DNA of 64,000 nucleotides, from positions 218,388 through 282,387 of the forward strand of contig JAJYLN010000001.1 in the NCBI GenBank assembly GCA_021787665.1, read 5' to 3'. Each line of letters starts with the position of its first letter. The first letter of the stretch is position 1. The position numbers and the translations under genes were made by a program. The notes beneath the pieces were generated by a model. The model was not told the DNA's origin. It saw nothing but the letters and a program-made list of their open reading frames with translations, and ran no database searches. Source of the stretch: a bacterium. Lineage in GTDB: Bacteria > JAMCPX01. This document shows positions 1 to 64,000 of this stretch, piece after piece.

Positions 1-389
1 AGATAATGCGTTCTTTCGGACAATTCAAATGTGACGATACGGTACGTGCCGGACGGATGTATCCCGGAAACCAAGGCCGTGCAGTCTATGTGGCCGTTCA
101 CGAGATGCCCGTGCAGCCTGTCCGAGGGCCTGAGCGGCTGTTCCACATTGACGAGATCTCCGCTTCTGCTGCGCTCAAAGTTGGTCTTCTGTATCGTCTC
201 GGAAGATAGGTCGAAGGTATACCGATCGTGCGCAAGGGACGTCAGGGTAAGGCACGCGCCGTTCACGGCGATGCTATCCCCGATAACCGCCTGCGGGAGC
301 GATCCGATCTCGAGCGTCATGGATGCACCCGCGTCTTTCCTTTCGATGTTCCGGACAATGCCGGTCTGCTCTATCAATCCCGTAAACAT
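1..389 (-). CDS. ribE: Riboflavin synthase alpha subunit (3' end cut by window edge)
   Basis: Reverse-strand reading begins MFTGLIEQTGIVRNIE and contains GDSIAVNGACLT, DLSSETIQKT and GHLVNGHID, the standard lumazine-binding repeat motifs of riboflavin synthase, which dismutates 6,7-dimethyl-8-ribityllumazine to riboflavin. About 129 residues are visible, covering the first beta-barrel and the start of the second; the rest lies beyond base 1. The start codon follows the ribD stop after one base, with the GGAATGG stretch at the ribD 3' end as a plausible ribosome site, so the two genes are one operon and probably translationally coupled. Identification is by motif recognition; gene naming (ribE versus ribC) differs between species. 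Confidence 0.93.
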   Translation of the reverse strand, partial: MFTGLIEQTGIVRNIERKDAGASMTLEIGSLPQAVIGDSIAVNGACLTLTSLAHDRYTFDLSSETIQKTNFERSRSGDLVNVEQPLRPSDRLHGHLVNGHIDCTALVSGIHPSGTYRIVTFELSERTHY

Positions 390-390
390 A

Positions 391-1494
391 TCAGTTCCAT
401 TCCGGATAGCCCTGGATAACGCACTCTCCGTCATGGGTATGGACGTCCGCGTCTTTCAGGATAATCGCCTTACACATGTTTTTCAATACTACACCCTGGA
501 ACGGATAAAGTCCATCCTCTCCGAGGATCTTCGGGGCTATGAACGCATGGACTTTGTCGACGGCCCGCTCCCTGAACACGGCGCCCATGATCCCGGCACC
601 TCCTTCAACGAGTACCGACCCAAAGTATACCCCGAGAAGGTCCATCGCATGCTTCATGGATACATAACCGCCGTGCGCCCTGACGCGCACGACCCTGGCC
701 CCTGTTCTCTCGAGCGCCCTAATCCGTGCAACGTCCCGTGAGGCAGTAACGAGCATCGTCCTGTAGCTATCGTCCTGGTTCTTTATGACCCGCGCGCCGG
801 GCGGTGTCGTGAGGTAGGTATCGAATATGACCCTGAAAAGCGGCCGGTCCCGTACCGTGACGAGCCTTACCGTGAGTTCCGGATCGTCCTTGATAATGGT
901 GCCCACACCGACAACGACCGCGTCGACCGTGTTTCTCAACCCGTGGGCGAGCCTCCTCATATACTCCGAGGTAATCCACTTCGAAGACCCGTCTCCTGCC
1001 GCCATCTTCCCATCGATGCCCAGGGCCACTTTCACATCGACAAAGGGCAGCCCGGTCGTCACATGCTTGAAATACGCTTCGTTGAGCCTCCTTGCTTTTT
1101 CCTCGCAGACGCCGGATACGACTTCGACACCTGCCCGCCGCAAGTACCGTATCCCCCCTCCCTTTACCCCGGGATTCGTGTCCTTTGCCCCGACGACCAC
1201 CTTCTTTATCCCGGCCTGCCTGATGGCGAGCGTACAGGGAGGGGTCCTTCCATAATGGTTGCACGGCTCGAGGGTAACGACCATCGTAGCGCCTGCAGGG
1301 ACACTTCCCGCATCCCTGAGCGCCATGACTTCAGCGTGGGGCTCGCCGGCTCTCTTGTGGAAGCCCCTGCCAATAACCTGCCCTTTCTTATCGACGATGA
1401 CGGCGCCAACAAGCGGATTGGGAAACGTCATCCCTGCAGCCTTACCGGCAAGCCGCAGGGCAAGCTCCATATACGGCGAATAGTCCGTAGCCAT
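391..1494 (-). CDS. ribD: Bifunctional pyrimidine deaminase/reductase of riboflavin synthesis
   Basis: 367 residues, the usual length. The N-terminal deaminase domain carries the zinc site HAE (residues 53-55) and PCNHYGRTPPC (Cys78, Cys87); the C-terminal reductase domain begins near residue 150 with KVALGIDGKMA and includes LVEGGAGIMG. Together they convert the GTP cyclohydrolase product to 5-amino-6-ribitylamino-uracil phosphate. The chosen start gives MATDYSPYMELAL, which matches family N-termini, although the nearest AGGAGG lies about 25 bases upstream and no closer ribosome site is obvious. Stop and ribE start are separated by one base. No doubt about family. Confidence 0.96.
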   Translation of the reverse strand: MATDYSPYMELALRLAGKAAGMTFPNPLVGAVIVDKKGQVIGRGFHKRAGEPHAEVMALRDAGSVPAGATMVVTLEPCNHYGRTPPCTLAIRQAGIKKVVVGAKDTNPGVKGGGIRYLRRAGVEVVSGVCEEKARRLNEAYFKHVTTGLPFVDVKVALGIDGKMAAGDGSSKWITSEYMRRLAHGLRNTVDAVVVGVGTIIKDDPELTVRLVTVRDRPLFRVIFDTYLTTPPGARVIKNQDDSYRTMLVTASRDVARIRALERTGARVVRVRAHGGYVSMKHAMDLLGVYFGSVLVEGGAGIMGAVFRERAVDKVHAFIAPKILGEDGLYPFQGVVLKNMCKAIILKDADVHTHDGECVIQGYPEWN

Positions 1495-1619
1495 AGATAC
1501 GATTTATGCATGCTTTGTGCCTCCTGACAAGCATGACGCCGGTCCGCAGCATGGTATGCCCAAAAAAAATAGTGCTATCTGGCATGTTTCATGCATATGA
1601 TTTCGCGGAGGAAATGGAC

Positions 1620-3023
1620 ATGTTGAAAGGCAAAGGAGGCGGACTTTGGGGCTTTATAAGGACACACAAGATCATCGCCGGCATGATGGGTATGCTCCTG
1701 CTGATGGTCATCGTGTTCTTCAGTTTCGTCCGCTACAGCGAGAGCCCTGACTTCTGCAAGAGCTGCCACATTATGAGTCCTTACTACAAGGCATGGAAGG
1801 CATCCGTACACAATTTCGTCCCGTGCGTTGAATGCCATTACCCGCCCGCCACCAGCATCGAGACAGCGGCGTGGCACAAGATCCAGAACTTCTCCATGGT
1901 CGTACGCTATTTTACCAGGACGTATGACCCGAGGCCATTTGCCGACATACAGGATGCAAGCTGCATGCGCGTCGGGTGCCACTCCACGAGGCTGCTTGTC
2001 GGGAGTGTCGTTACCCCGAAGGGGGTGGCCTTCAACCATATCCCCCACATGGAGAAGCTGAAGAGCATCAAGCTCAGATGTACGAGCTGCCACTCCCAGA
2101 TCGTGGTCGGAAGACACATAGAGGTCACCTACGAAACGTGCTTCCTCTGTCATTTCTCCAAAGCCAGCAGCGCTTCGAACAACATGGGCGAGAACAACTG
2201 CCTTCAGTGCCACCAAATACCGAGGAAGACCTTTACCCTTGGAAACATACGGTACAACCACCTCGATTTCGTCGAGCGGAACCCGAATATACGGTGCGTG
2301 GACTGCCATCTGGACGCCATCCAGGGTACCGGGGATGTCCCCCGGGAACGGTGTTACGCCTGTCACAACATACCATCGAGGTTCACGTACTACACGGACA
2401 CCGCCTTCATCCACGAGCAGCATGTGACGAAGCACAAGATCACCTGCACGCTGTGTCATCTCGAGATAAAGCACGGGCTCCAGACGTCCATCAAGCCGCT
2501 CGAGTATGCCAGCAACTGCACGATATGCCACAGCAAGAACATGCATACGGCCCAGGAAGATATGTATATGGGCACCGGCGGCATAGGGGTAAAAGGCTCT
2601 GCAAGCCCGATGTTCAGGGCCAACGTCAAGTGCATAGGCTGTCACAAGGTCGCGACGCAGCACGGTCTGAGGGCAAAGCTCCTCGGCCAGACGTACATTG
2701 GCGGCGTCATAGGGTGCAAGACATGCCATGGTAAGGACTACGAGGACATCTACATCATGTGGAAGTCGAGCCTCAAGTCCGAGACGGCAGACGCGGACAG
2801 CCAGTATGCGAAGGCGAAAGCACTGATCGGCTCTGCGGACAAGAGTAACCCGTCCTATGCAAAGGCGCTCAAAATTTACAACACAGCGGCCTACAACCTT
2901 CTGTTCGTGAAGACGGCGAAGGGCATCCACAACATTGACTACGCATCGAGCCTCCTCGACAGTGCATCATCCGGCTTCGGAAAGGTCGTGGACCTGCTGA
3001 AGAAAGGGGACACGGGCAAGTAG
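1620..3023 (+). CDS. NapC/NirT-like membrane-anchored multihaem cytochrome c (about 12 haems)
   Basis: The frame opens at 1506, but GGAGG at 1607-1611 sits eight bases before the ATG at 1620, giving a 467-residue protein with a short cytoplasmic tail and one N-terminal membrane anchor (residues about 18-37). The first haem site CKSCH (46-50) followed by IMSPYYKAW is typical of NapC/NirT quinol-oxidising cytochromes. I count eleven CXXCH motifs plus one CX4CH (Cys115 to His121), so about twelve haems; the last ~100 residues have none. Likely role: passing electrons from menaquinol to a periplasmic or extracellular acceptor. It is not a standard four-haem NapC/NrfH, and no partner reductase is adjacent. 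Acceptor unknown. Confidence 0.88.
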   Translation: MLKGKGGGLWGFIRTHKIIAGMMGMLLLMVIVFFSFVRYSESPDFCKSCHIMSPYYKAWKASVHNFVPCVECHYPPATSIETAAWHKIQNFSMVVRYFTRTYDPRPFADIQDASCMRVGCHSTRLLVGSVVTPKGVAFNHIPHMEKLKSIKLRCTSCHSQIVVGRHIEVTYETCFLCHFSKASSASNNMGENNCLQCHQIPRKTFTLGNIRYNHLDFVERNPNIRCVDCHLDAIQGTGDVPRERCYACHNIPSRFTYYTDTAFIHEQHVTKHKITCTLCHLEIKHGLQTSIKPLEYASNCTICHSKNMHTAQEDMYMGTGGIGVKGSASPMFRANVKCIGCHKVATQHGLRAKLLGQTYIGGVIGCKTCHGKDYEDIYIMWKSSLKSETADADSQYAKAKALIGSADKSNPSYAKALKIYNTAAYNLLFVKTAKGIHNIDYASSLLDSASSGFGKVVDLLKKGDTGK

Positions 3024-3084
3024 CAGGCCGCTCGCCCAAAGGGACGGAGGTTTCCAAATAAATTTTCCTGATTACATGCATAGT

Positions 3085-3765
3085 ATGCAGATGAATGTAT
3101 TCGGGTCTCCGGATTCGAAATACAGGTTTTTTTCCTTTCGGCGATTGCCGCGGTAATCGGTCTGCTGGCCGGGATCGTCTCGTTTATCCTGTATCGGCTG
3201 ATCGGACTCTTTACCAACCTATCATTCTATCAGCGGTTTTCATTCCAATTCGTAAGCCCGGACGCCTCCACGCTTGGCTGGATGGTCATAGTCATACCCG
3301 TCCTCGGGGGCTTGATCGTCGGTGTCATGGCGAAATACGGCACTCCCAAGATCAGGGGACACGGTATTCCGGAGGCCATTGAGGCCGTTGTAACGGACAA
3401 AAGCAGGATTTCAGCGAAGGTAGCCATCTTGAAGCCGCTTTCCGCGGCAATTGCAATTGGTACGGGAGGGCCATTCGGCGCAGAGGGACCGATCATTCAT
3501 ACCGGGGGCGCGCTTGGCTCTCATATCGGGCAGGCCATCCCCACTGCGGCAGCAGAACGTAAGATTCTTCTCGCATGCGGGGCTGCCGCCGGCATGGCAG
3601 CGAGCAGGTTGCAGCGCTTGTCGATACGATCGTGCACGTTGCGCAAAAATACAATGCACACCGCTCGTTTCCGGTCCTCGACGATACCGGTAGCCTGATC
3701 GGGGTTGTCACGCAGGGCGATCTGCTGAAAGCCGTGGAAGCAGGCAATCAGACGAAGCGGGTGGA
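3085..3765 (+). pseudogene. Decayed CLC chloride channel with CBS-domain remnant
   Basis: The ATG at 3085 or 3091 starts MNVFGSPDSKYR, then a T7 run (3127-3133) shifts the frame. The next frame reads AIAAVIGLLAG and continues through GTGGPFGAEGP, the conserved CLC selectivity motif, to ACGAAAGMAA. There, near base 3600, the sequence jumps to a third frame reading EQVAALVDTIVHVAQKYNA and SLIGVVTQGDLLKAVEAG, a CBS domain like those ending CLC proteins. Most of the membrane domain between these points is missing. At least one frameshift plus a large internal deletion make function very unlikely. The remnant runs directly into the DUF488 fragment. Confidence 0.82.
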
Positions 3766-3767
3766 GG

Positions 3768-4061
3768 AACGCTTCGTTTCGCGGATTTGCAGATTATATG
3801 CAGACCGAAGAATTCGACCGGGGACTGGACCATCTGAAGGAGATAGCACAGAAGCAGACAACTGCCGTCATGTGCGCCGAAGCCATGCCCTGGCGGTGCC
3901 ATCGGTCGCTCATCGCCGACGCGCTGACCATGCAACACTGGACGGTCCTGCACATCCAGAGCAAAGCAGCGGCCCGTCGTCACCGGCCCACGCCCTTCCT
4001 GAAGGTGCGCGCCGGGAAGCTGCTGTACCCGGTCAGCAAACAATCGACGCAACCCGCTTGA
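3768..4061 (+). pseudogene. DUF488 family protein, 5'-truncated remnant
   Basis: In frame from NASFRGFADYMQTEEF, then ALPWRCH-like AMPWRCHRSLIADAL and a C-terminus, this is the last half of a DUF488 protein (full proteins are near 170 residues). The first 80 or so residues are absent; upstream DNA in this frame is the tail of the CLC/CBS remnant. An ATG at 3798 could still start an 87-residue product but has no clear ribosome site, so I treat it as a relic. An intact but different DUF488 gene lies at 45528. Confidence 0.75.
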
Positions 4062-4199
4062 CGTCAGAGAAATCGATTTTCCAGTTCCCCCTCGTCGTTC
4101 AGCTACGGGCAGCGTTATACGGGCACTTGACAAAGGGAGCTTTCGTCATCACCTTATGGCTGAGACATACCAGAAATACGGTATGTCGAAGGAGGTTCT

Positions 4200-4541
4200 A
4201 TGTTAAAGATTGGAGCCGTTCTGTTTCTGCTCGCAGCCATCGGTGGCATGACCATGTCTATCCGCAACCATCAAAAGAAATCGATCCCGTGGACACTTGC
4301 CGCCGGACATGGTGTTCTTGCCGCGGCCGGCCTGATAGTATTCATCGTTGCTGCTCTGTCCATGAGCCTTGCCACGGCGCTCTCGGTATCGCTCGTCCTG
4401 TTCATCATAGCTGCGCTCGGCGGCTTTGTGATTTTCTCGTCTTACCTGCGCAAACAGCCGCTTCCCGGGACCTTGATTTACGTGCACGGACTTATCGCCG
4501 TCATCGGGTTCGTGCTGCTCCTGTACGGCATCTATTACTGA
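4200..4541 (+). CDS. Small four-helix membrane protein of unknown function
   Basis: 113 residues, nearly all hydrophobic, with about four membrane segments separated by short basic loops (RNHQKKS, YLRKQPL). GGAGG ends five bases before the ATG, so the start is well supported. I do not recognise a named family. It is followed 85 bases later by the DUF2231 membrane protein on the same strand and may be co-transcribed with it. No catalytic or metal-binding residues stand out. Confidence 0.72.
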   Translation: MLKIGAVLFLLAAIGGMTMSIRNHQKKSIPWTLAAGHGVLAAAGLIVFIVAALSMSLATALSVSLVLFIIAALGGFVIFSSYLRKQPLPGTLIYVHGLIAVIGFVLLLYGIYY

Positions 4542-4626
4542 ACGGGTATACCGCTCGCTTATCCCGTACCGACGAGGGACCACGCTGGTGACGGCGTCGA
4601 CCTTCAACAAACAGGAGGTAGAGAGT

Positions 4627-5100
4627 ATGGACTTATGCAAGGACCGGGGACGCCGGCTGTTCGGGCATCCGCTCCATCCCGCCCTGGTCCATTTTCCTGT
4701 TGCGCTGCTGTCGATATCCCTGTTGTGGGACATCACGGGAATGATGGTCAACGGCCCTTTTTGGCCACGCATGTCTCTTTGGTGTATCATTGCCGGGCTT
4801 GTTACTGCGCTGCCGGCGGCAGCCACGGGCATGAGCGATTACGTACTCATCGGCAATAAACATCCCGGGCTGCATACGGCGACCACGCACATGATAGTCA
4901 TGTTCGGCGCTTTGTCTTTTTATACGGCAAGCCTGTTTTTTCGTCTCCGGATCACCGTCTCCTCCCGGCACGCCATGCTCGTCCCGATCCTGCTTTCCCT
5001 GCCGGGGTTTGTATTGATACTGATAGGCGGATGGCTCGGCGGAGAGCTCGTTCTCCGATACGGCATCGGCACAACCGCCGGCAGGGACGATGAGGAATAA
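4627..5100 (+). CDS. DUF2231 family membrane protein
   Basis: 157 residues from the ATG at 4627, chosen because AGGAGG (4613-4618) is eight bases upstream; an in-frame ATG at 4588 lacks a site. The N-terminal GHPLHPALVHFPVALL is the hallmark of DUF2231, followed by four predicted membrane helices and conserved histidines (HPALVHFP; HTATTHMIVM) that could bind haem or a metal. Function of the family is not established. It lies just downstream of another small membrane protein and converges with the lipoprotein gene at 5117. Confidence 0.82.
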   Translation: MDLCKDRGRRLFGHPLHPALVHFPVALLSISLLWDITGMMVNGPFWPRMSLWCIIAGLVTALPAAATGMSDYVLIGNKHPGLHTATTHMIVMFGALSFYTASLFFRLRITVSSRHAMLVPILLSLPGFVLILIGGWLGGELVLRYGIGTTAGRDDEE

Positions 5101-5116
5101 CAGGTGGCCGCGCCCG

Positions 5117-6568
5117 CTACCTCGTCATCTGAAACATCATGTGCATGGGATGTTGCAGGTCCTGCAGCGCATAGTTGTTCGGTATGGCGTTGCTGCTGCA
5201 CTCCGTCGGGCTCGTGGCACTCAACGTCAGATACTGGTCCACGGTACCCACGAGCGTGTTTGCATCGAGATCCGAGAATGCAAGCTTGGTGACCTCGTTG
5301 ATTGAGCAACTGTAAGAAACCTTGTTCACGGGGTCATAGATGCTGTCTATCCAGTAGTCCGTGGAGACCTCGGAAGCGGATGTGCTCGAAGAGTAGATGA
5401 GCTCGCCGAACATGAACCTCGATGCCGGATTATGGCCATCAAAGTCGATAAACGGCGTGCTGCTGCCGTCCGTCAGCGCCGTGTTCGGAATGTATTGGAA
5501 GCCCTGGTCGTCCCATATATAATTCCTGTTCTCCATGCAGTATGATGTTGTGTATTCGAAGTCATAGAAGTTGTCCGCATAGCACATCTGCTGGCATTGC
5601 CCGGGCTGATAGAAGACCCATGCGCCGGTCGCATCGTAATACCCCCATCCCTGAGCATTCGTCACCTGCGAGCACGAAATCGTTGTCGGAGCGCCGCATT
5701 CACCATAGAAGTTCTGGGTCTGGGCGTCGAACGCAGGCTGCCAAACGCTGTCATACGCGAATTGGAACGGCCCGTCCGGTTGGTCCAGCGCTACGGTCGT
5801 GCCAGACACCGGACCTTGCCCGGTCATACATCCCGACGTCGAACACAACCCCTCCACGTTCCCGCACGCGTTATAGTTGGCCTGGGATTGCCATACGCCC
5901 ATGGCGTAATGCCGATTACCATCCGAGGAGAATATGCCGCTGATCCGGTCGAGGTATAAGGAAGTCAGCGGATTTTGAGGGCAGGTATAAACCGGGTCAC
6001 CGCTGGGCGATGTACAACTGAAGTTCCACGCCCCTGTGGGGTCGAACAGGGTGCCGGTGTTGTTGCTGCCCGATACGCCGCCCACGCCCCCGACGTCCGC
6101 AACCGCCCGGCCGCTGTCCTGGTCGACCGTGATCGTGCCGATATCGACATTGCCGGTAAGCTCGATGCTGCCGGAGTAGACGCCAGCCGATGAGCCGAGG
6201 CCACCAAAGAGCAGGTCTGCTACATGCTGGCCGTTCGCGTTAAGTACAAAGCAACCGAAGGGCGTGTAGGACTTTATGGTCAGGGAAAAACTCCCGGTGC
6301 TGTCCGCAGTGCCGGTTGCCGCAGACGGCGCGCTCTCGAACGTCACGCAGTACAGCTTGTAGTTTGCAAGCGGCGTGCCCTGCGTATGCAGGCTATTCCC
6401 CTGCGATGCCATGCCCATGGCAGACAGAGTGCCCTGCTGCATCATGCCGGAAAGGGTCACCTGCTGGCCCGGCTGCACCACCTGCTTGTGCGAAGGCCCC
6501 GAGCACCCGATGAGCCCTGCCATACCTATCAAGGCCGTCAAAACGAATAGTACTTCCTTTGCATGCAT
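5117..6568 (-). CDS. Cysteine-rich exported lipoprotein of unknown function
   Basis: 483 residues. The N-terminus is a signal peptide ending in the lipobox LIGC (Cys22), so the protein should be lipid-anchored. Residues 35-150 look like a carboxypeptidase-regulatory or fibronectin-like beta domain with a Gly-rich linker; residues 175-480 hold about fifteen cysteines in short pairs, suggesting disulfide bonds, and many Tyr/Trp. AGGAGG lies just upstream of the ATG and TATAAT at 6590-6595 is a possible -10 box. I recognise no family. It stands alone, divergent from the cyclase gene at 6692. A surface or periplasmic binding role is only inference. Confidence 0.7.
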   Translation of the reverse strand: MHAKEVLFVLTALIGMAGLIGCSGPSHKQVVQPGQQVTLSGMMQQGTLSAMGMASQGNSLHTQGTPLANYKLYCVTFESAPSAATGTADSTGSFSLTIKSYTPFGCFVLNANGQHVADLLFGGLGSSAGVYSGSIELTGNVDIGTITVDQDSGRAVADVGGVGGVSGSNNTGTLFDPTGAWNFSCTSPSGDPVYTCPQNPLTSLYLDRISGIFSSDGNRHYAMGVWQSQANYNACGNVEGLCSTSGCMTGQGPVSGTTVALDQPDGPFQFAYDSVWQPAFDAQTQNFYGECGAPTTISCSQVTNAQGWGYYDATGAWVFYQPGQCQQMCYADNFYDFEYTTSYCMENRNYIWDDQGFQYIPNTALTDGSSTPFIDFDGHNPASRFMFGELIYSSSTSASEVSTDYWIDSIYDPVNKVSYSCSINEVTKLAFSDLDANTLVGTVDQYLTLSATSPTECSSNAIPNNYALQDLQHPMHMMFQMTR

Positions 6569-6655
6569 ATAAGCCTCCTTTTTGGATGTATTATAGCTTA
6601 CCTCATAGCTTCCCCTTCGTCAATTATACGACATGAGCCGTACAGGCAAGAGTGG

Positions 6656-6686
6656 TTGACTTTTCGAGCGCCGCCATTGTAAGAAT
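6656..6686 (+). promoter_or_regulatory. Sigma70-type promoter of a leaderless mRNA
   Basis: TTGACT at 6656-6661 and TAAGAA at 6680-6685 are 18 bases apart. Transcription would begin about base 6692, the A of the cyclase ATG. No ribosome site precedes that ATG, which fits a leaderless transcript. Confidence 0.55.
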
Positions 6687-6691
6687 CTGGC

Positions 6692-8578
6692 ATGATAAGG
6701 AACTGGATCAGCAAAAGTATTGCGTACAAGCTCACTGCACTGTTAAGCGCCGTCATTATAATCACCTTCGGTATCGTGCTGTTCCTGTACATATCTCTGG
6801 GGAAAGAGTTCGTCTACAGGTCCTCGCAATACCAGTCGGCCATGATAACGAGGACGATCTACGACCTGCTGCAACTGACCGGCAAGAAGGGGCACACCGT
6901 ACCGCCGAAGGAAATCATAGAGGAGATAGCCGGGGCTTCAGGGGTAGACTACATAACCCTGTACGACAACCAGGGCAGGCCCGTCGTCTCGAGCAGACAG
7001 CCCGTACGGTCGGTCCTGAGCAGCGCTGAGCTGTCGCGGCTCAAGTCCCTGAGCTACGACAGCTCCATAATGCAGATGTCCGCAAAGACGATAGACTACA
7101 CGGCCCCTATACGGCTCTATGCGAGCTGCCAGGGGTGCCACGAAAACCGGGCAAGGCTCGGGTTCATCCGGGTGAGTTCCTACTATAGCCGGCTCTATGG
7201 GCATACCTACAGCACGGCGAAAAAATTCGGTATACTCTTTGTCACGATAATCATCCTGTTCAGCGCAATCGCCCTCTCCATTATAGACCGCATCGTCGTG
7301 AGGCCGCTCAATAAATTCACCGGGCTGATCCACAGGGCCGAGGCCAACAGCTTCCTGCCCCGGGCTGCATCGGGCAGCAGGGACGAGATAGGCGAGATGG
7401 AGAGCAGCTTCAACCTCATGCTTTCGCGGATCACGCAGCTCATGGCCACGAGCGTGGAAAAGGAGAGGGAGCTCATCTCCGCCAAGGAGGAGCTGAAGTA
7501 TAAGGACATACTGATGAGGCACTCCGAAGAGCTGGAGCAGGTCAACAGGGAGCTCGAAGAGAGCGTCAAGGAGCTCTCCACTCTGTACAATTTCGCGCAG
7601 TACACCGTCTCGATAGTCGATATGAACGATCTCCTGCGTATCATTACCACGACCATCTCCGAGACCCTCAACTACAAGGAGTGCGCGATACTGCTCAGGG
7701 AAGGCACTGTCCTCAGGACGGTCGCCGCCTGGGGGTTCGACGACAGCGCGAAGCTCATCGGGATAGAGTTCGCCAACGACGAGGGGATAAGCGGGGCGGT
7801 CGCATCGACAGGCCAGCCCGTGCTTATCAACGATACCGGCAAAGAGACGCGCTACCTTCACTACAAGGGGCAGAAGAAGACCGAGGGCTCGTTCATGAGC
7901 CTGCCCCTGAAGTACAAGGACAATGTCATCGGCGTCCTCAATGTCAGCAACAACATCCCCAACAGCTTTACCAAAAAAGACATGGACTTCCTCCTGTCCA
8001 TAGGCGCCCAGATTGCGGTGGTCATAGAAAACTCGAGGCTGTACGAGAAGACCAAGGAGCTCTCGATCACGGACGATCTTACGGGTGTGTTCAACAGGAG
8101 GTACATGCGTCCGGTCCTGGACAAGGAGTGGGAGCGATCGAAACGCTACGGCAAGCCCCTGTCCGTTCTGATGATGGACGTGGACTATTTCAAGAATTAC
8201 AACGACACCTTCGGCCACCTCAAGGGGGACGAGGCGCTCGTTATGCTCTCGCAGATCTTCAAGACGAACATCCGCGGTATCGACACGATCGTGAGGTACG
8301 GCGGAGAGGAGTTCATCGTCATACTGCCCGACACGGAGGCCGACGGCGCGATGGCCGTGGCGGAGAAGCTCAGGAGCGCGGTCGCCGGCACCTTCAAGCA
8401 GGCAGACGGCAGCCAGCTCACGGTGAGCATCGGCGTAGTGACGTCGCCCTCCGAGGACATCGACAGCATGGGCGAGCTCCTGTACGCCGCAGACATAGCG
8501 CTCTATCAGGCGAAGAAGAAGGGCAGGAACAAGATCATGAAATACGAGAGCAGGTATCTCGAGGAGGACAAGGGATGA
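6692..8578 (+). CDS. Diguanylate cyclase with periplasmic CXXCH haem site, HAMP and GAF domains
   Basis: 628 residues: membrane helix (about 12-32), periplasmic domain with CQGCH (146-150) that could bind haem c, second helix (about 170-192), HAMP-like linker, coiled coil, GAF domain (about 300-440) and a C-terminal GGDEF domain. The active site is RYGGEEF (GGEEF is a competent variant), preceded five residues earlier by RGID, an RxxD inhibitory site, so product inhibition by cyclic-di-GMP is likely. The haem motif suggests sensing of redox state, gas or electron flow. Its last four bases overlap the pheA start, an odd coupling of second-messenger synthesis to aromatic amino acid genes. Confidence 0.9.
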   Translation: MIRNWISKSIAYKLTALLSAVIIITFGIVLFLYISLGKEFVYRSSQYQSAMITRTIYDLLQLTGKKGHTVPPKEIIEEIAGASGVDYITLYDNQGRPVVSSRQPVRSVLSSAELSRLKSLSYDSSIMQMSAKTIDYTAPIRLYASCQGCHENRARLGFIRVSSYYSRLYGHTYSTAKKFGILFVTIIILFSAIALSIIDRIVVRPLNKFTGLIHRAEANSFLPRAASGSRDEIGEMESSFNLMLSRITQLMATSVEKERELISAKEELKYKDILMRHSEELEQVNRELEESVKELSTLYNFAQYTVSIVDMNDLLRIITTTISETLNYKECAILLREGTVLRTVAAWGFDDSAKLIGIEFANDEGISGAVASTGQPVLINDTGKETRYLHYKGQKKTEGSFMSLPLKYKDNVIGVLNVSNNIPNSFTKKDMDFLLSIGAQIAVVIENSRLYEKTKELSITDDLTGVFNRRYMRPVLDKEWERSKRYGKPLSVLMMDVDYFKNYNDTFGHLKGDEALVMLSQIFKTNIRGIDTIVRYGGEEFIVILPDTEADGAMAVAEKLRSAVAGTFKQADGSQLTVSIGVVTSPSEDIDSMGELLYAADIALYQAKKKGRNKIMKYESRYLEEDKG

Positions 8579-9663
8579 TAAACGATCACATCGCCGGACT
8601 GAGAAAGCGGATCGACGAGATCGACGGGCAGTTGCTCGATCTCCTGAACAGGCGCATGGACATAGCGATCCACATAAACCATGAGAAGAAAAAGACGGCG
8701 GCGCCGGTATACTATCCTTCGCGGGAGGCCTTTATCCTGAGCCGGCTCACGCGACTCAACAGAGGCCCCTTGAAGAACGACCTTATCCGTCACATCTTCC
8801 GGGAGATACTCTCCGCCTCGAGGGCGCTGACAGCGCCGCAGCGGATATCGTTCCTCGGTCCGGACGGATCGTTCTCGCACCAGGCGGCGCTCATCGAATT
8901 CGGCAGCGCTTCCCCCCTTGCGCCGGCAAAGGACATCCCGGAGATCTTCAGCGAGGTCGAGTACGGTACCTGCGACTTCGGTGTCGTACCCATAGAGAAC
9001 TCGATCAACGGCACCGTACCGCAGACCCTCGATCTCCTGACGGACACGGGCCTCCTGATAGCGCGCGAGGTGTTCGTACCGGTAAGCTATACGCTCGCCG
9101 CACGCAGGGGCGTGCGTCTCAACTCGGTACGGCGCGTGTACGCACACCCGCAGGCAGCCGCACAGTGCAGGCGGTGGCTTCGGGAACATCTGCCGAACGC
9201 GACCATCGTCGATACCGACAGCAATTCCCGCTCCGCAACGTTGGTCAGGACAAAGGCCAATGCTGCGGCCATAACGACCGGGCTTGCAGCGGAACTGTAC
9301 CGGCTCGGGACAATCGCTGAAAAGCTCGAGGAAAACCCCAGGAACGTCACCCGGTTCGTCGTCATGGGGAGGATTATGCCGGACTCGACGGACGACAACA
9401 AGACGTCCGTTCTATTCGCCGTAAAAGACAGGGCCGGCGCCCTGTACTCGGCGCTGAAGCCCTTCTCCGAGCACAGGGTGAACCTCACCAAGATCGAGTC
9501 CAGGCCTTCGAAGAAGAAGGCCTGGGAGTACCTCTTTTTCGTTGACATCGACGGACATGTCGAAGACCCGAAGATTAGGAAGGCAATAGCAGCGCTCAAG
9601 ACACACACGGTGTTCTTCAAGTTCCTGGGCTCCTACCCCAAAACGCGACAGGAGATCCTATGA
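8575..9663 (+). CDS. pheA: Bifunctional chorismate mutase / prephenate dehydratase
   Basis: 362 residues from the ATG overlapping the cyclase stop (ATGA). Residues 1-80 are an AroQ chorismate mutase (LRKRIDEIDGQLLDLLNRR), followed by the dehydratase domain (ISFLGPDGSFSHQAA; VVPIENSINGTV; NVTRFVVMG) and an ACT domain from about 275 with ALKPFSEHRVNLTKIESRP, the phenylalanine-binding segment. It makes phenylpyruvate from chorismate and should be feedback-inhibited by Phe. The stop overlaps the hisC start by four bases, so expression is coupled through cyclase-pheA-hisC-tyrA. Confidence 0.96.
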   Translation: MINDHIAGLRKRIDEIDGQLLDLLNRRMDIAIHINHEKKKTAAPVYYPSREAFILSRLTRLNRGPLKNDLIRHIFREILSASRALTAPQRISFLGPDGSFSHQAALIEFGSASPLAPAKDIPEIFSEVEYGTCDFGVVPIENSINGTVPQTLDLLTDTGLLIAREVFVPVSYTLAARRGVRLNSVRRVYAHPQAAAQCRRWLREHLPNATIVDTDSNSRSATLVRTKANAAAITTGLAAELYRLGTIAEKLEENPRNVTRFVVMGRIMPDSTDDNKTSVLFAVKDRAGALYSALKPFSEHRVNLTKIESRPSKKKAWEYLFFVDIDGHVEDPKIRKAIAALKTHTVFFKFLGSYPKTRQEIL

Positions 9664-10766
9664 CCTACCGGTTCGTTCCGCCATACATAAGGGACATCGT
9701 CCCCTACCCGCCGGGTAAGCCCATCGAGGAGGTCGAGAGGGAGCTCGGCATACCGCACTCCGTCAAGATCGCATCGAACGAGAACCCGCTCGGGACCTCG
9801 CCCCTTGCCCTCAGGGCCATGAAGCGGGCGCTAAAAGGCCTGAACCGCTATCCGGACGGCAGCGGTTTCTACCTGAAAAACAAGCTCTCTGCCATGCACG
9901 GCGTACGGCCTGAAGCGATCGTACTGGGCAACGGGTCAAACGAGATCATCGAGCTCATCATCCGTACTTTCATGCAGCCGGGGGACGAGGCGATCATCGC
10001 CGATCCGAGCTTCCTCATCTATTCGATCACCGTGAAGGCCTCCGGCGGGAGACCTGTCGTGGTGAGGCTCCTGGACGACTGCGGCTACGACATCGCCGGC
10101 ATGCTCCGCGCGGTGGGCAGACGTACACGGCTCCTCTTTGTCTCGAATCCGAACAACCCTACCGGCACGATCCTGTCCAGGAGAGATTACCGCCGGCTCG
10201 TCCGGGGACTGCCCGGGCACGTCATCGTCGTGGACGACGCCGCCTACCGTGAGTTCGTCCGGTCTGACGACTATCCGGACGGCATCGACGAACTGAAGAA
10301 GAGGCCCCGGCACCTCATCGTGCTGAGGACCTTTTCGAAGCTTTACGGTCTGGCCGGGCTGAGGATCGGCTACGGCGTCACCACCCCGGAGCTCGCCGGC
10401 TATCTGGAGCGTGTGCGTCAGCCCTTCAACGTGAACAGCCTTGCACAAGCTGCGGCGCTTGCGGCACTGGACGACAGGACCTTCATACAGAGGACCCTCA
10501 GAAACAACAGGAATGGGCTCGCGTACCTATACCGGTCGCTCGACCGGATGGGCGTCCGGTTCATACCCACCGAGGCGAACTTTTTCCTCATCAAGGTGTC
10601 CCCGACCATGACCGGGAGACAGGCGTTCGCCCGCCTGCTGAAGAGGGGTATTATCGTAAGGGACATGACGTCCTATGGGCTCGGGGACTACATCCGGATC
10701 AACGTGGGCACGCCCTCGGAGAACAGACGGTTCATCGGGGAGCTCAGGGAGATCCTGGGGCTATGA
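9660..10766 (+). CDS. hisC: Histidinol-phosphate / aromatic amino acid aminotransferase
   Basis: 368 residues of the class I/II PLP aminotransferase fold. ASNENPLGTSP, the phosphate-side motif SNPNNPTG, VDDAAYREF and the PLP lysine in RTFSKLYGLAGLRIGYG are clear HisC motifs. Placement between pheA and tyrA suggests it transaminates phenylpyruvate and hydroxyphenylpyruvate (or prephenate), as HisC-like enzymes do in many bacteria, perhaps as well as serving histidine synthesis. ATGA overlaps at both ends indicate translational coupling. Confidence 0.93.
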   Translation: MTYRFVPPYIRDIVPYPPGKPIEEVERELGIPHSVKIASNENPLGTSPLALRAMKRALKGLNRYPDGSGFYLKNKLSAMHGVRPEAIVLGNGSNEIIELIIRTFMQPGDEAIIADPSFLIYSITVKASGGRPVVVRLLDDCGYDIAGMLRAVGRRTRLLFVSNPNNPTGTILSRRDYRRLVRGLPGHVIVVDDAAYREFVRSDDYPDGIDELKKRPRHLIVLRTFSKLYGLAGLRIGYGVTTPELAGYLERVRQPFNVNSLAQAAALAALDDRTFIQRTLRNNRNGLAYLYRSLDRMGVRFIPTEANFFLIKVSPTMTGRQAFARLLKRGIIVRDMTSYGLGDYIRINVGTPSENRRFIGELREILGL

Positions 10767-11635
10767 GCAGACCGTTCTACGAGCAGATCGCGATCATCGG
10801 CGTCGGGATGATGGGCACATCGCTCGGCATGTCCATCAAGAAAAAAGGGCTGTGCAAAAAGGTCATCGGCATCGACAGAAACTTCGACAACCTGAAGACC
10901 GCGCGAAGGCTTTCTGCGATAGACAGCTATACGGACTGCCTGAAGGACGGCATCGCGGACGCCGTGCTGGTCATCTTCGCCACCCCCATACTGTCGATGT
11001 TCGAGATAGCAAAACGGATAGTATACGCCGTGAGAAAGGACGCCATCATTACGGACATCGGCAGCACGAAGGCCGAGTTGGTCTATAGAATGACCGAGTT
11101 GTTCCACGAGCACGGCAATTATATCGGCAGTCACCCCATTACCGGCACCGAGAAGTCCGGTGCGATCAACGCCATCGATGGCCTCTACGTTGGCCGCAGA
11201 TGCATCGTCACCCCGGTCGACACAACGGACAGGTTCACCATAGAGGCGATAACACGGTTCTGGGAGGCCATTGGGAGCGAGGTGTCCGTCATGAATCCGG
11301 ACACGCACGACAAGGTCATGGCGACGGTATCACACCTCCCGCACGTGGTGGCGTATGCGCTGATTTCGGGCATCATGGAAGGGGAGAAGTCCGGACACGA
11401 TTTGCTGAGGTACGCCGGTGGCGGGCTGAAGGACTTTACCCGCATCGCGGGAAGCGACCCGCTCATGTGGAGGGACATACTCATGTCCAACGCGAAAGAG
11501 GTGCTCGGATCTATGGAGCGGTTCTCGAAGACCCTGGAGCGGCTGGCCGCCCTGATCCGGGACAAGGACATGAAGGGCGTGTACGAGTTCCTCGACCAGG
11601 TGAAGGACGTCCGGCGGCGCTTCACGGACACGTGA
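10763..11635 (+). CDS. tyrA: Prephenate dehydrogenase
   Basis: 290 residues. N-terminal Rossmann motif IGVGMMGTSLGMSI, then FATPILS, TDIGSTKAE, SHPITGTEKSG and VSHLPHVVAYAL are diagnostic for TyrA, which oxidatively decarboxylates prephenate to hydroxyphenylpyruvate. There is no fused mutase or ACT domain. It overlaps hisC by four bases and ends the operon; the next gene is convergent, 12 bases away, with no clear terminator between. Confidence 0.95.
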   Translation: MSRPFYEQIAIIGVGMMGTSLGMSIKKKGLCKKVIGIDRNFDNLKTARRLSAIDSYTDCLKDGIADAVLVIFATPILSMFEIAKRIVYAVRKDAIITDIGSTKAELVYRMTELFHEHGNYIGSHPITGTEKSGAINAIDGLYVGRRCIVTPVDTTDRFTIEAITRFWEAIGSEVSVMNPDTHDKVMATVSHLPHVVAYALISGIMEGEKSGHDLLRYAGGGLKDFTRIAGSDPLMWRDILMSNAKEVLGSMERFSKTLERLAALIRDKDMKGVYEFLDQVKDVRRRFTDT

Positions 11636-11647
11636 CAGCCCGGCCGC

Positions 11648-12511
11648 CTAAAGCCCGACCTTGAGCCATAGGTCCAGTGCCGAGAAGAACAGCATGATCC
11701 CGCTCACGCCGATGTTGGTCTCGTAGAAGGCCTTCTCGACCTTCGAGAAGTCGTCCGGCCGAATGAGCCCGTGCTCATACACGAGCAGGACCACGACGCA
11801 TGCGACCCCGATAAAATAGAGGAGGTGCATGGGGTAGAGCAGCCCGAACAGGACCAGGGCAATCACCATGAGCGCATGCATCAGGCGGGATACGAGGATC
11901 CCCCTCGGCACGCCGAATATCACCGGGATGGAAAACAGGTGCTCCCTCCTGTCGAAATCGAGGTCCATGAGCGAGTAGAGTATATCGAAGCCGCCGACCC
12001 AGAGGACCACGGCGATGCTCAGGAGCACGATACTGAAGGGAAGGTCGCCACGAATCGCGATCCAAGCGCCGGCCGGCGCCATCGCATCGACGAGGCCGAG
12101 CACGAAATGGCTCAGCCACGTGAACCGCTTGAGGTAAGAATAGGCCAGTATGACGAGCAGCGCCGGAAAGCTCAGGATAAAACTCAGCCTGTTGAGCATG
12201 GAGGCAGAGAGCACGAACACGCCGCACGACAGGACTAACATCACGACGGCAGACCTGACGGAGACAAGGCCCTTCGGTATGGCCCTGCCCATGGTCCTGG
12301 GATTGCGCGCGTCTATTTCCGCGTCTACGATCCTGTTCCACAGCATCGCGACCGTCCGCGCGAAGGTCAGGGCGACGAGGATCCAGAACATCTGGTACAG
12401 CGTCGGCACGCCTTCGGCGGCGAGCATCATCGCGATGATAGCGAAGGGTATCGCAAACAGGGTGTGCTCGAACTTGATCATCTCGAGCAGAATTTTCAGC
12501 TTTTTTATCAT
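11648..12511 (-). CDS. UbiA-family prenyltransferase, probably MqnP of futalosine menaquinone synthesis
   Basis: 287 residues with about eight membrane segments. The two Asp-rich prenyl-diphosphate motifs are NRIVDAEIDARNPRT (near residues 60-75) and YSLMDLDFDRREH (near 175). UbiA proteins attach a polyprenyl tail to an aromatic ring in the membrane. Because mqnC is in the same window, the futalosine-pathway prenyltransferase MqnP is the best guess; 4-hydroxybenzoate prenyltransferase is the alternative. The start overlaps the 3' end of the O-antigen-ligase-like gene by four bases. Confidence 0.85.
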   Translation of the reverse strand: MIKKLKILLEMIKFEHTLFAIPFAIIAMMLAAEGVPTLYQMFWILVALTFARTVAMLWNRIVDAEIDARNPRTMGRAIPKGLVSVRSAVVMLVLSCGVFVLSASMLNRLSFILSFPALLVILAYSYLKRFTWLSHFVLGLVDAMAPAGAWIAIRGDLPFSIVLLSIAVVLWVGGFDILYSLMDLDFDRREHLFSIPVIFGVPRGILVSRLMHALMVIALVLFGLLYPMHLLYFIGVACVVVLLVYEHGLIRPDDFSKVEKAFYETNIGVSGIMLFFSALDLWLKVGL

Positions 12512-13791
12512 GCCTTCCGGACCGTCCCTTTCCGTACAAAGCTCTCCACGGCACCGAGCAGGAACAGATAGAAGAAGAACGGCGGCGTAACGAATATGTT
12601 GAACAGGGAGCCGAACAGGTATGCCCCGATGCCCGCAGCTATGCCGTACACCATGAACAGGGACCTCCGGTCGTCCACCCTGATGCCCTTCAATCTCGAC
12701 AGCAGCCTCAGGAAATAGATGTATATCAGCACCATGTAGGCCAGCCCGAGTAACCCGTCGTCTATGTACTCGCTCACGAACGATACGGACTCGAACGAAG
12801 AGGTCACCGGCAGGGGCCCGTAGTTTATTCCCCGTAGGGCCGCACCGGCCCTGAACCCATGGCCGATCAGGAGGTTGAGGTACCGCCCGTGCCTGATGTC
12901 CGATCTGACGACCCTGAAGGCCGCATCCAGCTTGTACAGTCTGCCCGAGGTTATCGTGTTCATCTCTTTGTACGTCACCTTTTCTCCGGCGATAATCCTC
13001 CCGATAAGCAGGAACCTCTGGTCATGCCTCGCAAAGAGGCCCAGGGAGACCCCGAGCATCAGGACAAGCGCAAGCCCCGCCAGCACCAGGGACCTATTCC
13101 TGATCTTCATATGACCGAGAGACACGTAGAGAAAAAAAGCGGTACCGAAGCCCAGATCGAGCCACGCCGTCCGCTCGAATGTCAGGACAATCGTGCTTGC
13201 CATAAAGAAGAAGGCGAGTACGGAGAGAACTTTCCACAGCCCGTCCTCCGCAGAGGAAGACACTATCATGCCCAGTGCTACCATGGCCGACAGAGAGACG
13301 AGGTTCCCCAGCTCGAACTGGCTGCCCCATAGACCGTGCGGCGCAGGGGCCCTGAAGACGAAGAACTTAATGTAGGCTGTCGCGGCCCATAGGATCCCGC
13401 CCGCAAAGATGATGTAGCCGTACCGCTTCAGGAGCCTCGCGTCGGCCTGGACCGCGAGCGCCGGCAGATAGGCCAGCGCAAAGAAGGCCCTTGCAAACCC
13501 CTGGCCCGCGTACCTCGAATGCACGGCAAACAGCAGGGTCGGGACGGTCATGCCGACGATATACAGGATGACCGGAACGGTAAAATCGCCCCTCAGCCCG
13601 GCGAGACGGCTTCCGTCGTTACCTCTGTAGGTAAAAAAGAAAAAAAGAACCACGAGTACCAGAAGGGCCTCGTACACCGATATAGAAATGTATATCGACG
13701 CCGCGAGTGCAAGAAAGGGCACGCGCATGTCCATGCCCTTCAGACGGTACCGTACGCCATCCCCCTGTGGAAAGCCTTTCCCGTTTCCCAT
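12508..13791 (-). CDS. O-antigen ligase/polymerase-like membrane protein
   Basis: 427 residues with about ten to twelve predicted membrane helices and one large periplasmic loop near residues 265-345 that contains SGRLYKLDAAFRVV and LLIGHGFRAG, the pattern of the Wzy_C/O-antigen ligase family, which transfer or polymerise lipid-linked glycans at the periplasmic face. AAGGAGG five bases before the ATG supports the start. It lies 31 bases after purC and overlaps the prenyltransferase, so it is probably part of a purC-ligase-prenyltransferase transcript. Ligase and polymerase cannot be told apart from sequence alone. Confidence 0.78.
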   Translation of the reverse strand: MGNGKGFPQGDGVRYRLKGMDMRVPFLALAASIYISISVYEALLVLVVLFFFFTYRGNDGSRLAGLRGDFTVPVILYIVGMTVPTLLFAVHSRYAGQGFARAFFALAYLPALAVQADARLLKRYGYIIFAGGILWAATAYIKFFVFRAPAPHGLWGSQFELGNLVSLSAMVALGMIVSSSAEDGLWKVLSVLAFFFMASTIVLTFERTAWLDLGFGTAFFLYVSLGHMKIRNRSLVLAGLALVLMLGVSLGLFARHDQRFLLIGRIIAGEKVTYKEMNTITSGRLYKLDAAFRVVRSDIRHGRYLNLLIGHGFRAGAALRGINYGPLPVTSSFESVSFVSEYIDDGLLGLAYMVLIYIYFLRLLSRLKGIRVDDRRSLFMVYGIAAGIGAYLFGSLFNIFVTPPFFFYLFLLGAVESFVRKGTVRKA

Positions 13792-13822
13792 CGCAGCCTC
13801 CTTCCGTACAGCCGCGACAGGG

Positions 13823-14719
13823 CTATTGCAGGTCCCTGCCGGTTATGCGTTTATATGCCTCGAGGTACTTCTCGCGTGTCTTCCGGACGATATCATCCGG
13901 CAGCGCCGGCGCAGGGGGCTTCTTGTTCCAGTGTATCGATTCGAGCCAGTCTCTCAGGAACTGCTTGTCGAAGCTCTTCTGAGGCCCCCCCGGCTTATAA
14001 TCCGCTAACGGCCAAAACCTCGACGAGTCAGGCGTGAGCATCTCGTCTATGACGATGAGCCCTTCGCTGTCTGTCACCCCGAACTCGAGCTTCGTGTCCG
14101 ATATGATGATGCCCTTCGTGTACGCGTACTCGTACGCTTTTTTGTAGATCGAGATGGTCTTCTCAATGATGGAAGCGGCGTACTCCATGCCCACGACCTC
14201 CTCGAACCTTTTGCGGTCGATATTCTCGTCGTGGCCTGCCACGGCCTTGGTGGAAGGAGTAAAGATGGGCTCCGGGAGCCTGTCCGACTCTACGAGCCCG
14301 GGTCTGACACTGATACCGCATATCCTGCCGGACTCCCGGTACTCCTTCCATCCCGACCCGGCGAGGTACCCCCGCACCACGCATTCCGCTGCGAACGGTC
14401 TCGCCTTCTTCACGATCATGGACCTTCCCCTGATTATGCTCTCGTACTGCTTGAGCTCAGGCGGATAGTCTTTTACATCGAATGCCACGACGTGGTTTTT
14501 GACGATATCACTGGTAAAGTCGAACCAGAAGAGGGAGAGCTGGTTGAGTATCTTCCCCTTGTCCGGTATGCCGCTCGGCATGATACAGTCGAAAGCCGAT
14601 ATCCGGTCCGTTGCTATGATGAGAAGGCTGTCGCCGAGGTCATAGATGTCCCTGACCTTGCCCCTGCCCTTCAGCGTCAGCCCTTTCAAGTCCGTCTTCA
14701 GCAAAACATCGCCCGCCAT
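13823..14719 (-). CDS. purC: SAICAR synthetase
   Basis: 298 residues. [22 protein letters not shown] at the N-terminus (nucleotide loop), [37 protein letters not shown] and [12 protein letters not shown] are classic PurC motifs. It condenses CAIR with aspartate in purine synthesis. The length matches the longer ~300-residue PurC form. GAGGAGG upstream supports the start. It heads the minus-strand group with the ligase-like gene and is divergent from the kinase gene. Confidence 0.96.
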
Positions 14720-14824
14720 TCTGCTCCTCCTCTGAAATAGATTCTGGCACGACGATAGAGTCTTTTGGGGGACAGGTCAACCGAAACAGCCACAGCGAAA
14801 CAGCCACAGCGGTCTCTGGAGAGG

Positions 14825-14854
14825 TTGACTTTTGTTTGTATGACATTGTATACA
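14825..14854 (+). promoter_or_regulatory. Sigma70-type promoter with very short leader
   Basis: TTGACT (14825-14830) and TATACA (14849-14854) with an 18-base spacer. The predicted start near 14861 leaves about ten bases before the kinase ATG and no ribosome site. It shares the string GGTTGACTTTT with the promoter at 6656. Confidence 0.6.
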
Positions 14855-14870
14855 TTTTTCAACACCTGTT

Positions 14871-17255
14871 ATGGATACCATTGTTGACACGATCGCAGCA
14901 CTGCTCGGCAGGCTACTTGATACATTCGTGTATCTTTCCTCTACCGCCCCGTACAGCATCATCATAAAGTTTGCCGGCGCGGCCCTCGTGCTGTACATCG
15001 TGGCCACAATCGTCTCCAAACTCTTCAGGTCCGGCAGCGGCAAGCAGACGAACTTCTCGGGATCCGCGAGGAGTGCGCTGCGGCACGGAGACTATGTGGC
15101 AGCCGCTGACTTCTATGCCTATGATGGCAAGCTGTCGAAGGCATACGAGTTCTATATCAAGGGCGGCGCCAAAAGGAAGGCAGCCGAGGTGGCCCTGAGA
15201 CTGAACAACATCGATACCGCCATCACCCTTCTCATCGAGGCCGGGGACCCGTCCGGAGCAGCACGCATAGCGAGATCAAACAACAACCTGAAGAAAGCGG
15301 GGGACATCTACAGAACGCTGAAGAGCTACACCGAAGCGGCGTCTGCTTACGAGCAGGCCAGGGAGTACCCTCAGGCCGCGCAGATGTACGAACTCGCGGA
15401 GATGTTTCAGCCAGCCGCGGATATCTACCTGAGGATGAACGATACCGTCAGAGCGGCCCAATGCTCCCTCAAGGCGTTCAACGCAGACTTCTCGATAGAG
15501 AAGATGGAATTCGACCACGAGTACACCACACGGATGATCGGCTCCGCACAAAAAACGGGTGCGCTCCTCCTCAAAGTCGGCATGCCGGAAAAGGCAGGGA
15601 AGGTGTACGCCGCGATGAAGCTGTACGATCTTGCTGCCGGTGCCTCTATGACCGCGGGCAAGTTCGCCGAAGCGGGTGAGTTCTTTACCATGGCAAACAG
15701 GCCGATCGATGCCGCTCAGGCGTTCGACAAGGCCGGGGACACGGTGAAGGCTAACACCGTCCGGGCAGAGCACTACCGGGGCACCGGGCATCCGCTGAAG
15801 GCCGCGGAGTGCTACGAGCGCATCAACGAGTACATGAATGCGGCGGAGCTGTACGCAAGCGCGGAGAGCTATCCGAAAGCAGGCCAGATGTACGAGAAGG
15901 CAGGCGAGTACGAGCTCGCGGCTCAGATGTACGAGAGCGCGAACGATATGCAACACGCCGCATCGCTCTACCAGCGCGCCGGTCACCTCGACAAGGCAAA
16001 GCAGATCTACCAATTCGTCGGTGATGAGAAGAACCTCATCGGGACACTCCTCAAAGAGAATAAGTTCATCGAAGCCGCGGAGCAATACATCAAGCTCGGG
16101 GAGACCGATGCTGCCATCCAGGCACTGCAGAAGGTTGCCCAGTCCGATGAGAAAGGATACTACACGGCCTGTGTCCTCCTCGGCGGCTTGTTTGTCGACA
16201 AAGGCATGTCCACTCAGGCGATCGAGAAGTACCGCAAGGCGATCGGCAACAAACCCCTGGACCGGGGAACCGTTGACGCCTACTACGGTATCGCGACAGC
16301 CATGGAAGCTACCGGCGAGGCATCCAAGGCGCTCCTTATCTACAACAAAATCCTTGCCGAGGACTACACCTATAAAGACACCAAAAAAAGGATAGATAGA
16401 CTCGGCGATCTTTCACAGAAGATCCAGCAGATAAAGGCGACCGAGGGCACCCGGTACAGCATCGTGAAGGAAATTGGCAGGGGCAACATGGGCAAGGTGT
16501 ACGAGGCATACGACAACGTGCTTGAGCGGAAAGTCGCCTACAAGATACCCAGCCTCGACCTCACGCACCACCCGGAGCTCGTGACCGACTTCCTGAGAGA
16601 GGCAAAGTCCGCTGCCGCGCTGAACCACCCGAACATCGTGATCGTTTACGACGCTGGGAAGCAGGGCGACGAGTACTACATAGCCATGGAGCTGATGAGC
16701 GGACAGACACTCAAGGACATCCTCCTCAGCAAGGGTCGGCTGAGCATACCGGATGCCCTGAAGGTGTCCGAGCAGCTCGTGCGTGCCCTGGTATACGCGC
16801 ACAGCAAGAACCTTATTCACCGTGACATAAAGCCAGGCAATATCATGATTACGGAAGGCGGTATCGTGAAGCTCATGGATTTCGGGCTCGCGAAGATCAT
16901 CCACGACACGACCCAGCACATGACAAAGGCGATCGGTACCCCGTATTACATGTCGCCCGAACAGATCCGGGGAGACAAGATTAACTACGAGACGGACATA
17001 TATGCGTTCGGTGCGGTGTTCTATGAGATGCTCACCGGCACACCGCCCTTCTCGAAGGGCGACGTCTACTATCACCACATGCACTCCCCTCCGCCGTCGC
17101 TCAAGGACGCCACGCCCCCGCTGTCCAGCAACGGCTCTGCAAGGCAAGTCGACAGACTCGAAGATATCGTGAAGAAATGCTTGCAGAAGGAGCCGGAGAG
17201 GCGCTTCCCGAGCACCGCGGATCTCCTCTCCACCATCGTAGCGGCGAGGGCGTGA
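14871..17255 (+). CDS. Membrane-anchored TPR protein with C-terminal Ser/Thr protein kinase domain
   Basis: 794 residues. One membrane segment near residues 20-48 is followed by some 450 residues of TPR/SEL-like helical repeats (repeated A-A-x-x-Y-E-x-A patterns), then a Hanks-type kinase from about 525 to 790. Kinase motifs are intact: GRGNMGKVYEAYD loop, Lys in VAYKIPS, HRDIKPGN near 650, DFGLAK near 670 and GTPYYMSPEQ. The order is the reverse of the common kinase-then-TPR layout. It probably phosphorylates proteins in response to an assembly held by the repeats. mutM follows after seven bases. Target unknown; an FHA-like protein is encoded 4 kb downstream. Confidence 0.9.
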   Translation: MDTIVDTIAALLGRLLDTFVYLSSTAPYSIIIKFAGAALVLYIVATIVSKLFRSGSGKQTNFSGSARSALRHGDYVAAADFYAYDGKLSKAYEFYIKGGAKRKAAEVALRLNNIDTAITLLIEAGDPSGAARIARSNNNLKKAGDIYRTLKSYTEAASAYEQAREYPQAAQMYELAEMFQPAADIYLRMNDTVRAAQCSLKAFNADFSIEKMEFDHEYTTRMIGSAQKTGALLLKVGMPEKAGKVYAAMKLYDLAAGASMTAGKFAEAGEFFTMANRPIDAAQAFDKAGDTVKANTVRAEHYRGTGHPLKAAECYERINEYMNAAELYASAESYPKAGQMYEKAGEYELAAQMYESANDMQHAASLYQRAGHLDKAKQIYQFVGDEKNLIGTLLKENKFIEAAEQYIKLGETDAAIQALQKVAQSDEKGYYTACVLLGGLFVDKGMSTQAIEKYRKAIGNKPLDRGTVDAYYGIATAMEATGEASKALLIYNKILAEDYTYKDTKKRIDRLGDLSQKIQQIKATEGTRYSIVKEIGRGNMGKVYEAYDNVLERKVAYKIPSLDLTHHPELVTDFLREAKSAAALNHPNIVIVYDAGKQGDEYYIAMELMSGQTLKDILLSKGRLSIPDALKVSEQLVRALVYAHSKNLIHRDIKPGNIMITEGGIVKLMDFGLAKIIHDTTQHMTKAIGTPYYMSPEQIRGDKINYETDIYAFGAVFYEMLTGTPPFSKGDVYYHHMHSPPPSLKDATPPLSSNGSARQVDRLEDIVKKCLQKEPERRFPSTADLLSTIVAARA

Positions 17256-17262
17256 GGCGCCG

Positions 17263-18057
17263 ATGCCCGAGCTGCCGGAGGTGGAATCGAGGCGCAGGGC
17301 CATCGAGGCAGCCTTCCTGGGCAAACGTCTGGTATCCTTCACTATCTATAAAAAGAACGTGGTAAAGCGCCCGGAGAGCGGCCTACAGAGGGCTATCATC
17401 GGTATGGCGCTCGCGCACACGGACAGGAGAGGGAAATACCTGATACTCACCTTCGGCCCGCACGCGCCGTCCCGCACAGCACACGCAGACGGCTTCGACG
17501 TCACCCTCCATTTCGGATTGTTCGGCACGATGGATATTGCCGGTGCAGATACCAATCCTGTGTCCGTATGTATACGGCTTGCGTTCGACAACCGGAAGGC
17601 GCTGTTCCTGCTACGATGGGTCAACCTGTGGCTCGGCAGCGGCGTTTCTGCACTCGGGAAGCTGGGACCTGACCCGGTCGCAGAACCCGGTACGTTTACA
17701 CCAGGCTACCTTGCAGAGGTCCTGTCCGGCAAGAAGGCCACCATAAAACAGGTCCTCATGGACCAGTCCGTCGTGGCCGGCATCGGCGCTGTCTATGCGG
17801 ACGAGGTGCTCTTCCAGTCCGGCATCCTGCCCACGCGGTCCGCAGGGCTCGTTTCCGAACAGGAGGCCGCTATGCTGCATCGCACGATCGACCGGGCCAT
17901 GAAGGATGCCATAGAACGGACCGTCGCATCCGGGAATGAGGACAGGCCGTTTCTATCGCTCGAGGGCAGACAGGACTGTCCGGTGTGCATGACACCCCTG
18001 ATCAGGACGAGGGTCGCGGCGAGGAGAACGATCTACTGCCCCTCCTGCCAGCACTGA
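17263..18057 (+). CDS. mutM: Formamidopyrimidine-DNA glycosylase
   Basis: 264 residues. The N-terminal catalytic proline sits in MPELPEVES, with DRRGKYL carrying the conserved lysine, and the C-terminal zinc finger is CPVC...CPSC. The enzyme removes oxidised purines such as 8-oxoguanine and nicks the abasic site. Slightly short (typical 270). The kinase stop lies seven bases before this ATG, so it is probably co-transcribed, with no evident functional link. Confidence 0.94.
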   Translation: MPELPEVESRRRAIEAAFLGKRLVSFTIYKKNVVKRPESGLQRAIIGMALAHTDRRGKYLILTFGPHAPSRTAHADGFDVTLHFGLFGTMDIAGADTNPVSVCIRLAFDNRKALFLLRWVNLWLGSGVSALGKLGPDPVAEPGTFTPGYLAEVLSGKKATIKQVLMDQSVVAGIGAVYADEVLFQSGILPTRSAGLVSEQEAAMLHRTIDRAMKDAIERTVASGNEDRPFLSLEGRQDCPVCMTPLIRTRVAARRTIYCPSCQH

Positions 18058-18127
18058 GTAAACCACGACGCCAAAGATCGGGAAGGGACTCCCGGTGTCT
18101 CCCCGCCCCGTATGAGCACACGCCCTA

Positions 18128-18156
18128 TTGCCTGTTTTACCATAAACTGGTATAGT
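18128..18156 (+). promoter_or_regulatory. Probable sigma70-type promoter
   Basis: TTGCCT (18128-18133) and TATAGT (18151-18156), 17-base spacer, about 90 bases before the zinc-ribbon gene. A hairpin (CTCCCTC at 18199-18205 with GAGGGAG at 18212-18218) lies in the leader. Confidence 0.45.
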
Positions 18157-18251
18157 AATCCTTAATATGAAGACGTGCGGCTTGCATAGAGAGGTAGACT
18201 CCCTCTGTTTTGAGGGAGATTCGGGCATATGAAAGGGACCGGAGCAACAGC

Positions 18252-19367
18252 ATGATTGTTATATGCGACAAGTGCAGTACAAAGTATAAGCTGGACGATT
18301 CCGCAATAACCGAGGACGGCGCGAAGGTACGGTGCTCGAAGTGCGGGAACACCTTCATCGTAAAAAGACCGAGGGCCGAGGATCTACAAAAGATCGCGCA
18401 GCCGGCCGGACAGGATAACCATAACCAGCAGGCCAATATCCATAGCGACCTGGACAGGGCAATCAGCGAGACCCTCAGCGACCTGACCGAACAGCCTCCG
18501 GAGCCGCAGGAGGCATCTGCTCCGACTCCCAACGAGTTCGACTGGTCCAGCCTTTCCGAGGAGAAAAAGGGACCCGGAAAAGAGGAATCCCTGGAGCTCG
18601 AATGGACCCCCGGGGGGCCCTCACCCCAGCGGGAGGAGCCCGTACCGGAACTGCTCGATACCGTCGAGCCGACGCCGAAAAAGGACCCCCCCGTGCAGGA
18701 GACCAAGCATGCTGCGTCGACAGCCGACGCTAAGGTGCCGGATCTCTCCAGCCCGACGGTCGAGCATGCCATAAACGAGTCGATCAGGCAGGACAGGCTC
18801 GAGGACACCTCCGGCACGGTCACCCCCATCATTAAAAAGGTCGTTATCGTGCTCATCACGTTCGTCCTGATCGCCGTGGCTGGCTACTCTGCCTATACGT
18901 ATAAATCCGAGCTTCTTTCCGTAAGCCACACCTTGTACACGAGCGTGTCCGCGTACCTTAGACCGCCCAAGCCGGTGAATATCGGCGTCAGCGTGAGCGA
19001 CGCGAAAGGGTATTTCATGAAGAACGTGAGGGGGCAGCAGTTGTTCGTCATAGAAGGAGACGTGATGAACACCGAGGCGCACACCGTGAGCTTCATAAAG
19101 CTCACGGCGAACATCTCAGACAACAACAATGCTACGATAGCTTCGAAATCCTTCTATGCGGCGAACATACTGACGGACAATGAGCTCAGGACGTTCACGA
19201 GCGATCAGATAAACGCCAAGCTCGCCAACGAGATGGGCCAGTCGCTGAAGAACTTCAACATTCCCCCACAAGGGAAGATACCGTTCATGGTCGTCTTTTT
19301 TGACGTCCCTGATAATCTCACCTCGTTCACGGTAACGCCCTCGGGCGTGCATACCGACGTCCAGTAG
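18252..19367 (+). CDS. MJ0042-type zinc-ribbon membrane protein with DUF3426-like domain
   Basis: 371 residues from the ATG at 18252 (MIVICDKCSTKY); an upstream ATG at 18210 would add 14 residues before the zinc finger and is unlikely. The N-terminal ribbon has CDKC and CSKCG four-cysteine ligands. Residues 45-195 are Pro/Glu-rich and probably disordered, a membrane helix lies near 205-225, and the C-terminal ~140 residues (VFVIEGDVMN-like LFVIEGDVMN, NFNIPPQGKIPFMVVF) match DUF3426. The topology, cytoplasmic zinc ribbon plus single helix plus periplasmic domain, recalls GltJ/AgmX of the Myxococcus gliding machine, though the C-terminal domain differs. Partner unknown; next gene follows after three bases. 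Confidence 0.82.
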   Translation: MIVICDKCSTKYKLDDSAITEDGAKVRCSKCGNTFIVKRPRAEDLQKIAQPAGQDNHNQQANIHSDLDRAISETLSDLTEQPPEPQEASAPTPNEFDWSSLSEEKKGPGKEESLELEWTPGGPSPQREEPVPELLDTVEPTPKKDPPVQETKHAASTADAKVPDLSSPTVEHAINESIRQDRLEDTSGTVTPIIKKVVIVLITFVLIAVAGYSAYTYKSELLSVSHTLYTSVSAYLRPPKPVNIGVSVSDAKGYFMKNVRGQQLFVIEGDVMNTEAHTVSFIKLTANISDNNNATIASKSFYAANILTDNELRTFTSDQINAKLANEMGQSLKNFNIPPQGKIPFMVVFFDVPDNLTSFTVTPSGVHTDVQ

Positions 19368-19370
19368 CCT

Positions 19371-20141
19371 ATGTCCGTAAAGGATACTGAACGAATCGCG
19401 ACAGAGCTGCTGGACAAGCTGTCGGCGTACCGGGAGCCTGCGATTCGGGAAGGCGTATTCTCACAGAAGATAAAGGAGCTCCCCCTGGAAACAGTCGTCG
19501 ACATCATCATGTATGTCGTAGACAGAGCGTACCGTAAAGAAGAGCGGTTCACCGACACCATGGGGATGTTCACGGACAAGATGCTCCTGCGAGACGCACT
19601 CGGGGAAAAGGGGATGTACCTGCTGGCAAGACTTGCTGCCGAGAGAGGGTACGATGCGCTGTTTGTCTTCCTGATCGATCGTGCACACAGGAACAAACAC
19701 GGGCGGGGCCGCAGCGAGATCGACGAGCCGCTCCCCGAACCTGGTATAGCCGGTATGCCGCTCGGATTGAGGAAATCGCTCTCAAAATCCCACGACAGAA
19801 ACACCCTCGGCAAGCTCCTGTATGACCCGGCACCATCCGTGGTAGGCATACTGCTGGACAACCCCAGGACCACAGAGTCCGATGTCGTAAAGATCGTCGC
19901 ACGGAGGCCGAACTCCGGAGACATCCTGAGGACGGTCTACCGGCATGAGAGGTGGAAGCACAGATACGCGGTCCAGTGCGGCCTTGCCATGAACCCCTAC
20001 ACGCCCACCGAAATCACCATGCGGATACTCCCGTATTTATTGAGCTTCGATCTCATAACGATCATCAATGACACGCGGCTGCCCAACACCGTGCGTGAGC
20101 AGGCAAGGGCTATCTTTCCCCGGCACGGCGCAGCCGTATAA
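19371..20141 (+). CDS. Helical repeat protein of unknown function
   Basis: 256 residues, soluble, mostly helical. Residues 140-250 read like HEAT/LRV-type repeats (LLYDPAPSVVGILLDNPRTTESDVVKI and ALAMNPYTPTEIT-like spacing), a pattern seen in uncharacterised proteins of delta-type bacteria. No catalytic motif is visible. It begins three bases after the zinc-ribbon gene and shares its transcript, which suggests they work together; a hairpin terminator follows. I cannot assign a function. Confidence 0.72.
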   Translation: MSVKDTERIATELLDKLSAYREPAIREGVFSQKIKELPLETVVDIIMYVVDRAYRKEERFTDTMGMFTDKMLLRDALGEKGMYLLARLAAERGYDALFVFLIDRAHRNKHGRGRSEIDEPLPEPGIAGMPLGLRKSLSKSHDRNTLGKLLYDPAPSVVGILLDNPRTTESDVVKIVARRPNSGDILRTVYRHERWKHRYAVQCGLAMNPYTPTEITMRILPYLLSFDLITIINDTRLPNTVREQARAIFPRHGAAV

Positions 20142-20156
20142 TCGTCCTTGATCCTC

Positions 20157-20181
20157 CCCCTTTGTCAAAAGGGGAATTTTT
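20157..20181 (+). terminator. Rho-independent terminator
   Basis: CCCCTTT (20157-20163) pairs with AAAGGGG (20168-20174) around a four-base loop and is followed by AATTTTT. It ends the zinc-ribbon / repeat-protein transcript. Confidence 0.7.
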
Positions 20182-20225
20182 CTGATTGCAGGAATGGGCG
20201 GGATGTCTTCGGGCACGACTCGGCA

Positions 20226-21266
20226 TCAGAATGTCCGTACGGTATCGTAGGAAGTCGTGCGCTGGACCGGCGTAAAGCCGGCGTCCCGAATCAGATGCAC
20301 GATCTCGTCCTCCTGGGCGACGAGCCTGTGTCCGGCGAGCCGCATGACGTTCTCCTCGAACAGCAGGCTCCCGAAATCGTTCGCACCGAAGTACAGCGAT
20401 AGCTGGCCTATGTCTTTGCCCTGCGAGGACCACGAAGCCTGGATATTCCTGAAGGTGTCGAGGTAGAGCCTTGCGATGGCGAGTATCCGCAGATAGGTCT
20501 CGGCACTGTGTCTGGTCACTATACGTCTGCCGAGTGCAGTATTGGCCGGCTTAAAGTCCCACGCTATAAACGCCGTAAACCCACGGGTCCTGTCCTGGAG
20601 ACCGCGCAGCCTGTCGAGATGCTCTATGACTTCCTCCGGCGTCTCGACGTGACCGTACATCATAGTAGCGGTCGTCGGTATGCCCATGGTGTGTGCCGTC
20701 TCCATGACGGAGAGCCATGCAGCGACCGGCGGCTTAGCCGGACTGATCTCTGACCTGACCCTCTCCGTGAGTATCTCGGCGCCCCCCCCCGGCATGGACA
20801 TCAGCCCGGCAGATTTTAATGCGGCAAGGACGTCCCGTTCGCTCATCCCGGATACACCTGCCATCCTGATAATCTCCGGCGGCGAGAAGGCATGGATATG
20901 TATGTCCGGAAAGCGGTCCCTGATGAATGCGATCATTCCGGTGTAGTAATCAAGGCCGAGGTCAGGGTGCATACCGCCCTGCAGAAGCACGGTCGTAACA
21001 CCGTGTTCCCGCGCCACAGCGAGCTTCTTCTCCAATGCCTTTTGGTCCATGACATAGGCTTCTGTATGGCCCTTCGGTCTGTAGAACGCACAGAAGAGAC
21101 AGCCGACGTCGCACACGTTCGTGTAGTTGATGTTCGTGTCCATCACGAAGCTCACCACCTGGTTCGGGTGCATCTCCATCCTCGCCTGGTGTGCGCGGCT
21201 ACCCAGCGAGAGGAGTGGCTCGGATGTGAGCAGCCTCAGTGCGGTTTCCTTATCAAGCCTCTTCAT
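20226..21266 (-). CDS. mqnC: Cyclic dehypoxanthinyl futalosine synthase
   Basis: 346 residues, radical SAM. The cluster motif is CDVGCLFCAFYR (near residues 53-64), followed by LLQGGMHPDLGLDYYTGM, which separates MqnC/MqnE from other family members; the C-terminal half has ETYLRILAIARLYLDTF and IQASWSSQGKDIGQLSLYFG, as in MqnC. It closes the ring of dehypoxanthine futalosine in menaquinone synthesis. This fits an anaerobe respiring with menaquinone. Separated by a strong terminator from the upstream minus-strand operon. Confidence 0.92.
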   Translation of the reverse strand: MKRLDKETALRLLTSEPLLSLGSRAHQARMEMHPNQVVSFVMDTNINYTNVCDVGCLFCAFYRPKGHTEAYVMDQKALEKKLAVAREHGVTTVLLQGGMHPDLGLDYYTGMIAFIRDRFPDIHIHAFSPPEIIRMAGVSGMSERDVLAALKSAGLMSMPGGGAEILTERVRSEISPAKPPVAAWLSVMETAHTMGIPTTATMMYGHVETPEEVIEHLDRLRGLQDRTRGFTAFIAWDFKPANTALGRRIVTRHSAETYLRILAIARLYLDTFRNIQASWSSQGKDIGQLSLYFGANDFGSLLFEENVMRLAGHRLVAQEDEIVHLIRDAGFTPVQRTTSYDTVRTF

Positions 21267-21306
21267 GTTGCATTAACCATCACTGTTCATGACCGTCACA
21301 GGACAA

Positions 21307-21344
21307 AAAGGGGAAAAGTTTTCGTCAAAAAACTTTTCCCCTTT
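21307..21344 (-). terminator. Strong rho-independent terminator of the Glt/Nfs-like operon
   Basis: A perfect 16-base inverted repeat (21307-21322 with 21329-21344) around a six-base loop. On the minus strand it continues into a T run (A run at 21305-21309 on the plus strand). It lies 26 bases beyond the last gene of the operon and insulates mqnC. Confidence 0.88.
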
Positions 21345-21369
21345 GACCAACAGCAGGGTCTCACCTTCA

Positions 21370-22728
21370 TCAGGTGCCCGCCGGAACGAAGATGAACGGA
21401 AATTTCACGTCGACAGTCCCGCTGTACGGCCGGGGGAATATCCAACGCCGTATGACCATCGCGATGCACTGCTCGACGTCCTTCTCGTGCATGGTCGTTC
21501 CGATAATCTTCGATGACATGACCGAGCCGTCCGTCCCGATCATGAACTCGACCACCACCTTGCCCTTCAGCTCGGGGTTCTTCTTCAGTCCCTTTTCATA
21601 GCAGTATTTCACCGAGGCCAGGTTTGCGTTTACGACCTGTCGGATGATATCGCCGGAGAGTCCGCCCCGGACACTCAATTCGCCTTCGGAGGTATTTGCC
21701 ACCTTCGCGAGTTTACCGCCGCGTCCGCCACCGAGACTGAGCGACTTGCCCGCTCCGCCACCTATATCTGCAATAGTGGCGGTCCCTCCCGCAAGTCCTG
21801 TGCCCCGCGCCTCCTTCAATTCACCGGCGCCGCCAGCGACCTTAAACCCCCCTATGCCTTTCAATGCCTTATTCAGGGACATTGCCGATGACTTCGAGAG
21901 CACGTCAGCACTCGCGCCCGTGCTCCTCTTCCTTGATACAATGAGCGCGAGCAGCCCCTTCGCGCTAACAGCGGCCCGCATCTGTTTCCTGGTGGGCTTC
22001 TGCGGCGCCGCGCCGTGCCTCGCCTCGCCAGCGCCAGCCCCCCCACCCTTCTCCGGCGTGGGCTTCGTCTCGGCCTTCTGCGGCGCCGGTGCCGCCTTCG
22101 CAACCTTGACCGGCTTGGGCGGCTGGATGAGCAGTTTTGCGAGCCTCGGCGGAATACCCTGGAACTCTGCGGGCCCGCGCATTTGACTCACATTCATGGT
22201 GTTGACCATATAGACGAACCCTGTCGTCAGTATGGTCACGATGACGAGGATGGCATAGAACAATCTGCTCTCCCGCTCTACATACTTTCTCTTGAACTCC
22301 TTGGGGAGCTTCGCCTTTACTATCTTGATGGGCTTGGGAGGAGGCGGAGGAGGAGCGGCAAACTCGAACTCTATCCTCAGGGTGCCTATCACGAGGCTAC
22401 CCTTCGTATCTTCCGATAGGTATAGCTTTAAAGCCCTCTTGCTGTTGGCAGGGTTATAGAACCTGCCGAGGTCCTTGATCTCCAGAGTGGTCTTGGAAGT
22501 CGAAATGGTGCCATTGATCCAGAGAGGTATCTTCAGATAAAAAGTTCGGCCCTTCTTTACACAGAGGCGATGCGAGGCAGGCATCTCCTTCGTCTTTAAC
22601 ACCACATCGTTGTCTTCCGATGTACCGATGGAAATCGACTTGTTCGTGAGGTAGATGACGTCGGGCCTCTCCTCACCTTTATAAATTACAAATCTCGGTA
22701 CTAATGCAGGCATCTTTTTGTCAGGCAT
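21370..22728 (-). CDS. FHA-like domain / TonB-like (AgmX/PglI C-terminal) protein, GltG/NfsG-like
   Basis: 452 residues: an FHA-like beta domain (about 10-125, with SISIGTSEDNDVVL and ASHRL), a proline run (125-133), one membrane helix (156-176), a Pro/Lys then Gly-rich stretch (200-350), and a C-terminal TonB-like domain (about 357-450) with IIRQVVNANLASVKYCYE and WIFPRP, the AgmX/PglI tail. The residue after the FHA glycine is Thr (IGT) where phosphothreonine-binding FHA domains have Arg, so phospho-binding is doubtful. In Myxococcus, GltG and NfsG share this layout and link the Tol-like motor to periplasmic parts; I infer the same here. Last gene of the operon. Confidence 0.87.
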   Translation of the reverse strand: MPDKKMPALVPRFVIYKGEERPDVIYLTNKSISIGTSEDNDVVLKTKEMPASHRLCVKKGRTFYLKIPLWINGTISTSKTTLEIKDLGRFYNPANSKRALKLYLSEDTKGSLVIGTLRIEFEFAAPPPPPPKPIKIVKAKLPKEFKRKYVERESRLFYAILVIVTILTTGFVYMVNTMNVSQMRGPAEFQGIPPRLAKLLIQPPKPVKVAKAAPAPQKAETKPTPEKGGGAGAGEARHGAAPQKPTRKQMRAAVSAKGLLALIVSRKRSTGASADVLSKSSAMSLNKALKGIGGFKVAGGAGELKEARGTGLAGGTATIADIGGGAGKSLSLGGGRGGKLAKVANTSEGELSVRGGLSGDIIRQVVNANLASVKYCYEKGLKKNPELKGKVVVEFMIGTDGSVMSSKIIGTTMHEKDVEQCIAMVIRRWIFPRPYSGTVDVKFPFIFVPAGT

Positions 22729-22762
22729 ATGCTCCCTTTATTGAGTCTCCCGTGCCGGTCCG

Positions 22763-23257
22763 CTATGAAGTTGTCTTTTGCAGTACTTCCAGGTTTATGG
22801 TGTTATAGCCCGCCTGGCCCGCCGTGTACATGATCTTTTCGAGGAGCCTGAACGGGATCGACTTGTCTGCCTGGATCATCATCTCGCCCCTGAACGGATT
22901 GGCCCCCTTGCTCAATCTCTCTATCTCCAGTCCCTTATCGGCCTCCTTTTTGAGCGAGGCGTAGAGGTCCGTGAGGAGCATGTTCTGCGATGTCATGTCC
23001 GCCGGCCCTACCGCTTCCACCTCTTTGCCCTCGACAAGCATGTACTTCTGCGTTACGGCAACGGTCAGGACGGCCTGCGGCTGCTTCTGGGACGTGGAAG
23101 TCGGCAGTCTGAGGTTCTGCGCCACGTTGCCCACATATCCTGTGGAAGAATAATTCTTGAGCAGAAACACCACGAGGATAGTGAACATATCGATCATCGG
23201 CGTCAGATTCAGGGAAATGGACGAGTGTTTCCTCTCTTTTGTTCTTCTGCGCATCAT
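22763..23257 (-). CDS. ExbD/TolR family motor protein (first of two)
   Basis: 164 residues with a basic cytoplasmic N-terminus, a single helix and a periplasmic domain. SLNLTPMIDMFTILVVFLL carries the proton-path aspartate Asp23. It would form, with the adjacent TolQ homologue, a proton-driven inner-membrane motor. The periplasmic part includes ANPFRGEMMIQADKSIPFRLLEKIM, the usual TolR-like fold. Its start abuts the stop of the other ExbD gene, so the two are coupled. Two different TolR proteins beside one TolQ is also the arrangement of AglR-AglQ-AglS. Confidence 0.92.
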   Translation of the reverse strand: MMRRRTKERKHSSISLNLTPMIDMFTILVVFLLKNYSSTGYVGNVAQNLRLPTSTSQKQPQAVLTVAVTQKYMLVEGKEVEAVGPADMTSQNMLLTDLYASLKKEADKGLEIERLSKGANPFRGEMMIQADKSIPFRLLEKIMYTAGQAGYNTINLEVLQKTTS

Positions 23258-23764
23258 TTATTTTACGACCTCCCCTATCGAGATATCCGGGAACAGGGCC
23301 ATCGCTCTCTTCTGACCGTTCTCCGTGACTATCGCCTCCCGTAGCGTGTCCATGACGTGGATCAGGATATCGTACTTTATGTCAGGCTCCGAGAGCAGGA
23401 TAACGTCCGTGGTGTCCGGGTACATCTTCTTTATCTCGATGAGCTTTTGAGACAGGGCGTCGTAGTCGTAGCCGCCGTTCTTCAGCGTTATCTCCGGCAG
23501 CACTGCCCCGGAGCCGCCGATGGTAAACCCCGTGTGCCGGATCGCGACCGTAAGGGTGATGCTCGGTTTCTGCTCCTGCTGGGCCGGGGCCACGGTCGGC
23601 GCGCTTGCCGACGGCAGGTTTATGTTCAGTATCGCAGCCGGGGCAACGATGATCGTCGCTATCAGAAAGACGATAAGGGTCACGAGAAAGTCGATGTATG
23701 GCGTAAGGTTGAGCTTCAGCTCTTCCCTCTCCATATGGCTGCGCCCGGAGGGCTTCTGTATCAT
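23258..23764 (-). CDS. ExbD/TolR family motor protein (second of two)
   Basis: 168 residues. LKLNLTPYIDFLVTLIVFLI gives the motor aspartate Asp25; a single helix and a periplasmic domain with PDTTDVILLSEPDIKYDILIHVMD follow. Sequence differs substantially from its neighbour, so this is an old pair rather than a fresh duplication. Start abuts the TolQ stop with no gap. Expected to bind peptidoglycan or the periplasmic partner and gate proton flow. Confidence 0.92.
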   Translation of the reverse strand: MIQKPSGRSHMEREELKLNLTPYIDFLVTLIVFLIATIIVAPAAILNINLPSASAPTVAPAQQEQKPSITLTVAIRHTGFTIGGSGAVLPEITLKNGGYDYDALSQKLIEIKKMYPDTTDVILLSEPDIKYDILIHVMDTLREAIVTENGQKRAMALFPDISIGEVVK

Positions 23765-24403
23765 CTATCCTCTCCTGAGGTGCGTAACGAGGTTCAGGAA
23801 CTTTATGGAGAGTTCGTCTATTTCGTCGATGATGGAAGACTGCCGCGTAAACAGGTACGCGTGGGACATCATGAAGATGATCGCAAGAAACAACCCGAAT
23901 GCCGTGTTGTTCATAGCCATCGATATACCGTACGCGAGCAGCGACGCCTTCTGCGCGGGGTCCGCCTGTGCGACAGCGGCGAACGCCTTGATAAGGCCCG
24001 TTATCGTCCCCAGCAGTCCGAACAGCGTGGAGACGTTCGCGAGCATCGCGAGGTAGTGCGTCCTCTTCTCCACGATCGGTATAATCTCGAGCGTCGACTC
24101 GTCCATCGCGTTCTGGATGTTCTTATCGCTCTCGTGGAACCGGTCGATGGCCACGGAGAATATCCTCGCAACCGGCGCTTTCGTCGAATCGCACAGCATC
24201 TTCGCCTCGTTTATCTTTCCCTCCGTCACATACCGCTTGACCTTGTCCCAGAAGGCCTTGCCGTTGAGATTCCACAGGAACACGAGCACGATAAACCTCT
24301 CTATCACGATCGACAGACCTATGACCGCCACGATCAGTATGGCGTACATAAACGGTCCGCCTTGCTTAAAGAAATCTATCAGAAAGTTTAATGGTCCGCC
24401 CAT
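23765..24403 (-). CDS. MotA/TolQ/ExbB proton channel family protein
   Basis: 212 residues with three membrane helices (about 18-38, 118-140, 155-178). LFGLLGTITGLIKAF and SMAMNNTAFGLFLAI are the conserved TolQ channel helices with the polar Thr residues that line the proton path. It forms the stator ring around the two ExbD/TolR proteins. The start overlaps the 3' end of the upstream 105-residue gene by 16 bases. AglR of the gliding motor is the closest functional analogue I can name, by context. Confidence 0.93.
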   Translation of the reverse strand: MGGPLNFLIDFFKQGGPFMYAILIVAVIGLSIVIERFIVLVFLWNLNGKAFWDKVKRYVTEGKINEAKMLCDSTKAPVARIFSVAIDRFHESDKNIQNAMDESTLEIIPIVEKRTHYLAMLANVSTLFGLLGTITGLIKAFAAVAQADPAQKASLLAYGISMAMNNTAFGLFLAIIFMMSHAYLFTRQSSIIDEIDELSIKFLNLVTHLRRG

Positions 24404-24705
24404 TTTTCCTCCTCTTTCCTAAATGTTTTGTCTTTCATTGTCTTGAATATCTTCTTCGAAAAGTCTTTCGAGTCCTCCTCGAGAGGCGTGGTCTCGTATA
24501 TCTGTGCAGAGGACTTATGAATGATGTACATAGCCTGAGGCTTCGGCAGCCTGCCCCGTACCAGGAAGCCCGAGAGTTTGACCCGCTCCTTCAGTAAGGC
24601 GCTCTCCTCTTTCTTTTTCTTTGCAGGCCCCGCTCCCAGGGACACGCCCGCAGTCATCACGAGAATCATGCCTACCACAACGGCCATTTTAAGCAAGGTT
24701 TTCAT
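24388..24705 (-). CDS. Small exported Lys-rich protein of the Glt/Nfs-like operon
   Basis: 105 residues: a clear signal peptide (about 1-24, ending SLGAG), then a highly charged stretch (AKKKKEE) and a compact domain with LSGFLVRGRLPKPQAMYIIHKS. No known family. It overlaps its neighbours at both ends (ATGA with the TPR gene, 16 bases with tolQ-like), so it is under strong coupling and is likely a real structural or accessory part of the machine. The motif RGRLPKPQAMYIIHK would be a useful search seed. Confidence 0.72.
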   Translation of the reverse strand: MKTLLKMAVVVGMILVMTAGVSLGAGPAKKKKEESALLKERVKLSGFLVRGRLPKPQAMYIIHKSSAQIYETTPLEEDSKDFSKKIFKTMKDKTFRKEEEKWADH

Positions 24706-25937
24706 TTACCCATACCTTTCCCGCCTGGGGAGACCGTCGGCTCCGTGAAGACGCGAACTGCCGTCGGCGTCGGGGCAGTCGTACCGGACACCGGAGACGA
24801 GACCGTCGGCGTCGGGGCAGTCGTACCGGACACCGGAGACGAGACCGTCGGCGTCGGGGCAGTCGTACCGGATACCGGAGACGAGACCGTCGGCGTCGGG
24901 GCAGTCGTACCGGACACCGGAGACGAGGTCGTCGCGGTAAACACGATTGGTGCGGCCGGTGCAGCATTACCGACGCTCGACTCGGCAAGCTGAAGGTTCA
25001 TGATTTGCCTCTTCACCTGCACCCGCTGCTTGTCGTCCGGGGGCAGCAGCGACTCATACGTCTCGAGGTAGTTGATAGCGTCAGGGTAGTTATGAAGGTA
25101 CCCCTGCTCGAGCACCGCCAGATTGAAGTACGCGTCCTTAAAGGCCTGGTCTATCATGATCGCTTTCCGGTAGCAGAATTGCGCGTCCTTGTAGTCGCCC
25201 AGGAACCGGTATGCAACGCCCAGGTTGAGATAACAGTAGGTACAGTCCGGGTTTTTCAGGATCGCCCTGCTGAAATATCGAATGGCGTCATGGTAGGCAC
25301 CGATGTCCGAATAGACAATGCCGATGTTGTTCAGTATTACCGGATCGTCCGGCTGAATCGCGCTCGCCTTCGAGAACGACTCGAGGGCAAGGTCCTTTCT
25401 GCCGAGCTTGTAGTAAACCGTGCCGAGCTTGTTATACACGTACGGATCATTCGGGTACCTGCTTTCCAGCTCCTTTAGGATCGACAGTGACAGCTCGGTA
25501 AGCCCGGTCGAGAGATACGCGTCCGAGATATCTTCGAGTATGTCCTTATGGCTGAAGTATTTCTCCTTCAGGCCCTGGATGAGCTGGATGGTCTTATCGG
25601 ACTTACCCGCGACCTGATAGGCATGCGCGAGTGCCATGATGATATAGGAATTGCCGTCGGTCGCTTTCATCCCTTCTTCGCCGTAGCTGATTGCATCGTT
25701 CACGTCGCCCTTTTCGGTAAGCCACCGTACGAGGTCGATGTACGCTATTGTTAGCCTGTTGTTGAGCCTCACCTCCCGTTCCAGCATACCTATCGCCTGG
25801 TCCGTCTTTCCGGACCGGTAGAGCTTCTCTGCCCGGTGCACCGTATCCAACGATTCGATCCCCCGGTTCATCGCCGGAAGACCGGACACCGGCAGCAGGA
25901 GCAGCACACCTATCATGAGAAGTGAACGCCGTATCAT
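24702..25937 (-). CDS. Exported TPR protein with Pro/Thr repeat tail
   Basis: 411 residues. Signal peptide (1-20), then about eight to nine TPR motifs (residues 28-300; for example DPVILNNIGIVYSDIGAYHDAIRYFSRA) and a low-complexity tail of four copies of VSSPVSGTTAPTPT. No lipobox. TPR proteins in Glt and Nfs systems scaffold the periplasmic part of the complex. The tail is encoded by a 42-base tandem repeat and could vary in length between strains. The start shares one base with the stop of the 1069-residue gene. Confidence 0.85.
   Translation of the reverse strand: MIRRSLLMIGVLLLLPVSGLPAMNRGIESLDTVHRAEKLYRSGKTDQAIGMLEREVRLNNRLTIAYIDLVRWLTEKGDVNDAISYGEEGMKATDGNSYIIMALAHAYQVAGKSDKTIQLIQGLKEKYFSHKDILEDISDAYLSTGLTELSLSILKELESRYPNDPYVYNKLGTVYYKLGRKDLALESFSKASAIQPDDPVILNNIGIVYSDIGAYHDAIRYFSRAILKNPDCTYCYLNLGVAYRFLGDYKDAQFCYRKAIMIDQAFKDAYFNLAVLEQGYLHNYPDAINYLETYESLLPPDDKQRVQVKRQIMNLQLAESSVGNAAPAAPIVFTATTSSPVSGTTAPTPTVSSPVSGTTAPTPTVSSPVSGTTAPTPTVSSPVSGTTAPTPTAVRVFTEPTVSPGGKGMGK
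24763..24930. repeat. Tandem repeat, four 42-base units in a coding region
   Basis: Four contiguous 42-base units, nearly identical, in frame with the TPR gene, each encoding 14 residues (VSSPVSGTTAPTPT). Because 42 is a multiple of three, copy-number change would lengthen or shorten the Pro/Thr linker without frameshift. Near-identity points to recent expansion. Confidence 0.95.
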
Positions 25938-28900
25938 CAGTCTGTCCCCGCACTGTATGTCGTTACAGCATAGCCTTTTTCTGTCTCGAAAAACAAGAGA
26001 AATGGCCCGCGGTAGCTCTTCGTCAGAGCGCCGCGTCCAGTGCCTGACAGGTTGAGCTTCTCCGCAGAGACGGGCAGCAGGGGAATCCTCAGGATATTCT
26101 TCTCCCGCGGAGGGTACGAGAGACTCTCCGCAGGATCGAGCCTCTCGAGGCCGTCCTTCGCCATCTCCACGAACTTACTTTTTATGCCGAGCTGATAGGC
26201 TTTGTCGAGTGTCTTCTTATATATGCTGATAGCGTTGTCCTTAACGGACCCCACCTTCTCGGCCAGCATGGACTTATAAAGACCCTGCTCCTCGTCGCTT
26301 AACCCTCTGGGTATCGGTGAGTTTATCACATCGGTGTAGAACTGCTCATAGGCGTTGGCATCCAGATACAGCGACGAGATCGCATACGCCGGCGCCCCGA
26401 GCTCCACGATGGCAGTCAGCTTCCGGTTCAGCTTCGCAAGCATCCTGGTTTTCTTACCGAAGACCTTCTGCAGCGTTGCGGTGGACTTGAACTGAACCTC
26501 GCCATAGAGATTGTAATACTGCTCCGAAAAGAAGAACTGCGCTCCCGCATAGTAATACACATAGGGCTGGCTCTCCTCCTTGCTCAACTGCGAGAACAGG
26601 TCTATCACCCTGCGGTAGAACTTCTCTGCCTTCTTCGGAGAGTCCTTCTCCCACAGCTTCGCCGCCTTGAAGCACGCCTGGATGGACAGCTTGACGTTCT
26701 GCGGCTTGTCGCACAGCCTCTGGTAGATCTTCAGGGCCTTGTCCGTGTCGCCCGCCTTGAAGTAGTCCTCAGCAGTATACATAGAGTACTGCGGCCTCTC
26801 CTTCTTCGAGGCATATTGCCCCTCGTAGTTCTCGTAGTACCCTGCCGCTCTCTGGTAGTCGCCTATCTTCTCCTTCAACACCGCAAGGTTGTAGGTCGCA
26901 TCCTTTGCCTGGGGACTGTTGGAGTACTTCCCGACGATGGAGGCGTACATGTCCATCGCCCGATCGAATCTGAGAGCCTTCTCATAGGACAGGCCAAGTT
27001 CCAGGATGGCAGACGGGATAAGGTCGGAGGAAGGATAGTTCTTTATCAAGTCTTCGAACGCGGCCCTTGCCTGCTTCACGTTGCCCATCTTGTTCAGCAC
27101 GACGCCCATGTTGTAGACCGCCTTGTCCCTGGTGATAGATGTGTCGGTCTGTACCAGGGCTATGTAAGCGATGGCCTTTGCGTAGTAGGTATGGGCCTTT
27201 TCCCAGTCACCCGAATCGAATGCAGTCTTCGCTTTGATAAACCAAAGCTTCCCCAAAACGTCCTTCAGGTACGCCACCGCTTCCCTATGGTCCGAAAGAA
27301 CATGGTATCTGAGTATCTGCACGCCCCACTGCTCCAGTCCAGGCTGGTCCTTTATTGCTCCGTACGCCGATACGATATACTTGAGCGCGTCCTGCGTGAG
27401 CTTGCTGCTCCGGTACGTGAGCAGGAGCTTCTGGAAGGTCTTTATGGCCTCCGCGTAGTGCTTTGCACTGTACAGCGTCTCTCCTGCCTTATAGAGCACC
27501 TTCGGTGCGTCGCTCGCCTCCGGGTACAGGGACGTGTAGATGTCGCACGCATCCACGAACTTCCCCAGCCTCTCGTCATAGGGGGGGGTATCGCCGGTCA
27601 TGGTCAGGGCCTCCTCGTACGACTTGACCATGTCGAACGCGGCATCGTTGCGATACTTCTCGTTTACATACCTCGACGTCAGAGCCACCTTCTTGTAGAA
27701 ATCTCCCGCGATCATGAACTCGTTCAGCTTGTACGCCATGAGCGCATAGAAGAAGTGCACGACAGGGATCTCCTTGTCTCCCGGGAAGTCATTCATATAC
27801 CTGAGGAGGACCTTCTGAGCCTCTTCGTACTGCGACGGCAGGGGCGGCTTGCCTTTCTGCTCGGATATACCTATCAGATCGGTGACCAGGGACAGCGTGG
27901 CCTTCTTGAGGATGTCGAGCGCATGCCTTTTTGGCCCCGGCGCCTGGAGCGAGGCCATGAACGGAGAGCCCAGGCCATAGTTCTTCGTGATGATCAGCCG
28001 CACCTTGTTTGCATCGCCGAACCTGCCGATCTTCTCGTACAGGAGCATCTCGTCATAGAGCGCCTCGATGGCATCGATCGTGCCCGGCAGCCTCTGGATA
28101 ATATTGTTGTACGCCTGGATCGCGAAGTTGTAGAGGTTCAACTTCACGTACACCCCCCCCACCTTTCCCATGATAAGAGCGTAATACCGGTCCCATTTTA
28201 CCCTGTTCAGAAACGCGTCTGTATCGGACGGGGTCCTGTTCTCGCCGAGGATAAGGCTTATGTACTCGAACGCCTCGGCCCGCATAGACTCGCGCTTTTG
28301 CGCACCCTGCGCGCGGTCCGCCCTGTCGACGACCTCCACAAAATCAGCGAGTGCCTGATCGTACTTGTCCTCCCTGAAGAACGTCCAAGCCTCTTTGTAC
28401 AGGGCCATGTCGTAAAACATGCTGTTCTTGTACTGGAGCACCTTCGCATAGGCATCCTCCGCGGATGATAGCCACCCGTTGTTGAAGTAATATTCTCCGA
28501 GCCTGAACCATACCTCGGGAATGAGCTGCGAGGTGGGGAACTTCTTCGTTATCTCGAGGTAGTTGTCAGCTGCCTGTTTCTCCATGCCTTCCTCTCCGGA
28601 ACAGTACCCCCTGAGGTAGTAAGCAAGATATGCATACTTGTTGTCCGGGTAATGATCGATAAACCGCGTGTACATGTCGATGGACCTGCTGTAGCTTATG
28701 CGGGGCGGAGGGCCCGGATTCCGGCCCCTATCGAGCTCGTGCTCGTACGATTTCATGTCCTGCATGAACTGCTGGTTTGTCCGTTCGTAGTACAGTTCCG
28801 CGAGTCTCAGCATCACTTCCGGTATGAGGGGAGAATCCGGATAGGTCTTCAGGACGTGCTCCAGCCCGGTTATCTCATCGCTCCTCTTCTCGATCTCGGT

Positions 28901-29146
28901 CTTCAGCAGCGTGCTCGTTGCCCTTGCCAGGCTCTCTTTCGCCGACTGCACGGCCGCCTCCTCGCTCCTGATGATCAGGGCTTTCACCTGTTTATTCATC
29001 TGCCCCAACTGCATGGTCGTATACTGGATATCGATCCTCGTGTCGATGTCCGCGCGTGCGTCACCCAGCATGTCTGCGCGCAGAACAGGCACGGCGGCCA
29101 AGGAGGAAACGAGCAGGAATCCGGAAATACAAAGGCTACCTCTCAT
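25937..29146 (-). CDS. Giant exported TPR protein (GltD/GltI-like by context)
   Basis: 1069 residues. Signal peptide (about 1-24), short coiled coil, then TPR repeats nearly to the C-terminus, beginning GLEHVLKTYPDSPLIPEVMLRLAE and including many YPxSxLxPEaxxxLG-type repeats like those of BamD/YbgF (outer-membrane assembly lipoproteins). The last 100 residues form a separate beta domain. Probable periplasmic scaffold. Large TPR proteins are a defining part of the Glt and Nfs machines. It overlaps the upstream gene by 11 bases. No enzyme motif seen. Confidence 0.83.
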   Translation of the reverse strand: MRGSLCISGFLLVSSLAAVPVLRADMLGDARADIDTRIDIQYTTMQLGQMNKQVKALIIRSEEAAVQSAKESLARATSTLLKTEIEKRSDEITGLEHVLKTYPDSPLIPEVMLRLAELYYERTNQQFMQDMKSYEHELDRGRNPGPPPRISYSRSIDMYTRFIDHYPDNKYAYLAYYLRGYCSGEEGMEKQAADNYLEITKKFPTSQLIPEVWFRLGEYYFNNGWLSSAEDAYAKVLQYKNSMFYDMALYKEAWTFFREDKYDQALADFVEVVDRADRAQGAQKRESMRAEAFEYISLILGENRTPSDTDAFLNRVKWDRYYALIMGKVGGVYVKLNLYNFAIQAYNNIIQRLPGTIDAIEALYDEMLLYEKIGRFGDANKVRLIITKNYGLGSPFMASLQAPGPKRHALDILKKATLSLVTDLIGISEQKGKPPLPSQYEEAQKVLLRYMNDFPGDKEIPVVHFFYALMAYKLNEFMIAGDFYKKVALTSRYVNEKYRNDAAFDMVKSYEEALTMTGDTPPYDERLGKFVDACDIYTSLYPEASDAPKVLYKAGETLYSAKHYAEAIKTFQKLLLTYRSSKLTQDALKYIVSAYGAIKDQPGLEQWGVQILRYHVLSDHREAVAYLKDVLGKLWFIKAKTAFDSGDWEKAHTYYAKAIAYIALVQTDTSITRDKAVYNMGVVLNKMGNVKQARAAFEDLIKNYPSSDLIPSAILELGLSYEKALRFDRAMDMYASIVGKYSNSPQAKDATYNLAVLKEKIGDYQRAAGYYENYEGQYASKKERPQYSMYTAEDYFKAGDTDKALKIYQRLCDKPQNVKLSIQACFKAAKLWEKDSPKKAEKFYRRVIDLFSQLSKEESQPYVYYYAGAQFFFSEQYYNLYGEVQFKSTATLQKVFGKKTRMLAKLNRKLTAIVELGAPAYAISSLYLDANAYEQFYTDVINSPIPRGLSDEEQGLYKSMLAEKVGSVKDNAISIYKKTLDKAYQLGIKSKFVEMAKDGLERLDPAESLSYPPREKNILRIPLLPVSAEKLNLSGTGRGALTKSYRGPFLLFFETEKGYAVTTYSAGTD

Positions 29147-31220
29147 TCTGGATCTGCTCCCGCATGGTCTTGAGGTTCCTCAGACGGTCCTTCAGCGCCT
29201 GCAGGTACTTGTTTAAAGCACCCTGGTCTCCGCGTCTCACCTCTATGGTGGTGGAGGTCGGTATCGTCCCCACGACCTTTCTTTCCTGCGCCCTCACCCC
29301 ATGGTACCGCACCGTGATGCTGTGCACCTCTTTCTCGCTCTCCGAATACTCCTTGTTTATCCGCTCCGTGTACGCCTCCTTGCTCAGCATCCTCGTATCG
29401 ATAAAGGCGACCTCTGCCTGCGATGCAAGGATACTGAGAGACCGCGCGATGTCCGTATACATGTCTTTCACGGTCCTGTCGCTTGCGGAGCGGAGCCATG
29501 ACCCCGCCATACTGCCGTAGGATGCGTCAAGGTCCTTTGCTTCCCTCGAAGTATCTGCATACTTGACATCGATCAGGTTATTCAGGGTCGCGTTGACGTT
29601 GGTGAGCATCTTCCTCTCGTTCCCCATGGTACTCAGTACCTGTTCGCCGGCAGTACCGATGGAGTTGCTGCGCAGAGCCATGCTCTGCTGGACGTCGAGC
29701 GAAACCGCCCTTATATCGTTCAGGCCCTTCTCCAGCGACAGCGTATCTTCGTAGGGGTCATACCGATAGAAAGGTTTCCCCTGTTTCTGCGCCCAGCCTG
29801 CCGGCCCGAGATCCTTGATGTTTGTAAACGAGAGGGTGATGTAGTACCTCATGAGCATCTCCCTCGCCAGGGCAGCGTCCCGGAAGCTGTTCAGGATGCC
29901 CAGCTTATCACTTGCCTTGGTGAAACGACGGGTCAGCACGAGCCTCAACAGGGAGTCCCGGTCATCCGCCAGGGCGAGAGAGTAGCCCCTGAGCGACTTC
30001 TCGTCCAGAAAAATGTCCTGATCGAGCACGGATCTTGAGCTTTCGATATAGGTACCCATCCCCTTCAGCCCGCTGTCGATCTTCATGGCCTTCCCGTATA
30101 CCGCCTGCATCCGCGTGTAAACCGTATCCTGCAGCAGGTATCCGCCGATCTCCCTCGCCACCCAGTTCCGATTCTTCGCGAGCTCTGGCAGCGGAGGGTC
30201 GGACCTCAGGATAGCGACTGCCTCGTTGTACTGCCGTATCGTATCGGAGAAATAGTCCGTTGCTACATCGTACTGCCTGAGCTTCGTGAGCACGTATCCC
30301 TCCTGCAGCATCGCCTTCAATTTCAGCAGACTCGGTGACCGGATGGACATCAGTCTGTTGGCAAGATCGCGGGCCTCCTGAAAATTGTTAACCTTTTGTG
30401 CAGCCCAGAAGGACTCATAGAGCGCATCGACGTAGTAGGACGATGTCGGCGGTATCTGCATATAGATCGCCGTGGCACCGGTAAAGTCTCCTCCGTCGTA
30501 GTACATCCTCGCGAGTGCCAGTCTTGAGAGTACGCCGACCTTGCTCCCCGCAGCTATCGTCGTGTCGCTCACCAATCTGGCGAACAGCGCCATCGCGGAT
30601 GCAGCAGCGCCTTGTTTCAGCAGTGCGACGGCCCTGAGATACGAGGCCTCTGCCACCAGCGACGGGTCCCCGGTGACCTTCTTCAGGAACGACGTAGCGC
30701 TCGCCGGGTAGCCGGCAAGAGACAGGAACCAGCCAGCCGAAAAGTTGAACTCGTCGTCGTCCACGGCACCCATCCTCCCAATACCATCGCTCAGTACCGA
30801 CGCCAATCTGCCGTCTCGGCCCCGGGAAAAGTATTCCATCCCTTTCAAGAGCGCAGACCTGAGCAGCGTCCTGTCGGTCGTGCTGCGTATGACCGGGACA
30901 AGGTAATGCACGGCGCTCGCTATATCTCCGGTCAGAGCGAAGTCCTGCGACAGGACGTAAAGAATGCTGTCTTTGTTCTCCATCCCTGCGAATGCCGGCG
31001 TTGCTACCACCGCAGTCAGGTAGATCAGGCCGTCCGCATAGTTGCCGGAATTGGAGAGTATCAGACCATTGTTCAGCAGGATATCGACCGGCCTGACGTT
31101 GCTCTTTGCGTTATTATAATAGATGACCGAAGGGTACTTCGTATCCGCACGTGAACTGGACGCGAGGAGCAACAGGAACACAGTCGCTGTCACAGCAATG
31201 ACCGGGGACTTTCTGATCAT
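29136..31220 (-). CDS. Large exported TPR/coiled-coil protein
   Basis: 694 residues. Signal peptide (1-25, ASSSRA), then TPR repeats to about residue 330 (for example YPASATSFLKKVTGDPSLVAEASYLRAVALL), followed by a long helical half with little repeat character and probable coiled coil (520-690). It overlaps the next gene by 11 bases and follows the 207-residue gene by seven, so it is part of the same coupled operon. The combination of TPR and coiled coil suggests a structural role spanning the periplasm. I cannot match it to one named Glt protein. Confidence 0.8.
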   Translation of the reverse strand: MIRKSPVIAVTATVFLLLLASSSRADTKYPSVIYYNNAKSNVRPVDILLNNGLILSNSGNYADGLIYLTAVVATPAFAGMENKDSILYVLSQDFALTGDIASAVHYLVPVIRSTTDRTLLRSALLKGMEYFSRGRDGRLASVLSDGIGRMGAVDDDEFNFSAGWFLSLAGYPASATSFLKKVTGDPSLVAEASYLRAVALLKQGAAASAMALFARLVSDTTIAAGSKVGVLSRLALARMYYDGGDFTGATAIYMQIPPTSSYYVDALYESFWAAQKVNNFQEARDLANRLMSIRSPSLLKLKAMLQEGYVLTKLRQYDVATDYFSDTIRQYNEAVAILRSDPPLPELAKNRNWVAREIGGYLLQDTVYTRMQAVYGKAMKIDSGLKGMGTYIESSRSVLDQDIFLDEKSLRGYSLALADDRDSLLRLVLTRRFTKASDKLGILNSFRDAALAREMLMRYYITLSFTNIKDLGPAGWAQKQGKPFYRYDPYEDTLSLEKGLNDIRAVSLDVQQSMALRSNSIGTAGEQVLSTMGNERKMLTNVNATLNNLIDVKYADTSREAKDLDASYGSMAGSWLRSASDRTVKDMYTDIARSLSILASQAEVAFIDTRMLSKEAYTERINKEYSESEKEVHSITVRYHGVRAQERKVVGTIPTSTTIEVRRGDQGALNKYLQALKDRLRNLKTMREQIQNER

Positions 31221-31227
31221 GGCTCTC

Positions 31228-31851
31228 CTACTGTATTCCCGGAGGCGCCCTGAAGGATTGCTGGAACTTTACGCCCGGCCTTTCCGGGATATCCCCCTTG
31301 CCCTTATCGAAGCACAGGAGGTCGAGGTGCGTCATCATGTCCGGCTTGGCGTCGAGGACGCCGGACACGCTGACATTAAAGTTTTTTCCAGTCCCGAGAC
31401 CGAACAGACCCGAGGTCTGCAACATCATGTATACCTCGACGCTGTGCTTCCCCGGCACCAGCGCTCCGTTAAACAGGACCTCTTTGGTGTTCGACAGGGA
31501 ACCCTCGTGCAGCGGTGGCAGCTTGAACCCGTCCACATAAACCGAGATCTTCTCCGGAACCAGATCGTTGTGGGGAAACGACGTGTCGAGGGCTATCTGG
31601 ACGGGAGCACCCTGCGACAGGGAGTAGACGATGCCTTCGCCAAACAAGAGCAGCCTGCCCTTCATGGCGAGCATCTGCCGGTTGAGTTCGCTCAGGGAGG
31701 CGTCGATGTCACCGACATTGTTTTTATTATAATAACTCGTAAATCTGTCGTCGCTGAGCAGACTCTTTTTACGGTCGCCGGCGAGCGTGCTCTGCGCGTT
31801 CATCAGAGACAGGAAAACGATAACTATGGCCAACGCTGTTCCTTTCCTCAT
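31228..31851 (-). CDS. Exported protein of unknown function in the Glt/Nfs-like operon
   Basis: 207 residues with a signal peptide (1-24, STLAG). The middle has a beta-sandwich feel (VQIALDTSFPHNDLVPEKISVYVDGFKLPP; LVPGKHSVEVYMML), like PEGA or cohesin-type surface modules, preceded by a short coiled segment. No catalytic residues are seen. It lies between the barrel protein and the TPR proteins, so it may bridge them. Family not recognised. Confidence 0.72.
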   Translation of the reverse strand: MRKGTALAIVIVFLSLMNAQSTLAGDRKKSLLSDDRFTSYYNKNNVGDIDASLSELNRQMLAMKGRLLLFGEGIVYSLSQGAPVQIALDTSFPHNDLVPEKISVYVDGFKLPPLHEGSLSNTKEVLFNGALVPGKHSVEVYMMLQTSGLFGLGTGKNFNVSVSGVLDAKPDMMTHLDLLCFDKGKGDIPERPGVKFQQSFRAPPGIQ

Positions 31852-31881
31852 ACACCCTTCCTTCCATCTTTCGATTATAGT

Positions 31882-33402
31882 TTACTTACCACTTTTCAGA
31901 ACAAATTCAAGTACTGTCTTCATGCCCTCCGTTATGATCACCTTCGATATGATGGGTGTGTACCCCTGGGCGGTTATCGTAATGTAGTATTCTCCCGGCT
32001 TCAGGTTCGTCGAGAAGTAGCCCGTGGAGGGATCCGTCACGATGTCCGCAAGGTCCCATCGGTCGAATTTGATCGTTGCGAGGAGCGGCTGGTTGTCCTC
32101 GTTCACCACTTTGCCGATAAAGCTCCCGAACGAGTAGGTCCTGCTCAGGTAAAAGTCCTGGGTTATCTCCTGATTAGGGAGGATGAGTCTCATCCGCTCG
32201 ACGCTCTCGTACCCTGGCTTGCTCGCCTCGATCGTAACGGGGCCGACGTTGAGGAGGCAGGACTTGTACGTCCCCGTTGTCATGCTCGTAAGGACATCCG
32301 AGCAGTGAGTGGAACCTTTTATGGAGATAATCGCGTGCGACAGGATCTCCTTCGTTTCTGCGTCGTAGACGGTGCCATCCACGCCGCCGTACGGCATCGA
32401 CTCCTTCGGTATCAGGAGCTGCAGATTGCTCGTCACATTCTTTACCCTGTAGATGGCCTTCATAAACGATGGCTTGAAGATGAAAGCGAAAGACAGGTAT
32501 AGGTTCCACAGCGGAACAATGCTGATGTCGTGGCCCATGACATTCTGAGGCGCGCTCAGGCCCACGTCTATGGCGGCATCGATCGTAAACGGTTTGAGCG
32601 GTTGTATCCGTATGCCAGGGGTGAGTCTCTGCGGACTCGTGGCAAAGCTCTCGGTGAGAACCTTGCTCAGGTCGTACTCCAGGAACGGCGTGAGGAACGT
32701 CCCCCTTATCGGGAACAGCAGGTCCACATCGAACAGGATCTGGTCCGAGGGGAGAATCCCCAGAGAATTTTTGATATCCGGCGATACGAGATACCCGAGG
32801 GCCAAAAGCTGCCTCGAGTTGTCCAGGTGGTAGCCGAGGTTCATATTGACCATCATCGGCAGCTTCGAGCCGCTCCGGGCATCGTACCCCAGCAGGACGA
32901 GCCCGTACCCTCCGATCGCCGAGCCCGCATAAAAGATGTCCTGCAGCGGCGTCAGCATCTGCAGGCTGCCGAGGACACCTACACTGAGAACAGGACTGAT
33001 CTTATAGGAATACTTTAGCCCCATCCTGAAATCGCCTATCGCCTGGATAAGGCTGTGGACGTGATATTGCGTATAGTACTGCGACGAGCTCGATCCCATC
33101 ATGCCCGCAAAGCCTTCGAGGCCCTTGGTTATGCCTCCGGTCACATACCCGAAGTTGCTGATGTTCTGGATGCCATTCGAGCTTGAGAGTGACATGTCCC
33201 CGGAATCGAAATAGTTTATGCCACCGATGATGCTGAAGCTCCCCGGCGCCAGGGAGTACGGCAGGTTGAGCCGCAACAGCCCGGTGCCTCCATTTGCTGA
33301 AGGCGCATCCAGAATCAGCTTATCGTTTGCGTAAAGGGACGCTGGCAGGGCCAACACCATCAGTGCTGCCGCAGCATATTGAAGGCATTTGTTTAACTTC
33401 AT
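31882..33402 (-). CDS. Outer-membrane beta-barrel protein with C-terminal carboxypeptidase-regulatory/PEGA-like domains
   Basis: 506 residues. Signal peptide (1-25, LYANDK), then alternating amphipathic strands to about residue 320 typical of a small outer-membrane barrel. Two Ig-like modules follow: GGVDGTVYDAETKEILSHAIISIKG (about 340-430) and FIGKVVNEDNQPLLATIKF (about 430-505), both of the carboxypeptidase regulatory-like type, probably periplasmic or surface-exposed. First gene of the operon, with a consensus promoter whose predicted start is only about eight bases before this ATG. It is the likely outer-membrane element of the machine, analogous to GltA/B/H. Confidence 0.83.
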   Translation of the reverse strand: MKLNKCLQYAAAALMVLALPASLYANDKLILDAPSANGGTGLLRLNLPYSLAPGSFSIIGGINYFDSGDMSLSSSNGIQNISNFGYVTGGITKGLEGFAGMMGSSSSQYYTQYHVHSLIQAIGDFRMGLKYSYKISPVLSVGVLGSLQMLTPLQDIFYAGSAIGGYGLVLLGYDARSGSKLPMMVNMNLGYHLDNSRQLLALGYLVSPDIKNSLGILPSDQILFDVDLLFPIRGTFLTPFLEYDLSKVLTESFATSPQRLTPGIRIQPLKPFTIDAAIDVGLSAPQNVMGHDISIVPLWNLYLSFAFIFKPSFMKAIYRVKNVTSNLQLLIPKESMPYGGVDGTVYDAETKEILSHAIISIKGSTHCSDVLTSMTTGTYKSCLLNVGPVTIEASKPGYESVERMRLILPNQEITQDFYLSRTYSFGSFIGKVVNEDNQPLLATIKFDRWDLADIVTDPSTGYFSTNLKPGEYYITITAQGYTPIISKVIITEGMKTVLEFVLKSGK

Positions 33403-33416
33403 GATCTTGGATAGTG

Positions 33417-33445
33417 AGTTTATCGAATTACGGTATGCTTGTCAA
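33417..33445 (-). promoter_or_regulatory. Consensus sigma70 promoter of the Glt/Nfs-like operon
   Basis: Minus strand: TTGACA (33445-33440), 17-base spacer, TAAACT (33422-33417). Predicted start near 33410 leaves about eight bases before the ATG at 33402, so the mRNA is nearly leaderless; no ribosome site is seen. Confidence 0.72.
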
Positions 33446-33460
33446 ACGAAAAAAACTGAA

Positions 33461-33480
33461 GAAAAACCCGCTAAGCGGTG
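33461..33480 (-). terminator. Weak hairpin terminator at the response-regulator stop
   Basis: On the minus strand CCGC-TTA-GCGG overlaps the stop codon and is followed by GTTTTTCTT. Short stem, so read-through into the operon from the chaperone genes is possible. Confidence 0.45.
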
Positions 33481-34034
33481 CGCAGCCGGTCGATGACGTC
33501 GAGCAGCCGTTTGCCGAACTGCTCCCTGTCTGCACTATTGCCTTTATTGAGGTAGGCGGAGGGTTTCGTGATGTTCATGATCCTCTTGAAGTTCTCGTCG
33601 CATTTAACCACGGAGAAAAAGATGATCGGTATCTTCTGGGCCAGCTTGAGCCCGTTCTCGAGCGCTCTCACGGTCCTTGCGGCATCGATGCCGGTGATGA
33701 TGGGCATGTTGACGTCGAGTATGATCAGGTCCACCGGGGCCTTGTTCTTCAGGAGGTCGCTCAACTGGGAGAGAAAGACCCTGCCGTCCTCGCTCTCCAC
33801 GATGTCCTTGACGATGCCGCTGTTCGCGCATATCTCGGCGACCTGCTTCCGAACGATAGAAGAGTCATCGGATAGGAGGAGGCGGTCCATGACCTTCTTT
33901 TTGAACTCCTTCCGGGTGAGGTCGAGGCCGCACTGGGTGCAGTGGATCCGCTCCTCGCCGCCGGTTATCATGATGACCGGATCGACCATCTCTCCGCAGC
34001 TCGAACAAAAGATCTTAAGTTCCTGATCTGCCAT
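33471..34034 (-). CDS. Response regulator receiver with N-terminal zinc ribbon
   Basis: 187 residues. Four cysteines (10, 13, 32, 35: FCSSCG and HCTQCG) form a zinc ribbon; from residue 48 a receiver domain follows with acidic pair SDDSS, phosphoacceptor Asp107 in LIILDVNMP, and the conserved Lys in YLNKG. There is no output domain, so it should act by protein contacts. It ends the grpE-dnaK-dnaJ group (three bases after dnaJ) and lies just before the Glt/Nfs-like operon, making it a candidate regulator of either. Cognate kinase not in view. Confidence 0.87.
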   Translation of the reverse strand: MADQELKIFCSSCGEMVDPVIMITGGEERIHCTQCGLDLTRKEFKKKVMDRLLLSDDSSIVRKQVAEICANSGIVKDIVESEDGRVFLSQLSDLLKNKAPVDLIILDVNMPIITGIDAARTVRALENGLKLAQKIPIIFFSVVKCDENFKRIMNITKPSAYLNKGNSADREQFGKRLLDVIDRLRTA

Positions 34035-34037
34035 GGA

Positions 34038-35153
34038 TTACTGGAACAGGTCCTTTACCTTGTTGAATATCCCCTTCGATGCATTCTTGCCCTCGTCCAC
34101 GGAGATCTCGTCGAACTCTTTCAGGATCTGCCGCTGTCTCTCGGTGATGTGTTTCGGCACTTCGATATGCACCCGTACGAGTTGATCGCCCTTTCTCCTG
34201 TCGTAAGGGCTGATGACGCCCTTATGCTTCAGGACAAACTCCTTGCCGGAATCGGTGCCGGACGGCAGCCTCAGATCCTCATCTCCGTACAGGGTCGGTA
34301 CTTTGATCGTATCTCCAAGCACCGCCTGGCTGTAGGTGATAAACAGGTCCACGATGATGTTCTGGTCGTCCCTCTTGAATACCGGATGCTCCTTGACCTT
34401 TATGACGACGTGCAGGTCCCCGGACGATCCGCCGTTATACCCTGCACTGCCCTTACCCTGTATCCTCAGCACACTGTCGTTGTCCACCCCGGGAGGAACA
34501 TGGATGCTTATCTCCTCTTCCTTCAATACCCTGCCGGTACCGCTGCAGTCCCTGCACTTGTCCTGGATCTCGAGACCGCTCCCACCGCACGCATGGCACG
34601 TCTTTGTCACCGTGAGGAACCCCTGCCGGTAGTACACCTGCCCTGAACCATCGCAGGTCCTGCACGGGGTCGGCTTGGTGCCTTGCTTCGCCCCGGTCCC
34701 GCCGCACACACTGCACACCCCGGTACGCTTTATGGTAAATTCCTTATCGGTTCCCAGAACCGCTTCTTCGAACGCGAGCTCGAGTATCGATTCGACGTCC
34801 TTCCCCCTGACCTTCCTGTTCCTCGAGTTCCGCCTCCCCCCGAAGAAGTCACTGAAGACATCTCCCATCAGGTCATCGAATATACTCGCCGTACCCTGCG
34901 CCCCGAAGATGTCATCCTGATTGATCCCCATTCTCTCGAAGTTATGACCGAACATGTCGTACTGAGAGCGCTTTTCCGGATTGCCCAGCACACTGTAGGC
35001 CTCGTTTATCTCCTTGAATTTTTCCTCGGAGACCTTGTCTCCCTGGGTTCTGTCTGGGTGGTGCTCGAGCGCCAGCTTTCGATACGCTTTCTTTATCTCG
35101 GCTTCCGTGGCGCCCTTCGGTACGCCGAGCACCTCGTAGTAATCGCGGCTCAT
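34038..35153 (-). CDS. dnaJ: Chaperone DnaJ
   Basis: 371 residues, full length. J domain with HPDRTQGD (HPD near 33-35), Gly/Phe region, zinc-binding domain with four repeats CSVCGG, CRTCDG, CHACGG and CRDCSG, and the C-terminal substrate domain. Co-chaperone that stimulates DnaK ATPase. Its start directly follows the dnaK stop. Confidence 0.97.
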   Translation of the reverse strand: MSRDYYEVLGVPKGATEAEIKKAYRKLALEHHPDRTQGDKVSEEKFKEINEAYSVLGNPEKRSQYDMFGHNFERMGINQDDIFGAQGTASIFDDLMGDVFSDFFGGRRNSRNRKVRGKDVESILELAFEEAVLGTDKEFTIKRTGVCSVCGGTGAKQGTKPTPCRTCDGSGQVYYRQGFLTVTKTCHACGGSGLEIQDKCRDCSGTGRVLKEEEISIHVPPGVDNDSVLRIQGKGSAGYNGGSSGDLHVVIKVKEHPVFKRDDQNIIVDLFITYSQAVLGDTIKVPTLYGDEDLRLPSGTDSGKEFVLKHKGVISPYDRRKGDQLVRVHIEVPKHITERQRQILKEFDEISVDEGKNASKGIFNKVKDLFQ

Positions 35154-36980
35154 CTATGTCTTCTTTCCCTCGGACTCGGCCTTCTGGTAGAGTATCTCCG
35201 TTATCTTGTGCGAGAACGTACTGAGGGTATTCAGCGTGCCCTCGAGTATGTCGGTGTCGTCGGTATTACGCTTGTTCTTCAGGTCGTCCATCGCTGTGAC
35301 GATACTGTTATAGTCCTCCTGCGTGAGCAGGTCCTTGTACTCGCCGAGCGAGCGTGCCGTGGCATAGATGAGGCCATCCGCCCTGTTCCTCAGGTCCACG
35401 AGCCGCTTCCTCTTCTTGTCGTCCTCTTCGTGCTGCTTCGCATCGCTTATGATCCCGTTTATCTGTTCCTCCGACAGCCCGCTGCTCGCCGTGATCTTAA
35501 TCTTCTGCTCCCTGCCGGTCCCCCGGTCCTTCGCCTTCACATGCATGATACCGTTTGCGTCGATATCGAAGGTCACCTCGATCTGGGGTACCCCCCGCGG
35601 TGCCGGCGGTATACCGATGAGCTGAAACTTCGCGAGGCTCTGGTTGTCCTTCGCAAGCTCACGCTCACCCTGCAGAACGTGGATGTTGACAAAATCCTGA
35701 TCGTCCTCGGTCGTCGAGAACGTCATCGTTTTTCTCGTCGGTATGGTCGTGTTGCGCGGCAGGATCTTCGTAAAGACCCCTCCCTGCGTCTCGACCCCGA
35801 GTGAAAGGGGGGTCACGTCGAGGAGGATGACGTCCTTCACGGTACCCTTGAGGACTGCGCCCTGGATGGCCGCACCCATCGCCACCACCTCGTCGGGGTT
35901 CACCTCTTTTACCGGCGGACGCGAGAATATCTCCTCGGCCTTCTTCACGACAGCAGGCATCCTCGTCATCCCGCCCACGAGTATCACGTTGTTGATGTCT
36001 TCTTTCTTCAGGGAAGCGTCCTTCAGCGCAAGCTCGCAAGGCTCGACGAGTTTATCGAGCAGATCGTGGACGAGCGACTCGAGCTGGCTTCTGGTTACCG
36101 TCTTCGTGAGATGCTTCGGGCCCGATGCATCAGCCGCGATGAACGGGAGGTTAATCTCGGTCTCCTTCAAGGTCGAGAGCTCCATCTTTGCCTTCTCCGC
36201 CGCGTCCTTCACCCGCTGCATGGCCATCTTGTCTCCGCGGATATCGATGCCCACCTGCTGCTTGAAGTCCCCCACAAGCCAGTCCGACAAAAGCCTGTCG
36301 AAGTCCTCACCCCCCAGAAACGTATTGCCGTTGGTAGCGAGCACCTCGAACACGCCCTCATTCAATTCCAATATGGATATATCGAACGTACCTCCCCCGA
36401 GGTCGAACACGGCGATTCTGATGTTCTGGTCCTTATTGAGCCCGTAGGCGAGCGAAGCAGCGGTCGGCTCGTTTATGATCCTGAGGACGTTGAGTCCAGC
36501 AATCCTGCCCGCGTCCTTGGTCGCCTGACGCTGGCTGTCGTTGAAGTAGGCGGGAACGGTGATAACGGCATCCTCTATCTTCTCGCCGAGGAAGTCCTCC
36601 GCATACTCCTTCATCCTCGAGAGGATGTAGGCGGATATTTCGGACGGGCTGATCTTTTTCCCGCCAATCTCCACCCATGCGTCGTTATTGTCGGCGGGGA
36701 CGATCTTGTACGATACTATCTTTGCCGTCTGCTCAACCTCCGGAGAGTCGCACTTTCTGCCGATGAGCCTTTTTACGGCGAACACCGTGTTCTCCGCGTT
36801 TGTGACCGCCTGCCTCTTTGCGAGATTGCCGACGAGCAGCGCGGCCTTGTCGTTCAGTGCTACCATAGAAGGGGTCGTTCTCCCCCCCTCTGCGTTCGGT
36901 ATGATAACAGGGGTGTCACCTTCCATATAAGCGACACAGGAATACGATGTGCCGAGATCGATTCCTATCGTCTTGCCCAT
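35154..36980 (-). CDS. dnaK: Chaperone DnaK (Hsp70)
   Basis: 608 residues. [16 protein letters not shown] phosphate loop, [23 protein letters not shown] and [11 protein letters not shown] are diagnostic. It is some 30 residues shorter than typical DnaK, with a short C-terminal tail lacking the usual EEV-type end, as in many secondary Hsp70s; a second, housekeeping copy elsewhere is possible. The neighbours grpE and dnaJ complete the chaperone machine. Some Myxococcus motility loci also involve a DnaK homologue (SglK), but a link here is only inference. Confidence 0.96.
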
Positions 36981-37044
36981 GCGTCCCGACCCATCATGAG
37001 TATGATATTACCCCTCTGATCTCATTGAAAGAACCGGCCACGGA

Positions 37045-37788
37045 TTACTCACTCACCTTTTCCGTCAACGACTTCTTGCCCACGATGACCTTTGCCGGCC
37101 TGAGAAGCCGGTCATGGTAGAGGTATCCCTTCTCGACCTCTCTCACGATGATATTGTCATCGTACCGGTCCGACTCCTCAACACCGAGCCCCTCGTGAAA
37201 GTTCGGATCGAACGGCTTTCCCACCGTCTCGACAGCACTGACGCCAAAGCTCTCCATGACCCTCTTCAGCATTTTGAACGTGAGTTCGACCCCCTCGGAG
37301 AGGCTGTCCTTCTGCGAGTGCTTCTTCGAGTATTCAATGGCACGCTCAAGATTGTCCATGACGGGCAGGAGCTCTCGTATCAGGGTCTCGTATCCATATT
37401 TCAGCTGCTCGACCCGGTCCTTGTGAATACGCTTCTTGTAGTTGTCCATCTCTGCTTCGGCCCTCAACCATTTGTCCTTGTACAGGGCCGACTCTTTGGA
37501 CAACTGCTCGGCCTGGTCCTTCAACTCGCCTATCTCGGATGGTCCCGGCACCGGCACCTCTTCTCCGAAGGGCTGTTCTTCCGTCCCGGCAGCCCCGGTC
37601 CCGCCGGCATGCTGAGGTCCTACACCGGCCTGCTCGTCCGTTTCTGGGGACGACTGTTCGTCTGCATCGGGACCCCGCCCAGCAGTACCTGCTTCTGTCT
37701 GCCCTTCCTCGGCGGGATCTCTGTCCTTTTGAATCTCTTCTTTCTCATCCATTTTTTTGTACCTGTTTCGCTTTTTTGTTTGAGACAT
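37045..37788 (-). CDS. grpE: Nucleotide exchange factor GrpE
   Basis: 247 residues from the ATG at 37788, supported by GAGG five bases upstream; an in-frame ATG at 37752 is the alternative. The first ~90 residues are acidic, Gly/Pro-rich and probably disordered, longer than usual. Then a long coiled coil (LKDQAEQLSKESALYKDKWLRAEAEMDNYKKR) and a C-terminal beta domain (FDPNFHEGL; VGKKSLTE) identify GrpE. It releases ADP from DnaK. First gene of the chaperone group. Confidence 0.95.
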   Translation of the reverse strand: MSQTKKRNRYKKMDEKEEIQKDRDPAEEGQTEAGTAGRGPDADEQSSPETDEQAGVGPQHAGGTGAAGTEEQPFGEEVPVPGPSEIGELKDQAEQLSKESALYKDKWLRAEAEMDNYKKRIHKDRVEQLKYGYETLIRELLPVMDNLERAIEYSKKHSQKDSLSEGVELTFKMLKRVMESFGVSAVETVGKPFDPNFHEGLGVEESDRYDDNIIVREVEKGYLYHDRLLRPAKVIVGKKSLTEKVSE

Positions 37789-37812
37789 CACACCCTCGTT
37801 TTAATAATGTTT

Positions 37813-37841
37813 GTTTTATCAACATGTTACCTTAATGTCAA
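37813..37841 (-). promoter_or_regulatory. Sigma70-type promoter of grpE-dnaK-dnaJ
   Basis: Minus strand: TTGACA (37841-37836), 17-base spacer, TAAAAC (37818-37813); start near 37806, about 18 bases before grpE. I see no CIRCE repeat and no sigma32-type box, so heat control, if any, uses another route. Confidence 0.65.
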
Positions 37842-37890
37842 GAGACACACGAGATAGTACATCTATAAACTAATGAGTTGTCTCCCATAG

Positions 37891-38793
37891 TCAATACTTT
37901 CCGATATCGAAGTCCTTGAAGGTCCGTCGTACCCTGTCCTCCTCTTCTCTTTCCATGAACACCTTCCTTTCGTATTCCAAGGTATGCCCCAGGCCTGCTG
38001 CCTTACCCGTCCAGAGAGGGTTGTACGAGAGTAACTCGATTTTTCCGATACCGTGTCCGGCCAGGAACTCTGCTATAGCCGACAGGTTCTTTCCCGTCGC
38101 CGTTATGCCGGGGACAAGAGGTACGCGCACCGTCACATCGATCCGGCCATCGCCGAGCAGCCTCAAAAAGTTATCGAGAATAACCCCGTTGTCCCTGCCC
38201 GTGTACTTTTTGTGCAGGAACGGGTCTATGAACTTTATATCGAAGAACACCATGTCGAGGTTGGGCAGCAGGTGCCTTTCGAACAGCTCGTGATCATACA
38301 GCCCGCATGTCTCGATATTCAGGTGGATGTCTGCCGCTTTCAGCCTGGCCGACAGTCCGGACAGGAAGTGCAGGTACACTGTGGGCTCTCCTCCGGAGAA
38401 GGTCACCCCGCCTGAAGAGTGCCGATAGAAGGGCTCATCCCTCATGATCTCGGAAAACAGCTCGTCCGCCATCCAGGGCCGGCCAGCCAGTTTGAGGGCG
38501 CCTGATGGACAGGTTTCGATGCACTCCATGCACCTCGTACACTTCTGTCGGTCGATCCTCTTGGGGTCGGACAGCGCGATCGCTCCCCTGGTGCAGGCTT
38601 TGACACAGTCTCCGCAGGAGATACACACCTTCGCATCGAACATCAGTTCCTGGTACGCATGCTTGGTCTCCGGGTTGTGGCACCAGACGCACCTGAGCGG
38701 ACACCCCTTGAAAAAGACGAGCGTGCGTATGCCGGGACCGTCGTCGAGAGAGTTTCTCTTGAGATCCACTATCAGAGCCCGACTTTCGATCAT
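37891..38793 (-). CDS. Glycyl radical enzyme activating enzyme (radical SAM)
   Basis: 300 residues. KGCPLRCVWCHNPE holds the CX3CX2C radical-SAM cluster; a ferredoxin-like insert with CISCGDCVKAC and CTRCMECIETCPSG binds two more [4Fe-4S] clusters, as in activases of glycerol dehydratase-type and hydroxyphenylacetate-type enzymes but not of PflA itself. It abstracts a hydrogen from the glycine of the enzyme encoded immediately upstream (36 bases away on the same strand). Strictly anaerobic chemistry. Substrate class of its partner unknown. Confidence 0.94.
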   Translation of the reverse strand: MIESRALIVDLKRNSLDDGPGIRTLVFFKGCPLRCVWCHNPETKHAYQELMFDAKVCISCGDCVKACTRGAIALSDPKRIDRQKCTRCMECIETCPSGALKLAGRPWMADELFSEIMRDEPFYRHSSGGVTFSGGEPTVYLHFLSGLSARLKAADIHLNIETCGLYDHELFERHLLPNLDMVFFDIKFIDPFLHKKYTGRDNGVILDNFLRLLGDGRIDVTVRVPLVPGITATGKNLSAIAEFLAGHGIGKIELLSYNPLWTGKAAGLGHTLEYERKVFMEREEEDRVRRTFKDFDIGKY

Positions 38794-38829
38794 CCGATCA
38801 CTCCAATAATTTCCCTCTTCTTTTCTGCA

Positions 38830-41787
38830 TCACACCCTCATCTGCTGCCTGCTGATGATCTCGAGCTGGAGGTCGCGATCGAGTTCCACGAAGTATGCAT
38901 TGTAGCCGGACACCCTCACGAGGAGGTTCCGGTAGTTCTCCGGGTGCTCCATCGCGTCCCTGAGCGTCTCCGTCGTCACGATATTGAACTGCATCTGCAT
39001 CCCGCCGAGCTCGAAGTAGGACTTCGCGTAGGCCGTGATCTGGTTGACTGTCTCCTCGTGCGTGTCCCTCGAATCCGGGGCCACCTTGACGTTGAACGCT
39101 ATGTTGTTGGGCATTCTCTCCGGCCTCAGTCCTGCTATCGTCCGTATACTCGAGAGCAGATCCACACCCCTGACGTTCTCCGGGGTCAGGCCGGGCGTGA
39201 ACGGCTTGTACCGCAGCCTCCCGCTCGGGAGCGCGCCGGACAAGGTGCCGAACGCCACGTGGTTCGACATGCTCCAGAAACCGACAAGGTAGTGCCCCCC
39301 CCGGTAGTTCGTCCTGGTGTAGAATATATCGAATACCGTATCGATGACGCGTTGTGCCAGCAGGTTGACCTCCCGTTCATCAGATCCGAACTTCGCGACC
39401 CGGTTCCGTATCATCGTATGGAGCTTCTCGTATCCCTCGAAGTTGGCATCGACGGCCTTGCGAAGGGTCGCGAAATCCGTCCTTTTCTCGTCGTACACGA
39501 GTTTCTTGATCGTCATGAGGCTGTCCACGATGTCCGTCAGACCTATGCAGGCAACACCGGAGGTGTTATAGAGAGCGCCCCCCTCGGTCAGGTCCTTCGC
39601 CCTGTCAAGGGGGCCCTCGAACAGGGACGAAAGTATCGGCGTCGGCCTGATGTCCTGGTGCGCAAGACCGAGGCTGTTGTTGTAGTCTATCGTCTGGTAT
39701 GCGAGAAAGCGGAGTTGCCGCTCGAAGGCACGGTAGAAATCTTCGAATGCCGCAAATGCGCCCTCCATGATGGATCCGGTCTTCGGCCCGATCTGCTCGT
39801 CCATCAGGGGATGTACGCCGTCATTGAGGGCCATCTCGAGCGCGGCCACCATATTGAACATCATGCTGTTCGTGTGTCCGAAGTGCCGGCCGGGTATGGT
39901 CGGCTCCACGCAGCCCGTCGCGCACCATTCCCGTGCGTCTTCCTCCCTGAAGCCGACGCTCTTCAACGACTGTATCATGGCGGCATCGTTATGGATCGAT
40001 GGCGTTGCAGACGTTACCATGTTCACCTCCACGAGCCTTCTCAGGTACTCGTCTGAGTTCACGCCGGGGTGGTAGCGTGCGTTCATATTGGGGTCACGGA
40101 CCGTCAGCATCTCGGTGACCTTGAGGAAGATGTAGGTCATGTCGCACACCGCGCTCTTCCCGCTGCGGTCTACCCCGCCGAGCGTGATCGCCTGGTCCGA
40201 CGACGAGCCGCCGAACAGCTTGTTTCCCACGTCCGCGACGAGGGGCAGGTGGTCCTGGCACCTGAAAAAGAAGTTGCCGATCAGCTCCAGCGCATGGAAC
40301 ACATAAGCCTCCTGCTCCTTGCCGGGACTGAGCCTCTCCATGTCCGACTCGAAGTAGGGCTGCAGCCACCGATCGAGGTGTCCGAGCGATAGCCCGGCAT
40401 TGGTACTCTCATTATGCAGAGCGACCCAGAATATCCAGAGAGACTGTACCGCCTCGTCGAGGTTCCGCGCTCCGTGCGCCGGGACCCGGTGGAGCATGTC
40501 CGCGAGCCGACGGTAGCGATCGGCGTTACCGGCTTGTACCGCGAGCCTCTGTGCCTCCTGCTCCAGGTGCTCCGCATAGATCAGGACGCCACGGAGCGCC
40601 GTCTCAATCGCGCTGTAGAAACCCCGCTTCTGCTCGTCCTGCGCCTCCTCTTTCCTTCTCGCGGCGTCCTCGATGATGGGCATGACACCGTGGGCAAGCA
40701 GCCTCGGGAAATCAGCGACCGTGTGCGATAGCGCTACAGTCTTCCACATGAAGTACAGGACGAACCTTTCGTCCAGCTCCTGATACCGGGGAAAGTTGTT
40801 CGACAGCCTTGCATATTCCCTGACGTTGCGATCGGACCAGAACGGGAAAACCTGTTTATCGAGGATCTCCCGGTCCTCCTCCTCTATGTCGTAGGGCTGG
40901 AGTTTCCGTCCCGAAACAGTCCTCAGCTCCGGCCAGAGCGTGATACCGTGGCCCTCCGGATAGATTATCACGCCGACGTCCCTCGATGTCGTGGTGCCGG
41001 CGATCATGCTGTTCTCCCTGATGATGGGCCGCTTGTTCGTGAGGAGGTACTTGAGGGCCTGAGCCTGTCTGAGCACCGGCTGCCGCCTGTTGCCGGAGCG
41101 GTCATACTCGAAGCCCGTGTCCAGGAAGTACTGTGTGATCAGTCGTGCGCGCTCCGCGCATACGCACGGCCTTGCCGTGAAGTGCAGCTCCCGCTGTGCC
41201 CGGAGGCCCGGGAAATCGCCGATCGTGTACGCCTGGAGGTACGGCTCCCTGAGATATTTTACCCGGTCGCCGGGCGTGGACCGCAACTCACCTCTCCTCG
41301 AAATCAGGCCGGTCCGTACAGCGGGGGCGTGCCCCCCGGCTGCAGGGGCAGCACCGTCCTTCACAGGCCTGCCCTTCTTGCCGGGCGCGAAGTTGTTCAG
41401 GATGTAGGCGAACCTCGAGAGATGGCTGAGGTTGCCCCTGAACGTCAGCTTATTGGTAAGAAGATAGTTCAGCATCTCCTCCGGCGAGAGCGTCGCAAAC
41501 TCGCGTATCACCTGCGGGCTCCTGTAGACGATCGTCACATCCGCATGCGCGGGCACTCCCCTCCGCACGGTCATCCTCCCGTCATGGAACACGACGTACA
41601 GCTTTATGGACTTGTCCCTGGTCTGCAAGGCTATGGTCCTGTCGAACGTGCCGTACTCGTTCTTGATGAGCCGTCTGAACGTTGCGTTGAGCACAAACTT
41701 CAGGGACATGAGCTTCAGGACCAGATAGAGCATTCCCTGGAGTATGACTGGGTTCCCGATGATGGCTTCTCGCATGCCCCTCTTCAT
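38830..41787 (-). CDS. Glycyl radical enzyme with N-terminal SCP2-like domain
   Basis: 985 residues, longer than the 790-860 usual for the family. The core (about 175-985) has the radical-relay cysteine Cys626 in WCATGCVEPTIPGRHFG and the glycyl radical loop RVSGYNAYFVEL (Gly961), 25 residues from the end. GCVEP is the signature of dehydratase/lyase-type members rather than PFL proper. Residues 1-135 (RTIALQTRDKSIKLYVVF; HADVTIVYRSPQVI; LRFRGNLSHL-like LTFRGNLSHL) look like an SCP2 sterol-carrier domain, so a lipid-like or hydrophobic substrate is possible. Activase follows; a cyclic-di-GMP phosphodiesterase gene ends 12 bases upstream. Reaction unknown. Confidence 0.88.
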   Translation of the reverse strand: MKRGMREAIIGNPVILQGMLYLVLKLMSLKFVLNATFRRLIKNEYGTFDRTIALQTRDKSIKLYVVFHDGRMTVRRGVPAHADVTIVYRSPQVIREFATLSPEEMLNYLLTNKLTFRGNLSHLSRFAYILNNFAPGKKGRPVKDGAAPAAGGHAPAVRTGLISRRGELRSTPGDRVKYLREPYLQAYTIGDFPGLRAQRELHFTARPCVCAERARLITQYFLDTGFEYDRSGNRRQPVLRQAQALKYLLTNKRPIIRENSMIAGTTTSRDVGVIIYPEGHGITLWPELRTVSGRKLQPYDIEEEDREILDKQVFPFWSDRNVREYARLSNNFPRYQELDERFVLYFMWKTVALSHTVADFPRLLAHGVMPIIEDAARRKEEAQDEQKRGFYSAIETALRGVLIYAEHLEQEAQRLAVQAGNADRYRRLADMLHRVPAHGARNLDEAVQSLWIFWVALHNESTNAGLSLGHLDRWLQPYFESDMERLSPGKEQEAYVFHALELIGNFFFRCQDHLPLVADVGNKLFGGSSSDQAITLGGVDRSGKSAVCDMTYIFLKVTEMLTVRDPNMNARYHPGVNSDEYLRRLVEVNMVTSATPSIHNDAAMIQSLKSVGFREEDAREWCATGCVEPTIPGRHFGHTNSMMFNMVAALEMALNDGVHPLMDEQIGPKTGSIMEGAFAAFEDFYRAFERQLRFLAYQTIDYNNSLGLAHQDIRPTPILSSLFEGPLDRAKDLTEGGALYNTSGVACIGLTDIVDSLMTIKKLVYDEKRTDFATLRKAVDANFEGYEKLHTMIRNRVAKFGSDEREVNLLAQRVIDTVFDIFYTRTNYRGGHYLVGFWSMSNHVAFGTLSGALPSGRLRYKPFTPGLTPENVRGVDLLSSIRTIAGLRPERMPNNIAFNVKVAPDSRDTHEETVNQITAYAKSYFELGGMQMQFNIVTTETLRDAMEHPENYRNLLVRVSGYNAYFVELDRDLQLEIISRQQMRV

Positions 41788-41799
41788 CGTTTCACTCCT

Positions 41800-43422
41800 T
41801 TAGCCCTTCGTCTTCGTCTTTTCAAACGCACCGATAAACACTTCCACGATTGCCGGATCGAACTGAGTGCCGGAGAACTTCCTCAGCTCTGCAATGGCAA
41901 ACTCATGGGTAAGGCCTTTCCGATACGGCCTGTCCGTCGTCATTGCATCGTAGGTGTCCGCAATCGAGATTATCTTCGCGATTTGGGGCAACCTTTCCCC
42001 GGAGATGCCGTCCGGGTAGCCCTTTCCGTTGTACCATTCATGATGGTACAGAATGCCGGGGATGATAGTGCTGATCTGCGAGATTTTGCCGAGCATGTCG
42101 GCCCCGATCGAGGGGTGTGCCTTCATCTTCTCGAACTCGGCCTCGTCGAGCCGTGCCGGCTTGCGCAGCACGCTGTCGTCGATACCGATTTTGCCGACAT
42201 CGTGGAGCAGCGCTGCCATCCTGAGCCGATCCCGTTCGTCCCCGTGCACACCCATCTCGTCGGCGATCATGAGTGAGTATTTTACTACGCGCTTCGTGTG
42301 GCCGCCGGTGTAGGGGTCCCGCTTCTCGATCGCTTCGGCGAGCGTCTCGACGACCTCGATGAACGTCCGCTTCAGTTCCTCGTGCAAACTCGCGTTCTCG
42401 AGTGCTATCGCGATCTGCGCGGACAGGGACACGAGAAACCTGAGGTCGTGGTCCGTGAACAGTCCCTCCTTCCTGTTCAGGGCCTGAATAACGCCGATCA
42501 CCTCGCCCTTCGACAGCACCGGCACACAGAGGATGTTCTTCGTCACAAATCCGGTCTTCTCGTCGGCCTTCCGGTAGAACCGTGCATCGTTCGCCGGGTC
42601 GTTCACGATGACCGGCTGCCGCTGCTGCGCGACCCAGCCGGCCACGCCCTGTCCGAACTTCAGCCTGATCTGCTTCAATACCTTCTCCTTGTCGCCGAGC
42701 GCGACCTCGAAGAACAGCTCCTGTTTCTCCTTGTCCACGAGCATGAGCGATCCAACGTCGGCATTGACGAGCGAGACTATCGCGTTCATTGCGTCCCTCA
42801 CCACGGCCTTCGTATCGAGGTTCGAGTTGAGGACCATGGACAGCTCGTACAGCTTCGTCTGCATCTCCACGAACCTCTGTCGCTCAATCTCGTCGATAAA
42901 GTACTTCATGAACACCGCTATATGCGGGGTCAGGCCCTGGAGCTTTTTCATGTCGTTCCGGTTGAAGGAGCCGCGTTTCCTGTTCAGCACTTCCACGACG
43001 CCGATGACCTCATCGCCGTACTTTATCGGACACGCGAGGATGTCCATGACCGAGAAATCCTTGTCCTTGCTAACCCCGGCCATCCACGTCCGGTCCTTCG
43101 ATACATCCCGCGACAGATAGGCGGTCCCGGTCTGCGCGACCTTCCCCACGATACCGTTGCCTTTCTCGAGCTTCTTCCCGACGAGGCCCTCGTCGCCGCC
43201 CCTGACCGCGGTAAAGGTCGGAGACCCTGTCTCCTTGTCCACCACAAACAAGCTGCCGGCCTTGCACGAGAGTTCCTTGGTCACGAGTCCGAGCAGCTCG
43301 CCGTATAACTTATCGGTCACCCGCAGTTCGATCTTCTGCCGTGACAGTACCTCGTAGAGGGAGAAGAGCCTCTTCAGAAACTCCAGCTCTGTGAGCTTGC
43401 TTTCGGAAACCGCCGCTGCCAT
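41800..43422 (-). CDS. GAF-GAF-HD-GYP cyclic-di-GMP phosphodiesterase
   Basis: 540 residues: two GAF sensor domains (about 35-180 and 205-340) and an HD-GYP domain (about 355-530) with HDVGKIG and HHEWYNGKGYPDG, complete metal-binding and GYP motifs. It should hydrolyse cyclic-di-GMP to pGpG or GMP in response to a GAF ligand. Soluble; no membrane segment. It sits between a cyclic-nucleotide-binding protein (eight bases) and the glycyl radical enzyme (12 bases), so anaerobic radical metabolism and second-messenger turnover seem co-expressed. Confidence 0.94.
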   Translation of the reverse strand: MAAAVSESKLTELEFLKRLFSLYEVLSRQKIELRVTDKLYGELLGLVTKELSCKAGSLFVVDKETGSPTFTAVRGGDEGLVGKKLEKGNGIVGKVAQTGTAYLSRDVSKDRTWMAGVSKDKDFSVMDILACPIKYGDEVIGVVEVLNRKRGSFNRNDMKKLQGLTPHIAVFMKYFIDEIERQRFVEMQTKLYELSMVLNSNLDTKAVVRDAMNAIVSLVNADVGSLMLVDKEKQELFFEVALGDKEKVLKQIRLKFGQGVAGWVAQQRQPVIVNDPANDARFYRKADEKTGFVTKNILCVPVLSKGEVIGVIQALNRKEGLFTDHDLRFLVSLSAQIAIALENASLHEELKRTFIEVVETLAEAIEKRDPYTGGHTKRVVKYSLMIADEMGVHGDERDRLRMAALLHDVGKIGIDDSVLRKPARLDEAEFEKMKAHPSIGADMLGKISQISTIIPGILYHHEWYNGKGYPDGISGERLPQIAKIISIADTYDAMTTDRPYRKGLTHEFAIAELRKFSGTQFDPAIVEVFIGAFEKTKTKG

Positions 43423-43430
43423 GCATCACC

Positions 43431-44588
43431 CTATTCCGTTCCGAACAGGTGCCGTACGGTGTCCGCGGCCCTGTCATTTATTATCTGCATGACTATCCTC
43501 TTTACCGACTCATATTTTCCGACGATCTCCTGGAAGTCCGCCTTGTTGAGCTTCATGAGCCTGCTCTGCTTCGCGGCCTTCACGGTCGCCGTCCGGGGCC
43601 TGTCCATGATGAGCGCGACCTCGCCGAATATGTCACCCTCCCCGAGCTGGGCGAGTACGACCTCTCTGCCATCGTTGTCCACGGTGCTCACCTGAAGCAG
43701 GCCGTCCTTCACCACATACATCGCGTCGCCCGGATCGCCTTCCTTTACGACGGTCTTGCCGGCCTCCATGACCAAGAGCCCGAACCTCTCGACGATGTCC
43801 ATCCGCTCGGTCTTGTCCAGCTCGCTGAAGATGGGCGTCATGGCTATGATGTTGTCGAGGACCCTCTTCTTGTAGAAGTCCACCAGCACCTTGGACACAT
43901 GCGGGTGCTTTTGGGCGACGTCCTCCATGTCCTGCTTCTTCAGCTCGTACAGCTCCACGGCGCTCGCGGACGAGATGCTCGCCGCCCTCTTGCCGCCGGT
44001 AAAGAACCCGAACTCGCCGAAGAAATCGCCGTCCGAGAGCGTATCGAGCACGTGGTCCTTCCCGTCCTTGCCCTTCTTGGACACACTGACGATGCCGGAC
44101 ACGATGAAATAGATGGAGTCACCCTTGCTCCCCTCCTCTATGATGGTCCTGCCCTCCGGGAAGCTGATGGCGCGCGCAATCTTCAGGATGTCGTTCAATT
44201 CGTGTTCTTCGATTTCGGAGAATATGGGGATATTCTTGGCGGTGCTGTTCACAGGCTTGTTGTCTTCCTTGGAGAGCTTGGTCAGCAGCCGCGCCCTGCT
44301 CTCCCCGGCCTCCTTGTTCCCGGCGTCCAGGGACAGGACGCGGTCCAGCGCAGAAAGGGCCGACTGCAGGTCGTTCTGCTGGAGGAACTTCTTGTAGGCC
44401 ATCAGGAAGTTCTTGACCGCCTTCCCGGTATCCCCGGTGTTAGCAAAGCACTCGCCGAGCGAGTTCCACACCCACGGGTCGTTCGTCTCTATCACGCACA
44501 GCTTGCCCAGCTCCTCGGTCGCCTTCCCGTAGTTGCCGTCCATAAGGTAGCGCTCCGCGTCTTTCCTTATCTTGTTCCTGTCAAGCAT
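43431..44588 (-). CDS. TPR plus tandem cyclic-nucleotide-binding domain protein
   Basis: 385 residues. Residues 1-100 form TPR-like helices (EELGKLCVIETNDPWVWNSLGECFANTGD); two cNMP-binding domains follow (about 125-235 and 250-365). Their phosphate cassettes, DGDFFGEFGFFTGGKRAA and GDIFGEVALIMDRPRTA, keep the Glu and Arg of ligand-binding CRP-type domains. There is no DNA-binding domain, so it is a cytoplasmic sensor or adaptor. First gene of the group with the HD-GYP and glycyl radical genes. Confidence 0.88.
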   Translation of the reverse strand: MLDRNKIRKDAERYLMDGNYGKATEELGKLCVIETNDPWVWNSLGECFANTGDTGKAVKNFLMAYKKFLQQNDLQSALSALDRVLSLDAGNKEAGESRARLLTKLSKEDNKPVNSTAKNIPIFSEIEEHELNDILKIARAISFPEGRTIIEEGSKGDSIYFIVSGIVSVSKKGKDGKDHVLDTLSDGDFFGEFGFFTGGKRAASISSASAVELYELKKQDMEDVAQKHPHVSKVLVDFYKKRVLDNIIAMTPIFSELDKTERMDIVERFGLLVMEAGKTVVKEGDPGDAMYVVKDGLLQVSTVDNDGREVVLAQLGEGDIFGEVALIMDRPRTATVKAAKQSRLMKLNKADFQEIVGKYESVKRIVMQIINDRAADTVRHLFGTE

Positions 44589-44619
44589 ACCGATGATAAC
44601 CCTTTCGGCTCATACGTCT

Positions 44620-44648
44620 TGCATACATCTTCTCCGATAAAAGATCAA
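44620..44648 (-). promoter_or_regulatory. Possible sigma70-type promoter
   Basis: Minus strand: TTGATC (44648-44643), 17-base spacer, TATGCA (44625-44620), about 25 bases upstream of the cyclic-nucleotide-binding protein start. Confidence 0.4.
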
Positions 44649-44701
44649 CCCGAATCCGACGATTTTTCTTTCTGGTCATTTTTCTTTTTATGTAATGTTT
44701 T

Positions 44702-44738
44702 GGTTCTTCCTCGAACGACAGTGCCGCATCGGACAGGC
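44702..44738 (-). pseudogene. Scrap of a BadF/HgdC-type activase gene
   Basis: Bases 44703-44738 match 47287-47322 in the intact activase gene at about 34 of 36 positions and encode CLSDAALSFEEE, against GLSDAALSFKEE (residues 148-159) in the intact protein. The similarity stops abruptly in AT-rich DNA on both sides. This is a fragment left from a second activase gene or from a partial duplication. Confidence 0.7.
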
Positions 44739-44813
44739 ACTTTTTTATTTTGGCAATCTTGTTCTTTTTATTTTTTTCAACTTTTTTATATCGTTCTGCC
44801 TCTCATTCCTGAG

Positions 44814-44921
44814 TGCCTCTTCGCCCGACACGCTGCGGCCCGTCAGGATAATGGCGAACGCATGGCTCATGCCGATCATGTGCGCGAGGCGGACGGAGTC
44901 CTTGTCCCTGAGCCGGATGCC
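44814..44921 (-). pseudogene. Enoyl-CoA hydratase/isomerase gene remnant
   Basis: A reverse-strand frame reads VRLAHMIGMSHAFAIILTGR followed by SVSGEEAL, the central crotonase-family segment (normally LPRLIGxxxAxxxxLTGRxVxxxEAL). About 36 residues remain of a roughly 260-residue protein; flanking sequence is unrelated. The 412-base interval 44589-45001 otherwise holds only AT-rich DNA, the activase scrap and two promoters. Confidence 0.68.
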
Positions 44922-44946
44922 CCTTTCCCCCCGTTTCAGGTAATGG

Positions 44947-44975
44947 TTGACGCGCATGTCCGCTTGCCCGATAAT
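44947..44975 (+). promoter_or_regulatory. Sigma70-type promoter of the adenosine-specific kinase gene
   Basis: TTGACG (44947-44952), 17-base spacer, GATAAT (44970-44975); GGGAGG precedes the ATG at 45002. Both hexamers are identical to those of the dehydratase operon promoter at 50110-50138. Confidence 0.65.
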
Positions 44976-45001
44976 GCTGCCTGAGAAAGGGAGGCTTTAG
45001 T

Positions 45002-45484
45002 ATGGACATACGCGCCGTAACGATCACCATACCGGAAGACTGCAATGTGATACTGGGACAGACGCACTTTATCAAGACCACGGAGGACCTGTATGAGGCG
45101 ATCACAACGACCGTGCCGCAGGCGAAGTTCGGTGTGGCCTTTACCGAGGCCTCCGGGCCCTGCCTGATACGCACCGAAGGCAACGATAAGCAGCTCATAG
45201 ATGCATGCGTAAAGAACCTCCAGGAGATCGGGGCAGGACATGTGTTCTGTGTGCTTCTGAAGGACGCCTATCCCATCAATGTCCTGAACCCCATAAAAAA
45301 CTGTCCCGAGGTATGCAGCATCTACTGTGCTACCTCCAACCCTCTTGAGGTCGTCGTAGCGAAGACGGAGCAAGGAAACGGGGTCATCGGCGTCATAGAC
45401 GGCTTTCCGCCGAAAGGCGCGGAAAAGCCCGAAGACAGAAGTAACAGAAAGGGCTTCCTGCGGAAGATCGGGTACAAGCTATAG
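45002..45484 (+). CDS. Adenosine-specific kinase (DUF355) family protein
   Basis: 160 residues. NVILGQTHFIKTTEDLYEA, KFGVAFTEASGPCLIRTEGND and VVVAKTEQGNGVIGVIDGFPP match the PF04008/DUF355 family, whose archaeal members bind adenosine and have been described as adenosine-specific kinases. Length and motifs are typical. GGGAGG upstream supports the start. Physiological role in bacteria is poorly known; the context (unlinked small genes) adds nothing. Confidence 0.85.
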   Translation: MDIRAVTITIPEDCNVILGQTHFIKTTEDLYEAITTTVPQAKFGVAFTEASGPCLIRTEGNDKQLIDACVKNLQEIGAGHVFCVLLKDAYPINVLNPIKNCPEVCSIYCATSNPLEVVVAKTEQGNGVIGVIDGFPPKGAEKPEDRSNRKGFLRKIGYKL

Positions 45485-45527
45485 ATACCCGGATCTTGTA
45501 CGGGCCACAAGCATCATAAAGGACGAT

Positions 45528-45890
45528 ATGATAAAAATAAAAAGGGTGTATGAGACTCCCGATAAACAGGACGGTGCCCGCGTACTCGTGGACAGGCTCT
45601 GGCCAAGAGGAGTAAACAAGGAGAAGGCAAAGATCGACCTGTGGGTGAGGCAGGTCGCACCCGGAGACGATCTGCGAACGTGGTTCAGCCATGACCCCGA
45701 AAAATGGGACGCATTCAGGCAGAGATATTTCAAAGAGCTGGACAACCTGGCCGGGGGCAGAGACCTACTCGATCCTGTGATAACAAGGGCACGTAAGGGC
45801 ACCATCACCCTGTTGTACGCAGCAAAAGATAAGCGCTACAACAACGCGGTCGCTCTCGCGGAATACCTGCATGATCGGTATAAGGTTTAG
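45528..45890 (+). CDS. DUF488 family protein (YeaO-like)
   Basis: 120 residues. KRVYETPDKQDGARVLVDRLWPRGV, then LWVRQVAPGDDLRTWFSHDPEKW and the C-terminal TLLYAAKDKRYNNAVALAEYL are typical of the short YeaO subfamily. Function unknown in general. AAAGGAC lies upstream of the ATG. The 3' end overlaps the next frame by 20 bases. It belongs to a different subfamily from the remnant at 3768. Confidence 0.85.
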   Translation: MIKIKRVYETPDKQDGARVLVDRLWPRGVNKEKAKIDLWVRQVAPGDDLRTWFSHDPEKWDAFRQRYFKELDNLAGGRDLLDPVITRARKGTITLLYAAKDKRYNNAVALAEYLHDRYKV

Positions 45891-46824
45891 TCCGAGCGTA
45901 CGATTACGGGTTTACGTGAGCGGCATCATGCTCGTATGGTACGGGTATGCAGTAGTGACAGCACATGCATCGGTTGCAGGACGGAACATTATCCTCTCTG
46001 ATAACAACAGCAGCATCGGGAAGCCGGCGGCGACCGCAGCCGTTTCAGACACGACACCGGCTGCTCCATCCGTCGATTCGTGTGCAGGTCCGACCGCGCT
46101 GCTGAGCGTGCTCGATCGCCCCACGATCAGCGATAGTGTGTGCTCTGTAAAAAAGAACAAGGCCTTCATAGAGCTTGGTTATACGTATCAGATGGAAACG
46201 GGCAATGAGTTCCAGACCCTTTCAACGCTCCCCCAGCCTGAGATCCGCTACGGTGCGGGTCATAACATCGAGTTAAAGCTCTTTCCTCCGAACTATATTC
46301 ATCAGTCGCTCGACAGGGTTAACCGTACGGCTATACGGAACGGCTATAACGATGCGGGGCTCGGGGCCAAGTATGAGTTCGGGTATGGAGAGAAATGGGG
46401 CATTGCCACTGATACCGCTGTAACGTTTGCATCGGGTTCCCGCTATTTCAGTGCAAACGGTACCGGCGTTACTCTTAACGGCATACTCGCCTATAACGTG
46501 AACGAAGACATCGGTGTGGGTTTGCAGATCGGATTGTCCCATTTGTTCAGTCCGGCTTATGCCGCGCAGGAAACAATGCTCACTATGGATATCGTTCTCA
46601 CGGACCAATTGAACCGGATAACAGGCAACTTACAACTGTACGCGGAGTGTTATTCTACGATAGACATCATGCGGGGCACGGGCATAACGTCGTTTGTCGA
46701 TGCGGGCATGCAGTACCTCCTGTCCCAAAACATTGAGATCGACCTCGAAGCAGGGCATAACCTGACGGATCTTCCCTACCATAATACCACGTATGTCGGT
46801 TTCGGCACAGGGCTCGAGTTTTAA
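45871..46824 (+). CDS. Outer-membrane beta-barrel protein, MetA-pathway (Phenol_MetA_deg) type
   Basis: Up to 317 residues. The upstream start overlaps the DUF488 gene by 20 bases; ATG at 45928 is an alternative that still keeps the signal sequence (MLVWYGYAVVTAHA). After a Ser/Thr/Ala-rich stretch, the rest is strand-rich: AFIELGYTYQMETG, NDAGLGAKYEFGYG, LSHLFS, ending in Phe (TGLEF), as outer-membrane barrels do. It resembles the family annotated as phenol-degradation MetA transporters, probably a channel for hydrophobic compounds. Substrate unknown. Confidence 0.72.
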   Translation: MIGIRFSPSVRLRVYVSGIMLVWYGYAVVTAHASVAGRNIILSDNNSSIGKPAATAAVSDTTPAAPSVDSCAGPTALLSVLDRPTISDSVCSVKKNKAFIELGYTYQMETGNEFQTLSTLPQPEIRYGAGHNIELKLFPPNYIHQSLDRVNRTAIRNGYNDAGLGAKYEFGYGEKWGIATDTAVTFASGSRYFSANGTGVTLNGILAYNVNEDIGVGLQIGLSHLFSPAYAAQETMLTMDIVLTDQLNRITGNLQLYAECYSTIDIMRGTGITSFVDAGMQYLLSQNIEIDLEAGHNLTDLPYHNTTYVGFGTGLEF

Positions 46825-46989
46825 GCAAAAAACGATTGCTTGAGAATCGAGGGATCGGAAAGAAAAGGCGCCTGATCAATTCTCGCAGGGAACAGCTCTT
46901 TTTCATGCCCGCTCCCTATCTTGTATGAAATTATCCCTGAGCATGTCCTGCGGGGCCTTTCATCGCGTTATCAGACACTTTACCTGGAG

Positions 46990-47763
46990 CTACCTGCCCT
47001 TTGCGATGATAGCAGCGCCGAAGGCGCCCATGAGCTGGGGCTCCGGCGGCACGAGGATGTCGAACCCTATTCTGTCCTCGAGCCGTGCCACGAGCGCCCT
47101 GTTTTTGGCCATACCGCCGCTCATGGCTATGTCCTGTTCGATGCCGACCCTCTTCACCAGCGATACGAGCCTGTCTGCAATAGACTTTACGATCGCCCAC
47201 GCTATGTCCGGCACGCTCTGTCCCTGCGAGAGGAGCGACACGACTTCCGACTCGCCGAACACGGTACATGTCGAGCTGAGGCTCAGTTCTTCCTTGAACG
47301 AAAGTGCCGCATCGGACAGGCCGTCCAAGGTCAGGCTGAGGGCGGCTGCCATAACGTCCACGAACCTCCCGGTGCCGGCAGCGCACTTGTCGTTCATGGC
47401 GAAATCGAGCACCCTGCCTTCTCCGCCTACCTTCATCGACTTGCTGTCCTGACCACCCACGTCTAACAGCGTCCTCACGCTCGGGAACACCGCGGCGATG
47501 CCTCTGGCATGGCAGCTTATCTCGGTCTTCTGCATAGCTGCCTCTGTGAACCTCTTGCGGCTGTAGCCTGTCGAAACGATCGATGTCACGTCCTCCCTTT
47601 TCAGCCCGGCCTTTTTCAGGGCCTCACCATACGCGTCCATGCCTGCCTTCAGGCTGTCCTGACCGATCCCGAGTATGTGCGAGCCGAGTATCTTGTTGTC
47701 ACGGTCTATGATCACGGCCTTCGCCGTCAGAGAGCCGACGTCGATGCCGGCAAAATAGCTCAC
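46990..47763 (-). CDS. BadF/HgdC-type 2-hydroxyacyl-CoA dehydratase activase
   Basis: 257 residues, the standard length. ASKHA ATPase with GIDVGSLTAKAV and DVGGQDSK (101-108), and the two cysteines that hold the dimer's [4Fe-4S] cluster, Cys127 (NDKCAAGTG) and Cys166 (SSTCTVFGES). Uses ATP to drive one electron onto the dehydratase or benzoyl-CoA reductase. Overlaps the upstream dehydratase gene by four bases. A single activase suggests a 2-hydroxyacyl-CoA dehydratase rather than four-subunit BcrABCD. Confidence 0.93.
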   Translation of the reverse strand: MSYFAGIDVGSLTAKAVIIDRDNKILGSHILGIGQDSLKAGMDAYGEALKKAGLKREDVTSIVSTGYSRKRFTEAAMQKTEISCHARGIAAVFPSVRTLLDVGGQDSKSMKVGGEGRVLDFAMNDKCAAGTGRFVDVMAAALSLTLDGLSDAALSFKEELSLSSTCTVFGESEVVSLLSQGQSVPDIAWAIVKSIADRLVSLVKRVGIEQDIAMSGGMAKNRALVARLEDRIGFDILVPPEPQLMGAFGAAIIAKGR

Positions 47764-48959
47764 CGCTCGAAGCCCTCCAGGAACGCCTCTGCCCTCGTCT
47801 CGAACTGCGCGTCCGAAAAGGCCCTCGGGTCGTTCATATCCGCCTCTATGATGAGGCCCGGCTTGCCCGTTCTCTTCGTGACCTCTTCCTTTACGATGTA
47901 CTGGCCGATTGAGTACGGCTTGCAGCTCCGGTCTGAATGGAAGACCACGCCGTCCAGCGAGAATTCTTCGATCAGCCTGACCAGGTAGTCTATGCGGTAC
48001 CTGAATCCCCTGTTTATGTACGGCGAGAGGTAGGCCCGTGCGAGCTCCTCGAGCGCATGGTCCGTGTTTATGTTACCCTGGATCGCTGCCCACGAGTTCG
48101 TGTACGTCGATACCACGAACGCGGCCCGGTGCTTCGCGAAGAACTCCGACAGATACTTGATCTTGTACCATATGGGCAGGTTGTCCCAGAGCAGCCTGAT
48201 GCCCTCGTCCGGCACGGACCCAAAACCCTGCGCCACCAGTTCCTCGAGCTCGGCATAGAACTGCGTATAGTAATCTACGGCCCGCTGCGTGCCCCGCAGC
48301 GTCACGATGGGCGCGAGGTGGATGAAGGTGTCGAACGAGTTCAGGGGCGAAGGCTTCTTCTTGCCCATCGAGAGCACCTTTTCCCACAGATCCGACACCT
48401 GTGCAGCGAGAAACAGCGTCTCCCTGAACCTGTCTTCATTGAAGGGCCTTTTCAGGACAGCGGAGAGGAAGCCCTTGAATGCCCCGAACTGCCTCACGAC
48501 ATAGCCTATAGCATCCTCCGTCATGTCGTCGTGCAGGTACGGCATGTCTATCACGAAAAGCGGGACGTTGTATTTCCTCGCGTGAACGTCGAACCACTTC
48601 ACCACCGTATGACAGATGTTTGTCCCCACGATGAGCATGTCCGGCTTCGGCAGGCCCATGATAGGACCGCCCTGCGTCATGTCCGCGCCGATGTCCGTCT
48701 TCGCATAAGAACAAAGGTCCGGGGAGTACCCGGCGGCCTCGCTCACCTCGATGAGGTCCTTGCTCACCCTCGTTATGGCGCACATGGGCGCGTAGTTCTC
48801 CGGATACACAGGTATGACGCCCATCGCGTACAGGAACTCAACCGGGCCCCCGGATGTGATCCATGCCACCGGGGTATTGTTGTATGCAGCGTTCTTGGCC
48901 TCGAGATAGTACGAGGCCATCAGCTCTTTCATTGTCTCCGATACACGAAACCTGGTCAT
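47760..48959 (-). CDS. 2-hydroxyacyl-CoA dehydratase / benzoyl-CoA reductase family subunit (HgdA/BcrB-like)
   Basis: 399 residues. PVAWITSGGPVEFLYAMGVIPVYPENY at the N-terminus, GYSPDLCSYAKTDIG and the late SDRSCKPYSIGQ with cluster-ligand cysteines are family hallmarks. With its partner it removes water from a 2-hydroxyacyl-CoA through a ketyl radical, or reduces an aromatic CoA ring. Sequence flavour (YPENY, GGPIMGLPKPDMLI) is close to BcrB/BzdO, so aromatic substrates are possible. Flanked by partner and activase genes. Confidence 0.9.
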   Translation of the reverse strand: MTRFRVSETMKELMASYYLEAKNAAYNNTPVAWITSGGPVEFLYAMGVIPVYPENYAPMCAITRVSKDLIEVSEAAGYSPDLCSYAKTDIGADMTQGGPIMGLPKPDMLIVGTNICHTVVKWFDVHARKYNVPLFVIDMPYLHDDMTEDAIGYVVRQFGAFKGFLSAVLKRPFNEDRFRETLFLAAQVSDLWEKVLSMGKKKPSPLNSFDTFIHLAPIVTLRGTQRAVDYYTQFYAELEELVAQGFGSVPDEGIRLLWDNLPIWYKIKYLSEFFAKHRAAFVVSTYTNSWAAIQGNINTDHALEELARAYLSPYINRGFRYRIDYLVRLIEEFSLDGVVFHSDRSCKPYSIGQYIVKEEVTKRTGKPGLIIEADMNDPRAFSDAQFETRAEAFLEGFER

Positions 48960-48975
48960 TGCTGCCTCCCAACTC

Positions 48976-50076
48976 CTACATGATCTCTTTAAATGCCTGC
49001 AGCCGCGTCCTGATGCCCTCGAAACCGGCCATCGGGAGCTCGACCTCGAAGCTCATCACCGGAACGCCGCCCTGCTTCAGGCGCGCCGTGAGGTCCGGGC
49101 GCTCGAACGCCTCGGGCTCGCAGAACTTTATCTGCCACAGCACGACGCCCGCCCTGCTGGCGCGTGCCTTCCCGACCAGGTATGCACCCCTGTCCTTCGA
49201 GGGATCGTACAGGGTGGAGCACGGGCTGCCCCCGAACACGAAGGCATCGATGCCCGCGGCGTCCGTGCCCGCAAGAACACCTTTCGAATAGAGCCTGGCA
49301 CCGCTGGTCATGTCGTCGTCAACGATATACAGCCCCAGCTCGTCGAACAACTTCGTGAGCTCGAGGGGCTCCGGCGTGATGCCGGCTATGATGATCCGGT
49401 GCTCCGCCGGCCTCACCGGCTCTTTCTCGAGCCGTGACACCAACGGGCCGAGCATGTCGGTATGTTCCTCGACCGGGAGGTGCGAGCCCGCCTTCAGGGC
49501 GGAATAGAACCCGTGCGCAGTCACCGCCCCGGGATTGCGCCTTCTCACCTCGTAGAGCCTGTCGACGAGCGCGCCGTGCTTCCCGTGGAGGGCCTTCGCC
49601 TGCTCGAAGGCACCCTGCGTAAAGGTGCTGCCCGTTACCTGCTCGAGCCCGGCTATGGCGGCGTGGAGCTGCTCTTTCAGGCGCTCCCGGCGCGACTGGA
49701 CCTGCGACGTGAAGGGTATCATGAAGATTATCACCGGCCTGCCGGGGAACAGCCTCTTGAAGACCTCCGCGAGGTTCTGCTGGTTGTCGCACATGGAGGT
49801 GAACACGAACGCGTCGACCTCGTCCATTTCGCCGTCGAGCGCCTGCTCGAGGATCGTCCTCGTCGTCGTGCACGAGAACGATTGGAGGTACGTGTCCGCC
49901 TTCGAGATGGGGACCTGCGCGCCCCGGAAGCGTACCGGGCACGCGCCGAGTGCCGTGATGACCTCCGGCGGGAAGTACTCCGGCATCACGGCGACGACCT
50001 TCCTGCCCGTCCTTTTCTTCCAGTCGCGTATGGCCCCGGCGCCCCGGCTGTTGATCGCAACGAATTCTTCAAACAT
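48976..50076 (-). CDS. 2-hydroxyacyl-CoA dehydratase / benzoyl-CoA reductase family subunit (HgdB/BcrC-like)
   Basis: 366 residues. VVAVMPEYFPPEVITALGACPVR, SFSCTTTRTILEQAL, FTSMCDNQQN and QIKFCEPEAFE give the family cysteines for the second [4Fe-4S] cluster. First gene of the operon, AAGGAG upstream. No CoA-transferase, dehydrogenase or electron-transfer flavoprotein gene is attached, so the substrate and carbon flow cannot be read from context. Confidence 0.9.
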   Translation of the reverse strand: MFEEFVAINSRGAGAIRDWKKRTGRKVVAVMPEYFPPEVITALGACPVRFRGAQVPISKADTYLQSFSCTTTRTILEQALDGEMDEVDAFVFTSMCDNQQNLAEVFKRLFPGRPVIIFMIPFTSQVQSRRERLKEQLHAAIAGLEQVTGSTFTQGAFEQAKALHGKHGALVDRLYEVRRRNPGAVTAHGFYSALKAGSHLPVEEHTDMLGPLVSRLEKEPVRPAEHRIIIAGITPEPLELTKLFDELGLYIVDDDMTSGARLYSKGVLAGTDAAGIDAFVFGGSPCSTLYDPSKDRGAYLVGKARASRAGVVLWQIKFCEPEAFERPDLTARLKQGGVPVMSFEVELPMAGFEGIRTRLQAFKEIM

Positions 50077-50109
50077 TCTTTCTCCTTATCGCAAGGATAT
50101 GTTCTTAAT

Positions 50110-50138
50110 TATCCGGCAAAACACGATATACGTCAACT
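50110..50138 (-). promoter_or_regulatory. Sigma70-type promoter of the 2-hydroxyacyl-CoA dehydratase operon
   Basis: Minus strand: TTGACG (50138-50133), 17-base spacer, GATAAT (50115-50110), 34 bases upstream of the first gene. Confidence 0.65.
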
Positions 50139-50204
50139 CATAGAGGAGGACTGGCATGGACGAAGCTGAGAATAGATAAGCTTCCTCTGGTTCCATTGTG
50201 GATA

Positions 50205-50706
50205 TTACCGTTTTTTGTCAATGAATACCATATCAAGGTCCAACACCTTACACAGTTTTATAAATGTTCCCATGGTGATATTTTTTCCCTTTTTCGATTG
50301 CAGATATGTCGGGTTGCTTCATAGTAACCCTCTCTGCAAAATCCGACTGACTGCACCCTTTCTGAATACGTCTTTCCCTGATGAACCCTCCCCAATTTGA
50401 TAATTCTTTCATAGGCGTACCCGATGGGCCCTTTTTAATCTTTACCAACTCCTCATAGACTGTTTCCCACCATGCCCTGAAATCCTGCGCTTCGGATATC
50501 TTGAGCCAATATCTTCTCACCTTTGGCCAGGCCTCAGAAAACCTGTCTTTACCGATCAACTGAAATACCTCTTTGGTACTGTCACATCTCGAGAGTAACG
50601 CATACATTCTCGTAAGAAATTTAGGATGGTCTATGTCCCTGAGTATGTCCCTTGTTTCTTCGACAGCTTTTTCATGTAAGTCCCAGAAATATGTATCGTG
50701 GCTCAC
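50205..50706 (-). pseudogene. XRE-family antitoxin, frameshifted near the 3' end
   Basis: GTG at 50706 overlaps the toxin stop by four bases and is preceded by GGAGGAATT. As written the product ends at 50248 after 152 residues. The helix-turn-helix (IRERRIQKGCSQSDFAERVT, then KQPDISAIEKGK) runs into an A6 run (50281-50286 on plus as T6). Removing one A restores NITMGTFIKLCKVLDLDMVFIDKKR, the expected end of an XRE domain, and a stop at 50205 (about 166 residues). Either a real mutation or a homopolymer sequencing error. N-terminal helical part (1-105) probably binds the toxin. Confidence 0.8.
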
Positions 50707-51413
50707 AATAATTCCTCCTTCATAAACAGCTTTATCTCGTGGTCTAAATATGAGATCACCTTGCTGCCGTCGAGCGTTGCACCGTAGAGATCGAGGTCCG
50801 ATAAACCGAGCCTTAACTCCATCCGCGGGTAACTCCGATACCACAAGACCATTCCTCTTTTCTGGTCCGGTGAAAGCCCTCTCAAGAACTGATGCAGCGG
50901 TCGAATCTGGTTCGACAAGAAGTACATGTCTACGATGTCCCTCATTGCGCGTCTGCCGGTAATCGATTGCCCTCCTGTGGAAGTGCTACCAAGATGTGTT
51001 CCTGTTATCGCAAAGATTTTTTGAGAATAACTATGCTCCACATCATAAACAGGTGTGCCCTCAATCTTCACGATCTTAGGATCATCGATGAGTACGTCTT
51101 CGACAAAGTTTATCTTTAACGGGTAGCCTGCCCCTTTAACCGGAACTGTATAAAAACGGACCCTTGCATGATTCGGCATGGTGAACTCGTTCTCTAAAGT
51201 TGTTCGACTCTCTATGCTCCGTCCAAATTCCAGGACCAAATCTTCAATTTCTTTCACGTCATAGCGGGCCGAAAAGAAGCCGAGGTCCTTCGAATAGCTA
51301 TGATGCAGGTAATAAAGCTCAAGCGCAGTTCCTCCAGCTAATGCAAAACTTCGGCTGTAGATGGCGAACACCTTCAAAATTTGTTTTTGCGCGGCCCTAA
51401 TATACTCATCCAT
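50703..51413 (-). CDS. AbiEii/AbiGii-type nucleotidyltransferase toxin
   Basis: 236 residues from ATG 51413, chosen because AAGGAG lies eight bases upstream; the frame is open further but has no site. FALAGGTALELYYLHHSYSKDLGFFS is the family signature. Most members read S-x-D-L-D-F; here the second Asp is Gly (DLG), which may weaken metal binding and activity. Toxins of this type modify tRNA or other nucleic acid with nucleotides. Pairs with the downstream XRE gene through a GTGA overlap. Lower GC than neighbours, consistent with transfer. Confidence 0.85.
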   Translation of the reverse strand: MDEYIRAAQKQILKVFAIYSRSFALAGGTALELYYLHHSYSKDLGFFSARYDVKEIEDLVLEFGRSIESRTTLENEFTMPNHARVRFYTVPVKGAGYPLKINFVEDVLIDDPKIVKIEGTPVYDVEHSYSQKIFAITGTHLGSTSTGGQSITGRRAMRDIVDMYFLSNQIRPLHQFLRGLSPDQKRGMVLWYRSYPRMELRLGLSDLDLYGATLDGSKVISYLDHEIKLFMKEELL

Positions 51414-51453
51414 TTGGTAAACTCCTTTTTTAAATAACAACATGTACGAGTTC

Positions 51454-51483
51454 AAGTATAGTTCAATAACTATACTTATTATA
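51454..51483 (-). promoter_or_regulatory. Operator and -10 box of the toxin-antitoxin operon
   Basis: A perfect inverted repeat, AAGTATAGTT (51454-51463) and AACTATACTT (51468-51477) around CAAT, abuts a consensus TATAAT on the minus strand (51483-51478). Binding by the XRE protein would block transcription start, the usual autoregulation. No clear -35. Confidence 0.7.
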
Positions 51484-51510
51484 GCTTTGGCATCAAAATC
51501 AAAAACACAT

Positions 51511-51634
51511 CCCCTCCCCTTACGGGAGGGGATTGAGGGAAGGGAAAAACAAATCCTTACTTTCACCCCCACCTGAATCCTCCCCGGTCAAGGGAGAGGA
51601 AATTATATGGTCACCCTGTGGCAAGACCACAGGG
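51511..51634. repeat. Pair of intergenic hairpins
   Basis: CCCCTCCC (51511-51518) pairs with GGGAGGGG (51524-51531); CCCTGTGG (51614-51621) pairs with CCACAGGG (51627-51634). The interval 51484-51771 holds no gene I can support; the C/G-rich strings resemble short dispersed palindromes common in such genomes. Confidence 0.6.
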
Positions 51635-51771
51635 AGTTATATTCCATTAAACCCTAACCATGAAATCGGAGGTAGCGACGACGTTCCTCTGCATTTGATT
51701 AATCGGGCGGGACGATTTATTCTTTTATAAAACATTCTGAGGACAAACCCCGTGAGAAAGGAGATAGACCG

Positions 51772-52743
51772 ATGAAAGCCATCCGTATACCTAAGTATGG
51801 CGGTCCCGAAGTCCTGAGTTACGATGAGGTTGCGGTGCCGGAGCCGAAACAGGGCGAGGCCCGCGTCAGGATCGAGGCGAGCGGCATCAATTTCATCGAT
51901 ATTTACCAGCGCAAGGGCCTGTATCCCGTAACGCCGCCGTTCACACCCGGCCAGGAGGCAGCGGGTGTCGTGGACGCCGTGGGTCCCGGCGTTACGGAAG
52001 TGCGTCCCGGGGACCGCGTTGCGTATACCTCCGCGCCGGGATCATACGCGGAATATGCGGTCGTTCCGTCATGGAGGCTCGTGCCGGTACCGGACGGCAT
52101 CGATACCCGGCACGCGGCTGCGGTGATGCTGCAGGGCATGACAGCGCATTATCTCGCGTGCAGCACGTATTCGCTCAAGCCCGGGGACACCGCGCTGGTT
52201 CACGCGGCAGCGGGCGGTGTGGGACTGCTCCTGGTGCAGATCGCGAAACGGCGCGGAGCGCGCGTCATCGGTACGGTATCGACGGAAGAAAAAGCACGGC
52301 TTGCGAAACAAGTCGGAGCGGATGAAGTGCTCCTGTATACAAGGGCCGGCTGGGAAACGGAAGTGAGACGTTTGACCGGCGGCAAAGGTGTCATTGTCGT
52401 GTATGACGGCGTGGGGATCGCGACCTTCGAGAAGGGCCTGGGTTGCCTGCAGCCGCGCGGCCTCATGGTGCTGTACGGCCAGTCGTCCGGTCCGGTGCCC
52501 CCTGTCGATCTGCAGATCCTCAATACGAAAGGCGGGCTTTTTCTCACGCGTCCCTCCCTGGTCCAATACACCGCCACCAGAACAGAGCTCCTCGAACGCG
52601 CGAACGCGCTGTTCCAGTGGATGTTGAAGGGTGAGTTGACCGTGCGTATCGACACCGTGTTTCCGCTCGCCCGTGCCGCTGACGCACACCGGAAGCTGGA
52701 GGGCCGTACGACCATGGGAAAGCTGCTGCTGACGATCGGGTGA
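51772..52743 (+). CDS. NADPH:quinone oxidoreductase (zeta-crystallin type, MDR family)
   Basis: 323 residues. [44 protein letters not shown] and the nucleotide site [20 protein letters not shown] are typical of QOR1, a zinc-free medium-chain dehydrogenase that reduces quinones with NADPH. AAAGGAG upstream. It stands alone on the plus strand between two toxin-antitoxin relics. Confidence 0.92.
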
Positions 52744-52779
52744 GCTGCAATCGACACGAGAAAGAAACAGTGACCTTGT

Positions 52780-53031
52780 TTACGGTTCTTCTCTATTGAT
52801 ACCTTCTATCAGATCAAAGTCCCGATCATAGGAGCAAGCCTCGTGGATGCTATTATGCTTCATGAACACGGCGTTGTAGGCGTCGATGTAGTCCACGGCT
52901 TTCCTGCCGAAAAGGAACAAAGCGTCCAGGATGATGTCCTTGTCAGGGATACGGATGTTCCGCGTGCTCACGATGACAGAGACCTTTGGTACCGTCATCT
53001 GACCTTTTGATGTTAATACTACAACCGGCAT
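52780..53031 (-). pseudogene. VapB-VapC deletion fusion
   Basis: AGGAGG lies five bases before the ATG at 53031. The first 16 residues (MPVVVLTSKGQMTVPK) are the AbrB-type N-terminus of a VapB antitoxin; from IRIPDKDII onward, AVDYIDAYNAVFMK, SYDRDFDLIEGINREEP is the C-terminal half of a VapC PIN-domain toxin. The antitoxin C-terminus and the toxin N-terminus, including its first catalytic Asp, are gone, leaving an 83-residue in-frame chimera. Probably inactive as a nuclease. Confidence 0.8.
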
Positions 53032-53260
53032 TTTCACCTCCTGTTCATCTTATTTCTTACGCATTATCAAGAGTACTCCGACGCAACGGTGGTTGCGTCC
53101 GCCCAACAAGCATGGTCCCTTTTACATTGTCGCATTCCTGTCTTAACAATCTTATATTCATGCTTATTGTATATAGGTATGAGCCCGGGAATCGGTCCGG
53201 AGGGGAGTAAACAGGCCCTGCCGCGGACGCCCGGGTGCAGGCTTCAGTCGAGGAGGTTTT

Positions 53261-55855
<2,595 letters not shown>

Positions 55856-56037
55856 TCATGGGGCCGATAGGCACGGTTCCCCGACATCAAGACGTTTAAC
55901 GGCATGGGGTACAACGGGTTAACCTTTGCGGCACCTTTTGCTACCCTGTTATCTTGTTATTTCCGGGAATAGGCTATAGAAAACATCCTGCGTGCTTCGT
56001 TTAACCTTTTTTTCTCTTTCATTAGAGAGCTAAGTTC

Positions 56038-56067
56038 TTGACATTAACGTCAATACTATCAATATAT
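56038..56067 (+). promoter_or_regulatory. Sigma70-type promoter of a leaderless exporter operon
   Basis: TTGACA (56038-56043) and AATATA (56061-56066; or ATATAT one base on) with a 17-18-base spacer. The start would fall within about three bases of the ATG at 56076, and there is no ribosome site. Confidence 0.6.
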
Positions 56068-56075
56068 TCCTGTAT

Positions 56076-56861
56076 ATGAAAAGGCTCATCGAACATTTCA
56101 GGGACCTGTACAGGTACAGGGCGCTTGTCAGCGCACTGGTTGTAAGGGGATTGAAGGCCAGGTATCGGGGGTCTGTGCTCGGATTTTTTTGGACATTCCT
56201 GAACCCCCTGCTTCTCATGCTCGTGTATCTGCTCGTCTTCAGCACTGTCATGAAGATCGGCATCAAGAATTACTCCGTGTTTCTTTTCGCCGGACTGCTG
56301 CCATGGACGTGGTTTTCGACCGCGCTCACCGACGGCGTCGGCTCCATCGTGAACGGTTCGAGCCTTATAACCAAGGTCCTCTTCCCCCCGCAGGTGCTGC
56401 CCACCGTCGCCGTACTCGTCAATATGATGAACTACCTGTTCACCCTGCCCCTCCTGCTCCTGTTCCTGATCGTCCTGAAGATGCCACTGGGCCTGACCTT
56501 TTTCTCGATACTGCCGGTCATCCTTGTCCAGTTGATCCTCACTCAGGGGGCGACCCTCATGGTCTCCGCAATCAACGTGTACTTCCGGGACCTTCAGCAG
56601 ATCGTGACGAACTTTTTGATGCTCGGCTTCTTTGTAACACCTATTCTCTATCCTCTTTCTCATGTACCCCAGAAGGTCCAGTTTATATTCTACATAAATC
56701 CCATGACCGTACTCTTCAGGTCGTACCAATGGATATTCTATTACAACATACACCCGAACTGGCTACACCTGCTGTACCTGCTGATCGGGTCCTTCGTTGT
56801 CCTGCTGATCGGCGTCTATATTTTCGAGAAGTTGAAAGAGGCGTTCCCGGAGTTCATATGA
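56076..56861 (+). CDS. ABC-2 type polysaccharide export permease (Wzm-like)
   Basis: 261 residues with six predicted helices. KARYRGSVLGFFWTFLNPLLLMLVY near the N-terminus and YFRDLQQIVTNFLMLGFFVTPILYPL in the middle are hallmarks of Wzm/TagG/KpsM permeases that carry lipid-linked glycans across the inner membrane. Overlaps the ATPase gene by four bases. The O-antigen-ligase-like protein at 12508 could act downstream, but no glycosyltransferases are in the window. Confidence 0.92.
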   Translation: MKRLIEHFRDLYRYRALVSALVVRGLKARYRGSVLGFFWTFLNPLLLMLVYLLVFSTVMKIGIKNYSVFLFAGLLPWTWFSTALTDGVGSIVNGSSLITKVLFPPQVLPTVAVLVNMMNYLFTLPLLLLFLIVLKMPLGLTFFSILPVILVQLILTQGATLMVSAINVYFRDLQQIVTNFLMLGFFVTPILYPLSHVPQKVQFIFYINPMTVLFRSYQWIFYYNIHPNWLHLLYLLIGSFVVLLIGVYIFEKLKEAFPEFI

Positions 56862-57604
56862 ACGAGGCGGTGGTACTCGAGCACGTCGAAAAACATTTCA
56901 AGAAGTATGTCCTCAAGCGCAATTACGCCAGCTTCAAGGAGCGACTCGTTCATTTCAACTGGTTCGAGAAAAACCCGAACAAAGAGCAACTCGAGGTACT
57001 CCACGATATAAGCCTGTCGATTGACAAGTCCACGGTCTTCGGCATGATAGGCAACAACGGCTCAGGCAAGAGCACCCTGCTCAAGCTGATCGCCGGCATC
57101 TATAAGCCCGACAAAGGCAGGGTAACGCTCAACGGCAGGGTCTCGACACTGATAGAGATTGGCGCAGGGTTCCACCCGGAATTTACCGGGAGGGAGAACA
57201 TCTTCATCAACGGCATCATCCTGGGACTCCCCAGAAAGGAGATCAAGAAGCGTTTCGATCAGATTGTCGCATTCGCGGAGCTCGAAGAGTTCATAGACGC
57301 GCCGGTAAGGACGTATTCGACAGGCATGTATATGCGTCTCGGCTTTTCCGTTGCCGTGAACGTCGACCCTGACATACTGCTGATAGACGAGGTGCTCGCG
57401 GTCGGAGACGAGTCGTTCCAGAAGAAGTGCATAGAAAAGATCATGGAATTCAAGAACAGCGGCAAAACGATGGTTATCGTCTCGCACAGCATGGAGATGA
57501 TGAAAAGGCTATGCGATGACGTCGCCTGGGTCAGGGACGGCACCCTGGTAAGGGGCAGCACTCCCGCGGACACTATTGCTGCCTACCAGTCGGCAAACAA
57601 ATAA
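56858..57604 (+). CDS. ABC polysaccharide export ATPase (Wzt/TagH-like, no carbohydrate-binding tail)
   Basis: 248 residues from the ATG in the ATGA overlap. Walker A GNNGSGKST, signature YSTGMYMRLGFSVA, Walker B ILLIDEVLAVGDE and the switch His in VSHSMEMM. The N-terminal LKRNYASFKERLVHFNWF insert is typical of this family. It stops after the nucleotide domain, lacking the C-terminal O-antigen-binding domain of long Wzt, which suggests a chain-length-controlled or non-capped glycan substrate. Stop lies five bases from the convergent GMC gene. Confidence 0.92.
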   Translation: MNEAVVLEHVEKHFKKYVLKRNYASFKERLVHFNWFEKNPNKEQLEVLHDISLSIDKSTVFGMIGNNGSGKSTLLKLIAGIYKPDKGRVTLNGRVSTLIEIGAGFHPEFTGRENIFINGIILGLPRKEIKKRFDQIVAFAELEEFIDAPVRTYSTGMYMRLGFSVAVNVDPDILLIDEVLAVGDESFQKKCIEKIMEFKNSGKTMVIVSHSMEMMKRLCDDVAWVRDGTLVRGSTPADTIAAYQSANK

Positions 57605-57609
57605 CGGTA

Positions 57610-59493
57610 CTACCTGCCGATCCCCTCGCCTATCTTCGCCGCCATACTCATGATCGTGATCTGAGGATTGAGTCTCGTGGAGGTCGGAAACAAGGACGCG
57701 TCCGCCACATAGAGTCCCTTTACCTCATAGGTCTCTCCGTCCGGCTTTACCACCGCCATTCTGTCATCGCTGCCCATCATCGCGGTCCCCATCGGATGGA
57801 ATGCCATGAGTTCGAGCGACCACGCAGGGGGGAGCCTGTCCGGTAAGCCGCTGAGCATATCGTCGGCCTCCTGCATCCTGCGGAGAACGGGCATCGTAGC
57901 GATCTGCGTGTGTACCTCTGTTGCGCCCGCCGCAAACCATATCTTGGCCGTTATCGCGATGGCCTTTACCATCTTGACCTGGTCCTCCGGCGAGAGCGTA
58001 TAGGAGATAAGGGGGCTGCCCGGTCCCGGGGACACCCTGCCGGAGCCGGTATCCGAGATAAGGGCGCCGAATGATCCCATATGTGCGTACCGGTCCATGA
58101 GCCTGGTATGGCTGGTGCCTGCAAAAGGGATCGACTGCGATAGTATGGCCGGGGGCAAGAACTGGCCCTGGATAAAGATGCCCTCGTCGACATAGTGGTG
58201 GACGTTGTAGCCCTGGGGCACCCCGACCCACCCTTCCACGCGCTCGTCGAACAGCGCCGACACGCGCGCTGCCGGGTGGATATGAAGGTTGCGGCCAATA
58301 CGCGGGTGTCTCAACCCGCTCTTTCTCAGGAAAACGGGCGTATAGATTGCGCCCGCGGACACGACCACATATTTCGTCCTGACCGTCATACGCTTCCCCA
58401 GGGGCCTCCCGCGTTCATCGATGAATACACCCCTGACACCCTCGACCCTGCCGCGGCTTATGATGAGCCGGACGGCCTTGGTACGCGAGTACAACGCGGC
58501 CCCGTGCCGAATCGCGTCCGGAATAAAGTTCAGCATGGTGCCGTATTTTGCGTCCCTCGGGCACCCGAACACGCAGAAAGCACATCCATCACACTCGTTG
58601 GCGTTCCTCGGTATGGGAGCGCCGGCAAGCTTGAGCGATTCCGTGCCTTTCCTGAAAAGGCCGCTGTTTCTGCCGAATATGCGCTCCGGAACAGGTTCGA
58701 CGTGGACCTCTTTTTCGACCGATGAGGCCAGCCGTGCATACTCGTCGTCCGTAAGCCATGCGATGCCGTACTGCTCCCGCCAGTTCTTGATTACCGATGC
58801 TGGCAGTCTGTAGCACGTACCCGAGTTTATGGTCGTCGTGCCTCCGACTGACCTGCCGAGTGGTATGATAATAGGAGGTGTACCGATGGAAGTCGTGAAC
58901 CCGTGGTCACGGTACAGCGTGCTCAGCGCTTCAACAGGCTGTTGGCTAAAATCCTCACCCGTAAAATATCCGCCTTCTTCAAGGATTACTGTTTTCATGC
59001 CTGCTGTCGCGACCGCGTTTGCCGCAGCCGCCCCGCCTGCTCCGCTTCCTATAACACAGACGTCCGCATCGATGCTCACGTCATGGTCTGCTCTGGCGCC
59101 ATTTATAAATACAGGCTTTTTTATCCTGCCCTTTATGTCTCCGCAATGTCGTGCAAAGCCGAGCCTGCGCTCGACTTCATCAACGGAATAGTAAGACAGC
59201 GTCACGAAGAGCTTCAGCACCATCAGAATAGTACCGCCTATCCTGCCCTTGAAACCAGCAATGTATTCCGACCTTGTTGCGATGTCCATCTTCGAGAGTC
59301 TTGTCCCCCGGGTGAACAGGGGCAGATACTCGACCAGGTTTAAAAGGAGCGAGAAGCCGTAATGCGCAAGCATCGGTGCTTCCTTCAGGTAGGCTTCGAG
59401 ATGCATAACAGACTTTTGCTTTACATCCTCGGATAGGTCCTGCTTTTGAACGAATGCCTCGAGCAGGCTCATAAAGAGTCTGTGTCTATTCAT
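57610..59493 (-). CDS. GMC-family FAD oxidoreductase, long-chain alcohol oxidase-like
   Basis: 627 residues. A ~130-residue helical N-terminus precedes the FAD site VCVIGSGAGGAAAANAVA; GRSVGGTTTINSGTCYRLP and the C-terminal HPMGTAMMGSD and ADASLFPTSTRLNPQITIMSMA are GMC motifs, including the catalytic His. CDGCAFCVFGCPRDAK near 300 is a ferredoxin-like Cys cluster seen in long-chain alcohol oxidases and related bacterial proteins. GGGGAGGAA upstream. In an anaerobe it is more likely a dehydrogenase than an oxygen-using oxidase. Confidence 0.88.
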   Translation of the reverse strand: MNRHRLFMSLLEAFVQKQDLSEDVKQKSVMHLEAYLKEAPMLAHYGFSLLLNLVEYLPLFTRGTRLSKMDIATRSEYIAGFKGRIGGTILMVLKLFVTLSYYSVDEVERRLGFARHCGDIKGRIKKPVFINGARADHDVSIDADVCVIGSGAGGAAAANAVATAGMKTVILEEGGYFTGEDFSQQPVEALSTLYRDHGFTTSIGTPPIIIPLGRSVGGTTTINSGTCYRLPASVIKNWREQYGIAWLTDDEYARLASSVEKEVHVEPVPERIFGRNSGLFRKGTESLKLAGAPIPRNANECDGCAFCVFGCPRDAKYGTMLNFIPDAIRHGAALYSRTKAVRLIISRGRVEGVRGVFIDERGRPLGKRMTVRTKYVVVSAGAIYTPVFLRKSGLRHPRIGRNLHIHPAARVSALFDERVEGWVGVPQGYNVHHYVDEGIFIQGQFLPPAILSQSIPFAGTSHTRLMDRYAHMGSFGALISDTGSGRVSPGPGSPLISYTLSPEDQVKMVKAIAITAKIWFAAGATEVHTQIATMPVLRRMQEADDMLSGLPDRLPPAWSLELMAFHPMGTAMMGSDDRMAVVKPDGETYEVKGLYVADASLFPTSTRLNPQITIMSMAAKIGEGIGR

Positions 59494-59518
59494 AGATACG
59501 GTTCCTCCCCTTGGTAAG

Positions 59519-59547
59519 CATATAGCACGGATCAGGTTGCTTGTCAG
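59519..59547 (-). promoter_or_regulatory. Possible promoter of the GMC gene
   Basis: Minus strand: CTGACA (59547-59542), 17-base spacer, TATATG (59524-59519), 25 bases upstream of the ATG. Confidence 0.42.
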
Positions 59548-59605
59548 AAAAGGTATAGAGGGGGTGTTTCCGATACAGTTTTCCCCAATTCCCCTTTCTG
59601 GGTCT

Positions 59606-62600
59606 TTATGCTGCCCAGTCTGCGCACAGCAGTTCTGCCTGCTGCAATACCGTTAACGTAGCCTTCTCCTGCTTGTCCGGCGGATAGTGGTATTTTCTGA
59701 GGATACGCTTGACCATGACCCGTAGGTTGGCTTTCACGCTTTCCTTTACCGTCCAATCAATAGTCACGTTTTTATGAACGGTCTCGACGAGTTCCCGCGC
59801 AATGGTCCGCAACGTTTCGTCTCCGAGCACCTTCACAGCACTGTCATTGGACTCAAGTGCATCGTAGAATGCAACTTCATCGTCCGTAAGGTTGAGCTTT
59901 TCACCGCGTCGGCCTGCTTCCCGCATCTCTTTCGCAAGGGAGATCAGTTCTTCAATGACCTGGGAACTCTCAATGGCCCTGTTCTGGTATGCACGTATGG
60001 CGCGTTCCAGCATCTGAGCAAATGATCGTGATTGAACAAGGTTTTTCAGTGCCCATGCCTTGATCTCATCGTTCAGGAGCTTGCGAAGGAGCTCAACCGC
60101 AAGGTTCCTCTGCGGCATACCGCGGACCTCTTCCAGAAAGTCATCTGAGAGGATCGATATGTCCGGTTTCTTGAGTCCTGCTGCTGCAAAAATGTCGATA
60201 ACACCATCGGATGCGACTGCGCTGGAAACAAGCTGTCTGATTGCGTGTTCCATGTCCTGTTCCGCTTTTGGACTCGGAGCGCCCGTCTTATTGAGGACGG
60301 ATCTGACTGCCTGAAAAAAGGAAACATCATCCCTGATCTGAATTGCCTTGCTATGCGGGACGGAAAGGGCAAAAGCCTGGGAGAGCTCAGTTACGGCGTG
60401 AAGCAGCCTGGACTTTCCATCCTCCTGTCTCAGGATGTGCTCCTGTGCCATGGGCAGCAATTGGATGCGCTCGGCCGGCGTGCCTGTTATCCAGTGCGCC
60501 CAGTCGAATCCATGGAACAATCCACAGCATACTTCGTATTTTTCCATCATCACGGCAACAGCCTCTTCCTGATCGATGGCTGTCTTGCCCGTGCCGCCGC
60601 TTTCCGTGTAGTTGGCAAGTGCCTTCCGCAGGAAATCCGCAAGCCCCAGATAATCCACGACCAAACCCCCGGGCTTATCTCTGAAGACCCGGTTGACCCG
60701 TGCAATGGCCTGCATCAGCGTATGTCCCCGCATGGGTTTGTCCACATACATGGTATGCAAAGACGGAGCATCGAACCCCGTGAGCCACATGTCCCGGACG
60801 ATGGCCAGCGTGAACGGATGCCCAACCTTCTTGAAATTATTTGCCAAGGCATCTCGCCGGGGCTTGTTCCTGATGTGTTGTTGCCAGTCCAGTGGATCTG
60901 AGGCAGAGCCGGTCATGATGACCTTCAAAAACCCTTTATCATCATCATCGTTGTGCCACTGTGGCCGCAGCTTGATGATGGCATTGTAGAGCTCAATGCA
61001 GATTCTGCGGCTCATACATACGATCATGCCCTTTCCATCCAGAGTTTCAAGGCGGCTTTCAAAGTGATTCACGATGTCCTGTGCTATAAGGCCGATACGT
61101 TTCTCCGTGCCCACAACCGACTCAAGCTGTGCCCATTTGGATTTGAGTTTTTCTTTATAGGATTGTTCTTCCTGTTCTGTAATTTCATCGAATCCCTCAT
61201 CGAGATGCGGTTTCTCTGACTCTCTCAATTCAAGCTTTGCAAGCCGGCCCTCATAATAGATTTTAACAGTGGCGCCATCCTGCACTGCCCGTTGAATATC
61301 GTAGATACTGATGTATTCGCCAAAAACGTTCCGGGTGTTCTTGTCCGTCAGTTCAATGGGCGTCCCGGTGAAGCCGATAAACGAGGCATTCGGCAGGGCG
61401 TCCCGCATATGCCGCGCAAATCCGTCTATAAAATCATACTGGCTTCTGTGTGCCTCATCAGCGATGACGACAATGTTATGCCTGTCGGAGAGCATGGGAA
61501 AGCTGTCCCCTTTTTGCTCAGGCAGAAATTTCTGAATCGTGGTGAAGACAATTCCCCCGGAGGCGACTTCCAGAAGCTCGCGTAATTCTGTCCGGTTCCC
61601 GGCCTGGACTGGTTTTTGCTGCAGGAGCTCATGGCATCTGGAGAATGTGCCGAAGAGCTGACCATCAAGATCGATTCGATCCGTGATCACCACAAGGGTC
61701 GGATTTTCCATTGCAGGTTCAAGGACAATCATACCGGCATAGAATGCCATGGTCAGGCTTTTTCCTGCTCCCTGCGTATGCCAGACAACGCCTATCTTGT
61801 GGTCGCCTTGAATACCTCCTGATTTTGCATTGTAAAATCCGTTTTCTTCTGCAGCTTCAAGGATACGCATTGGGATATTCTTTGCACGGGAAGCCCTGAC
61901 CGTTTCCTGTACCGCACGATTAACAGCAGCGTATTGATGGTAGCCTGCCAGCTTTTTTACCAATCCGCTGATTTCTTCTTCAAAAACAATAAAATACCTG
62001 AGATAGCGTAGTAACCTATCATGATGGAACATACCTTTAATCAGTATTTCCAGTTGCAGGGTAGTAGCAGAAGCAGGGTTCGCTCCTTCAAGAATTTTCC
62101 ACGGCAAAAACCACTCATGGTCAGCGGTCAGTGAACCGAAGCTCGCCTCAAGCCCGTCTGAAACAACAAGCACTTCATTGAAGGTGAAGAGCGAAGGGAT
62201 CTGCTGCTTATAGGTCTGAAGCTGGCTGAACGCTGTCCAGATAGTAGCGTTTTCATCGGCAGGGTTTTTTAATTCGATCACAACAAGGGGGAGGCCATTG
62301 ATGAAGAGCACGATATCAGGACGTCGGTTGTTCTGGCCTTCGATTACCGTGAACTGATTGACGACAAGCCAGTCATTGTTGTTTCGGTCATCGAAATCAA
62401 CGAGTCGGACCTTATCATATACCACCCGATTATTTGCACGATATTCCACGTCTACCCCGTTGACCAGCATACGATGGAAAAGATGATTGGATTGGACGAG
62501 AGATGGCGCACCGATGCGGGTGACCTTGCGCACGGCATCTTCAATGGCTTCAGCAGGAATATGGGGATTGATGGTTACCAATGCAGAGCGGAGCCTGTTT

Positions 62601-62743
62601 TCGAGGATGACATCACTATAACCCGTGCGCTCTGCGAATAGCTCCCCTGCTGCTATTTCAGGGCCGAATTTAATGCCATACCCAAGCTCCTTGAACCAAT
62701 CTAAAGCAGCCTGCTCTAACGTGGATTCCGCAACCGCACTCAT
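59606..62743 (-). CDS. hsdR: Type I restriction enzyme R subunit
   Basis: 1045 residues, full length. The N-terminal nuclease has [19 protein letters not shown] (PD-ExK type); the helicase has [12 protein letters not shown] (motif I), [10 protein letters not shown] (motif II), GFTGTPIE (motif III) and [13 protein letters not shown] (motif VI). It cuts unmethylated DNA with HsdM and HsdS, neither of which is present within 1.2 kb on either side. Overlaps a 35-codon upstream stump by four bases. Lower GC than the core genes. Either partners lie beyond 64000 or the system is broken. Confidence 0.94.
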
Positions 62744-62847
62744 TCGGTTTTCCTTTTAATGACATACACCAACTGTGCAATCTGAAAGCTCTTCAGCTTT
62801 CTCTGCCCGCCATGCGGCGGGATAAGATCGAAATTGTGGTCATTCAT
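62740..62847 (-). pseudogene. Stump of a four-helix-bundle (suffix-domain) protein gene
   Basis: 35 codons reading MNDHNFDLIPPHGGQRKLKS then [15 protein letters not shown]. The LIPPHGGxRKLxSFQxAxLxY start matches proteins described as four-helix-bundle suffix-domain proteins, which are often inside type I restriction operons and are normally over 150 residues. Here the rest is deleted, ending in an ATGA overlap with hsdR. It may now act only as a translation leader for hsdR. Confidence 0.6.
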
Positions 62848-63014
62848 ATCTATGCTTTTCCAGTGCGATAAGTTTATCTACCTCGGATTGAGTAAGATCC
62901 ATATTCATCGTGATTTTATTATCACTTTTTATATCGTATAAAAAAGACCGAGATTATATGTTATTATCCCATTTACTTTCACTCATCATTCCACTAAGTT
63001 CTTGTTATACCAGG

Positions 63015-63872
63015 TCATTGAAAGCTTCTTAAATCTAGTCCAGTAGCTTTTGCTTCTTGTTTGACACACCATGTAAGGAGTTTGCTCCTAATTCTTCGAT
63101 GTAAATACTTGACCGTAGTACCCAAAATGAGGTTGCTGATAGTAAATATGATTAGCAGCAAACTTCCCACAGCAAATATCCACCATAGGAATTGGTAATT
63201 TGACTTCAACCCTAAAACACTAATAATCAAACCAGTTAATAATAACCCGGAAATTAATGTTGTTATGAACCAAGACAATATCTTCGCTCTTTGATTACAT
63301 CGCCAGAAAAGCTTTTCTTGAACCTGTTCTCTTTTAGTCCGCTCTGCAGCAAGTTCATTTTGTGTTTTAAGATGCCTATCTTGCTCCATTATAAGTTTAT
63401 TAGTCTCTTCTTTTTTTATTTCTTCTGAAACGCGCCGCAGTGTTTCTGTGATTGTTTCTTCTGTAAGGGCTGCTTCTTCTCCTAAAGTTAAACTCATCAT
63501 TTCCTCTTGAGCCTGTATGCTACTCCTTAGAAGTTGATGGTCGCGTTCAGTAATTCTGCCCTGTTTTTCTAATTTATCTATTTCACCTAAATACTTACTA
63601 AGTAATTCTACAGAAGGTTGAAGTGCTGCATAAGAAAATGAGAGTATCTCAACTGTCGGCAACGATGGCGCACCCATTGGAGCTTTCAACCACGCCATGT
63701 TTGCTATACTGAAGTCCGTGATTACGCTCGATATTTCACGAGACTCCTCATATTTTTTGCCGTATTCATATGCAGCTCGCGCAAATCCTTCATTGCTGCT
63801 GACAAGAACCGCCCGACAATCCTCAACAGACCTAGGTGATAAGTTTTTTCTTAGAGCATAGATACTGCGCAC
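63015..63872 (-). pseudogene. C-terminal part of a larger membrane protein, truncated at an IS200/IS605 end
   Basis: 285 codons, low GC. DCRAVLVSSNEGFARAAYEYGKKYE at the very start resembles the last strand-helix of a PIN-like nuclease domain, and VITDFSIANMAWLKAPMGAPSLP plus EILSFSYAALQPS follow as in larger uncharacterised proteins; a coiled coil (140-200) and two membrane helices (205-260) end it. The ATG at 63872 is only 13 bases from the TnpA stop and hairpin, so I infer that insertion removed the N-terminal half. The remaining frame is intact. Confidence 0.62.
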
Positions 63873-63884
63873 CGAACTGAATGA

Positions 63885-63905
63885 CTACCGCCTTGAAGGC
63901 GGTAG
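63885..63905. repeat. IS200/IS605-type end hairpin
   Basis: CTACCGCC (63885-63892) pairs with GGCGGTAG (63898-63905) around TTGAA, overlapping the TnpA stop codon. Subterminal palindromes like this are the TnpA recognition structures at IS200/IS605 ends. Confidence 0.7.
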
Positions 63906-64000
63906 GTTCGGAGACCCGTCAATTTGAAATTGACTGTCATCGGCAACCTGCTCCCCTTCCTGCTGCTTGATATATTCCTGTATCGCTTCATCGGTGATCG
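63885..64000 (-). mobile_element. tnpA: IS200/IS605 family transposase TnpA, C-terminal end
   Basis: Only the last 37 codons are in the window: ITDEAIQEYIKQQEGEQVAD, then DSQFQIDGSPNLPPSRR and stop. The VxxExIxxYIxxQ helix near the C-terminus is where IS200-type Y1 transposases end. The catalytic HUH and Tyr residues lie beyond 64000. The stop codon is inside the end hairpin. Insertion appears to interrupt the gene at 63015-63872. Confidence 0.72.

Follow-up and report, generated by a model that had tools for sequence, protein, structure and literature searches.

The ancestral role of the Agl/Glt core complex, which was described outside the Myxococcales in 2011 (Luciano et al., PMC3169522), has been a standing question ever since, and it is hard to read from Myxococcus xanthus because the core is scattered, duplicated and specialised there. 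What, then, does a compact version of this machine do? In the window, by which we mean the whole 64,000-nucleotide stretch of bacterial DNA that was analysed, ten co-directional genes appear to encode such a self-contained version, with motor, force transducer, scaffold and outer-membrane end. We consider it probable that this block belongs to the Agl/Glt/Nfs core-complex family, to a B-containing kind that includes the G4-type clusters, and that it works by the force path proposed below.

The block consists of ten minus-strand open reading frames between positions 21370 and 33402 (Table 1), all of them present with the sizes given in the initial annotation. Read from A to G, the intergenic spacing is +30, +7, -11, -1, -4, -16, 0, 0 and +34 nt, so that the genes overlap or abut, as had been stated, at most junctions, the exceptions being two gaps of about 30 nt. 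The genes are real, as is evident from dN/dS values of 0.065-0.19 against a congener (six block genes measured) and from a gene order that is syntenic in two other species; the block is a conserved unit under purifying selection. The phylum of the window is represented by nine genomes in the comparison collection, of which three carry the block and six have no detectable G gene. In three of these (G002, G003 and G006) the block is missing as a unit and its two flanking genes directly adjoin each other. Presence and absence therefore concern one unit, naturally missing whole in close relatives, and related species with shared flanks give a natural contrast with and without the block.

Table 1. 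Features of the ten-gene block and its surroundings (positions in the window)
Feature	Positions	Strand	Length (aa)	Basis or remark
CofH/MqnC-type radical SAM gene, downstream flank	20226..21266	-		Abuts the zinc-ribbon receiver gene in block-less genomes
Terminator, perfect inverted repeat and T run	21307..21344	-		Direct sequence reading
G, GltG-like: FHA-like N-terminus, membrane helix ~156-175, TonB-like C-terminus	21370..22728	-	452	Profiles, TonB structures
TolR-family protein 2, membrane Asp retained (LTPMIDM)	22763..23257	-	164	ExbD, residue check
TolR-family protein 1 (AglQ/S type), membrane Asp retained (LTPYIDF)	23258..23764	-	168	ExbD, residue check
TolQ-family motor protein (AglR position), channel threonines retained	23765..24403	-	212	MotA_ExbB, residue check
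F, exported, GltF-type, motif G-x-x-x-[KR]-P	24388..24705	-	105	Position between E and G
E, exported TPR protein, GltE-like; no lipobox cysteine; C-terminal SSPVSGTTAPTPTV repeats	24702..25937	-	411	Family scans, sequence
D, exported TPR protein, GltD position	25937..29146	-	1069	TPR domains, order, trees
C, exported TPR protein, GltC-like	29136..31220	-	694	Domain scans, cluster HMMs
B: signal peptide, coiled coil, Ig/transthyretin-like beta-sandwich	31228..31851	-	207	Conserved gene directly upstream of C
A: signal peptide, probable outer-membrane beta-domain ~25-312, two carboxypeptidase-regulatory-like domains ~340-503	31882..33402	-	506	Domain scans, alignments
Promoter-like TTGACA-N17-TAAACT, upstream of A	33417..33445	-		Position and spacing kept in G001, G004
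Zinc-ribbon and receiver protein, directly upstream of the block	33471..34034	-	187	Recurrent, non-exclusive neighbour of B-C clusters

The signals at the two ends of the block differ in their standing. The consensus promoter reported initially does no better than chance in a scan for consensus hexamers (7 found against 7.0 expected), but a TTGACA-N17-TATA-like element occupies the same site 5' of A in three of three species, which supports a promoter there. Read directly, the terminator sequence forms a perfect inverted repeat, as had been claimed; it is absent from the consensus scan list, and no counterpart was seen in the relative G004. The zinc-ribbon receiver protein is linked to B-containing clusters in the window's phylum and in two other lineages. 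As an obligate part of the machine it was rejected, being present without a detected G in G047, G002, G003, G006, G007 and G008.

Family scans recognise MotA_ExbB in TolQ, ExbD in both TolR proteins, TPR in C, D and E, CarboxypepD_reg in A and a TonB-like C-terminus in G, in agreement with the initial assignment of TPR proteins, one TolQ and two TolR. In G, residues 29-451 match the GltG model (E=1.6e-49, 169 bits), an AgmX/PglI C-terminal domain is present (E=1.9e-30) and the C-terminus resembles TonB structures. Of the architecture first proposed for it, the membrane helix and the TonB-like end stand; the FHA-like part has a weak match that falls short of the cut-off (Yop-YscD_cpl, E=0.0037) but agrees with the GltG profile. 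The three TPR genes lie in order ahead of the motor genes according to cluster HMMs and gene order; as single matches of TPR proteins may be promiscuous, the identity of C, D and E rests on order and trees, and the NCBIfam GltC match in the window is weak (5.4e-5). The order C-D-E-F-(R-Q-S)-G, where R-Q-S denotes the motor genes, recurs in metagenome-assembled genomes labelled Bdellovibrio and Myxococcota and in further lineages, with R-Q-S-G in order at 12 loci, two of them from the window's phylum; the scan of named genomes for GltG used a six-sequence alignment. TolQ-TolR-TolR genes do, then, adjoin homologues, and GltG match, recurrent order and motor neighbours together bear out the suggestion of a Glt/Nfs-related machine with a Tol-type motor and TPR scaffolds. 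To call it complete was an overstatement, since GltJ was not found (the sole AgmX/PglI C-terminal domain of the 92.7%-complete genome is the one in G) and A is not detectably GltA or GltB; the ten-gene block itself stands.

Two exported proteins that had seemed unmatchable, of 207 and 105 residues, now have families: the former defines the B family and the latter is of the GltF type. At loci outside the phylum, F was found in the interval between E and G every time (52 of 52), and B stands immediately 5' of C in all loci where both were found. Among the genomes examined, B was detected in glt-bearing ones only, and outside the phylum half of the genomes with G have it (5 of 10) but none of those without G (0 of 41; Fisher p=1e-4). 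Luciano et al. put gltF outside the core (PMC3169522). Judged by sequence conservation and position, B and F are conserved machine parts, newly recognised here, and would extend the core by two components. A Foldseek search with B against the PDB gave no match at E<=0.001. VIA-align placed only residues 81-203 on unrelated beta-sandwich domains, with Z scores reaching 8.8; these matches were dismissed as a functional clue, the fold being common and without functional meaning.

At the outer-membrane end, residues 13-506 of A align to a 658-residue paralogue whose sequence runs on into an OmpA domain, and A lacks the C-terminal OmpA (peptidoglycan-binding) domain of its paralogues. By this alignment A is an OmpA-family derivative minus the peptidoglycan anchor. 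Its beta-domain is a probable outer-membrane barrel. A shuffling test for strand alternation gives a modest signal in the window, matched by 5 of 500 shuffles, and a weaker one in G004; the small barrels of other loci escaped this test. A structure prediction from three sequences gave no usable model (pLDDT 36). A and B were also considered as GltA or GltB, and profile comparison gave this no support: hhalign against the small barrels found upstream of C elsewhere, which are inferred GltA/B types, returned a probability of 0.3% from shallow alignments. The barrel protein with regulatory-like domains of the initial annotation keeps its CarboxypepD_reg domains, and its probable barrel is of OmpA-family descent. 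This suggests a route to a new outer-membrane end, in which an OmpA-family protein is recruited and its peptidoglycan anchor dropped.

Most likely, the machine would be a transporter that draws on protons to drag a carrier in the outer membrane across the cell surface. In the inner membrane, protons would pass through TolQ with its two TolR partners, and the motor would push or rotate the membrane helix of G, whose TonB-like end would cross the peptidoglycan and engage the periplasmic TPR scaffold of C, D and E together with F; in M. xanthus, AglR is known to interact with GltG, and complexes that depend on the motor have been described (PMC3169522). B, with its coiled coil and beta-sandwich, may link the scaffold to A, and A, presumably free to move because it has no peptidoglycan-binding domain like that of its paralogues, would be dragged laterally over the cell with a surface polymer or adhesin as its load. 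Transport direction and cargo are both what we infer. We favour the organising of a surface coat by this cargo over cell movement; gliding is possible and less favoured.

A role in building or ordering a coat or polysaccharide on the cell surface, like that of Nfs in the Myxococcus spore coat, is a quite possible reading: Nfs has the same motor type in a single eight-gene cluster, nfsA-H, and A carries carboxypeptidase-regulatory-like domains, although the immediate flanks, with chaperone, zinc-ribbon receiver and radical SAM genes, showed no gene for polymer synthesis and the window falls outside the Archangium Glt/Nfs-like clade. That placement comes from trees of D and G, in a set that includes the Archangium clade, with genuine M. 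xanthus Nfs sequences outside it, and there the window groups with mglBA-linked loci. Support at nodes near the window falls to 0.2-0.7, and in the D tree the B-type loci do not form one clade; the nearest clade would seem to include mglBA-linked G4-type clusters rather than gliding Glt or spore-coat Nfs. True gliding motility, with the motor moving surface adhesion complexes that propel the cell under MglA/MglB control, we regard as unlikely. Luciano et al. raise the speculative possibility that AglRQS together with GltA-G marks a bacterium as a potential glider (PMC3169522), the window genome encodes an MglA with 76% identity to one from Myxococcaceae as well as an MglB (58%), and an MglA gene lies directly upstream of B at two related Myxococcota-type loci. 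Yet MglA and PilT occur in each of the phylum's nine genomes, including the six without detectable G, so that type IV pili can account for MglA, which was rejected as a marker of the machine. Besides this, GltJ was not found, A shows no detectable likeness to GltA/B, and a mutation in MXAN_1922, the matching G4 gene of M. xanthus, did not impair motility.

A protein secretion apparatus is very unlikely: the similarity of D to PorW/SprE of the type IX system (E=1.3e-11, below cut-off) is weak and TPR-generic, and family scans of the ten proteins gave no secretin or translocon match. It is scarcely credible that the block is no more than a common Tol-Pal or TonB system with added TPR proteins, for all its TolQ/TolR and TonB-like domains. 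The window TolQ scores 53.8 bits against an equivalog cut-off of 221 for TolQ, far short of the TolQ/ExbB cut-offs, while G reaches 169 bits on GltG. In a FastTree phylogeny the window TolQ branches outside the clade of two other TolQ/ExbB proteins encoded elsewhere in the same genome. Within the core-complex reading that we prefer, we tentatively speculate, with some doubt, that B-containing clusters serve neither gliding nor the spore coat and make up a third functional class among Agl/Glt-type machines. Such machines would be linked to polarity and signalling proteins, through MglBA in Myxococcota and the zinc-ribbon receiver in the lineages named above, and would pull along a carrier in the outer membrane that is free of peptidoglycan, spreading a polymer or adhesin over the surface.

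Since Luciano et al. described the bare core complex in 2011 (PMC3169522), the block is not a new class of machine. Like that complex it has one TolQ, two TolR, TPR proteins of the GltC/D/E types and GltG in a single genomic region; it differs in adding F, B and the OmpA-derived A in one block, and in coming from a small, different phylum. With the Agl-Glt gliding machine of M. xanthus it shares the motor, the GltC/D/E/F/G types and the MglA/MglB control pair in the genome, MglA being present in block-less genomes too. In contrast to that machine, no GltJ was found, GltA/B appear to be replaced, and G lacks the first part of GltG, matching from profile position 225; GltH/I/K and CglB were not identified within the block. 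Nfs resembles it as a single cluster with C-D-E-F-G types, but NfsA/B are predicted outer-membrane barrels whereas B is not barrel-like, profile comparison finds no relationship between A and the small barrels that other loci carry, and no NfsH was identified. The match to M. xanthus G4 (the MXAN_1922 region, beside mglBA, MXAN_1926-1925) goes by locus numbers and order: loci L041 and L052, with which the window groups in the D and G trees, read MglA-B-C-D-E-F-G (with MglB also in L052), and MXAN_1922 takes the position of D. The window likewise has B directly upstream of C, and differs in carrying motor genes inside the block, in having A and in lacking adjacent mglBA, which lies on contig C6 and the block on contig C15. 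The neglected G4 cluster beside mglBA offers a tractable system for the role of the B-containing branch.

All ten minus-strand reading frames that the initial annotation proposed at 21370-33402 are present with the lengths claimed, successive gaps from A to G being +30, +7, -11, -1, -4, -16, 0, 0 and +34 nt. The identical ten genes occur in identical order in a different genus of the phylum (G004), and the congener G001 has block genes in matching order up to the end of its contig inside G. Compared with this congener, A, B, C, D, E and S show 73-87% amino-acid identity and dN/dS of 0.065-0.19, implying that they are maintained genes. The C-terminus of E carries near-identical 14-residue repeats, SSPVSGTTAPTPTV, which differ in the congener and are almost absent in G004; this tail thus evolves fast. 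The terminator claimed after G is directly visible as an inverted repeat. The promoter claimed upstream of A fares less clearly, as a scan stayed at chance level (7 found vs 7.0 expected), but a TTGACA-N17-TATA-like element recurs there in 3/3 species (window, G001 and G004).

Genes of the block and further features (window positions unless a locus or genome is named)
Feature	Size	Position	Strand
A	506 aa		-
B	207 aa		-
C	694 aa		-
D	1069 aa		-
E (C-terminal repeats)	411 aa	24702-25937	-
F	105 aa		-
R (TolQ), Q and S (TolR), motor genes			-
G	452 aa		-
Large TPR and serine/threonine protein kinase gene, near block		14871-17255	
Zinc-ribbon/DUF3426 protein and 256-aa protein without Pfam match		18210-20141	+
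Similar pair, L040		13131-15376	
Zinc-ribbon receiver protein	187 aa	33471-34034	
Pyruvate-formate-lyase-like glycyl radical enzyme and adjacent radical SAM/ferredoxin-type protein		37891-41787	
D-like TPR protein before B, L040		11829-13004	
D-like TPR protein before B, L179		7793-8902	
D-like TPR protein before B, L181		7776-8852	
Second MglA-like gene		G000:C17:176269-176844	

The proposal of a Glt-related machine with a Tol-type motor holds, as the NCBIfam GltG model aligns with residues 29-451 of G (E=1.6e-49; 169 bits, below the cut-off of 650) and R-Q-S lie inside a recurring C-D-E-F-(R-Q-S)-G order. G also matches the AgmX/PglI C-terminal domain (104.8 bits, above the 40-bit cut-off), and a profile built from G and related proteins hits TonB structures with its C-terminal part. 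A domain scan assigns R, Q and S to the MotA_ExbB and ExbD families; they score far below the TolQ/ExbB equivalog cut-offs, retain the channel threonines and both membrane aspartates, and two further TolQ/ExbB proteins of the same genome branch apart from R. Among the loci surveyed, which were those with a GltG relative, this gene order was found again in, for example, the MAG labelled Bdellovibrio that holds L053 and a further MAG (L040/L051); a KSB1 MAG (L058) has a reduced set, and many Myxococcota loci show C-D-E-F-G without R-Q-S.

Two parts that had been called unmatchable do have counterparts. The B profile recurs directly before C in other loci, in fact in every locus with both, and was found in 5/10 outside genomes with G vs 0/41 without (Fisher p=1e-4, on genomes that are not independent samples; the 41-genome search lacked its own positive control, the same profile having matched in a separate search). 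Its predicted signal peptide, coiled coil (46-76) and beta-sandwich (81-203; mean pLDDT 69) do not look like a barrel. In other lineages a TPR protein of 358-391 aa, resembling the C-terminal region of D, directly precedes B, filling at L040, L179 and L181 the slot held by A in the window. F, in turn, aligns with small exported proteins in equal position that share a G-x-x-x-[KR]-P motif.

The barrel nature of A remains a prediction from family membership and strand alternation; profile comparison gave no match between A and the small barrels that other loci encode ahead of C. The N-terminal region of A matches larger proteins, also in phylum genomes without the block, and residues 13-506 align at 31% identity with residues 7-515 of a paralogue 658 aa long (E=7e-65). 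In all four relatives scanned, CarboxypepD_reg domains are accompanied by an OmpA domain at the C-terminus; the C-terminal sequences look alike in all seven relatives, and A stops before the OmpA domain in 3/3 species. We infer a recruited OmpA-family outer-membrane protein that has lost its peptidoglycan anchor.

Across nine phylum genomes (one family, four genera, g1-g4), G is present in both g1 genomes and the single g4 genome and was not found in those of g2 or g3. The genes that flank the block in the window, for the zinc-ribbon receiver and the CofH/MqnC-type radical SAM protein, lie directly next to each other in G002, G003 (99% complete) and G006. An unrooted DnaK-DnaJ tree separates {g1,g4} from {g2,g3} (support 0.969), so that one gain or one loss suffices; as G004 is the most divergent genome, a single loss is the most parsimonious explanation. 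Given the adjoining flanks and a tree that needs only one event, the ten genes are apparently gained or lost together.

The zinc-ribbon receiver, encoded upstream of A, has 34-36% identity, over nearly full length, to proteins just upstream of TPR-B-C genes at L179 (G056) and L181 (G051), and is also present where no glt cluster was found; G047, without a glt match, has several homologues. The window genome encodes MglA (76% identity to a Myxococcaceae MglA) and MglB (58%). Since MglA and PilT occur in 9/9 phylum genomes, neither marks the machine. Another MglA-like gene, more divergent (58%), comes after a 410-aa protein weakly matching the 256-aa window protein; such pairs occur in most phylum genomes. 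The zinc-ribbon/DUF3426 pair sits one gene from the block, and a similar pair is found beside the glt cluster of L040, whereas G003 and G004 have the pair at another place. The radical SAM/ferredoxin-type protein is a possible activase of the glycyl radical enzyme, the pair lying next to grpE-dnaK-dnaJ.

In D and G trees, which contain no M. xanthus sequences and are weakly supported at the nodes nearest the window, the window joins cluster-linked loci of several lineages plus L041, L052 and L070 (support 0.997 in the D tree and 0.986 in the G tree). L045 and two Archangium loci (L056, L071) lie apart; both L045 and L071 encode a G that outscores the window G on GltG. L052 reads MglB-MglA-B-C-D-E-F-G, and L041 is identical from MglA onward. 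M. xanthus mglA and mglB are MXAN_1925 and MXAN_1926 (PMC4316618), and the gltD homologue of cluster G4 is MXAN_1922 (Luciano et al., PMC3169522), exactly the third gene past mglA and thus at the D position. We therefore infer, from locus numbers and gene order, that G4 is the M. xanthus counterpart of window-type clusters. Mutation of G4 left motility unimpaired, and its role was not known then (PMC3169522).

With parts, order, conservation and unit-like presence and absence established, the M. xanthus relative, in which AglR interacts with GltG and complexes are motor-dependent (PMC3169522), and in which GltA-GltB-GltC form an outer-membrane subcomplex, suggests a mode of action. By analogy, protons would flow through the motor, G would transduce force, the TPR proteins would be the scaffold and an outer-membrane load would be pulled; specific to the window, B may act as an adaptor that links A to the scaffold, and A may serve as a load not tied to peptidoglycan. 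That the machine drives gliding is less favoured: GltJ was not found in the window genome, no GltA/B likeness was detected in A and the putative G4 counterpart is dispensable for motility. For these reasons we favour surface-cargo transport.

The block is of interest as a compact, switchable form of this kind of machine. Luciano et al. (PMC3169522) assigned gltF to the late-recruited Group A, outside their core complex; our wider locus sampling instead puts F with the core, as its match falls between E and G (E then G, one strand) in 52/52 distinct loci outside the phylum, up to seven of which seeded the model.
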